Positions 1 through 30,312 of a DNA stretch of 30,312 bases are shown here, piece after piece. Position 1 is the stretch's first letter; the number at the start of each line of letters is the position of its first letter. The position numbers and the translations under genes are program-made. The stretch comes from a virus, in IMG/VR virus record IMGVR_UViG_3300030104_006253, positions 1 through 30,312 of that record; one strand, 5' to 3'. The notes below the pieces were generated by a model that saw nothing but the letters and a program-made list of their open reading frames with translations, searched no databases and was not told the DNA's origin.

Positions 1-488
1 AGCATCTTGTTGACCATCTCAGCGTGGTGCTTGCCCATCTCTTCCTTCATGACTGAGCGAATGTCTCCCAATCCGTCATCTTTGTCAGCTAGGAAGATAG
101 CAGTCTCGGACATGTCGAACGTGTGTGCGACAGTCTTCGGCTTTGCTGCTACGTGCTGGAAGATAGGCCTTACAGTCTCAGGCAGTGTTGCGTTCTCAGC
201 AACTCCACCGTGTAGGACACCATCGTTGTTTGGCCTTGCTGTGATAACTCTCCAGCCGGACCTGTCCCATGGTCTCTTTGGTAGTATTGAGAAGGCGTTG
301 AACTCTTGGTTGAGTTGCGACCAGACCTTGCGACCATAAATCGCTTGGTATGTTCCACCTGTGGTTGACAGCATTGGGCTGTCAGCCTTGAGTAGCTCGC
401 TACCGGAGTAGGAGTAACCCATTGCGTTCCCGGCGCCATAGTAATAGCGCTCCATGTCTGTTATTGTTCGTACATAATTTCTTGCCAT
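1..488 (-). CDS. Major capsid protein (HK97-fold type), N-terminal 162 residues, cut by window edge
   Basis: The reading frame opens at the ATG at 488 (first residues MARNYVRTITDMERYYYGAG) and runs off the left edge, so only the N-terminal part is seen. A clear ribosome site, AAGGAG, lies about ten bases upstream. Visible segments include a stretch reading W-D-R-S-G-W-R-V-I-T-A-R-P near residue 75 and A-K-P-K-T-V-A-H-T-F-D-M-S-E near residue 120, a layout typical of major capsid proteins of HK97-like viruses. The position, directly downstream of the prohead protease in a portal-protease-capsid order, is the main argument. The family assignment is therefore by context plus general resemblance; no catalytic motif exists to confirm it. 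It is probably the most highly expressed gene of the window. Confidence 0.72.
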   Translation of the reverse strand, partial: MARNYVRTITDMERYYYGAGNAMGYSYSGSELLKADSPMLSTTGGTYQAIYGRKVWSQLNQEFNAFSILPKRPWDRSGWRVITARPNNDGVLHGGVAENATLPETVRPIFQHVAAKPKTVAHTFDMSETAIFLADKDDGLGDIRSVMKEEMGKHHAEMVNKM

Positions 489-525
489 ATTTTTCACTCT
501 CCTTTAATCCTCAAATCTCCAGTAC

Positions 526-2001
526 TCACTCGAACGTCTTTGACGCCAAGTGGTGTACTTCCTCCCATGACATTTGTGCTAGGTCTTCAGTCGAAGGGAC
601 GACCACTGATGGTCCGCTCTCTGACTTGCGAATTTGTGCGCCTTCTTCGGCGGGAGATGCTATTTCATCGATTCTTGCTCCAAGAGCCTCAATGGACTTC
701 TGGATGTCGGCTAGTGGGCTGCGAGCATCGAAAGCTGCTGCCTCTGCCTTTGCGATTTCGTTTCTCCTCTCTGCGTTGAACCTCTCAGCGAAGTGCTTCT
801 CTAAGTCAGACTTGAACTCCTGCTCCATTGCTGCGGCCTTGTAGACCTCGTAAGCGGACTCAACTTCTGCATCAGAGACAGTAGCTGCGGAGATGAAGTC
901 GGATTTCTCGACTTTTCCACCTGCACCGGTTGTAGCGGCGATTGCGTTAGTGGAAGGTGACCCTCCCTCTTGCACTCTGCCCTTTACCTGTCCTGTGTGC
1001 TGTGTGTACCCAGCGTCCCACTCCTCAGGTGTGGAACCTAGGTTGGCTTTCTCAAGGTCGTCAAAGTGAGCTCTTGCGGCTATTGTGTCTACTCCACCGC
1101 TCTTCAAGGTGTCTTCCATCCAGTTTAGGTAGCTTGAGGTGATTACGTCTGAGTACTCCTCAGACTTCTCGACATCCTCGGCTTCCCCGGATTTCTTGGC
1201 ATCGTCTCCCTTGCCGTACATCATCTTCTCTTCTTTGTCGTCCTTCTTCTCAGCCTTGTCCTTTTTCTTGTCCATGTGCTCTTTGAGGCCCGCTGGCATG
1301 CCTTTCTCCATGTCATCGAGTCTTCCCTCAAGGCGCGATAGAACATCGCCAAGTTGCTTCATCATTTCGTTGTCGTTTTCTGTTTCTGTCATTTCTGTCA
1401 CTTCCGTGTCTTCTTTTAGTATGCTGAATGTTGCTTCGGGGTTTATGCCTTTTTCGCAAATCGTTATTTCGTGGAGCTCCAGTTTGCTAATCTCTTGGTA
1501 GTCGCCTCTCTTCTGGTCTGATTTTCTGACCCTCTTGAAAGCCTGCCCACCGATACTGAATCCCCTGAGAACGCCCTTTCTGATTTCTGCTGAAACCTCT
1601 TTTGCCTTCTCGATGTCGTTTCTGAGTTGTACTACTACAAACATCCCGACATCATCGACTTCGCTTTTCCACAACCTCCCTTCGCTATCAGTGTAATTCG
1701 GTATTACGTCTCCTACTTGTATATTTGAGTGCGCAAGTTGAACGTTTCTATACGACGGATTCTGCATAAATTTGCTGAATGCGTCCTTCAATGCCTCCTT
1801 CGTTATTACGTCACCCTGCTTGTCAACTACTTCTACGCTCGCATATCCAGCCACAATGAGGTCGTTTCCGCCTTTGAGGACGACCAGAGGGTCGTCGTCG
1901 TGGTTGAAGAGCTGTCGACTTCCGAGCACACTATCAGCCACAACGTATTGCTTTACTACTTCAATGCTTTGGGAATGAAAACGCACATCTCTAAGAGTCA
2001 T
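526..2001 (-). CDS. Prohead (capsid maturation) protease with long C-terminal scaffold-like region
   Basis: This 491-residue protein should cleave capsid and scaffold proteins during head maturation. The first 200 residues look like the HK97-type (S78) prohead protease: V-A-G-Y-A-S-V-E-V-V-D-K-Q-G-D-V-I near residue 50, candidate catalytic His91 in Q-L-A-H-S-N, candidate Ser149 in R-G-F-S-I-G-G, and the closing L-H-E-I-T-I-C-E-K-G-I-N-P-E-A segment around 176-190. After this comes a charged, Lys/Glu-rich region (about 210-300) with coiled-coil character, likely a fused scaffold. I chose the ATG at 2001, which overlaps the end of the upstream giant gene by 11 bases; the same frame stays open to 2058, but that lies deeper in the neighbour. 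The extreme C-terminus (Q-M-S-W-E-E-V-H-H-L-A-S) is shared with another head-module protein (8218-8562). Confidence 0.85.
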   Translation of the reverse strand: MTLRDVRFHSQSIEVVKQYVVADSVLGSRQLFNHDDDPLVVLKGGNDLIVAGYASVEVVDKQGDVITKEALKDAFSKFMQNPSYRNVQLAHSNIQVGDVIPNYTDSEGRLWKSEVDDVGMFVVVQLRNDIEKAKEVSAEIRKGVLRGFSIGGQAFKRVRKSDQKRGDYQEISKLELHEITICEKGINPEATFSILKEDTEVTEMTETENDNEMMKQLGDVLSRLEGRLDDMEKGMPAGLKEHMDKKKDKAEKKDDKEEKMMYGKGDDAKKSGEAEDVEKSEEYSDVITSSYLNWMEDTLKSGGVDTIAARAHFDDLEKANLGSTPEEWDAGYTQHTGQVKGRVQEGGSPSTNAIAATTGAGGKVEKSDFISAATVSDAEVESAYEVYKAAAMEQEFKSDLEKHFAERFNAERRNEIAKAEAAAFDARSPLADIQKSIEALGARIDEIASPAEEGAQIRKSESGPSVVVPSTEDLAQMSWEEVHHLASKTFE

Positions 2002-5000
2002 TTTCGATAGACTGCTCTGATGTTTGTCTTCTTTTCTTATCCCTTCCCGGATAGTCATCGGGTTTCTCGGGGTCAGTCCCCGGACGTTTCTTCATATCAT
2101 AGTCAGGCATGCTCTGCTCGCCAATCAACGTAGTTGGGCCTCTAGGGCTCTCAGTCCCATCGCCTACATCTATTCCCAATCCCCTACCACCGCTCATGGG
2201 GTAGTGGCCTGCAAATCCCTTGTCTAGCTTGTCTAGCACCTTCTCAATCATTATGAGGGCCTTCATCGTGTCCTTGGGCTTGAGCAGTATGTTCTGGTCC
2301 TTCTTGGGTTTGAGGATTCCTACGCTCTGATGCTCTATCCTGCGGGCACGCTCGTCAGTCATGCCCTCGTCTGCCTCCTCCTCATCCCAGTCTGCACCAT
2401 CGGGCGTCTCGAGCTCCTCCTTCTTGAGGTAGGCGAATCCCCTCTGCCAGAAGGGCTCTAGGCTCTTGGCCAGCCTAACTGAGTAGTCTGACGAGGTGAC
2501 TCCTCCTATCGCCGCTATGGGGTTGGTTGGCCCCTCTTCGGTAATTTCGTACTTGACTATGTCCTCTGGCAGTCTCAGTATGAAGTGCTTGTCCTCTATC
2601 TCCATCGTGAATGGTATGTGGTAGAGTATGTCCTCCTTGGCTAGCATGACCCACTTGGGGTGCTTCTCCTCCCCCTTCATGTAAGTGGACTTGGCGTCCC
2701 TTATCAGTAGCATGTCGTTCTCCTTGCCTAGTGACTCCACTGCCTGTTTCAGCCCGACCTCGTCGGTGACCCTGATATCTGATGGGCTCGGTACGTGCAC
2801 TGGGTGGTAGCTGTCGAACTGCCCTCTGAGTATCTTGACCCTCTCACGGGTGGTTAGGTCGGTCACATCGTCCTTGTCGTACATCATTATGTCATTGATG
2901 AACAGCTCGCCATCGACCATAGTGGCATCCACCACGAAGTTCTTCTTGCACGACGAGCGTAGCGCCGACCTCAAATCGTCACTGGTGGACTGGTTCTCGC
3001 CCTTCTCGTTCTCTATGTAGATGTGATTGCCCTTCTTGCTGACCTTGCACCTCGTTCCCTCCCTGTGGACTGAGACTACCCACTCGCCAGTGAAGCCCCT
3101 GAGCTGTGACATGTCATCGAGCTCGAATATCCTGTGCATGGGCTCTATGAGGGGAATCTCCTTGGGTAGGTCGGCCTTATTCATTATGTTGTGGTCCTTC
3201 TGGTGAGGGAACTCACCAGTGCTATCGGGTGTGCCCATTGCGGACCCGCTCTGCACTGGCATGGAGTTCTGCATCATTGACTGGATGTGCTCGGTACTGT
3301 GGGTGTCGCTTAGGACCGCTTGTAGCGTAGACACGGGTACTGTGTTGTAGTCGACTGGTTGGGGGTTCATCCCAAGCACCATCTCAGAGCCGTCGTGCTC
3401 GAAGCCGAACTCGGCTGTCATCTCATGGCCCGTGTCTAGGGCGCCGTCGTTGATGACGTCTAGAGGCACTATGCCGCTTTGGCTGTTGATTGAGCGTATT
3501 GGGCTATCGTCGTACCCGCCTATCAGGCTTGCGGAAGATGTCGGCATCTCGGAGGTAATCTCCTCGGGAGCTATAGCTGGGTTGAAGGACATGATGTGGC
3601 TAGCTATGTCCTTGATGGGAAGGTGCCTCTTTCGGGTTTGCGAGCCCTTACCGGGAGGGTTCGGGTGAAGCAAGGGGCTTCCGTCTCTGGATACGATGCC
3701 CTTGCCATCCCCCTTCGTCTTGGCTTGCGGCGGTCGGTGAAGCTGTAGGCCATACGCATCCAGTTTAGCGGGTGTGCCCATCGCATTTCTACCAAACCAA
3801 GACATCGCGCTGTGTATGGGTATCCTCTGTACGAGGGTTTTGAGTTTGTTTTTCCTTTCTGGGTTGTTACTCCCCGTCGGCCAGTCCCTCTTGTCGTTGG
3901 CCAGAGCTATGTCCAAGGCGTCATGGACGCTGTCATGTCCCCTGACGTGAGTGAACATGTCCTTGTCCTCATCGTTCCAGTCATGGCCTATCCCAGCTAG
4001 CTTGCCGAACGACATGGCAATGACGTTTCCCCTGACGTCTGGGCTGTTCAACCAGTTGGATACGTATTCCTTGTGGGCCTCGTCGTTGGGTAGGCCCAAT
4101 ATCTCCAAGGCCTCGTCCACACCAGTGTCAGGGCCTATCGTGTGGTTGTCCATTATACTGGGTTGTTGCAGGTAGTTGGATATGAGGGCATGCATGTCTG
4201 AGGTGGTTTCCTGCTCCACACCCCTCCTGATGTCATGCCCGTAGGAGGTGAGGGAGTGGCCATCGTCTAGGTGCAATGAGCGCATCGCCGCTGATATCAG
4301 GGCATACGAGTTAGCTAGCCCTTTGGGGTTTTCCGGGTGGAATGCCAGTGGTATCTTTTCTAGCACTTTCGGTATCATTTGCTTGGCTCTCTGAATTACA
4401 GCTCTGTTATCGGATGATATCAGCTTCTGTAGGTTCTCCCTCGCACCGTGGCCCGAATATCCGCTGACAGCTCTATCTTCCTGCTCCCTCTGTATCTCCA
4501 TCAGGGATTTTATGTCCTCGATTATCTCCTCCTTGCCCTCGAAGGACAACCTCGGGTCATTGAGCTCGTCATAGAGGTTCTCTATCCTGTTCTCCAACGA
4601 CATTCCCATCAGTGGCATCTTAGTTTCAGGTGTGGAGGGCACGGTCGGTACCTCGCTCATGATATCACCCACGTTCATCCCTGATGGTAGCAGGTCCTCG
4701 GGGCTCTGGAGGAACTGCTTGAAGGTGTACGGTCTGGCTAATGCCTCCTCGGGCCTCTGCATCCTACCATTGAGAGCTATCATCATGTACGCCAGTGATG
4801 CGTTCCTCCTTACAGCCGCATCACCCCTGACTCTCCCCCTACCAGCGGAGGTCTGCGTGTACTGGTTGTCATGTGTGAGCTCACCCAAGCCATCATGAGC
4901 GAAATCGGTCGTCCTCTTGGGGTGTCTCTCCCTGTCTATCTGGAGAGAGGGGGGCATGCCGTCCCTGATTTGTCTGAAGACAGTGGGGCTTCTGGTGTAC

Positions 5001-7459
5001 GAGTGCATGTCGTCGGCATTCTTGACGTTCCTGCCTCTAGTCTTGGTTCCGCGAGACATGGTGTCCGTCTTGGCCATTATACCGTGGACGGTGCTATGGT
5101 GCCTGACACCGGCTTCGAGGAAGTGAGGGAGTAGCTGTGACGTAGCGCCGATTGCCAATGGGTTGGGGTCTATCGCCCCATCGTTCCGCTTGGTGCCGAT
5201 TATCGAGCTCTCCCCTCCGTCTAAGTAGGAGTGAATGACATTCTCCCGACCGGTTTGTAAGCCGCTCTCCTCATCGATTATGTCCTTAGTGAATCCCCTG
5301 TCTATGAACTTCGGGCTCAATGAGAGGTGGTCGTGCAGTATCTCAGCCAGTGTCATCTTCTGCTTGCCCAGCCCCCCTCTGTGGGTGAACGGCTGAGCGA
5401 ATGGGAAAGCCAGTCCCCTGAGCTTGCCATCGACCTCCAAGTACTGGTCATGCTGTTCCTCAGGAAGGTCGTCCTTGTGAGGTGCGTTGATGTGCGTCCT
5501 GTGAGCGGTCTTGGCGTTTCTGAGGGGCTTGGCCAATTTAGCCAGCCCCAGTCTGGCATCCACCTCCTGCATGACCTGTGTCATTACGCTCTTGGATAGC
5601 AACGACTTTCTCTCCTTCGTGCCGAACATGGGGTGAAGCCCCTTCTCCTCCATCAGGTCATTGTAGCCCACTAGGTCCATGAGACCGCTCCTAGAGAGTC
5701 CCACGTCGCTCCTCCTGTCTATCCTGCCAGCTAGGGCTTCCTTCAAGCTAGCACCACCCTCCATCTTCTTTGTGATTTGCTCGATGTCCTCCCTGTCGAA
5801 GGAGAACAGGTTCCTATTGTCCCTCTTTCTCTCGGGGTCCTCATCCTCATCGCCATGGTGCAACACATCGTCACCCTCGTAGATAGCGTCGATGTTGTCC
5901 ATGAGAGCCTCGTAGGCAGTCTTGTCGAATAATTGGGTCACCTCCTCCTTAGTGCCCTGTCCGGGTTTTCTGACTTCCTTGTACTCATATGGCTCACCTA
6001 CGTGCAGCTCACCATCCTCGGTTAGATACACCTTCCTCAGTGAGTCAGCTACCATGCCCTCGTCGCCAGTTATCTCAGTGTCCTCGATGTCCTCGACGTT
6101 GGCATTGGCGTTGGCACCGGGGAACATGCTCCTCCTAGAGAAGAAGTCATCTTCAGCACCGTTCCTGTGAGCTAGGTTCTTCTTGAGTCTGGACATGGAT
6201 ATTCTATGGCCATCCGGGAGCACGACGATTTGGTGATTGGGGTCATCGAAGAGATGCTCAGCCACATGCTCCATCACCATCGTTCTCTCCTTCGGGGATA
6301 GGAACTCGAGTCCGAGGTTGTAAGTGGACCAGCCCATCCCATGCGCGTGTGCACGACCCCTTGTAGTCAGCTTCTCCTTTGCCTCTTGAAACGACTGTTC
6401 TGGGTTCCTATACAGCTCTGCCTGTATCTCCGCTTCGGTCGGCTCTACCCTGTCGCTGTCCTCGAATACGTCGTGGCTGTCCAGCTTCCTCATTCTGGCA
6501 TCGAAGTGCGCCTTCTCCAAGTCGACGCCTTGCGCCTCCAATTGCTTCATCTCCCTCAAGTGCTCAGCCCTCTCATCCACGTCGTCTATGTCCTGCCCAC
6601 TCCTCCACCTGTTGAAGTCCCTCAGCCTGAGAGAGTGCTGGTGGGTGACATCGCTCTCGTGATTCTCACCACCCCCTAGGAATGAGAATGCGTGGTTGCT
6701 TCTGGCTTGCCCCTTCTCCTCCTTCCTGTTGTTTGCCCCCTTGTAGAATCCATGGTCCTCACCCTCGAAGAAAGCACTCCAGAACTTCTTGTGATTATCC
6801 TCGGCACGAGCCGATTGCTCTGCTAGCGACTCCCCTCCCTCCTTGTCGAAGTAGAAGTTCCTGAGCACGTTCTCCCACTCTGGCATTCCAGTGTCCGCCC
6901 TCCTCCTCCTGATTGGGTGCGACTTCTCGCTGAATGGGTCTACGTTGGCATACCTCTCCGCTGCCTTCCTCTCTAGCACGTTAGGCGTTTTCTTGTTTAT
7001 CATCAGCTTGTGAGGCATTATCTCTGGCCATAGACCGTGGTTCATCGATAGTGGTATCTCGTTGTTCGCAAGATGGTCCAGAGCCGTTTCGCCATCGCCC
7101 TGCTCCTTGAAAAAGCCATATCCGTGCTTTTCGTTATCGGACTTGTTCCAGTGCCTCTTTACCCTGCCTCTGAAGGCATGGTCAGCCGCGTAGCCCATCA
7201 TCAAAGCAGGCCTGTAGTTAGCTCTGCTACGGGGCTCTCTTTTCTGCTGCTTCATGAAGTAGTCACTGTAGGACAGGGCTACCATGTCCTTGTCGTTCAA
7301 GTCGTACTCTATGCCGTGATTGTGGAGGTTGATGGTTGACAGGATGAAGTCCCCGACTTCCTGTGAGGGGTCCGTATCGTCGAAGATTGCCTTGATGAGC
7401 TCGGTGCGATGTCTCAGATAGACGTCCACTGCATCCTCTTGCATCTCATCACCGCTCAT
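1991..7459 (-). CDS. 1822-residue head-module protein with a degenerate ATP-dependent DNA-ligase-like domain
   Basis: The largest gene in the window. Most of it I do not recognise: it is strongly charged, rich in His, Asp and Arg, with no clear membrane segment. Residues roughly 1435-1700 resemble the nucleotidyltransferase domain of ATP-dependent DNA ligases: E-W-V-V-S-V-H-R-E-G-T-R-C-K-V at about 1459 fits motif I, V-V-D-A-T-M-V-D-G-E-L-F-I-N-D-I-M-M-Y-D fits motif III and the following strand, T-T-R-E-R-V-K-I-L-R follows as in ligases, and M-L-L-I-R ... K-W-V-M-L fits motifs IV-V. The nucleotide-accepting lysine of motif I is His here, and the acidic residue of motif III and the motif V lysines also look lost, so I infer no ligase activity. 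Its position between small head genes and the protease suggests a virion or assembly role. Confidence 0.7.
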   Translation of the reverse strand: MSGDEMQEDAVDVYLRHRTELIKAIFDDTDPSQEVGDFILSTINLHNHGIEYDLNDKDMVALSYSDYFMKQQKREPRSRANYRPALMMGYAADHAFRGRVKRHWNKSDNEKHGYGFFKEQGDGETALDHLANNEIPLSMNHGLWPEIMPHKLMINKKTPNVLERKAAERYANVDPFSEKSHPIRRRRADTGMPEWENVLRNFYFDKEGGESLAEQSARAEDNHKKFWSAFFEGEDHGFYKGANNRKEEKGQARSNHAFSFLGGGENHESDVTHQHSLRLRDFNRWRSGQDIDDVDERAEHLREMKQLEAQGVDLEKAHFDARMRKLDSHDVFEDSDRVEPTEAEIQAELYRNPEQSFQEAKEKLTTRGRAHAHGMGWSTYNLGLEFLSPKERTMVMEHVAEHLFDDPNHQIVVLPDGHRISMSRLKKNLAHRNGAEDDFFSRRSMFPGANANANVEDIEDTEITGDEGMVADSLRKVYLTEDGELHVGEPYEYKEVRKPGQGTKEEVTQLFDKTAYEALMDNIDAIYEGDDVLHHGDEDEDPERKRDNRNLFSFDREDIEQITKKMEGGASLKEALAGRIDRRSDVGLSRSGLMDLVGYNDLMEEKGLHPMFGTKERKSLLSKSVMTQVMQEVDARLGLAKLAKPLRNAKTAHRTHINAPHKDDLPEEQHDQYLEVDGKLRGLAFPFAQPFTHRGGLGKQKMTLAEILHDHLSLSPKFIDRGFTKDIIDEESGLQTGRENVIHSYLDGGESSIIGTKRNDGAIDPNPLAIGATSQLLPHFLEAGVRHHSTVHGIMAKTDTMSRGTKTRGRNVKNADDMHSYTRSPTVFRQIRDGMPPSLQIDRERHPKRTTDFAHDGLGELTHDNQYTQTSAGRGRVRGDAAVRRNASLAYMMIALNGRMQRPEEALARPYTFKQFLQSPEDLLPSGMNVGDIMSEVPTVPSTPETKMPLMGMSLENRIENLYDELNDPRLSFEGKEEIIEDIKSLMEIQREQEDRAVSGYSGHGARENLQKLISSDNRAVIQRAKQMIPKVLEKIPLAFHPENPKGLANSYALISAAMRSLHLDDGHSLTSYGHDIRRGVEQETTSDMHALISNYLQQPSIMDNHTIGPDTGVDEALEILGLPNDEAHKEYVSNWLNSPDVRGNVIAMSFGKLAGIGHDWNDEDKDMFTHVRGHDSVHDALDIALANDKRDWPTGSNNPERKNKLKTLVQRIPIHSAMSWFGRNAMGTPAKLDAYGLQLHRPPQAKTKGDGKGIVSRDGSPLLHPNPPGKGSQTRKRHLPIKDIASHIMSFNPAIAPEEITSEMPTSSASLIGGYDDSPIRSINSQSGIVPLDVINDGALDTGHEMTAEFGFEHDGSEMVLGMNPQPVDYNTVPVSTLQAVLSDTHSTEHIQSMMQNSMPVQSGSAMGTPDSTGEFPHQKDHNIMNKADLPKEIPLIEPMHRIFELDDMSQLRGFTGEWVVSVHREGTRCKVSKKGNHIYIENEKGENQSTSDDLRSALRSSCKKNFVVDATMVDGELFINDIMMYDKDDVTDLTTRERVKILRGQFDSYHPVHVPSPSDIRVTDEVGLKQAVESLGKENDMLLIRDAKSTYMKGEEKHPKWVMLAKEDILYHIPFTMEIEDKHFILRLPEDIVKYEITEEGPTNPIAAIGGVTSSDYSVRLAKSLEPFWQRGFAYLKKEELETPDGADWDEEEADEGMTDERARRIEHQSVGILKPKKDQNILLKPKDTMKALIMIEKVLDKLDKGFAGHYPMSGGRGLGIDVGDGTESPRGPTTLIGEQSMPDYDMKKRPGTDPEKPDDYPGRDKKRRQTSEQSIENDS

Positions 7460-7462
7460 CCC

Positions 7463-7600
7463 CTACATTGCCCGAGCATAATCCGGGCAGTTAGTCAAGG
7501 GCATGTTAGGGTGCTTGTTGCATGACCCATGAATACTTGCACCGCATGTGGCACAGGGAGACATGTTAGTTACAGCTTTCAAGACTGCTACTCTGCTCAA
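7463..7600 (-). CDS. Small CxxC protein, 45 residues, TTG start
   Basis: A short frame fills the otherwise empty gap between two head-module genes. It starts at a TTG three bases beyond the upstream gene's stop (or at an internal ATG giving 33 residues) and ends at a TAG at 7463. The product contains C-A-T-C-G followed by H-G-S-C-N-K-H and T-N-C-P-D-Y, a plausible zinc knuckle. If the TTG is used, its first residues (M-S-R-V-A-V-L-K) resemble the starts of the proteins at 13372-14052 and 16421-18295. The function is unknown. It is plausible because the spacing is tight and Cys/His knuckles recur throughout this genome, but it is short enough to be chance. Confidence 0.5.
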   Translation of the reverse strand: MSRVAVLKAVTNMSPCATCGASIHGSCNKHPNMPLTNCPDYARAM

Positions 7601-7602
7601 CT

Positions 7603-8217
7603 CTAGCCCTCCACGAGTCTGTTTATGTTGTCGTGGGGATTCCTGAGGGATGATTCGGCTTGCATGTCAAGAGAGCTGGATGATGCGCCTTTGTTAGCAA
7701 CGTCATCCGCATCCAATAGGGATTGGTTGGTCTGGTATTGGGCGTTGAACGTCTTACCACCTGATTCAGACATGAACTGAACTCCACCGGGACGTGTGTC
7801 AAACATGGTCTCCTTGTGGTGCTCGCCTTTCTTCATATCGGCTTTCATTCCTCCGCAACCCATCTTCATAGTGCCGTCCTTCATCATGCACCCGCCCTTA
7901 GTCATCTTGCCACCGCAGGATGGGCATGTGCCACTTCCTTTCTCGACTTTATCGTGAACCTTGTCACATTGTGCCTTCTGCTTCGTTGAACACTCTGAGT
8001 ATTTCTTGCCGAAGTTCTTCATGCAGTATTTGTCTTTCTCAGCCATGCTACCCTTGATTTTCTCATCCTTGGAGCCCTCTCCATCAGCAGCGAAGTGAGG
8101 TACTCTCTTACCATCGTGCTCTACCATCTGTAGTTTCTCTGCTTTCTGTAGCAGGTTCTGGGCTTTGGCTAGCATGTCATACACATCATTGGATGCCGTT
8201 GTGTATCTTGGTTTCAT
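7603..8217 (-). CDS. Unknown head-module protein with Cys-rich zinc-ribbon-like centre
   Basis: A 204-residue protein starting with an ATG placed immediately after the TAA of the upstream gene. The N-terminal 30 residues form a likely amphipathic helix (D-M-L-A-K-A-Q-N-L-L-Q-K-A-E-K). The centre, about residues 65-135, is rich in Cys, Met, Lys and Gly, with C-P-S-C-G-G-K-M-T-K-G-G-C and G-C-G-G, consistent with one or more zinc ribbons. The C-terminal third is polar. I cannot assign a function; its place between portal-associated small genes and the protease points to a virion or assembly protein. Confidence 0.75.
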   Translation of the reverse strand: MKPRYTTASNDVYDMLAKAQNLLQKAEKLQMVEHDGKRVPHFAADGEGSKDEKIKGSMAEKDKYCMKNFGKKYSECSTKQKAQCDKVHDKVEKGSGTCPSCGGKMTKGGCMMKDGTMKMGCGGMKADMKKGEHHKETMFDTRPGGVQFMSESGGKTFNAQYQTNQSLLDADDVANKGASSSSLDMQAESSLRNPHDNINRLVEG

Positions 8218-8562
8218 TTAGTACATCTCCTTTACTTCTCTATGCTGAGATGCCATATCATGAATCTCGTCCCAAGTCATCTCGTGAATCTGCTCGTTGC
8301 TGAAGCTGTCTAAATTCTCATTGTTGTTATCAGCCTTCATTATACCAGTTCCCATATCAGCTCTGAAGGCATCTCCCTCCACATCTTCCGAGTATGGGGT
8401 GCTGTAGGGTACGAAGCCAGCTTTTCTGAGCATGGCATTTGGGTTCTGTATCATACCCCTGAGAGCTTGGTTCTCCGCTTTGAGGAGTTTTACGTCGTTG
8501 TCCATGGACTCCATCTTGGATATCAGGGTGTTCATCAGTTTCTCTGCACCCGAGTCTTCCAT
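8218..8562 (-). CDS. Small head-module protein with the same C-terminal motif as the prohead protease
   Basis: A 114-residue protein. Residues 7-40 are heptad-like and probably a coiled coil (L-I-S-K-M-E-S-M-D-N-D-V-K-L-L-K-A-E-N-Q). The C-terminus reads Q-I-H-E-M-T-W-D-E-I-H-D-M-A-S, nearly the same as the end of the protease (Q-M-S-W-E-E-V-H-H-L-A-S). In HK97-like systems scaffold C-termini often contact the capsid protein, so I infer a small scaffold or assembly factor. No enzyme motif is visible. The stop codon abuts the next gene's start without a gap. Confidence 0.75.
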   Translation of the reverse strand: MEDSGAEKLMNTLISKMESMDNDVKLLKAENQALRGMIQNPNAMLRKAGFVPYSTPYSEDVEGDAFRADMGTGIMKADNNNENLDSFSNEQIHEMTWDEIHDMASQHREVKEMY

Positions 8563-8571
8563 GCTATCGCC

Positions 8572-8925
8572 TCAGACTTTCCTACCGAATGTGCTTCTAG
8601 CCTTCCTCATTCCCTGATTGCTTCTAGCTGGTATGATTGTTCCGGGCAGTTGCCTGTCTCTCATGCTAGGGTCGAAGTTGGAGCCGGACTCGTTGTACTT
8701 CAGAACTGGGCTTTGGTGTTGCCACCCGTTATCTGGGGTGACTACCTCAGTGTCTGCCTTCTTGATAGCGAAGTGCAAATCCTCCTCCAAGGTGGCTGCG
8801 TACTTCAGAATCTCTGTCAAATGTGCTCTAGCCTCATCTGCGTTTCCGTCTTCGATTGCCTTGTTCAAACCCTCGTTATGAGCGTTCATTTTTCTTGCCA
8901 TAGGATGCATTTTGATGAGGTCCAT
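8572..8925 (-). CDS. Small unknown head-module protein, helical
   Basis: A 117-residue protein when started at the ATG at 8925, which has GGTGA a few bases upstream; a GTG at 8955 is possible but its only ribosome site is too close. The first 65 residues are helical and charged (H-L-T-E-I-L-K-Y-A-A-T-L-E-E-D-L-H-F-A-I), the rest polar and probably disordered, ending in basic residues. It sits directly after the portal gene and before the small scaffold-like gene. The function is unknown; a connector or head accessory protein is one possibility. Confidence 0.7.
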   Translation of the reverse strand: MDLIKMHPMARKMNAHNEGLNKAIEDGNADEARAHLTEILKYAATLEEDLHFAIKKADTEVVTPDNGWQHQSPVLKYNESGSNFDPSMRDRQLPGTIIPARSNQGMRKARSTFGRKV

Positions 8926-8966
8926 CGTCACCACTTGCCTAACCCGAGGGCGCACTTCCTCATTAA

Positions 8967-10700
8967 CTATGCGCCTCTTGGGCGCCTTGCGTTCATCAAA
9001 GCGTTGCTATTGTTCTGAGCTAGTGAGTTAGCTGGGCCTCTTTGTTGAACGGAGGAGACAGGGGCTCCACTACCAACTGCCGCTCTTCTATCCGGGGAAG
9101 CTGGTCCCCTAGGGGTTCTGATACCCATTCCCTCTCCTCCGGGTTGTGATGGTGGCATAGCCCCACCCATCATCATGCCCGGTGGAGCGGCCCCCATTTG
9201 AGCTGCCATAGCACCTCCCCTAGGAGGCATACCGGGTGGAGGCGCCATACCGGGAGGCATGGGTGGCGCACCGTCCTGTTCCTGTGTCATTTCCCTGTAT
9301 GTGAATCGTATGTCTCTGTCGCCTTCCTCCATGAGAGTGGGCTTGTAACCAAGCATGGCCATTCTCTGAGCTAGATTGACCTCCATCTCATCCCTTCGTA
9401 GTCTGGTTATCTCGTCCTCCTCCTCGTTCGGGTAGAGAGTGACCTTCCAGTCAGTGACTTGCATCTCCTTGAGCAGTCTGGGGAAGAGTACCTGCGTGTA
9501 GACCTTCTGGCCGAACTCGACTGCCCTGTTTGTGACTAGTATCTGCATGCCCTCGTTGTTGAGGCCACCGCTCTTGCCGCTGTCTACCATGAATATGCTA
9601 CTCACCCCGAAGAAGGCCGCTATCCTGTTCCTCATCTCATCACGAACCGCGATGTACTGCATTTCCTCAAGGGTATCCATGAATTTCACCCAATTGACTC
9701 CACCACGACCGGTTTGGCTCTCAATGCCTACTTTGGGTATGTAGTGCGGGTCCCTCTCCATCTTCTCATCGACGGACTTCCAGAACGACTTCATCGACTC
9801 TAGGTTATCCGTGGTGACTGAGATGATTCCCTTGGGGCTCCTTCTCTTTTGGTAAGCGGTGTACATGTAGTTGTCCATTGCCGTAAGCGTCATCGCCTGC
9901 CTCCACATCGTGTTGACGGGGCTTCGACCATAGAGCTTAGATGGGTTGTACTTGCTGATGTGCAGGACCTCTCCCTCTAGGTAGTACTGGGTCTTGCCGC
10001 TTCCGGCCATGTTCGCATAGTGCGCATCCTGCATGTTGTTGCCGCAGACTGTGCATTTGTCGTCCTGTCCGGGATAGGAGACTTGGTCACGGTGAAGCGG
10101 GCACACCTTGTACCTGCCACCACGAACCCCTCTCTTGTCCGAGATTATTCTCATGAATATAGGGTCGCCCCTGATGACTTCCTTCACCCTGTAGAACTGT
10201 ATGTCTGAGGTCTCAGGGTCAACGAAGTATTCCTTTACCAGAATGAGGAAGGCATCATCGACTATATTGAGGTCGTTCTCTATCTCATTGAGGACGTGCA
10301 TAAAGCTCTGCTCCATGGAGTTAGTCTGCTCAAGCAGCCACTTGGGGTAGATTAGCTGAATCGGGTCGGGGGCTCTAGTCGGAGAGCCGCATAGCTCGCA
10401 TTCCAAGACTTCGTGCCTGTACTCCTCACCACAGGAAGTGCACTTGTGCTGGAACTTCTTCTCCCAGTAGTACCCCCTCCTGAATATCTCCTGATTCAGC
10501 TTGGCTATCACAGTCCTGAGTATGAGGTTCTCCCGAGACACCGCGTACAGGGCAGGTAGCGTAATACCCTGTGCTAGGACCGGTTCTTGTATACCAGTCG
10601 TGTAGAGCGGCATTTGCGGCTCGGGAGTCGTTCTGCTTCTGAATGGGCTGGTTATGGACGATAGGAATCTGCCTATTCTGCTCTGTTCTTCCTCTGCCAT
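8967..10700 (-). CDS. Portal protein with zinc-knuckle insertions and Pro/Gly/Met-rich tail
   Basis: A 577-residue probable portal, the ring through which DNA enters and leaves the head. The ATG at 10700 is chosen because it overlaps the previous stop (TAATG) and has GAGG seven bases upstream. The core contains typical portal features: I-T-L-P-A-L-Y-A-V-S-R-E-N-L near the start, a central V-L-H-I-S-K-Y-N-P-S-K-L-Y-G-R-S-P segment, and I-A-A-F-F-G-V-S-S-I-F after the long helix. Two Cys-rich inserts are visible, C-T-S-C-G ... C-E-L-C-G near residue 80 and C-P-L-H ... C-T-V-C-G near residue 205, each able to bind zinc. Residues after about 475 are low-complexity Pro/Gly/Met. The location between terminase and protease supports the call. 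Confidence 0.85.
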   Translation of the reverse strand: MAEEEQSRIGRFLSSITSPFRSRTTPEPQMPLYTTGIQEPVLAQGITLPALYAVSRENLILRTVIAKLNQEIFRRGYYWEKKFQHKCTSCGEEYRHEVLECELCGSPTRAPDPIQLIYPKWLLEQTNSMEQSFMHVLNEIENDLNIVDDAFLILVKEYFVDPETSDIQFYRVKEVIRGDPIFMRIISDKRGVRGGRYKVCPLHRDQVSYPGQDDKCTVCGNNMQDAHYANMAGSGKTQYYLEGEVLHISKYNPSKLYGRSPVNTMWRQAMTLTAMDNYMYTAYQKRRSPKGIISVTTDNLESMKSFWKSVDEKMERDPHYIPKVGIESQTGRGGVNWVKFMDTLEEMQYIAVRDEMRNRIAAFFGVSSIFMVDSGKSGGLNNEGMQILVTNRAVEFGQKVYTQVLFPRLLKEMQVTDWKVTLYPNEEEDEITRLRRDEMEVNLAQRMAMLGYKPTLMEEGDRDIRFTYREMTQEQDGAPPMPPGMAPPPGMPPRGGAMAAQMGAAPPGMMMGGAMPPSQPGGEGMGIRTPRGPASPDRRAAVGSGAPVSSVQQRGPANSLAQNNSNALMNARRPRGA

Positions 10701-11842
10701 TATATCGCCTCTGCCCACTTAGCAACGTCGTCCGCCTGCACGCCCCACTCATCTAGGAGGGCGGTGGCCTTCTTGGTATCATCGCTCCAGTTGTGGTACC
10801 TCACGACTTTCAGAAGTTCGTTCTTTCGGAGTGAGTCGGGCTCCTCCAAGTATGCCAGCACCGCTTTCGCTTGCGTTTTCTTCATCTCTAGGAATGGTAG
10901 AATGCCCTTCAATAGCTTATGAATATCCGCTTTAGAGTAGAATTGGAGTCTGTGTTGGCTTCTCTGCGTATCGCTATACACCTTCTGGTCTAGCTGAAGC
11001 ACACCGCAACCGAGGGTCTTCTGCAACTGCTCGCAATGTATCTTGCCTCTGGCTCCAGTGGCTATGAACCCAGCTCTGGGCTCACCTCTCTTCGTTATGG
11101 TGATGTAGCCATCCGCATCTAGGAATCCAGCGGCATACGCCCATGGGTCCTTGATGATTAGGCCAGTCTTGTCCATCTTCACGAAGGTGCTTCTCTGATT
11201 ACCACTGATTACATCCACCTCCTCGCCATACATCGATAGCAGCTTGGATAGCTTCATGGCAGTCATGCTATTGTGCAGGACTCCCTTCTCCATCAGGTTC
11301 TCATGAATCGTCCTACCGGTCATCTGACCCCTCTCCTGAAGTATGTCAGCGCTCTTTCTGAGTGCCTCCTTCTCCTTGTTAGTGAGTCTCTCCATCTGGT
11401 TGAGGGTCGTCTTCCATACCTTTCTGGCATCTCTCTTCGCTTGCATCGCATCGACCCAAGACTTCTTCTGCTCGTCGCTCCACACATCCTCGTACTCCTC
11501 TAGCATCTTGAGTGTGTCCTCGGCCCTCTCCCACTGGTGGCATGCTCTCTGCAAGCTGACCTTCCTGCTGTCCCCAAACTTCCTCAGGGCCCTCATGTCC
11601 TTGTCATTGACCCCTATGTCCCTGATTGTGTCAGAGTGCTTGATGGACCAGTCGTGCATCTTCAAGGTGGCATCCATCTCCATTGCCTTCAGGGACCTCA
11701 CGTCCTCTATTGCCTTGTCTATGAAGTCCCTGTTGTCCTTGTTGTGCCTTCTGGCTTTCTTCAGCCTCTTCACGAGGCTCGATGCGGAGTAGCCGAGATT
11801 GGTCTCGAACCACCCCTCTCCATTATCAGGAAACGATGTCAT
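10700..11842 (-). CDS. LAGLIDADG-domain protein with helical N-terminal half
   Basis: A 380-residue protein. Residues about 232-330 look like a LAGLIDADG homing-endonuclease fold, with the core A-A-G-F-L-D-A-D-G-Y-I at 237-247 followed by G-A-R-G-K-I-H-C-E-Q-L-Q-K-T-L-G-C-G, as in stand-alone or intein endonucleases. Only one clear motif copy is seen, so it would act as a dimer or have lost cutting. The first 230 residues are charged helices (E-R-A-E-D-T-L-K-M-L-E-E-Y-E-D-V), unusual for a homing enzyme and more like a packaging or connector protein. It has a strong ribosome site, GGAGGT, seven bases before the ATG, and overlaps the portal start. It is either a homing endonuclease between terminase and portal or a domesticated DNA-binding head protein. 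Confidence 0.7.
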   Translation of the reverse strand: MTSFPDNGEGWFETNLGYSASSLVKRLKKARRHNKDNRDFIDKAIEDVRSLKAMEMDATLKMHDWSIKHSDTIRDIGVNDKDMRALRKFGDSRKVSLQRACHQWERAEDTLKMLEEYEDVWSDEQKKSWVDAMQAKRDARKVWKTTLNQMERLTNKEKEALRKSADILQERGQMTGRTIHENLMEKGVLHNSMTAMKLSKLLSMYGEEVDVISGNQRSTFVKMDKTGLIIKDPWAYAAGFLDADGYITITKRGEPRAGFIATGARGKIHCEQLQKTLGCGVLQLDQKVYSDTQRSQHRLQFYSKADIHKLLKGILPFLEMKKTQAKAVLAYLEEPDSLRKNELLKVVRYHNWSDDTKKATALLDEWGVQADDVAKWAEAI

Positions 11843-11899
11843 TGACCTACCTCCAGAAAATTGTGTTTTCGTTCTCTTCCTCTATTTTTGTCGTATTCC

Positions 11900-13375
11900 T
11901 CATGGTACCATCCACCCTTTCTTGTCCTCTCCCTTGAACCAGCTATCAAAGCCGGGCATATAATCATCTAAGAGCATAACGCTTCCTTTGAACTCCTTTG
12001 ATGCCCAATTGGCCAGTGCGAGGCTCATCGCCAAGTCGTCATGGGTGCCCACGCTCTCCAGCTTCCCGTTCTTCTGCATGCCGAAGCGATTCAACTCAGT
12101 CTCTAGCTGGTGGGTGTACTTCTTGCTCCTCTCATCGCCATAGGGCAGTTTGATGTTGCCTTGCTCGAATGCCAGCAGCAGGGACATGAAGAGAGACTCC
12201 TTCCTAGTCCTAGTCGTCATGAACACCCGAATCGGCATGTCTGCTGACATCTCCCTCATCTCCTGCTCCAGCATCCTCTGGAAGTTGTTGCCCTCAAGCT
12301 CTATCAGCTCGGGGCTGAACTTGTTGTTGAGCAGGACCATCATCCTCTTCTGGGCCATGGATGACATACCGCGCTCGTGCACGACATGCACTATCTCCTT
12401 GATGTCCTCGTCAGGCTTTATCCTCATGACAGTCATAGCGGTAAAGTCAGCGTTCTTGTCCGATGCGATAGCGGGGTCATGGCCTATGAAGTGCTGACCG
12501 AAGACGCCATCGGCCTGCCCCTCCTCGTTGTAGAACGTCTCAGCCCTGTCAATTAGAACCAGATTCGGGTCACGTGCCCTCTCCAGTATGTCCATCGGGA
12601 ACATGCTCGCTACGTCATGTATGGGCTCGCATAGGTACTCACGGGTGAACTGTATGGCTGGCATGGACATTCGCCTCTCCTCCAGTGCCTCCTTGTTCCA
12701 CCTCTCGGGCCACAGCGCGTTGCCCTCCGCATCCATAGCTGGGTAGGTCTCCACCCTGAAGGTCTCCTTCTGCTCCAACTCGGCATACAGGTCGTTGTAG
12801 CTGAATGGCGTACCGACCATCATCAGCTTGCTTGTGTGATGGAGGACGGGAAGTAGGACACCGTAGAACCAATCGGCTGTCTTAGCGAGCTCCGTTGCGG
12901 TAGTGCCCCATAGGATATCGTCACAGACGACGACGTCTGGGTGGAAACCACGGGTAGCACCGCCCACCGACTTAGCCATCATACGACTTCCGTTGGAGAA
13001 CTCGAAGTAGGACTTGGCCCATGGTTTGCCCTGTGGTTTCAGATGGGAGAGCACTTCGTTGCTCTCTATGTTGTTGCGTATGAAGCGCATGTGCTCGAGC
13101 GTCTGCTCCAGCGAGTGGGAGAAAATCATGATGTGTGTGCCCGGCCTGAATGCGGCTAGCCACAGTGCGTAGGTCATGAAGAACACGGATTTGCCGTGGT
13201 CACGAGAAGCCTTTACGCAGTAGTACTGCGACTCCTCCAAGCCATTGTGCCAAGACTGGTGATGGCCGCTGTAGAGGAAGCCTAGAATATCGACGAAGAA
13301 GTACTTGAATGACTTCCTGCACATCTCCCTGTCAGTGTTAAGGATGAATTCCTTCATATCCTCGTTGGGCTTCAA
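11900..13375 (-). CDS. terL: Terminase large subunit (TerL), TTG start
   Basis: The 491-residue DNA-packaging motor, which translocates DNA into the prohead and cuts it. The Walker A-like loop is K-A-S-R-D-H-G-K-S at 55-63, Walker B is D-V-V-V-C-D-D at 147-153, and an ATPase coupling segment M-M-V-G-T-P lies at about 185-190. The C-terminal RNase-H-like nuclease shows D300 in I-G-H-D-P-A, E361 in L-I-E-L-E-G and D446/D447 in T-H-D-D-L-A-M. The length is normal for the family. The start is the TTG at 13375, whose last two bases lie within the upstream TGA (TTGA overlap), implying translational coupling. A 57-base gap separates it from the next gene. Confidence 0.95.
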   Translation of the reverse strand: MKPNEDMKEFILNTDREMCRKSFKYFFVDILGFLYSGHHQSWHNGLEESQYYCVKASRDHGKSVFFMTYALWLAAFRPGTHIMIFSHSLEQTLEHMRFIRNNIESNEVLSHLKPQGKPWAKSYFEFSNGSRMMAKSVGGATRGFHPDVVVCDDILWGTTATELAKTADWFYGVLLPVLHHTSKLMMVGTPFSYNDLYAELEQKETFRVETYPAMDAEGNALWPERWNKEALEERRMSMPAIQFTREYLCEPIHDVASMFPMDILERARDPNLVLIDRAETFYNEEGQADGVFGQHFIGHDPAIASDKNADFTAMTVMRIKPDEDIKEIVHVVHERGMSSMAQKRMMVLLNNKFSPELIELEGNNFQRMLEQEMREMSADMPIRVFMTTRTRKESLFMSLLLAFEQGNIKLPYGDERSKKYTHQLETELNRFGMQKNGKLESVGTHDDLAMSLALANWASKEFKGSVMLLDDYMPGFDSWFKGEDKKGWMVP

Positions 13376-14052
13376 CTAAAGTCCCCCACCATTCTGTTAT
13401 AGTTAAATTCTGGGTCATCGGCTAGGGGCGGACCAAAATTACTCTCGATATCAGGCATCGCGTCTCCTCTCATGACTCTCACAGGTTTTCTCACAGTAGG
13501 AGATGCTATTGGAGTGGCTTGAGGTGAGGGAAGTAATCGTTGGGATGGTAAAGCTGGGGGGACCATTTCCTCCGTCGGCTCGTCAATTTCAGTAAATTCC
13601 GCATCTATAATTCTCGGGTCTGAGGTACTAGTTCTGTTTATTGGCGCTAGAGCAGTGCTATTGCTTAGTTTTTTATCGCTCAATTCTCTACCGAATCGTT
13701 GGCCGAGCCTAGCAGCTAGGTCCTCTAGACCCGCTGAGCCGTAGTAGCCTGACATGGCACCGGAGCTGATTGCCCTCCCAAGTCCGGGCTGGCCACTGGC
13801 CATCTGGTCGTAAGCGGAGGTGAGTGCACCAGCCGCACCGAGACCGAGTCGAGCGTATCCGCCCAGTTCCTGCATCCTCTTTGCTCGCTCGTGGCTGGGG
13901 CTTCCCTCCTCACCGTACATCTGTATGAACCTATCACTAGTGGGGTCCATTATGCCACCACCCCCGAGTATGAAGGAGATTCCAGCACCTCCGGGACCTA
14001 TGGATGGTGCTATGGATGGGCCATCCTGCTTCCTGACTAGAATCCTGCTCAT
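13372..14052 (-). CDS. Unknown 226-residue glycine-rich protein upstream of terminase
   Basis: The start ATG overlaps the upstream gene's stop (ATGA). The protein begins M-S-R-I-L-V-R-K, an N-terminus also found, as L-S-R-I-L-I-K-K, on the protein encoded at 16421-18295. Residues 20-35 are Gly-rich (G-P-G-G-A-G-I-S-F-I-L-G-G-G-G), residues 65-105 form a Gly/Ala-rich helical stretch, and the C-terminal half is Pro/Ser-rich and likely disordered. It is not recognised. The position between two large unknown genes and TerL suggests a virion or packaging accessory role. Confidence 0.75.
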   Translation of the reverse strand: MSRILVRKQDGPSIAPSIGPGGAGISFILGGGGIMDPTSDRFIQMYGEEGSPSHERAKRMQELGGYARLGLGAAGALTSAYDQMASGQPGLGRAISSGAMSGYYGSAGLEDLAARLGQRFGRELSDKKLSNSTALAPINRTSTSDPRIIDAEFTEIDEPTEEMVPPALPSQRLLPSPQATPIASPTVRKPVRVMRGDAMPDIESNFGPPLADDPEFNYNRMVGDFS

Positions 14053-16424
14053 AGCATCCCTCCGAAAGCGACCTTGACGACCTTCACGACAGAGTCGTCA
14101 TAGCCATAGGTTTTGGATATTCTGTGCCAGTCCCCCTTGCTGTGAAGTATGGTCCTGACATCCAAGGAGGTGAGTCCCATCATCTTGGCGATGTGGTTTA
14201 TGTCGTATACCGAGTCAGCGTTGAATGCGCTGTTAGGGACCTGCTTCATGATGGCACCATCGAGCCTAGCCTCCTCTAGCTGTAGTAGCTCTAGCACCCT
14301 AGCGACGTTGTCCGACTTTGCGAAGTCAACTAGTCTGGTCTGGTACGGGTCGCCCATCAACTGCCTGAACTGGCGTAGCCTAGCCTCCTGTTGGTCCTGT
14401 GGCACGTTAACCAGCGACTCGCGCTGAGGGTAGTACTCCCTGACCTGCTCCAAGGGAGCTTGACGGAACCTCGCTCTAGCTTGTTGCTGGCGACTGAGCC
14501 CCGGTGTCATGGGGTCGACTACAGTAGGTGACGGTCGCACTGCCACTCTTCCCGTATCGGGTTGAGATGGAGGCATCTGTGGAGGGGGTGTGGGTGGAGG
14601 CACCTGTGGAGAAGGCATCTGTGGAGGAGGTGTGGGTGGTGACGTCTCTCCAGTCACACTTGGGTGAAGGGGTGCCCCTGAAACCCCCTTGGGCGTGCCC
14701 GACATGCCAATATCACTCGTACTCTCACCGACTGGTGTTATGGGTTCCATCTGGTCGGAGTAAGGTATGTGGTCAGGGACCCCGAGTTGGGAGAGGTCCT
14801 CATGCGTGCCCCCCTGTATGACGTGGTCTATTATGGGTCTGATTTCCTTCATCTCCTCTTCGTTGGGTAGCTCCTTCAGCTCATGCCCGTAAGCCGTGGT
14901 ATGCAGGGCGAAGAGCTGATTCATGATGTTGGCTATTCTAGGTGCATCGGCCCTAGTTTCCGGGGTGTCATGGAGCGCGAGGCCAGCTTCCCTTACCTCT
15001 TCTGGAGTGGGCATGTCCTCAACGTGATTGATTCCCAAGTCACGTGCTAGGAGGGCATTGCTGAAGGAGTCCTTGGCTCTCTTATGATGAGCTTGGTCCT
15101 TGTTCCGTTGAAACTTCATGAAATTCTCTATCCTCTTGGAGTTGCCCATGAAGAGGTCCAATCCCCTGCCTTCGGTAGCATCATCCCCGTACCTCTGACC
15201 AAAGAAGTGAGTGAGGTTGCCAGAGGTATTGGCTCTTCTGGTTTTCTTCTTGTCCTCATCGAATGAGGGCATTCTGCTCTCGCCGTACACGTGGTTCAGA
15301 CTAGGGTATCTGGATAACTGCTCCCCTAGCTCCCTTATTCCCTCCTCGCTGGTGAAGTAGGACTTCAGCGGCTTCCCATTAATCTCTCCCTTTAGCCTCG
15401 ACACCATTCTCTTAGCTCCCTCGCTGTCGACTACTAGGTTGTTGGCTATCGCGTCCCTGTCATATCCCAGTGTCATGAGCATCTGGTGGACGAAGGAATC
15501 GACGAGGGCTTTTCTGGCATGCTTCCTACCCGTGTAGTCGGGAGCGGCATCGGCGTGAGGGAGGTGGTAGAGATTGGATATGTGACTGCCGACTCCCCAA
15601 GACGATATGTTCTGGAATGCCCTAGTGTCATCGAGCATACCCTCCAACCTGCGGATTGATAATGCATCTAGACCTGCTCCCGGTAACAGCTGCCCTGAGG
15701 GCACGCTGTTAGCACCGAACTTCATCCCTCCTTCCCCGTCTGGCTTCAAGTGCAGCCTGTGTGGCTTGATGTAGGGCTTCCTCACCCAACTGTGCTGTTG
15801 GGGGTTGGGATGTCCCGCCTCTGCCATTATCTGGCCCAGCTCGTTGTTGAAGGGTATTAGATAGGACTCTAGGAAAGTACCGAACATGTGCTTGTCATCG
15901 TGGCTGTTAGTTATTGTAGTGACTAGGCCGTGCTCGTTGCGTGTGGACATAGCATCCGTATCTAGGTCCCCGAGCCTTCCTAGGTTTATCTTCCTCCAAT
16001 CAATTGCATCGCTACCGGGAATCTTATCCTTGCGCCTGCTGTTATACAGGTCTATCGCTCTATCTACTATTACCTTGCCGGGCACGTTTATTCCCTGTTG
16101 TAGCATTGACTGGCCTACCGCTCTGATGAGGCCGTCTATGCCGTGCATGTGCTGCCCACCTGCTTCGTCGACGTAGACCTCCTCACCATGGGAGCCCCCA
16201 TCAGGCAGGTACTCTCCGGGATACACCTGTCCTACCCCCGGTATGCCAGAGACATGCTCCTCGAACCCGCCCGTGTGCGCGAAGGCAGGTGTGTCCTTCA
16301 CTCCGGGTGGCTTTATCGCCTCCACTGGGGGATGTCTTATCTTGTGAGGGGCGCCACCATGAATGACGTAGTTGGCATCGCCTTTGCGGAGCATCACCGC
16401 TTTGATGATGCTATACGTGTTCAA
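14049..16424 (-). CDS. Unknown 791-residue protein with proline-rich linker, TTG start
   Basis: It starts at a TTG overlapping the upstream TGA (TTGA junction). The N-terminal 500 residues are soluble and charged, with no motif I recognise; a His/Asp-rich style resembles the 1822-residue protein. Near residues 600-640 comes a Pro-rich linker made of repeated P-P-P-Q-M-P units, then a helical C-terminal domain ending in a basic segment (A-K-M-M-G-L-T-S-L-D-V-R-T-I-L) that may be a winged-helix or DNA-contacting region. It is probably structural or packaging-related, given its neighbours; the precise function is unknown. Confidence 0.75.
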   Translation of the reverse strand: MNTYSIIKAVMLRKGDANYVIHGGAPHKIRHPPVEAIKPPGVKDTPAFAHTGGFEEHVSGIPGVGQVYPGEYLPDGGSHGEEVYVDEAGGQHMHGIDGLIRAVGQSMLQQGINVPGKVIVDRAIDLYNSRRKDKIPGSDAIDWRKINLGRLGDLDTDAMSTRNEHGLVTTITNSHDDKHMFGTFLESYLIPFNNELGQIMAEAGHPNPQQHSWVRKPYIKPHRLHLKPDGEGGMKFGANSVPSGQLLPGAGLDALSIRRLEGMLDDTRAFQNISSWGVGSHISNLYHLPHADAAPDYTGRKHARKALVDSFVHQMLMTLGYDRDAIANNLVVDSEGAKRMVSRLKGEINGKPLKSYFTSEEGIRELGEQLSRYPSLNHVYGESRMPSFDEDKKKTRRANTSGNLTHFFGQRYGDDATEGRGLDLFMGNSKRIENFMKFQRNKDQAHHKRAKDSFSNALLARDLGINHVEDMPTPEEVREAGLALHDTPETRADAPRIANIMNQLFALHTTAYGHELKELPNEEEMKEIRPIIDHVIQGGTHEDLSQLGVPDHIPYSDQMEPITPVGESTSDIGMSGTPKGVSGAPLHPSVTGETSPPTPPPQMPSPQVPPPTPPPQMPPSQPDTGRVAVRPSPTVVDPMTPGLSRQQQARARFRQAPLEQVREYYPQRESLVNVPQDQQEARLRQFRQLMGDPYQTRLVDFAKSDNVARVLELLQLEEARLDGAIMKQVPNSAFNADSVYDINHIAKMMGLTSLDVRTILHSKGDWHRISKTYGYDDSVVKVVKVAFGGML

Positions 16425-18295
16425 GGGGTTCTGCCTCCCCTTGAGGTTAGGTGGTCAAGGGGATTCACGCCGAAGGTCCTCGGGTCGTTGTTCGCATCCT
16501 CAGTAGCACCCTCGGGTCGAGTAGTCTCCTTGGTCGGGGCGTTGTTGTGGTTGGGTAGGTTGCTAGCGACACCCACGTTCGCATCGCCCTTCCCCTTGTT
16601 CTTCTTGTCCTTGCGCTTGAGCGCCATTCTTGCCTCGTTGATTAGTTGTCTGAGCTCAGCCTTATCGTAGTAGGTGAAGCGTTTCTTCTGCAAGTCGCTT
16701 CCCTCCCCGATTTCCCCGGTCATGACCATTGATGGTCCGCCTTGCATGGATGCCGATGGCATTCTGGAGGGAGCGTACTGCGCTCCGCCTGCCATGCTCT
16801 GCCTAGCGTAGCCCGAGCTGTATTGGGGGGAAGGCATCGATGGCATCCTAGGGGCTCTTGGCATGGTTGGTCTCCTGACTCCTCTTGCTGGCATCATTCT
16901 AGGTCTGCTCGGTCTCCTGACTGCCGGTCTCCTAGCGAGTGCGGCCTGCCCAGCCAACTGCCTGAGTGCGCCTCCACCAGTGGGCCCCGCTCTGTATGAG
17001 CGAGCGCCGAACCTCTGTGGTATGGATGTCGGTGACCTAATGTTGCCGAGTCTTCTCTGAGCCTCCTGCTGGCCTAGGTACTGCCTGTACTTGCCCACGT
17101 CCTTGGACGTGGGTTGCTTGTTCTTACCGACCGTTCGGTGACCCATCTCCACAGCGAGGTGGGCCCTACCAAGACCAGTTCTCTTACCGCCCTTGATACC
17201 GCGCATCCTAGCTTTGGCTCTTCTATTGGTGGCACCTGATATATCGAATCCTCCGGGTGGCTTCTTGAACATCCCAGTGGATGGCCTCCACTTCTTCCTC
17301 TCCTCCTTCTTGGTCTTCCTGTCCTTCTTCTTGGACTTCTTGGATTTTAGTAGTTCAGACCAAGCATCATTTATGGGCTCGCTTTTCAAATCCTCTAGCA
17401 TTGAAGGGTCAAAGGAAGATTGTGCATTCTTCAATTTTAGTGCCTTTAACGTAGCCATGTACATGGCCATACTAGCCCTCATGACTTCTTCCTCAGTCAT
17501 ATCATGCACGCCACTTTGCTCTCTGTAGTCATTTACGAGAGCACGAATACCATTTGCTAGTTGAGGCGGGGAGCCCTGTGGAGAGCCACTAAGGACCATG
17601 TGGTCATGAAATGCCTTCAACTCATTTTCATAGTTACGTAGGTAGGGTTCCATCGATTCATAACCTCCTTCAGAAGTCATTAACTCATTGACGACATCAT
17701 CATTGTCATGTATAAGTGGATGGTTGGCATTGACGTGTAGAAACGGGAATCTATTTTGGTCGAAGGAGTGACCGAACATTCCTAACTCATCTATGTCCCC
17801 ATCCAAGTAGGATTGTAGGTGTTCGTCCTCATATGCTTTCAGTAATCGGAACGCCACTTTCATTGGCTCGCTTGAGAACTTGTAACCTTCAACTCCCTCG
17901 CCACCAGCGAAACCCGGACCCCTTGCCTGCATGGCTAGGCTAGTCAGAGCACCGAAGTTTCCGCTTGACCCGGTCTGTATAGATGGCTCCTTGACCCCGG
18001 CTCTGGAGTTGAACTTCTCCTCTTCCTCTTCGTTGTCAATGGATTCTAAGTCATTGGGCTTGATGGATAGGTGCTTGAGCCTCTTCATCTCATTTGCTCT
18101 TTTCTTTCGCTCCTTCTTCTTCTTGTCTGCTATCTGGTCCCTGTATCTGGGGTCCTCAGCGCCTGTGTACGTGGACTCGTCCTCGTTGTTAGCACGATAC
18201 ATGTGTGAAGACTCGCTACGAGGTGCGTACATCCTAGTGTCCGAACCCGTACCCATGCCCATGGTGCCAGATTTCTTGATTAGTATTCGACTCAG
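16421..18295 (-). CDS. Unknown 624-residue basic, low-complexity protein; probable CTG start
   Basis: An ATG at 18262 gives 613 residues, but I favour the in-frame CTG at 18295. It overlaps the previous TGA (CTGA), as the TTG starts nearby do, and it restores an N-terminus L-S-R-I-L-I-K-K that matches M-S-R-I-L-V-R-K of the protein at 13372-14052; the ATG has no ribosome site. Residues about 145-153 read M-K-V-A-F-R-L-L-K, an internal version of the tag found at the start of the accessory proteins. The middle is Lys/Arg-rich (K-K-S-K-K-S-K-K-K-D-R-K-T-K-K) and the C-terminal part Arg/Pro/Met-rich, suggesting nucleic-acid binding. An internal DNA-condensing or head core protein is possible. 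Confidence 0.7.
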   Translation of the reverse strand: MSRILIKKSGTMGMGTGSDTRMYAPRSESSHMYRANNEDESTYTGAEDPRYRDQIADKKKKERKKRANEMKRLKHLSIKPNDLESIDNEEEEEKFNSRAGVKEPSIQTGSSGNFGALTSLAMQARGPGFAGGEGVEGYKFSSEPMKVAFRLLKAYEDEHLQSYLDGDIDELGMFGHSFDQNRFPFLHVNANHPLIHDNDDVVNELMTSEGGYESMEPYLRNYENELKAFHDHMVLSGSPQGSPPQLANGIRALVNDYREQSGVHDMTEEEVMRASMAMYMATLKALKLKNAQSSFDPSMLEDLKSEPINDAWSELLKSKKSKKKDRKTKKEERKKWRPSTGMFKKPPGGFDISGATNRRAKARMRGIKGGKRTGLGRAHLAVEMGHRTVGKNKQPTSKDVGKYRQYLGQQEAQRRLGNIRSPTSIPQRFGARSYRAGPTGGGALRQLAGQAALARRPAVRRPSRPRMMPARGVRRPTMPRAPRMPSMPSPQYSSGYARQSMAGGAQYAPSRMPSASMQGGPSMVMTGEIGEGSDLQKKRFTYYDKAELRQLINEARMALKRKDKKNKGKGDANVGVASNLPNHNNAPTKETTRPEGATEDANNDPRTFGVNPLDHLTSRGGRTP

Positions 18296-18702
18296 TGCTC
18301 CACCCCCGCGTATTGAAAAGCTATGGTCATCACCATATCACCAAGCATATCGTAAAACTTTGTCATAGCTGTGGGTTTTTGGAACTTTCTAGACATGTGG
18401 TCACAATGCTTCAGAAACTCATAGCAGTCGTTTCTTATCGAGCTTCTGAGAGGGAAGACCTCATCAGGCTCATCAGTTTCGTTAATTAGCTTGAGTGACT
18501 CTATGATTCTAGTAATGCTGGTTTCGGTTACGATAGCCACTTGGTCGCCATAACGACCATCAGCATGCCTTTTGAAAGTCTCACACACTCTTACGCAGTA
18601 ATCGAAGAATACTGGGTGATACACATCATTCATGCTATACCCAATGCAAAAGGCTCTGTATCCGGGGTGATTGGACTGCATGAGGTCGGATACCGGTATC
18701 AA
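18292..18702 (-). CDS. Unknown 136-residue helical protein, TTG start
   Basis: The open frame extends further upstream, but that part overlaps the preceding gene by more than 130 bases. The TTG at 18702 overlaps the preceding TGA (TTGA) and has GGAG a few bases upstream, so I take it as the start (an ATG at 18681 is the alternative). The product begins M-I-P-V-S-D-L-M and is mostly helical and soluble, with H-P-V-F-F-D-Y-C-V-R-V-C-E-T-F-K-R-H near the middle. I do not recognise a family. Its tight coupling to the putative small terminase and the next structural genes places it in the packaging module. Confidence 0.7.
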   Translation of the reverse strand: MIPVSDLMQSNHPGYRAFCIGYSMNDVYHPVFFDYCVRVCETFKRHADGRYGDQVAIVTETSITRIIESLKLINETDEPDEVFPLRSSIRNDCYEFLKHCDHMSRKFQKPTAMTKFYDMLGDMVMTIAFQYAGVEH

Positions 18703-19394
18703 ACCGCTCCCTCCATCTCCTCTTGCAGCTTGCTCTTGATTCTCTTCCAGCTCTCCGGGCTCTCCTTGGCAATCTCGACTTGTAGTATGTTGATTGTCTG
18801 ATTGACCTGCGAGCCCTCTCCCGAGGTTCCCCAAGTCTCCTGTACCTTGGTCAGGTCCTTTATCGACTCCCTGACCTCCTTGTGTAGGGTCACTGCGTTT
18901 CTCACGAACCCCTCTTCGTGCACATCTCCCTCATCCATGAGCTCATTGAGCTTGCTGTTGAGTCTCTCGACGTTGTTTCTTAGGACGTTTATCTCATTGC
19001 CCACAGTCATTGCCACTTCCAATGATGCCGAGCGTTGCACGAGAGGTTGGAAGTGATGCTTCATATGGTGGTAGACTGTGCTCTCCTTTATCCCAAGCTC
19101 CTCTGCTATGGCATCGGACTCGGAGCCGTCATTGAAGAATCTCTCCTCGTACTCGCTTCTCTTGTCGCTGGAGCATATGACGCAAGATGGGTTGGCAGCC
19201 ATGTGGTACTGACCCATGTGATTTCTAAAATGACGGTCCGCTGTGTTGGCTCTCCAACCCATGTCCTTGTCTATCTGAGTGCATGACATCTCGCCATTGG
19301 TGAGAGCCTCCTCGAGCTGCTCTCTAGCATCGCTCTGACAGAACGAGCAAGACCGTTTCATGACTGGCTGGCGCTCAACCATGCGGAATGCCAA
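18699..19394 (-). CDS. Putative small terminase subunit with tandem zinc/helix-turn-helix units
   Basis: A 231-residue protein (TTG at 19394; ATGs at 19382 or 19361 are alternatives). It has two tandem copies of a unit: C16-x2-C19 ... helix-turn-helix-like segment ... H55-x3-H59, then C71-x2-C74 ... A-I-A-E-E-L-G-I-K-E-S-T-V-Y-H-H-M-K-H-H at 95-114. The second half is a long coiled coil (V-L-R-N-N-V-E-R-L-N-S-K-L-N-E-L-M). DNA-binding N-terminus plus oligomerising helices is the usual plan of small terminase subunits, which recognise the packaging site. TerL lies 5.3 kb downstream in the same operon rather than adjacent. A transcription regulator is the main alternative. Confidence 0.6.
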   Translation of the reverse strand: MAFRMVERQPVMKRSCSFCQSDAREQLEEALTNGEMSCTQIDKDMGWRANTADRHFRNHMGQYHMAANPSCVICSSDKRSEYEERFFNDGSESDAIAEELGIKESTVYHHMKHHFQPLVQRSASLEVAMTVGNEINVLRNNVERLNSKLNELMDEGDVHEEGFVRNAVTLHKEVRESIKDLTKVQETWGTSGEGSQVNQTINILQVEIAKESPESWKRIKSKLQEEMEGAV

Positions 19395-19418
19395 TGCGTG
19401 TAGCTTAATCAGCCTTCT

Positions 19419-19688
19419 CTAAGCACTACGCGTTATTCGCTGATATATCTGCGTTAGTAGTATGAATGAGATGAATACTCCAATCATATACACAGACATG
19501 TCACTTTGCGTTATTTCGTTGCTTTTGAACATCAGTATGCCCATGAATATCAGTATGGCACTGATTAGCTGTACCATCACCATGTCGATTATTATCTCCC
19601 TCTTCGGAGATAGCATGTGCATGGTCATATCTGCAAATTGAGTGGGTACCATATTACCCATGTTTGGTATGTTGGGGCCTCCCATCAT
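19419..19688 (-). CDS. Small two-helix membrane protein, 89 residues
   Basis: Starts at an ATG overlapping the previous stop (TGATG). After a polar, Met-rich first 30 residues there are two hydrophobic segments, about 34-54 (I-I-D-M-V-M-V-Q-L-I-S-A-I-L-I-F-M-G-I-L-M) and 64-82 (M-S-V-Y-M-I-G-V-F-I-S-F-I-L-L-T), followed by a basic tail. The topology fits a holin-like or virion membrane protein, but the name would rest on topology alone. It belongs to a run of coupled genes with a GTPase and other membrane proteins. Confidence 0.72.
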   Translation of the reverse strand: MMGGPNIPNMGNMVPTQFADMTMHMLSPKREIIIDMVMVQLISAILIFMGILMFKSNEITQSDMSVYMIGVFISFILLTQIYQRITRSA

Positions 19689-20341
19689 CAGGCTCTGCCC
19701 CCTGTCACTAGGCTTCTGAGGAATGAGCCGCTTGCCTCAGCAGCACCTGTCATCATACCGGGATTGGCCATGGCATTCTGCAATTGGACGTGAAGCATGT
19801 TCTGGCTGGCATTCTGCAAGGTCTGCATCTTCACTGTGTTAGCGTGGTTGACCACTTGGCTTATCTGAGCGTTTAGGCTAGATAGCTGTGCCCCTATGTT
19901 CTCCGAGCTCATTGTCTGTAGCTCAGTCGGGAGGGATGCTATGTCCAATGAGAATATGCCATTCTCGTCATCGAACGAGTACTTGACGCTCTTCATGAGA
20001 TTGAGCACTTGGAAGGTGGTGATTGCTCCTATTATCTCCAGTATCTGATTGAAGAGGGGAGTGGATAGGAATCTCTCGACAGGGTATGCGTTATCCAGCA
20101 TGGTCATGAGAATCTCAGTCTCGCTAGGTGGGACTATCGCTTGCTGGTTATAGGGGTCTTGACCGGTCAAGCCAGCGAACATAGCTCCCATAGCGCTAGG
20201 GTGTTGCCCCTGCAACCCCTGTTGTGGCATCCCCATGTAGGGATTGACGTTCTGCTGTACGGGATAACCCCCTATAGGAGCTCCAGTAGCACTTAGATTC
20301 AGGCTCATTCCGTTGTTTTGAGTCGGGTATCCCATGCTCAT
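19688..20341 (-). CDS. Unknown 217-residue protein, Gln/Met/Gly-rich N-terminus
   Basis: The ATG overlaps the upstream stop (ATGA). The first 80 residues are low-complexity (Gln, Gly, Pro, Met), residues about 95-130 form a hydrophobic region around F-N-Q-I-L-E-I-I-G-A-I-T-T-F-Q-V-L, and the rest is helical and Asn/Gln-rich, like coiled coils of virion fibres or pilot proteins. No enzymatic motif is visible. The operon position between the zinc-binding protein at 20338-21318 and a small membrane protein suggests a virion component; the exact role is unknown. Confidence 0.72.
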   Translation of the reverse strand: MSMGYPTQNNGMSLNLSATGAPIGGYPVQQNVNPYMGMPQQGLQGQHPSAMGAMFAGLTGQDPYNQQAIVPPSETEILMTMLDNAYPVERFLSTPLFNQILEIIGAITTFQVLNLMKSVKYSFDDENGIFSLDIASLPTELQTMSSENIGAQLSSLNAQISQVVNHANTVKMQTLQNASQNMLHVQLQNAMANPGMMTGAAEASGSFLRSLVTGGRA

Positions 20342-21318
20342 TGTAGTCCCTCCGGGGTCATTTCTGGTTGTACGGGAAGAGGGGGCACGACTTGAGCCTG
20401 TTGGTGCATGGCCTGAGCCTGAGCACGTAGTATGTCTTGGAAGGCAGGCGTTGGGTTAGCCATTTCCATCAGTTCCCGCTTGAACATCCTGTTATCGAAG
20501 GTAATTACAGTCAAATCGTTCTCATCGGTGTGCGGGTTAGTGTAGAACTGCACGTTGATTCCCTTGGACTTTCGAGCATCTGCCATTATCTCTGCGAAGA
20601 AGGGCTCGTACTTGTTGACCATTGGATGGGGGACGGAGGGTTGTTTGGCCACTGATACTGGAACACTGACTATACTGACCCCCTTCTTGACCTTGTCCCT
20701 GAATCTGCTTGGTCTCATTTCCTCCTCCTGCTCCTCCTGCGCCTCCCATTTGCACAGCAAGTGGTACAGATGAAGGTGCTCAGGGCAGTATGTGGCTCTG
20801 AGTTTTCTGCCGCTAGTCACTCCCTCACGAGCAACGAAGGCCTCTGGCTCACCTGTTATGGGGTTCTGCCAATACAGCTCCCAGAGGCTCTTGCCCGTAT
20901 CCTCATCGCATATCTTCGCATACAGGTTGTCGTGTTGGATTAGCTCTAGCACGTTGCACCCATCTACGCAACAGACCGCTGTGTCTTTGTTGTACCTGTA
21001 CTTGCTGAACCATCTCCTTGGGTCCAACAAGGACCTCTTTGTGGGTTTGAGTAGCTTGTATGCCTGTCTGATATCTTGCTTTCTGGCCTTTCTCGGGTCA
21101 GCGTGCCTAGATGGGTAGAAGTTTACCTTGGGCACCTCTATGTTCTTCTCCATCGCCATTCTCTGCATCTGCTGTTGTGCAGCGGCCTGCTCCATGAGCA
21201 TGGCATGGGTGAAGTTTGGGTTACCCTGCTGGGAGAGAGCCATGAGAGTGGCCTCATTGACGTTAGACAGCGTTTCTGGTGGTTGGACGGCAAAGGGATT
21301 CATCGCATTCATTACCAT
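20338..21318 (-). CDS. Unknown 326-residue protein with central Cys/His zinc-binding segment
   Basis: The ATG at 21318 lies four bases after the small AbrB-like gene, with GGAG upstream; in-frame ATGs at residues 3 and 6 are also possible. The N-terminal 65 residues are Gln/Met-rich helix. Residues about 108-180 hold C-C-V-D-G-C and, later, T-Y-C-P-E-H-L-H-L-Y-H-L-L-C-K-W, a likely zinc site. Residues 220-290 look like a compact alpha/beta domain (G-I-N-V-Q-F-Y-T-N-P-H-T-D-E-N-D-L-T-V-I). The C-terminus is Gln/Pro-rich. The family is not recognised; probably structural. Confidence 0.72.
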   Translation of the reverse strand: MVMNAMNPFAVQPPETLSNVNEATLMALSQQGNPNFTHAMLMEQAAAQQQMQRMAMEKNIEVPKVNFYPSRHADPRKARKQDIRQAYKLLKPTKRSLLDPRRWFSKYRYNKDTAVCCVDGCNVLELIQHDNLYAKICDEDTGKSLWELYWQNPITGEPEAFVAREGVTSGRKLRATYCPEHLHLYHLLCKWEAQEEQEEEMRPSRFRDKVKKGVSIVSVPVSVAKQPSVPHPMVNKYEPFFAEIMADARKSKGINVQFYTNPHTDENDLTVITFDNRMFKRELMEMANPTPAFQDILRAQAQAMHQQAQVVPPLPVQPEMTPEGLQ

Positions 21319-21322
21319 GTTA

Positions 21323-21499
21323 TCACTCCTGAGGGGTTACTACTATGGACATTGCCCCATTTTCAGCTCGTAAGGACCATTCTATCTTGTCTCCTGACTT
21401 CAACCCGAACTGCTCAACAATCCACATTGGCACGGTGGTTCTGACTGAATTACTCCCTCCAGTGGAGACCAGAGATGTGGTTGACCCGCCTCGCGCCAT
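21323..21499 (-). CDS. AbrB/MazE-like DNA-binding protein, 58 residues
   Basis: A complete short frame from the ATG at 21499 to a TGA at 21323, preceded by GGGAG. The product contains N-S-V-R-T-T-V-P-M-W-I-V-E-Q-F-G-L-K-S-G and then D-K-I-E-W-S-L, the swapped-hairpin signature of AbrB/SpoVT-type transition regulators (standard form: T-I-P-K-x-I-x-x-x-L-G-L-K-x-G-D). The usual role is dimeric DNA binding, either as regulator or as antitoxin; no toxin gene is adjacent, so a regulator of this operon is more likely. It sits 5' of structural genes and 3' of the GTPase gene. Confidence 0.75.
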   Translation of the reverse strand: MARGGSTTSLVSTGGSNSVRTTVPMWIVEQFGLKSGDKIEWSLRAENGAMSIVVTPQE

Positions 21500-21542
21500 G
21501 CTTCTCCCACACCGTATTCAGTCAAAAAGGTCACTCATGAGG

Positions 21543-22253
21543 TCAATAGTCTATCATATCCATGAGAGCCTGCTCCACGTTCCACCCTATTCTAGTAGCC
21601 ATGAAGTTCCTCTGCGTTGGTATTCCTGCTTTTTGTAGTCTAACCAAATCCTCTCTGAAGGGGTCGAATATCTTGTGCTCCCCTATCCTTCCCTCCCTCC
21701 ATAGCTGAGCGGCTTTCTGGTCGAAGAACCTGTCAGCCTTGTTGGCTACTAGAAGAACGAGCCTAGGTGAGTACTTCTTCCCCTTCCACCAGCTCTTCAT
21801 GTTCCTGTACCTGTATTGCCTTCCTATCAGACTGTCCACTAGGAACTTGAATCCCCCTATTTGGTCAAGACCATCTCCTCGAAATGCCCTGTCATCGAAC
21901 ATGAAGACCACATACTCGCACTGCCTAGCTACCATGTCGTCAATCCATAGGTTCCAGAACCTGTCCTCACCACCTATGTCGGAGGAGTGTACCACTCTTC
22001 TCTCGCCCTTGTACCTCAGTCTCTTCCTAGTGGGTTTTGGTAGAATGTACCTAGTCAGTATCTTGAAGTGGTCGGTCCTCTCGTTCTCCGGTATCTCCTC
22101 CATCTCGCCGGGAGTGGTCATGTACCTGTCTAGAGTGGTCTTACCAACCATCGAGGCGCCATATATGCCAACACGTCTGGATTTCCAGTTATTGTATATC
22201 TGCTGTCCCCATAGAGCTGCACCTACCAGAGCACTACCAGCCATCGCAGCCAT
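21543..22253 (-). CDS. Ras/Arf-like small GTPase with N-terminal hydrophobic segment
   Basis: A 236-residue protein with the GTP-binding motifs in order: G1 G-A-S-M-V-G-K-T at 32-39, G3 D-I-G-G-E at 92-96, G4 N-K-A-D at 171-174, and a G5-like A-T-R-I-G-W-N-V-E-Q-A-L near 219-230, comparable to the S-A-K-T-G-x-N-V of Ras proteins. Residues 1-18 are hydrophobic, A-M-A-G-S-A-L-V-G-A-A-L-W-G, and may anchor it in a membrane. Length and layout fit the Ras/Arf/Rab-like superfamily with an insertion between G3 and G4. It is in an operon with three small membrane proteins. In a virus this is unusual; a role in membrane remodelling, entry or assembly is inference. Confidence 0.82.
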   Translation of the reverse strand: MAAMAGSALVGAALWGQQIYNNWKSRRVGIYGASMVGKTTLDRYMTTPGEMEEIPENERTDHFKILTRYILPKPTRKRLRYKGERRVVHSSDIGGEDRFWNLWIDDMVARQCEYVVFMFDDRAFRGDGLDQIGGFKFLVDSLIGRQYRYRNMKSWWKGKKYSPRLVLLVANKADRFFDQKAAQLWREGRIGEHKIFDPFREDLVRLQKAGIPTQRNFMATRIGWNVEQALMDMIDY

Positions 22254-22259
22254 TTGGCA

Positions 22260-22547
22260 TCAGCTCACTAAGTCCACTAGCCATTGACCGAAGTTCTTCA
22301 ACATGCTGTAGAACCACTCGGCAGTCCATTCCCATAGGGAGAAATCGCTATTTGTCTCGATAGCGGATATCGCTAGTGCGGATGCTACTGAGCACAATAT
22401 TGTCCTCACCCAGCCTATTCCCCACTCATACGTATTGTCTACGGTATTAGCCAAGTGCATTGCACGCAATGTCTCCTCGACCGAATCGTCCTTCACATTG
22501 CGAAAGATTCGTATTGGCGAGGGTATGAGCTGGCCGGGTAGAACCAT
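22260..22547 (-). CDS. Small membrane-associated protein, 95 residues
   Basis: Its ATG overlaps the stop of the preceding gene (TAATG). One hydrophobic segment lies at about 44-63 (I-G-W-V-R-T-I-L-C-S-V-A-S-A-L-A-I-S-A-I) and an amphipathic Trp-rich C-terminus follows (W-E-W-T-A-E-W-F-Y-S-M-L-K-N-F). It is encoded seven bases before the GTPase start, so the two may work together at a membrane. The family is not recognised. Confidence 0.7.
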   Translation of the reverse strand: MVLPGQLIPSPIRIFRNVKDDSVEETLRAMHLANTVDNTYEWGIGWVRTILCSVASALAISAIETNSDFSLWEWTAEWFYSMLKNFGQWLVDLVS

Positions 22548-23173
22548 TAGTTACCGCCACGCTTGGCCTTGTACCTTAAGTCTGGCGTACCATCCTTCTT
22601 CAGTCTAGGGGCTTCCGATGGAGCAGGTGGATTGGGTATGTTCCTGTCACTTAGCAGGTTATCGGCCATGTTGTTCAGTGAGCCTATCCCTAGGTTCAAT
22701 GGCGCATCGCTCTCTGCTTGGTGAGTTGGTATTCCGGGATTGAAGGTGCTGTGAAAGTCTCCTTGGCTGCTTATGGAGGGACCGTTGTAGTTAGGCGTTA
22801 TCCTAGAGGGGTCCTTCTGTAGCATTCTCAGCTCGTTCTCCAACTGCATCTCCTGAACCCTCAGTTCCAAATCAGCTCTCCTCTGGTCAAAGGTAATCTG
22901 CTGTCTTCGGAACTGGTCCTGTCTGGTTCTCTGCATCTCTGCAATCTGAACCCTCTCTCTCATACCCTGCTCGAAGAACATCTTGAACAGATAATAGGCA
23001 ATCGTTTGGACAGCAAGGGCTCCCATAGCGTATGTCATACCGTTAATGGTAGAGTCGGCATTGCTTCCAGCGGGCATCCAGAGTCCTGAACTATACACTC
23101 CAACTGCTACCCCCACAAGAGCAGATTGTGCAAGGATAAGACCCGTCATCTTCATTTCGTCTGCATCACTCAT
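22547..23173 (-). CDS. Two-helix membrane protein with long coiled coil, first gene after the intergenic repeat region
   Basis: A 208-residue protein with hydrophobic segments at about 9-33 (L-I-L-A-Q-S-A-L-V-G-V-A-V-G-V-Y) and 45-67 (M-T-Y-A-M-G-A-L-A-V-Q-T-I-A-Y-Y-L-F), then a charged helix, about 68-122, rich in Arg, Gln and Glu that should form a coiled coil, and a polar tail. The ATG has GAGGT seven bases upstream. It is the first gene of the long left-running structural and packaging block. The function is unknown; an inner-membrane or virion-membrane contact protein is a guess. Confidence 0.75.
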   Translation of the reverse strand: MSDADEMKMTGLILAQSALVGVAVGVYSSGLWMPAGSNADSTINGMTYAMGALAVQTIAYYLFKMFFEQGMRERVQIAEMQRTRQDQFRRQQITFDQRRADLELRVQEMQLENELRMLQKDPSRITPNYNGPSISSQGDFHSTFNPGIPTHQAESDAPLNLGIGSLNNMADNLLSDRNIPNPPAPSEAPRLKKDGTPDLRYKAKRGGN

Positions 23174-23293
23174 CGTCGTGACCTCGCACTAGCCCACTAG
23201 GGAGGTCATCTTAAGCATTCTCTTGTCCGAATATTCTTTATTCCTGTCTATACAAGTAGAATATATTACATATGTATAGACAATTACTAGGAA
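23174..23293 (-). promoter_or_regulatory. Probable promoter region for the structural operon
   Basis: This 120-base gap is the only sizeable non-coding stretch between the small basic-protein genes and the structural block. It is markedly AT-rich between 23231 and 23293, with TAATATAT on the minus strand around 23261-23268 that could serve as a TATA element, and it contains the inverted repeats described separately. A leader of about 85 bases would precede the ATG at 23173. No transcription data are available, so the start point is unknown. Confidence 0.45.
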
Positions 23294-23304
23294 TTATCGG
23301 ACAA
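23223..23304. repeat. Nested inverted repeats in the main intergenic gap; operator/promoter or terminator candidate
   Basis: Outer arms TTGTCCGA (23223-23230) and TCGGACAA (23297-23304) are perfect, and pairing continues inward with ATTC/GAAT after a two-base mismatch. Inner arms TGTCTATACA (23245-23254) and TGTATAGACA (23273-23282) are also perfect, around an 18-base AT-rich loop. The outer arm overlaps the stop of the upstream gene. Located just upstream of a long operon, it could be a double operator with a TATA-like centre (TAATATAT on the minus strand) or a hairpin that ends the upstream transcript. Confidence 0.7.
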
Positions 23305-23488
23305 ACACCATTTTGCGCAAATCCATCTTCATAATTTCGTTTGCCGCTTTTCTCTGAGCGTAGAGCAAGCTGTAGCAAGGACAGCGTGGAGGACTCATTG
23401 AGCATTTCATCACTCCCTGCTCCATGCACTTGCATGGGTTCTTCTTGTTACCACCGCAACAACAGCTATCTCGCTTTAGCTTGGCCAT
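23294..23488 (-). CDS. Cys-rich 64-residue protein, last gene of the small-protein cluster
   Basis: Started at the ATG at 23488, which overlaps the preceding TAA (TAATG). The protein begins M-A-K-L-K-R-D-S-C-C-C-G-G-N-K-K-N-P-C-K-C and continues with M-K-C-S and R-C-P-C, eight cysteines within the first 40 residues, followed by a basic helix. It is probably a metal-binding mini-protein. The family is not recognised. Confidence 0.65.
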   Translation of the reverse strand: MAKLKRDSCCCGGNKKNPCKCMEQGVMKCSMSPPRCPCYSLLYAQRKAANEIMKMDLRKMVFVR

Positions 23489-23844
23489 TAACAGTTCCAC
23501 CTCTTCAATGCCGCACCCTTCGGAGTTAGTTTGCCATCCTTGCTCGTAGGACCCTTACTACCACTCATGCGAGCGCAGAAGGATTTTCTTCTTTTTGCTC
23601 TTTTGCTTCCGGGCTTGAGTTTGGATGGCTTTGTCGTGACCGGGGGTTTGAGGTTCGCACCGGTCTCCCTCTTGAACTTAGCACGACCGGCGGCGTTGAG
23701 GCCACCCTTCTTGTGATGCCTCTTTGGGTTGTAGCCATGAAAAGGCTTGGACTTCTTCTTGGCCTTCTCGAAGTAGCCTTCCAAGAGAGCCATAGACGCC
23801 TGTTGCATGGGTGAGCAGCAATCACACGTGTCGTAGTCACTCAT
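23488..23844 (-). CDS. DUF6321-like basic protein, 118 residues
   Basis: The ATG overlaps the upstream stop (ATGA). After an N-terminal Cys cluster (C-D-C-C-S-P) and a basic stretch, the segment G-G-L-N-A-A-G-R-A-K-F-K-R-E-T-G-A-N-L-K followed by P-P-V-T, then R-R-K-S-F-C-A-R-M-S-G, matches my memory of the DUF6321 family in marine phages. The function of that family is unknown; it is strongly basic and likely binds nucleic acid. The end, A-A-L-K-R-W-N-C, is also typical. Confidence 0.75.
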   Translation of the reverse strand: MSDYDTCDCCSPMQQASMALLEGYFEKAKKKSKPFHGYNPKRHHKKGGLNAAGRAKFKRETGANLKPPVTTKPSKLKPGSKRAKRRKSFCARMSGSKGPTSKDGKLTPKGAALKRWNC

Positions 23845-24149
23845 ATCACTGCCACCATCTTAACGATTGTCGGTTTCCCACCAACACCCTGCTTCTTTGC
23901 CCTCTTTCTTTTTGTTGCGGCCTGTTTCTGTCCACTTGACATCGAACCAGAAGTCTTCGGGGTCTTCGATGAGACCTTCACTGAGGGCCTGCACTTCGGA
24001 TAGCCTTTCGAGGACGTCTTCGCTTTGCTCCTCCCACATGGTGGGTGCTTGCCGTCCTTCCCCCTTCTCGATACGTCCACCCACTTCTCCTTGAACCAGC
24101 GATTCAGGTTCTTCACCACTAATGTATCGTGGCAGGTACACCGGGTCAT
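23841..24149 (-). CDS. DUF5872-like basic zinc-knuckle protein, 102 residues
   Basis: The ATG at 24149 forms an ATGA overlap with the stop of the upstream 57-residue gene; the frame is open further but would run across that gene. The segments L-N-R-W-F-K-E-K-W-V-D-V-S-R, P-P-C-G-R-S-K-A and G-Y-P-K-C-R-P are the hallmark of DUF5872 proteins found in phages and environmental viruses; the Cys pairs could bind zinc. The C-terminal half is Lys/Ser-rich (Q-K-Q-A-A-T-K-R-K-R-A-K-K). The function is unknown, probably DNA or RNA binding. Confidence 0.75.
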   Translation of the reverse strand: MTRCTCHDTLVVKNLNRWFKEKWVDVSRRGKDGKHPPCGRSKAKTSSKGYPKCRPSVKVSSKTPKTSGSMSSGQKQAATKRKRAKKQGVGGKPTIVKMVAVI

Positions 24150-24319
24150 TTCTTCTTCCCCTTCTTTCGGAACTTTCCTCGACAGTACTGTACGGCCCAT
24201 CCGTTAGCGTAAGCGGAGGGGTAGACCTTGAACTTGCGCTTGGCTGCCGCCTTCCCCTCCGGACAGAGTTTCTTCCAAACCGTATCCATCCCAACACAGT
24301 GCCCACACTCACAGCCCAT
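24146..24319 (-). CDS. Small basic Cys protein, 57 residues (viral WKKLCPxGKAAAKRKFKVYPSAYAN type)
   Basis: Runs from the ATG at 24319 to the TGA at 24146, overlapping both neighbours (TGATG and ATGA). The product has C-E-C-G-H-C at the start, then K-L-C-P-E-G-K-A-A-A-K-R-K-F-K-V-Y-P-S-A and A-N-G-W-A-V-Q-Y-C-R-G-K. This is a recurrent small domain in marine viral genomes, often next to or fused with DUF5872-like segments. The role is unknown; nucleic-acid binding is likely from charge. Confidence 0.75.
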   Translation of the reverse strand: MGCECGHCVGMDTVWKKLCPEGKAAAKRKFKVYPSAYANGWAVQYCRGKFRKKGKKK

Positions 24320-24600
24320 CAGTTCCTCACTCTCCGAAGGGTGCCTCTGTTTTTGAAATGTCTTGCTCTATTGGAGTGCTCGCCCTCCAAAGTGAGCTTT
24401 CCTCCTTGGGTGTGACTCACATCCATGTGGTCCCCTGAGCCGTATATCCCCCTTCTCCTCCTCTCGGCGTGGAGGTCGCGTTGGTACTTTCTCCTCTCAG
24501 GGGTCTTCTCGTACCTCTTGTCATACTCCAGCTTGCGCCTCATGGCCTCTGGCGACTTGCGCTCCTTGAGCAACTGGAAGGCCGGGTCAATCGGTCTCAC
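24319..24600 (-). CDS. Tagged HNH-like/DNA-binding small protein, 93 residues, GTG start
   Basis: The frame is open to an ATG at 24621, but the GTG at 24600 overlaps the previous TGA (GTGA), has GGTGG just upstream, and yields an N-terminus M-R-P-I-D-P-A-F-Q-L-L-K that aligns residue for residue with M-N-P-F-D-E-A-W-S-L-L-K of another gene here. The C-terminal part, G-S-G-D-H-M-D-V-S-H-T-Q-G-G-K then N-R-A-R-H-F-K-N-R, resembles a small viral family with D-x-D-H and N-R motifs that looks like a reduced HNH fold. Active-site completeness is uncertain because the usual D-H pair is spread (D-V-S-H). Confidence 0.72.
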   Translation of the reverse strand: MRPIDPAFQLLKERKSPEAMRRKLEYDKRYEKTPERRKYQRDLHAERRRRGIYGSGDHMDVSHTQGGKLTLEGEHSNRARHFKNRGTLRRVRN

Positions 24601-25310
24601 ATGTCCACCAACCGTTGGCAAGCCTCACAGAAGTTAGGGTTACCAACGGCCTTGGGGTTCTTCATGCACATATTACAATGCATCTCATCCATTATCCTAT
24701 GGAAATCCTGTGGAGCGGCTATCTGCTTTAGCAGTCTGAAAGCTATGTCCATCGGCTTACCAGTGCGAATTTGACTACTCGTTCGACCCATGTTGGGATT
24801 TTCTGGGTCTATATCGAATCTAATGTCGGTTGGTCTTGCTAGTCTTCCCCTCTCACTCTCTTTCAATGGGGGTGGAAGTTGGCCGAATTGTCTGGGTGTG
24901 CCTGTGAACTTAGGTGGGTTTGCCGCCAGTGCATCCAATTTGGCCTGATGCGTCCCAAACTGCTCTGGAGTAAGGTCAGAGTGCAAATTGGACATTCGCG
25001 TCCCCCTGACACCCATTGTGTTTTGAGAGCTGACTGGGGGTCGCTCGGTATACCTCGCAGCATCCATGTCATCTTGGTCATACGCATCCAACTCTCCCAG
25101 CTTCCGAGCAAAGCCAGCCATTCTCTTGGGCCCTATGTTTCGCATAGAGATGTCCCTTGGCTCAGGTAGAGGCTGATGCCTCATTGTCTCGGCCTTGGCA
25201 ACGCCATCCTTCTTCTTGCCCTTCTTCTTTGGGCTCTTGACGCCAATCATGATGACCATGCCCGGCTTAGCGGTTCCTGCGCGTGGGTCGTAGTCCGCTT
25301 TGTCCTTCAT
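24597..25310 (-). CDS. Unknown 237-residue protein with internal tag and C-terminal zinc ribbon
   Basis: The ATG overlaps the upstream stop (ATGA). The N-terminus is Lys-rich (K-S-P-K-K-K-G-K-K-K), the middle Pro/Arg-rich and likely disordered. Residues 187-195 read M-D-I-A-F-R-L-L-K, matching the accessory N-terminal tag; immediately after comes a zinc ribbon, C-N-M-C at 212-215 and C-E-A-C at 228-231. So the tag here stands before a small C-terminal domain instead of at the protein start, as if a tagged gene had been fused behind a disordered extension. The function is unknown. Confidence 0.72.
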   Translation of the reverse strand: MKDKADYDPRAGTAKPGMVIMIGVKSPKKKGKKKDGVAKAETMRHQPLPEPRDISMRNIGPKRMAGFARKLGELDAYDQDDMDAARYTERPPVSSQNTMGVRGTRMSNLHSDLTPEQFGTHQAKLDALAANPPKFTGTPRQFGQLPPPLKESERGRLARPTDIRFDIDPENPNMGRTSSQIRTGKPMDIAFRLLKQIAAPQDFHRIMDEMHCNMCMKNPKAVGNPNFCEACQRLVDM

Positions 25311-25576
25311 TGCTCACCGCCCCCATTCATGAAAGAGTGGAAGAACTCGGGGTGGTTCTCCTTGTAGTAGCGTATGACATCGGCATCCTCCATGTGGTCC
25401 TGAACCTTGTCCCTGAGCTTCTGGGCCTTGCTCTTCTTCTTTCGAGCGTCATTGCGAGTCTTCATCTTCTGATTGAGCGCCTCCTCCATGTAGCTGGGGA
25501 GGTCGTGATTCATCGCAGCCTGCATACTGCCAGACATTTTGAGGACCGACCAAGCGCTCTCGAAAGCATCCCGCAT
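25307..25576 (-). CDS. Tagged small basic helical protein, 89 residues
   Basis: Begins M-R-D-A-F-E-S-A-W-S-V-L-K, one of the tagged proteins. The remainder is helical, with a Lys/Arg-rich centre (R-K-K-K-S-K-A-Q-K-L-R-D-K) and an aromatic C-terminal part (Y-Y-K-E-N-H-P-E-F-F-H-S-F). It is the first gene of the small basic-protein operon and lies head-to-head with the plus-strand gene at 25639, 62 bases away. The start ATG at 25576 has GGTAGT a few bases upstream. No known family. Confidence 0.75.
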   Translation of the reverse strand: MRDAFESAWSVLKMSGSMQAAMNHDLPSYMEEALNQKMKTRNDARKKKSKAQKLRDKVQDHMEDADVIRYYKENHPEFFHSFMNGGGEQ

Positions 25577-25638
25577 GCAACTACCGTACGGGCCTAGGAG
25601 TGCGATATGTCTAATATGTTACGCATGATGGGCGTATT
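25577..25638. promoter_or_regulatory. Divergent promoter region between the minus- and plus-strand genes
   Basis: The 62-base gap separates two head-to-head genes. TAATAT at 25612-25617 lies 22-27 bases before the plus-strand GTG, the distance expected of an archaeal TATA box for a leaderless transcript. The same AT-rich patch read on the minus strand (ATATTA) is 35-40 bases before the other start. This is inference from spacing only. Confidence 0.4.
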
Positions 25639-26340
25639 GTGTCGCCGGGCATAGAGAGTACCAACTCCTCTTCCTTTACGGTACCGGCTGTAACATCTTA
25701 TCGTTCCCCCGGCGGCACACCCCCAGTGCTTGTTAGAAAATTCATAAACCCCAAAAATCTAGTGGATTTGGGCGCTATAGCACTAGCCCCATTGACAGGC
25801 GGTGCCAGTGCTCTAGGCCTAGGGGCACTCAGGGGAGCTCAAGCCTTGAGGGGAGCTAGCAAGGTTGGAGTGGCAAGGGGAGCAGCAAAGGAGGCAAGTG
25901 AGGCCGCTGCTTCCAAGCAAGCCGTGAAACCTAAAAACGCAATTGCAGAAGCACAAGCAAAATTGAGAATGGGAGCGACGGGTTCTACTGCAAATATGGA
26001 CCAAATGGCTGAGTTAAGAAACAGAGCGGCAAATCCAGTTCCCGATGTTAAACCGGAAGACATAGCTGCGGCTGCTGAGCACAATGCGAAGCGACTCCAA
26101 GAAATCAATGAGACCACTCAAGCGGCAGCAGAAGCTGATAAGAACCTGCAAGAGCTACAATCACAACAGAAGGAGAGGCAGAAGACTGCGGCAGCCACTG
26201 GTTTAGTGGGTATACAGTCCTCAATGCAAGCCGCTAGCACCAACAGAGAGAAGCAACAAGCCGAGATGGAGCGCATCGAGAGGCTAGCCGAAGAGGGAAG
26301 GGCTAAAGCCAGCACCGGCTCGAAGATAGCCGTAACCTGA
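25639..26340 (+). CDS. Unknown Ala-rich coiled-coil protein, 233 residues, only large plus-strand gene
   Basis: GTG start with no evident ribosome site but a TATA-like element at leaderless distance. Residues 35-66 form a hydrophobic Gly/Ala/Leu stretch (G-A-I-A-L-A-P-L-T-G-G-A-S-A-L-G-L-G), perhaps membrane-active. From residue 70 on it is Ala/Glu/Lys/Gln-rich helix with long coiled-coil segments (M-E-R-I-E-R-L-A-E-E-G-R-A-K-A). It is real rather than a shadow: nothing convincing is encoded on the other strand and the next small gene is coupled to it. It might be a minor virion protein or membrane-interacting factor; the function is unknown. Confidence 0.65.
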   Translation: MSPGIESTNSSSFTVPAVTSYRSPGGTPPVLVRKFINPKNLVDLGAIALAPLTGGASALGLGALRGAQALRGASKVGVARGAAKEASEAAASKQAVKPKNAIAEAQAKLRMGATGSTANMDQMAELRNRAANPVPDVKPEDIAAAAEHNAKRLQEINETTQAAAEADKNLQELQSQQKERQKTAAATGLVGIQSSMQAASTNREKQQAEMERIERLAEEGRAKASTGSKIAVT

Positions 26341-26453
26341 TGATATCTAAAAGCGCCCTATGCATGGTCAAACGCACCTTGCGTAACATAGCCGTCGAGC
26401 TGATTGTCAGCCTGTGCCTCGTAGTCTTCGTGCTATCGTCGATTATGGGCTAG
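26340..26453 (+). CDS. 37-residue single-pass membrane peptide
   Basis: The ATG at 26340 overlaps the preceding TGA (TGATG). The peptide has a basic start (M-V-K-R-T-L-R-N) and one hydrophobic segment, I-A-V-E-L-I-V-S-L-C-L-V-V-F-V-L-S-S-I-M, ending in G and TAG. The stop shares the CTAG tetramer with the stop of the convergent lyase gene. Coupling and topology support a real small gene; holin-like or regulatory roles are only guesses. Confidence 0.55.
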   Translation: MISKSALCMVKRTLRNIAVELIVSLCLVVFVLSSIMG

Positions 26454-27301
26454 AAACCCAGCTTCGCATCCACGAACTTGGACACGGGCTTGAGGTCGTC
26501 CAAGCTGATGCCCGAGTCTAGGTTCTCCCTCTCGCCCCATGCCACCAGCTCCTCGGTCGCTAGGTTGCCACCCGAGCCGGGTATGAACGGGCACCCGCCT
26601 AGGCCGTTGATGCTGCTGTCGAACTGCCTGATGCCAGCATCGAAGGCGGCACTGATGTTGTCGTACATCCTGTTCCTGCGTGGCCCGTGGTGCAGGTGGA
26701 GGGCTATGTCAGCAGTCACGCTCGTCTTGGATATCTCCCTCATCATCCTGTTTATCCTCATGGGGTTGGCCCTACCCGTGGTGTCGGAGAGCACTATCGT
26801 CGAGCCTAGGCTATCAGCCCATGAGAGGGCCCTTCTCATCGCCTCGCTGGGTATCTCACCAGTGCCCGGACAGCCGAATGCGGTGGATATGTACACCCTG
26901 ATATCGGACTTGTCAACCTTATGCAGGGCACTGACGTACTCGCTGAAGATGAAGTTGAGCGTCCTGCCGTGGTTGTTGATGTTGAAGTAGTCGGATGGTG
27001 AGAAGAAGACGTTGAACTTGCTCACTCCCACCGCTTTCGCCCTCTCCACGCCCTTCGCGTTCGGGACTAGCATGCCCAGCGTGACGTCAGGCTCTAGGTA
27101 GGACACCTGCGAGTACACCTTCCCGCTGTCAGCCATGTTGGGGACCTTATCGGGACTGACCATCGCACCGACCTCCACGTTGCGTATGCCACACTGGGCG
27201 AGCCTCTCAATCATCTCGACCTTGCTGGCAGTGGGCATTATGGTGTCCGCGCTCTGCAAACCGTCCCGTGGGCCTACCTCGTAGATGGAGAAGTCGGTCA
27301 T
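26450..27301 (-). CDS. Hydroxymethylglutaryl-CoA lyase-like enzyme
   Basis: A 283-residue full-length member of the HMGL-like TIM-barrel family; HMG-CoA lyase splits HMG-CoA into acetyl-CoA and acetoacetate, the last step of leucine breakdown. Signatures: Y-E-V-G-P-R-D-G-L-Q at 7-16 with catalytic Arg12/Asp13, F-G-C-P at 142-145, metal-binding H202-x-H204, and G-L-G-G-C-P-F at 233-239 with the loop Cys237 and metal ligand Asn246 in G-N-L-A-T-E-E, nine residues later as in the human enzyme. One difference is H-L-H-H where most have H-x-H-D. The start overlaps the previous stop (TAATG), so it belongs to the tagged-gene operon, but it lacks the tag. A related aldol-cleaving substrate (for example another 3-hydroxyacyl-CoA) is possible. 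Confidence 0.88.
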   Translation of the reverse strand: MTDFSIYEVGPRDGLQSADTIMPTASKVEMIERLAQCGIRNVEVGAMVSPDKVPNMADSGKVYSQVSYLEPDVTLGMLVPNAKGVERAKAVGVSKFNVFFSPSDYFNINNHGRTLNFIFSEYVSALHKVDKSDIRVYISTAFGCPGTGEIPSEAMRRALSWADSLGSTIVLSDTTGRANPMRINRMMREISKTSVTADIALHLHHGPRRNRMYDNISAAFDAGIRQFDSSINGLGGCPFIPGSGGNLATEELVAWGERENLDSGISLDDLKPVSKFVDAKLGF

Positions 27302-27876
27302 TAGTCATCACCAAATCGTCTTCTTAGCCTTTGATTACGTCTGAAAGACCTAATATCGTTTACTGCTAACTCCCTCTCCCTCTCCCTTTCAGACTCTCTA
27401 TTCATCATCTGCTCTTTCTCATCTTGGCTCCTAGGCCAATGACCCTCCTTCTCGTATCGTCCCCAAAGTCCCTTTCCACCTCTTGACCTATCATCCGATG
27501 GCACGATTACTGCACCTTCTCCCTCTTGGTCACGGATATTCGCAACCATATCATACAAAGCAGAGGCCATGCCCTTCCCACGATGAGATGGTTTAGTCCC
27601 GGCACCCCAAGCAAAATCCCTATCTCCGCCAGTCATCACAAGATGGGACAGGGGATTGTCAGACAAGACAGAGCCTTGGGTTAATTCTGGTCTTTGTCCC
27701 GGCTCGTAAATACCGCTCTCATACCCCAGCCCGAAGTCACTAGCAACCATGGGATAGACCTCTCCAGTATCAGGATGAATAAAGTTGGCATTGTATTTCT
27801 TCTCTCCCACTTGTTCTATTGAATCGTAATCAAGTGGCATCTTGAGTAAGGCCCATGCTTCATCGAACGCGGTCAT
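27301..27876 (-). CDS. Tagged GNAT-family acetyltransferase
   Basis: Begins M-T-A-F-D-E-A-W-A-L-L-K-M-P, then a 175-residue body. The segment A-W-G-A-G-T-K-P-S-H-R-G-K-G-M-A-S-A-L-Y has the R-x-x-G-x-A/G acetyl-CoA-binding loop of GNAT enzymes, followed by I-V-P-S-D-D and G-L-W-G-R-Y, both usual in phage-type GNATs. The C-terminus is Arg/Glu-rich. It should transfer an acetyl group to a protein or small-molecule amine; the target is unknown. The ATG overlaps the upstream stop (ATGA). If the tag is a virion-packaging signal, this enzyme would enter the host at infection. Confidence 0.82.
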   Translation of the reverse strand: MTAFDEAWALLKMPLDYDSIEQVGEKKYNANFIHPDTGEVYPMVASDFGLGYESGIYEPGQRPELTQGSVLSDNPLSHLVMTGGDRDFAWGAGTKPSHRGKGMASALYDMVANIRDQEGEGAVIVPSDDRSRGGKGLWGRYEKEGHWPRSQDEKEQMMNRESERERERELAVNDIRSFRRNQRLRRRFGDD

Positions 27877-28583
27877 TCGTCATACCCCCAGTCATCACGC
27901 AGCACATCGGGTATGTAACTGCCCCTAGTGTACCTCAGCTCCCTGCCTTGGTCGTCAATCGGTATCGCCTCGTCCAAGTACCTTGGCTCTATCGGCTCGA
28001 AGCTGATGGTTGGCTGTGTCGCCGTCACTTCCTCAGGAGCGAAGTCCAAGTCGATGAATCGCCTTCCGGGAGGCACTATCCTAGAACCAACGACAGCCAC
28101 GTTATCCGCGTTCCTTCCAGTCTCTATGTCGAAGTCCTCCGATGGCACCGTCATGAACCTGTCACCGAAGAAACGAGCGCTCAGCGCTGGGTGGCTCATG
28201 CTGGAGTAAGGGTCATCACTCCTCAACCTCGCTAGGGCACTCGACTTGGGGCCAAACCCCCTCTTGTGCATGAAAGTCCAAAGCGCCTTGTCCCCTGTGG
28301 GGTATTCCATTGAGTCAGTCAGGAATTGGTAATACTCATCACGAGAAATCCGCCCTTCGTCCGCAGCGCGCCTCATCTCCCTCTTCTCACGCTCTGACAC
28401 ATCGGGAATGCCCTTCATCCTCCATCGACTGGCATCCCTAGGGAAAAGCCCCTCAGAGAGCACCTCGTCGAGGAACTTCCTCGGTATTGCGCGATAAGCC
28501 TTGAAGGGCCTAGACCCCCTACCGCCTTGCGGGTCAAACTCGACTGCCTTCAGCAGAGACCACGCTTCGTCGAAGGGGTTCAT
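27873..28583 (-). CDS. Tagged 236-residue protein of unknown function, ART-like resemblance weak
   Basis: Begins M-N-P-F-D-E-A-W-S-L-L-K. The body opens with Y-R-A-I-P-R-K-F-L-D-E-V-L-S-E-G-L-F-P, a layout (Y-R, then helix, then G-L-F-P) seen in some ADP-ribosyltransferase-fold proteins, and later has K-A-L-W-T-F and V-G-S-R-I-V-P-P-G. I cannot point to a full catalytic triad, so the fold suggestion is weak. The start overlaps the upstream stop (ATGA). The DNA encoding the tag is nearly identical to that of the next tagged gene (see findings). Confidence 0.75.
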   Translation of the reverse strand: MNPFDEAWSLLKAVEFDPQGGRGSRPFKAYRAIPRKFLDEVLSEGLFPRDASRWRMKGIPDVSEREKREMRRAADEGRISRDEYYQFLTDSMEYPTGDKALWTFMHKRGFGPKSSALARLRSDDPYSSMSHPALSARFFGDRFMTVPSEDFDIETGRNADNVAVVGSRIVPPGRRFIDLDFAPEEVTATQPTISFEPIEPRYLDEAIPIDDQGRELRYTRGSYIPDVLRDDWGYDE

Positions 28584-29167
28584 CCGTGAGTCCCCCTCAT
28601 GACTTTGATTGGCAAGGGCGTATCACCGTGACCACGAGCGAAGAGTTCAGCCATTCTATGTCTCCCCTCATGGTATATACCGGGGTTAAAATCGGGAAAA
28701 ACATACGGCATACCGAACTTGATGTCCTCTCCTGCCTCCGCCCTGTCCATCAAATCTTGATAGAAAGTATTCCCTACCTCTCTTGGGGATTTTTGTTCAA
28801 CAGGGAACTCCTCAGCAAGATGCTCATTTGACCGTTCTGCTCTTTCTTCTAATGCTAGATACTCAAACGGGTCCATATCTTTATCGAAAGGAGGTTTGTA
28901 AAACGGCCCTTGTCTGCGCTGCGTAGTTTCACCATAAATAGCACCCTTTGGGTCGCCCGTAGTCATTTTTCCATATTCACCGGGTGTCATATGCTGAATC
29001 TCTCCTTGTCCTCTACTTGGGTCAGCGGGAACATATCCATACACATTCTCCTGTGACATCCAATGGGGGTCATCTTCACCTTGTGTGACGAAATTTATTC
29101 CGGGGATACCTGTTTCGTATATAGGCATCTTCAGCAGAGACCACGCTTGGTCGAAAGCATCACTCAC
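28580..29167 (-). CDS. Tagged ParB-like (EGRHR-type) protein
   Basis: Begins M-S-D-A-F-D-Q-A-W-S-L-L-K-M-P, then a polar 120-residue region and a C-terminal segment G-I-Y-H-E-G-R-H-R-M-A-E-L-F-A-R-G-H-G, followed by T-P-L-P-I-K-V. The E-G-R-H-R motif with a following helix and a P-(L/V)-x-(V/I) strand is the core of ParB-like nuclease/CTPase-type small domains found in many viral proteins. Activity, whether nuclease or nucleotide binding, cannot be told. It is coupled to the next gene by an ATGA overlap. Confidence 0.75.
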   Translation of the reverse strand: MSDAFDQAWSLLKMPIYETGIPGINFVTQGEDDPHWMSQENVYGYVPADPSRGQGEIQHMTPGEYGKMTTGDPKGAIYGETTQRRQGPFYKPPFDKDMDPFEYLALEERAERSNEHLAEEFPVEQKSPREVGNTFYQDLMDRAEAGEDIKFGMPYVFPDFNPGIYHEGRHRMAELFARGHGDTPLPIKVMRGTHG

Positions 29168-29190
29168 GATGGGTAGGAGGCCGACTGTCG

Positions 29191-29209
29191 TTATCTGCTT
29201 TGCTCAGAA
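29191..29209. repeat. 19-bp direct repeat, copy 2
   Basis: Identical to 29578-29596. It lies in the 52-base gap between the second and third tagged genes, 3' of the second gene's stop, and is therefore non-coding here. It is likely the relic of a deleted or replaced gene that shared its end with the first tagged gene. Confidence 0.85.
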
Positions 29210-29219
29210 CAAGAAAAAA

Positions 29220-29555
29220 TTATTCTGGGAGTTCATCATACTCCGGAGGGTCCTGATGGGGCTCCATCAATGTGTTTAAGACAGCGTCCCAATTTACCTC
29301 AGCGCCACTTCTGTGTATTGGGTTCCCTTCAATGTATTCATTAAATTTGTCATATGCCTCATCGTCTCTATTTATCCTCTCATACATGTCACTAAGCATA
29401 TGGTTAGAGTTACCTCCCGTGAGATACATTCCCTCTTCAGCCTCATGGCCCATCACATGACGAAACATCTCACGTATCATCGATTCCTCATCAGGGGTTC
29501 TCATTGTCCGCTCCTGTTTGAGCACGGACCAAGCCTCGTCGAACGCCCCAATCAC
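29220..29555 (-). CDS. Tagged 111-residue unknown protein, GTG start
   Basis: The open frame extends to 29687, but that would run through the previous gene. The GTG at 29555 gives the tag M-I-G-A-F-D-E-A-W-S-V-L-K exactly at the N-terminus, and the 22 bases before it match (18 of 22) those before the next tagged gene at 29892. The body is acidic and helical (E-S-M-I-R-E-M-F-R-H-V-M-G-H-E-A-E-E-G) with no recognised motif. A stop at 29220 is followed by a T-rich stretch on the minus strand and a copy of a 19-base repeat. Confidence 0.75.
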   Translation of the reverse strand: MIGAFDEAWSVLKQERTMRTPDEESMIREMFRHVMGHEAEEGMYLTGGNSNHMLSDMYERINRDDEAYDKFNEYIEGNPIHRSGAEVNWDAVLNTLMEPHQDPPEYDELPE

Positions 29556-29577
29556 GCTCGTCCGAGGGGGGTTGAGG

Positions 29578-29596
29578 TTATCTGCTTTGCTCAGAA
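29578..29596. repeat. 19-bp direct repeat, copy 1 (other copy 29191-29209)
   Basis: TTATCTGCTTTGCTCAGAA occurs here and, identically, at 29191-29209. On the coding strand this copy encodes the last residues (S-E-Q-S-R, stop) of the first tagged gene; the other lies in the gap after the second tagged gene, as a remnant of the same gene end. It indicates duplication or recombination at gene boundaries. Confidence 0.85.
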
Positions 29597-29892
29597 AGTT
29601 CGGGGTCAGCTGCGGTCTGCCTTCTGTTAAGACGCCTTCTAAGAGAGTCTTCAAGCTCCCTGATGTAGGACTGGTCATTACGAGCATCGCCTATGAACTC
29701 GTTCAGGGTCTTGGGACCCGGTAGGTTGACTGGAGGCAGGTTCTCAATGCCCCTCCTCGAAGACTCCCTCAGATTCGGGTTTCGTACAAGAGGGAGCAAA
29801 CGCTCGTTGTAGGGGTCGACTATGGTCTCGTACCCCTCGCTTGTCTGATAGTATTTGAGTATGGACCAAGCCTTGTCAAACGCTCCAGCCAT
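29578..29892 (-). CDS. Tagged 104-residue unknown protein, first gene of the accessory operon
   Basis: I start it at the ATG at 29892, which puts M-A-G-A-F-D-K-A-W-S-I-L-K at the N-terminus; the frame is open up to 29967, but that adds 25 residues read through the leader shared with the other tagged gene. The body is polar and Arg/Asn-rich, with a coiled-coil-like C-terminal region (I-R-E-L-E-D-S-L-R-R-R-L-N-R-R), ending S-E-Q-S-R. No known family. It follows the AT-rich promoter-like region at 29931-29953 and so heads the tagged-gene operon. Confidence 0.72.
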   Translation of the reverse strand: MAGAFDKAWSILKYYQTSEGYETIVDPYNERLLPLVRNPNLRESSRRGIENLPPVNLPGPKTLNEFIGDARNDQSYIRELEDSLRRRLNRRQTAADPELSEQSR

Positions 29893-29930
29893 GCCTATCC
29901 GAGGGGGGCTGAGGTAAAGACGCTTGTGGT

Positions 29931-29954
29931 GTAAAATTTTTGTAAAATTTTTTA
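29931..29954 (-). promoter_or_regulatory. AT-rich tandem repeat, promoter candidate for the tagged-gene operon
   Basis: GTAAAATTTTT is repeated without a gap at 29931-29941 and 29942-29952, about 40-60 bases upstream of the first tagged gene's ATG. Read on the minus strand it gives AAAAATTTTAC twice, a possible TATA-like element. It is the only strongly AT-rich patch at this end of the operon. There is no direct evidence of initiation. Confidence 0.45.
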
Positions 29955-29967
29955 TCGACCCCTCCAT

Positions 29968-30312
29968 GGAAATTTTTGTCGAGCGCTGTGTGCGACTATA
30001 AGAGCGGTGCAGCTTAGCGGTGCAGTATACCTCCGGCTAAGGGGGCGGTGCATGTGTAGCGGTGCAGGGTACTGCAAGCCTGTTGCACCAACGCACCGCT
30101 TGAGCGGTGCTTAACAGTCAGCGGTACAGGGCACCGCCACGGCGGTGCAACACTGTGCCACATGCCCACACATACAAGCACACTGCTAGCGGTGCAGGTA
30201 GGGCGTGCCAGCATAGCGCCCACTCTCCTACGCACTCTCACACAACCGCTCGGGTATCGAGGCGTTTTTTGATGCGTACAAACCCGGCGTCCCGTTTGCA
30301 TTCCCCCACCCG
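29968..30312. other. 345-base non-coding end region
   Basis: I see no convincing gene here. It holds the iteron-like array (described separately), a second TTTTT(A/G)TCGA element at 29974-29983 echoing the one at 29950-29958, and a T-run in GGCGTTTTTTGATGC near 30260 that could be a weak terminator for a transcript arriving from the left. A frame on the minus strand across the repeats exists but looks accidental. Confidence 0.5.
30004..30196. repeat. Iteron-like array of GCGGTGCA; candidate replication origin or packaging site
   Basis: The 8-base element GCGGTGCA occurs at 30004, 30017, 30045, 30059, 30142 and 30189 on the plus strand. Near-copies are GCGGTGCT at 30104 and GCGGTACA at 30121, and inverted copies of the GCGGTGC core lie at 30093-30099 and 30131-30138. 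Two perfect hairpins arise where inverted and direct copies meet: 30093-30100 with 30103-30110, and 30131-30138 with 30141-30148. Spacing is irregular (13-45 bases), unlike CRISPR. Such clustered short repeats are typical of initiator- or partition-protein binding sites, or of a terminase recognition site. Confidence 0.7.

Follow-up and report, generated by a model that had tools for sequence, protein, structure and literature searches.

Why do neighbouring genes that encode otherwise dissimilar proteins begin with the same short peptide? The question was raised by the window, a whole virus record of 30,312 bases in which the minus strand carries most genes. A first-pass annotation had listed seven minus-strand proteins sharing a motif near their starts, and we found every motif at its claimed place: AFDKAWSILK (gene starting at 29892, ATG), AFDEAWSVLK (29555, GTG), AFDQAWSLLK (29167, GTG), PFDEAWSLLK (28583, ATG), AFDEAWALLK (27876, ATG), AFESAWSVLK (25576, ATG) and the weak PIDPAFQLLK (24600, GTG). 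The consensus of this tag was [AP]-F-[DE]-x-A-W-x-[LV]-[LV]-K, located right after Met and one or two further residues. Of the N-terminal copies, six were clear and one was weak, and in six ORFs the tag lay two to three residues past the start. When a weight matrix of the tag was applied at the same threshold to shuffled frames of the window, zero sites were detected. The seventh copy (24600) lacks F and W and scored below the weight-matrix threshold, and therefore would not count as a tag by itself; it was backed by its relatives. The tagged genes and the head genes discussed below are as follows.

29578..29892, minus strand: tagged protein, 104 residues (MAGAFDKAWSILK...), tag codons 29883-29854
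29220..29555, minus strand: tagged protein, 111 residues, GTG start (MIGAFDEAWSVLK...), tag 29546-29517
28580..29167, minus strand: tagged ParB-like protein, 195 residues (MSDAFDQAWSLLK...), tag 29158-29129
27873..28583, minus strand: tagged protein, 236 residues (MNPFDEAWSLLK...), tag 28577-28548
27301..27876, minus strand: tagged GNAT-type acetyltransferase, 191 residues (MTAFDEAWALLK...), tag 27870-27841
25307..25576, minus strand: tagged basic helical protein, 89 residues (MRDAFESAWSVLK...), tag 25567-25538
24597..25310, minus strand: ORF of 237 residues, internal tag TGKPMDIAFRLLK (24755-24726) before a C-terminal module
24319..24600, minus strand: weakly tagged module, GTG start (MRPIDPAFQLLK...), phrog_6437
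16421..18262, minus strand: structural-module protein, 613 residues, two internal tags, EPMKVAFRLLK (17869-17837) and EPINDAWSELLK (17380-17345)
526..2058, minus strand: S78 prohead protease (Pfam PF04586, 6e-10; PHROG head maturation protease)
3..497, minus strand: major capsid protein (MCP), cut by the window end (PHROG major head protein, 1e-23)

Some neighbouring tagged genes overlapped by four bases (28580/28583 and 27873/27876) in an operon-like manner. The body of the protein at 29578..29892 had no Pfam or PHROG match. In the ParB-like protein an HEGRHRM motif was read by eye, and nine tagged homologues were found. The protein at 27873..28583, aligned with five tagged homologues, looks ADP-ribosyltransferase-like by motif only. 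The GNAT-type protein matched GNAT structures in a profile search, and Foldseek with its AlphaFold2 model gave moderate GNAT matches.

Untagged genes were also present in and around the array. An HMGL-like aldolase gene (26450-27301; Pfam, 3e-29) lies amid the tagged genes and is a possible auxiliary metabolic gene. An ORF of 233 residues (25639-26340) is on the plus strand, opposite to every neighbour, and had no convincing family match in Pfam or PHROG. Between the tagged and the structural genes, positions 23488-24319 encode three small basic proteins, one DUF5872-like and two others, which resemble modules at the C-terminal ends of larger PHROG families; in relatives they occur as fusions or carry a tag. 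Within the structural module, an ORF of 1822 residues (1991-7459) shows, towards its C-terminus, weak similarity to an ATP-dependent DNA ligase domain. The long C-terminal part of the protease ORF (526..2058) is probably a scaffold. A C-terminal motif is common to this ORF (591-544, TEDLAQMSWEEVHHLA) and to the head-region ORF 8218-8562 (8298-8251, NEQIHEMTWDEIHDMA), and the proteases of relatives likewise match the latter ORF at its C-terminal motif, which is perhaps a scaffold-type capsid-binding tail.

To which viruses does the tag belong? Among 2.9 million viral contigs, exact AFDxAWxLLK DNA was found in 72 stretches, a record often containing several of them. The terminase of the window virus was encoded in 41 of 50 tag-bearing records, nearly all at 44-84% identity and in two clades; the remaining records checked were mostly fragments or single chance matches. 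Other viral records, among them L083, L090, L129 and L142, had single matches, mostly away from a start, and were without the group's TerL, ATPase or portal; we attribute these to chance. A scan of 257 Gb of cellular genomes gave 17 scattered AFDxAWxLLK matches, all bacterial and none archaeal, and of the six that were read in an open frame by regular expression all but one lay far from the start. A host-derived motif is thus unsupported by the cellular scan. Further, we scanned 70 virus records picked solely by their MCP with the tag DNA pattern and a reversed control. The pattern gave 96 matches in 37 of the 70 records and the reversed control gave none, which rules out a chance origin. All 96 matches were co-oriented with the MCP gene. 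N-terminal tags located with the weight matrix in twelve records were on the MCP strand in 109 of 110 cases, the one exception being opposite. DNA polymerase B, where found in relatives, was opposite to the MCP/TerL strand (11/11). The tag arrays mostly adjoin the structural module, and a second, smaller group lies elsewhere in two relatives (G038 and G044).

The MCP had its best named matches in HVTV-1, HCTV-1 and HCTV-5 (36-37%), and a PDB sequence search with it returned zero matches. Related records reached 115 kb (80-115 kb), the window itself being a 30 kb fragment. Magrovirales, which are related to Druskaviridae, have genomes of 90-110 kb in which one strand carries the morphogenesis module and the other the replication module (PMC12999244). 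The opposite strands of MCP/TerL and PolB in the relatives, the record size and an MCP nearest to Druskaviridae are features shared with this order, and by them the virus group fits Magrovirales. The putative host group is Poseidoniales. These viruses are attributed to abundant archaea of the surface ocean and are known from metagenomes only. A literature search that included magrovirus work, with partial coverage of the key magrovirus papers, found no report of the motif.

The tag also bears on where these genes start. The first-pass annotation had let it decide three start codons, and the chosen starts fit: among relatives, a start codon stood 3-4 codons ahead of F in 242 of 263 matches. SD-like sequence preceded 215 of 307 tagged starts versus 306 of 1959 internal ATGs. 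All of the N-terminal copies defined by regular expression (253/253) ended in K, and conservation stopped sharply after this residue.

We then asked what follows the tag. The relatives that share the terminase encoded 309 distinct tagged proteins, which fell into 136 body groups, with no similarity between groups detected by BLAST. When 96 group representatives were aligned, essentially the tag columns alone were conserved, and identity was 0.61-0.72 in the tag versus 0.15-0.26 in the body. Several groups were populous, for instance the ADP-ribosyltransferases (ART, n = 30) and the GNAT proteins (n = 25, including that of the window). The folds and families comprised ART (KptA/DarT-like), GNAT, D12 methyltransferase, ParB-like, Gp88, zinc ribbon and DUF5872. 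The ART body gave a profile match to RNA 2'-phosphotransferase and DarT, and its AlphaFold2 model matched KptA/Tpt1 and DarT1. In the ART and GNAT models the tag was a short low-confidence helix (mean pLDDT 53-57) before a confident body. The ParB-like and ART bodies had zero matches in the phage collection. DUF5872-like and 23488-type proteins, untagged in the window, were tagged in the relatives G038/G040 and G043/G063. Thus, the bodies are unrelated, as had been claimed from the window, and the pattern extends over several folds instead of being limited to one domain family.

The claim that the tag is placed strictly at the N-terminus was, in contrast, wrong: internal and near-C-terminal copies occur, up to five per polypeptide. 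The internal copies of the window, which the first-pass annotation had missed, are PMDIAFRLLK in the ORF of 237 residues and the two in the structural-module protein at 16421..18262, both of which are largely conserved in clade-1 relatives. A variant, [SG]-E-P-M-D-I-A-[FMWY]-[QR]-L-L-K, was found between modules and close to C-termini; one ORF of 976 residues (G012) has four variant copies and one degenerate N-terminal copy. The phrog_6437 module has its own tagged gene in the window, and in G004, G007, G012 and G024 it forms an internal domain that follows a tag. The relative G038 also encodes a fused protein of 486 residues (G038:82228; L233, about 2228 onward, plus strand), which joins a DUF5872-type basic module, an HExxH stretch (HEYGHE) and a degenerate tag (KKSFEAAWDSITK). 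The tag is therefore a position-tolerant module tag, and because internal and C-terminal copies exist, it is not necessarily a propeptide that is removed from the N-terminus.

Is the tag nevertheless cleaved? The prohead protease that the first-pass annotation had noted is borne out as an S78-type enzyme by the Pfam and PHROG matches listed above. Alignments revealed a conserved NPEATFSILK (1443-1414) closing its protease domain, followed by ED, and an invariant SGSELLK (407-387) in the MCP, followed by ADSP. With a slash after K, [ED]LLK/[AS]D in the MCP and [IL]LK/[EMQ]D in the protease are conserved in both clades. Because the MCP (SELLK/AD) and the protease (SILK/ED) bear similar conserved sites, a cut after LLK is suspected in the tag. 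The residue after the tag was mostly A or M, both of them enriched there (A, 0.31 versus 0.063; M, 0.21 versus 0.038), and these are the residues found after K in the MCP and the clade-2 proteases. In HVTV-1 the aligned MCP position reads MSK/AD and the comparable place in the protease VSK/AD; among the 27 HVTV-1 genes examined, SKAD strings occurred twice, in the protease and the MCP (genes 119 and 120; L258, 55000-102319), and from sequence SKAD is a candidate maturation site of that virus. The 47 kb examined of HVTV-1, the nearest named relative examined, contained no tag. The MCP site is without the FDxAW half. Further, an NPxA...K ending of the protease domain is common in the S78 family, and the likeness of the protease end to the tag may therefore be incidental. 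From the resemblance to the MCP and protease sites, we give slightly less than even chances to the tag being cut after LLK by the S78 protease.

We consider it somewhat probable that magrovirus-like archaeal viruses use the tag as a signal for virion loading, resembling in its action the capsid-targeting sequence (CTS) of T4. The core of the earlier reading, a shared sorting signal on unrelated bodies in a prohead-protease virus, is well supported by the comparison of genomes, with 136 groups, the late strand and effector-like folds; strict N-terminal placement has to be dropped from it. From its sequence, the tag would form a short amphipathic helix, opened by an N-terminal capping box (T/S/N, A/P, F, D/E), and would turn one face (F1, A4/W5 and L8) towards a groove of the capsid protein, the scaffold/protease or the portal. 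Late in infection it would bring various enzymes, as well as basic proteins, into the prohead; the cargo would then travel in the particle and enter the next host along with the DNA. The S78 protease may also use the C-terminal half of the tag, [LI]LK, as a cut site, in which case the tag would be removed and multi-tag polyproteins split inside the head. The bodies (ART, GNAT, Gp88 and D12 methyltransferase) are effector-like, and host-modifying enzymes made from the late strand suggest carriage to the next cell, as they would otherwise be hard to explain. A binding partner in the head, packaging and injection of the tagged proteins are, taken together, moderately likely.

Other explanations can account for parts of these results. 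If all tagged proteins were a single fast-evolving paralogous family, the large ART and GNAT groups would be expected, but we reject this exceedingly improbable reading because the folds and Pfam families after the tag are distinct (ART, GNAT, D12 methyltransferase, Gp88 and DUF5872). Genes 29892 and 29555 share a repeat of a 75-nt leader plus tag (77%), and the leucine codons of the tag are skewed (Leu7 TTG, Leu8 CTC); repeated leaders and skewed codons suggest that tags spread partly through copying of 5'-end DNA. The similarity could even be that of a DNA cassette, a 5' leader with first codons recombined before new genes for expression, with no role of the protein. We regard this stronger form as very unlikely, since the tag codons vary widely at synonymous positions without loss of F, A, W and K, and since internal and C-terminal copies (PMDIAFQLLK) retain similar residues far from starts, which argues that selection acts on the peptide.

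Alternatively, the tag could be mainly a prohead-protease site or polyprotein joint, late proteins being cut wherever A[WF]xLLK occurs, with the loading information elsewhere. The sharp end of conservation after K, the single tag per module in multi-module ORFs and the LLK-like sites of the MCP and protease agree with this. However, most copies lie at most 3-4 residues from the start, where a cut would release just a 12-residue peptide, and the strict F, D/E and W exceed the needs of the MCP site; we therefore judge it unlikely. A docking role outside the virion is about equally unlikely: here late proteins would be bound, within the same infection, to a partner such as a host factor, a membrane, the virus factory or a chaperone, for instance in lysis or host shut-off. 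An amphipathic capped helix would be typical of docking motifs, but the tags are associated with the structural module, which includes a protein that is itself tagged (16421..18262), and host-modifying enzymes made only late could hardly benefit the infection cycle that produced them. Loading into the virion accordingly remains our preferred reading.

Several bacteriophage systems are comparable. Alt of T4 is an ADP-ribosyltransferase, as are many tagged bodies here. The T4 CTS is a short N-terminal peptide (10-20 residues) on the internal proteins IPI-III and Alt, in a system with a prohead protease (PMC5694885). The tag is likewise an N-terminal peptide on unrelated proteins of a prohead-protease virus. 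It differs from the CTS in its sequence, in having more than 100 body groups versus a handful in T4, in occurring also internally, C-terminally and in multiple copies, and in belonging to archaeal viruses, for which packaging is what we infer. The T4 cut motif L/I-x-E is absent at the tag end, which is [LV][LV]K with a possible cut after [LI]LK. In P1, the N-terminal 30 residues of DarB, an anti-restriction cargo, are enough to carry a reporter into the capsid (PMC9024508); that signal was mapped by DarB truncation, whereas the tag is a strict motif common to many proteins. In SPN3US and phiKZ, the prohead protease removes propeptides of head-internal ejection proteins (PMC5694885); unlike the tag, several of these exceed 100 residues, and the cuts follow A-x-E type motifs.

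The most extensive form of the loading reading is a modular injected-effector system, in which a bipartite helix, with FDxAW for docking and LLK as protease site, loads an open-ended and rapidly exchanged arsenal. We hold this to be a serious possibility, a little short of an even one. If true, each genome would supply as many as a dozen enzymes or more for loading, with tandem-tagged polyproteins split in the head, and the breadth of effectors would be comparable to that of polymorphic-toxin or secretion-system effector sets. One readable tag would then point, from sequence alone, to proteins likely to be borne by the particle, and hundreds of unknown genes would become candidate injected effectors. 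If the loading reading is right, an archaeal virus would possess a large protein-delivery system that operates through a short, position-tolerant loading peptide.
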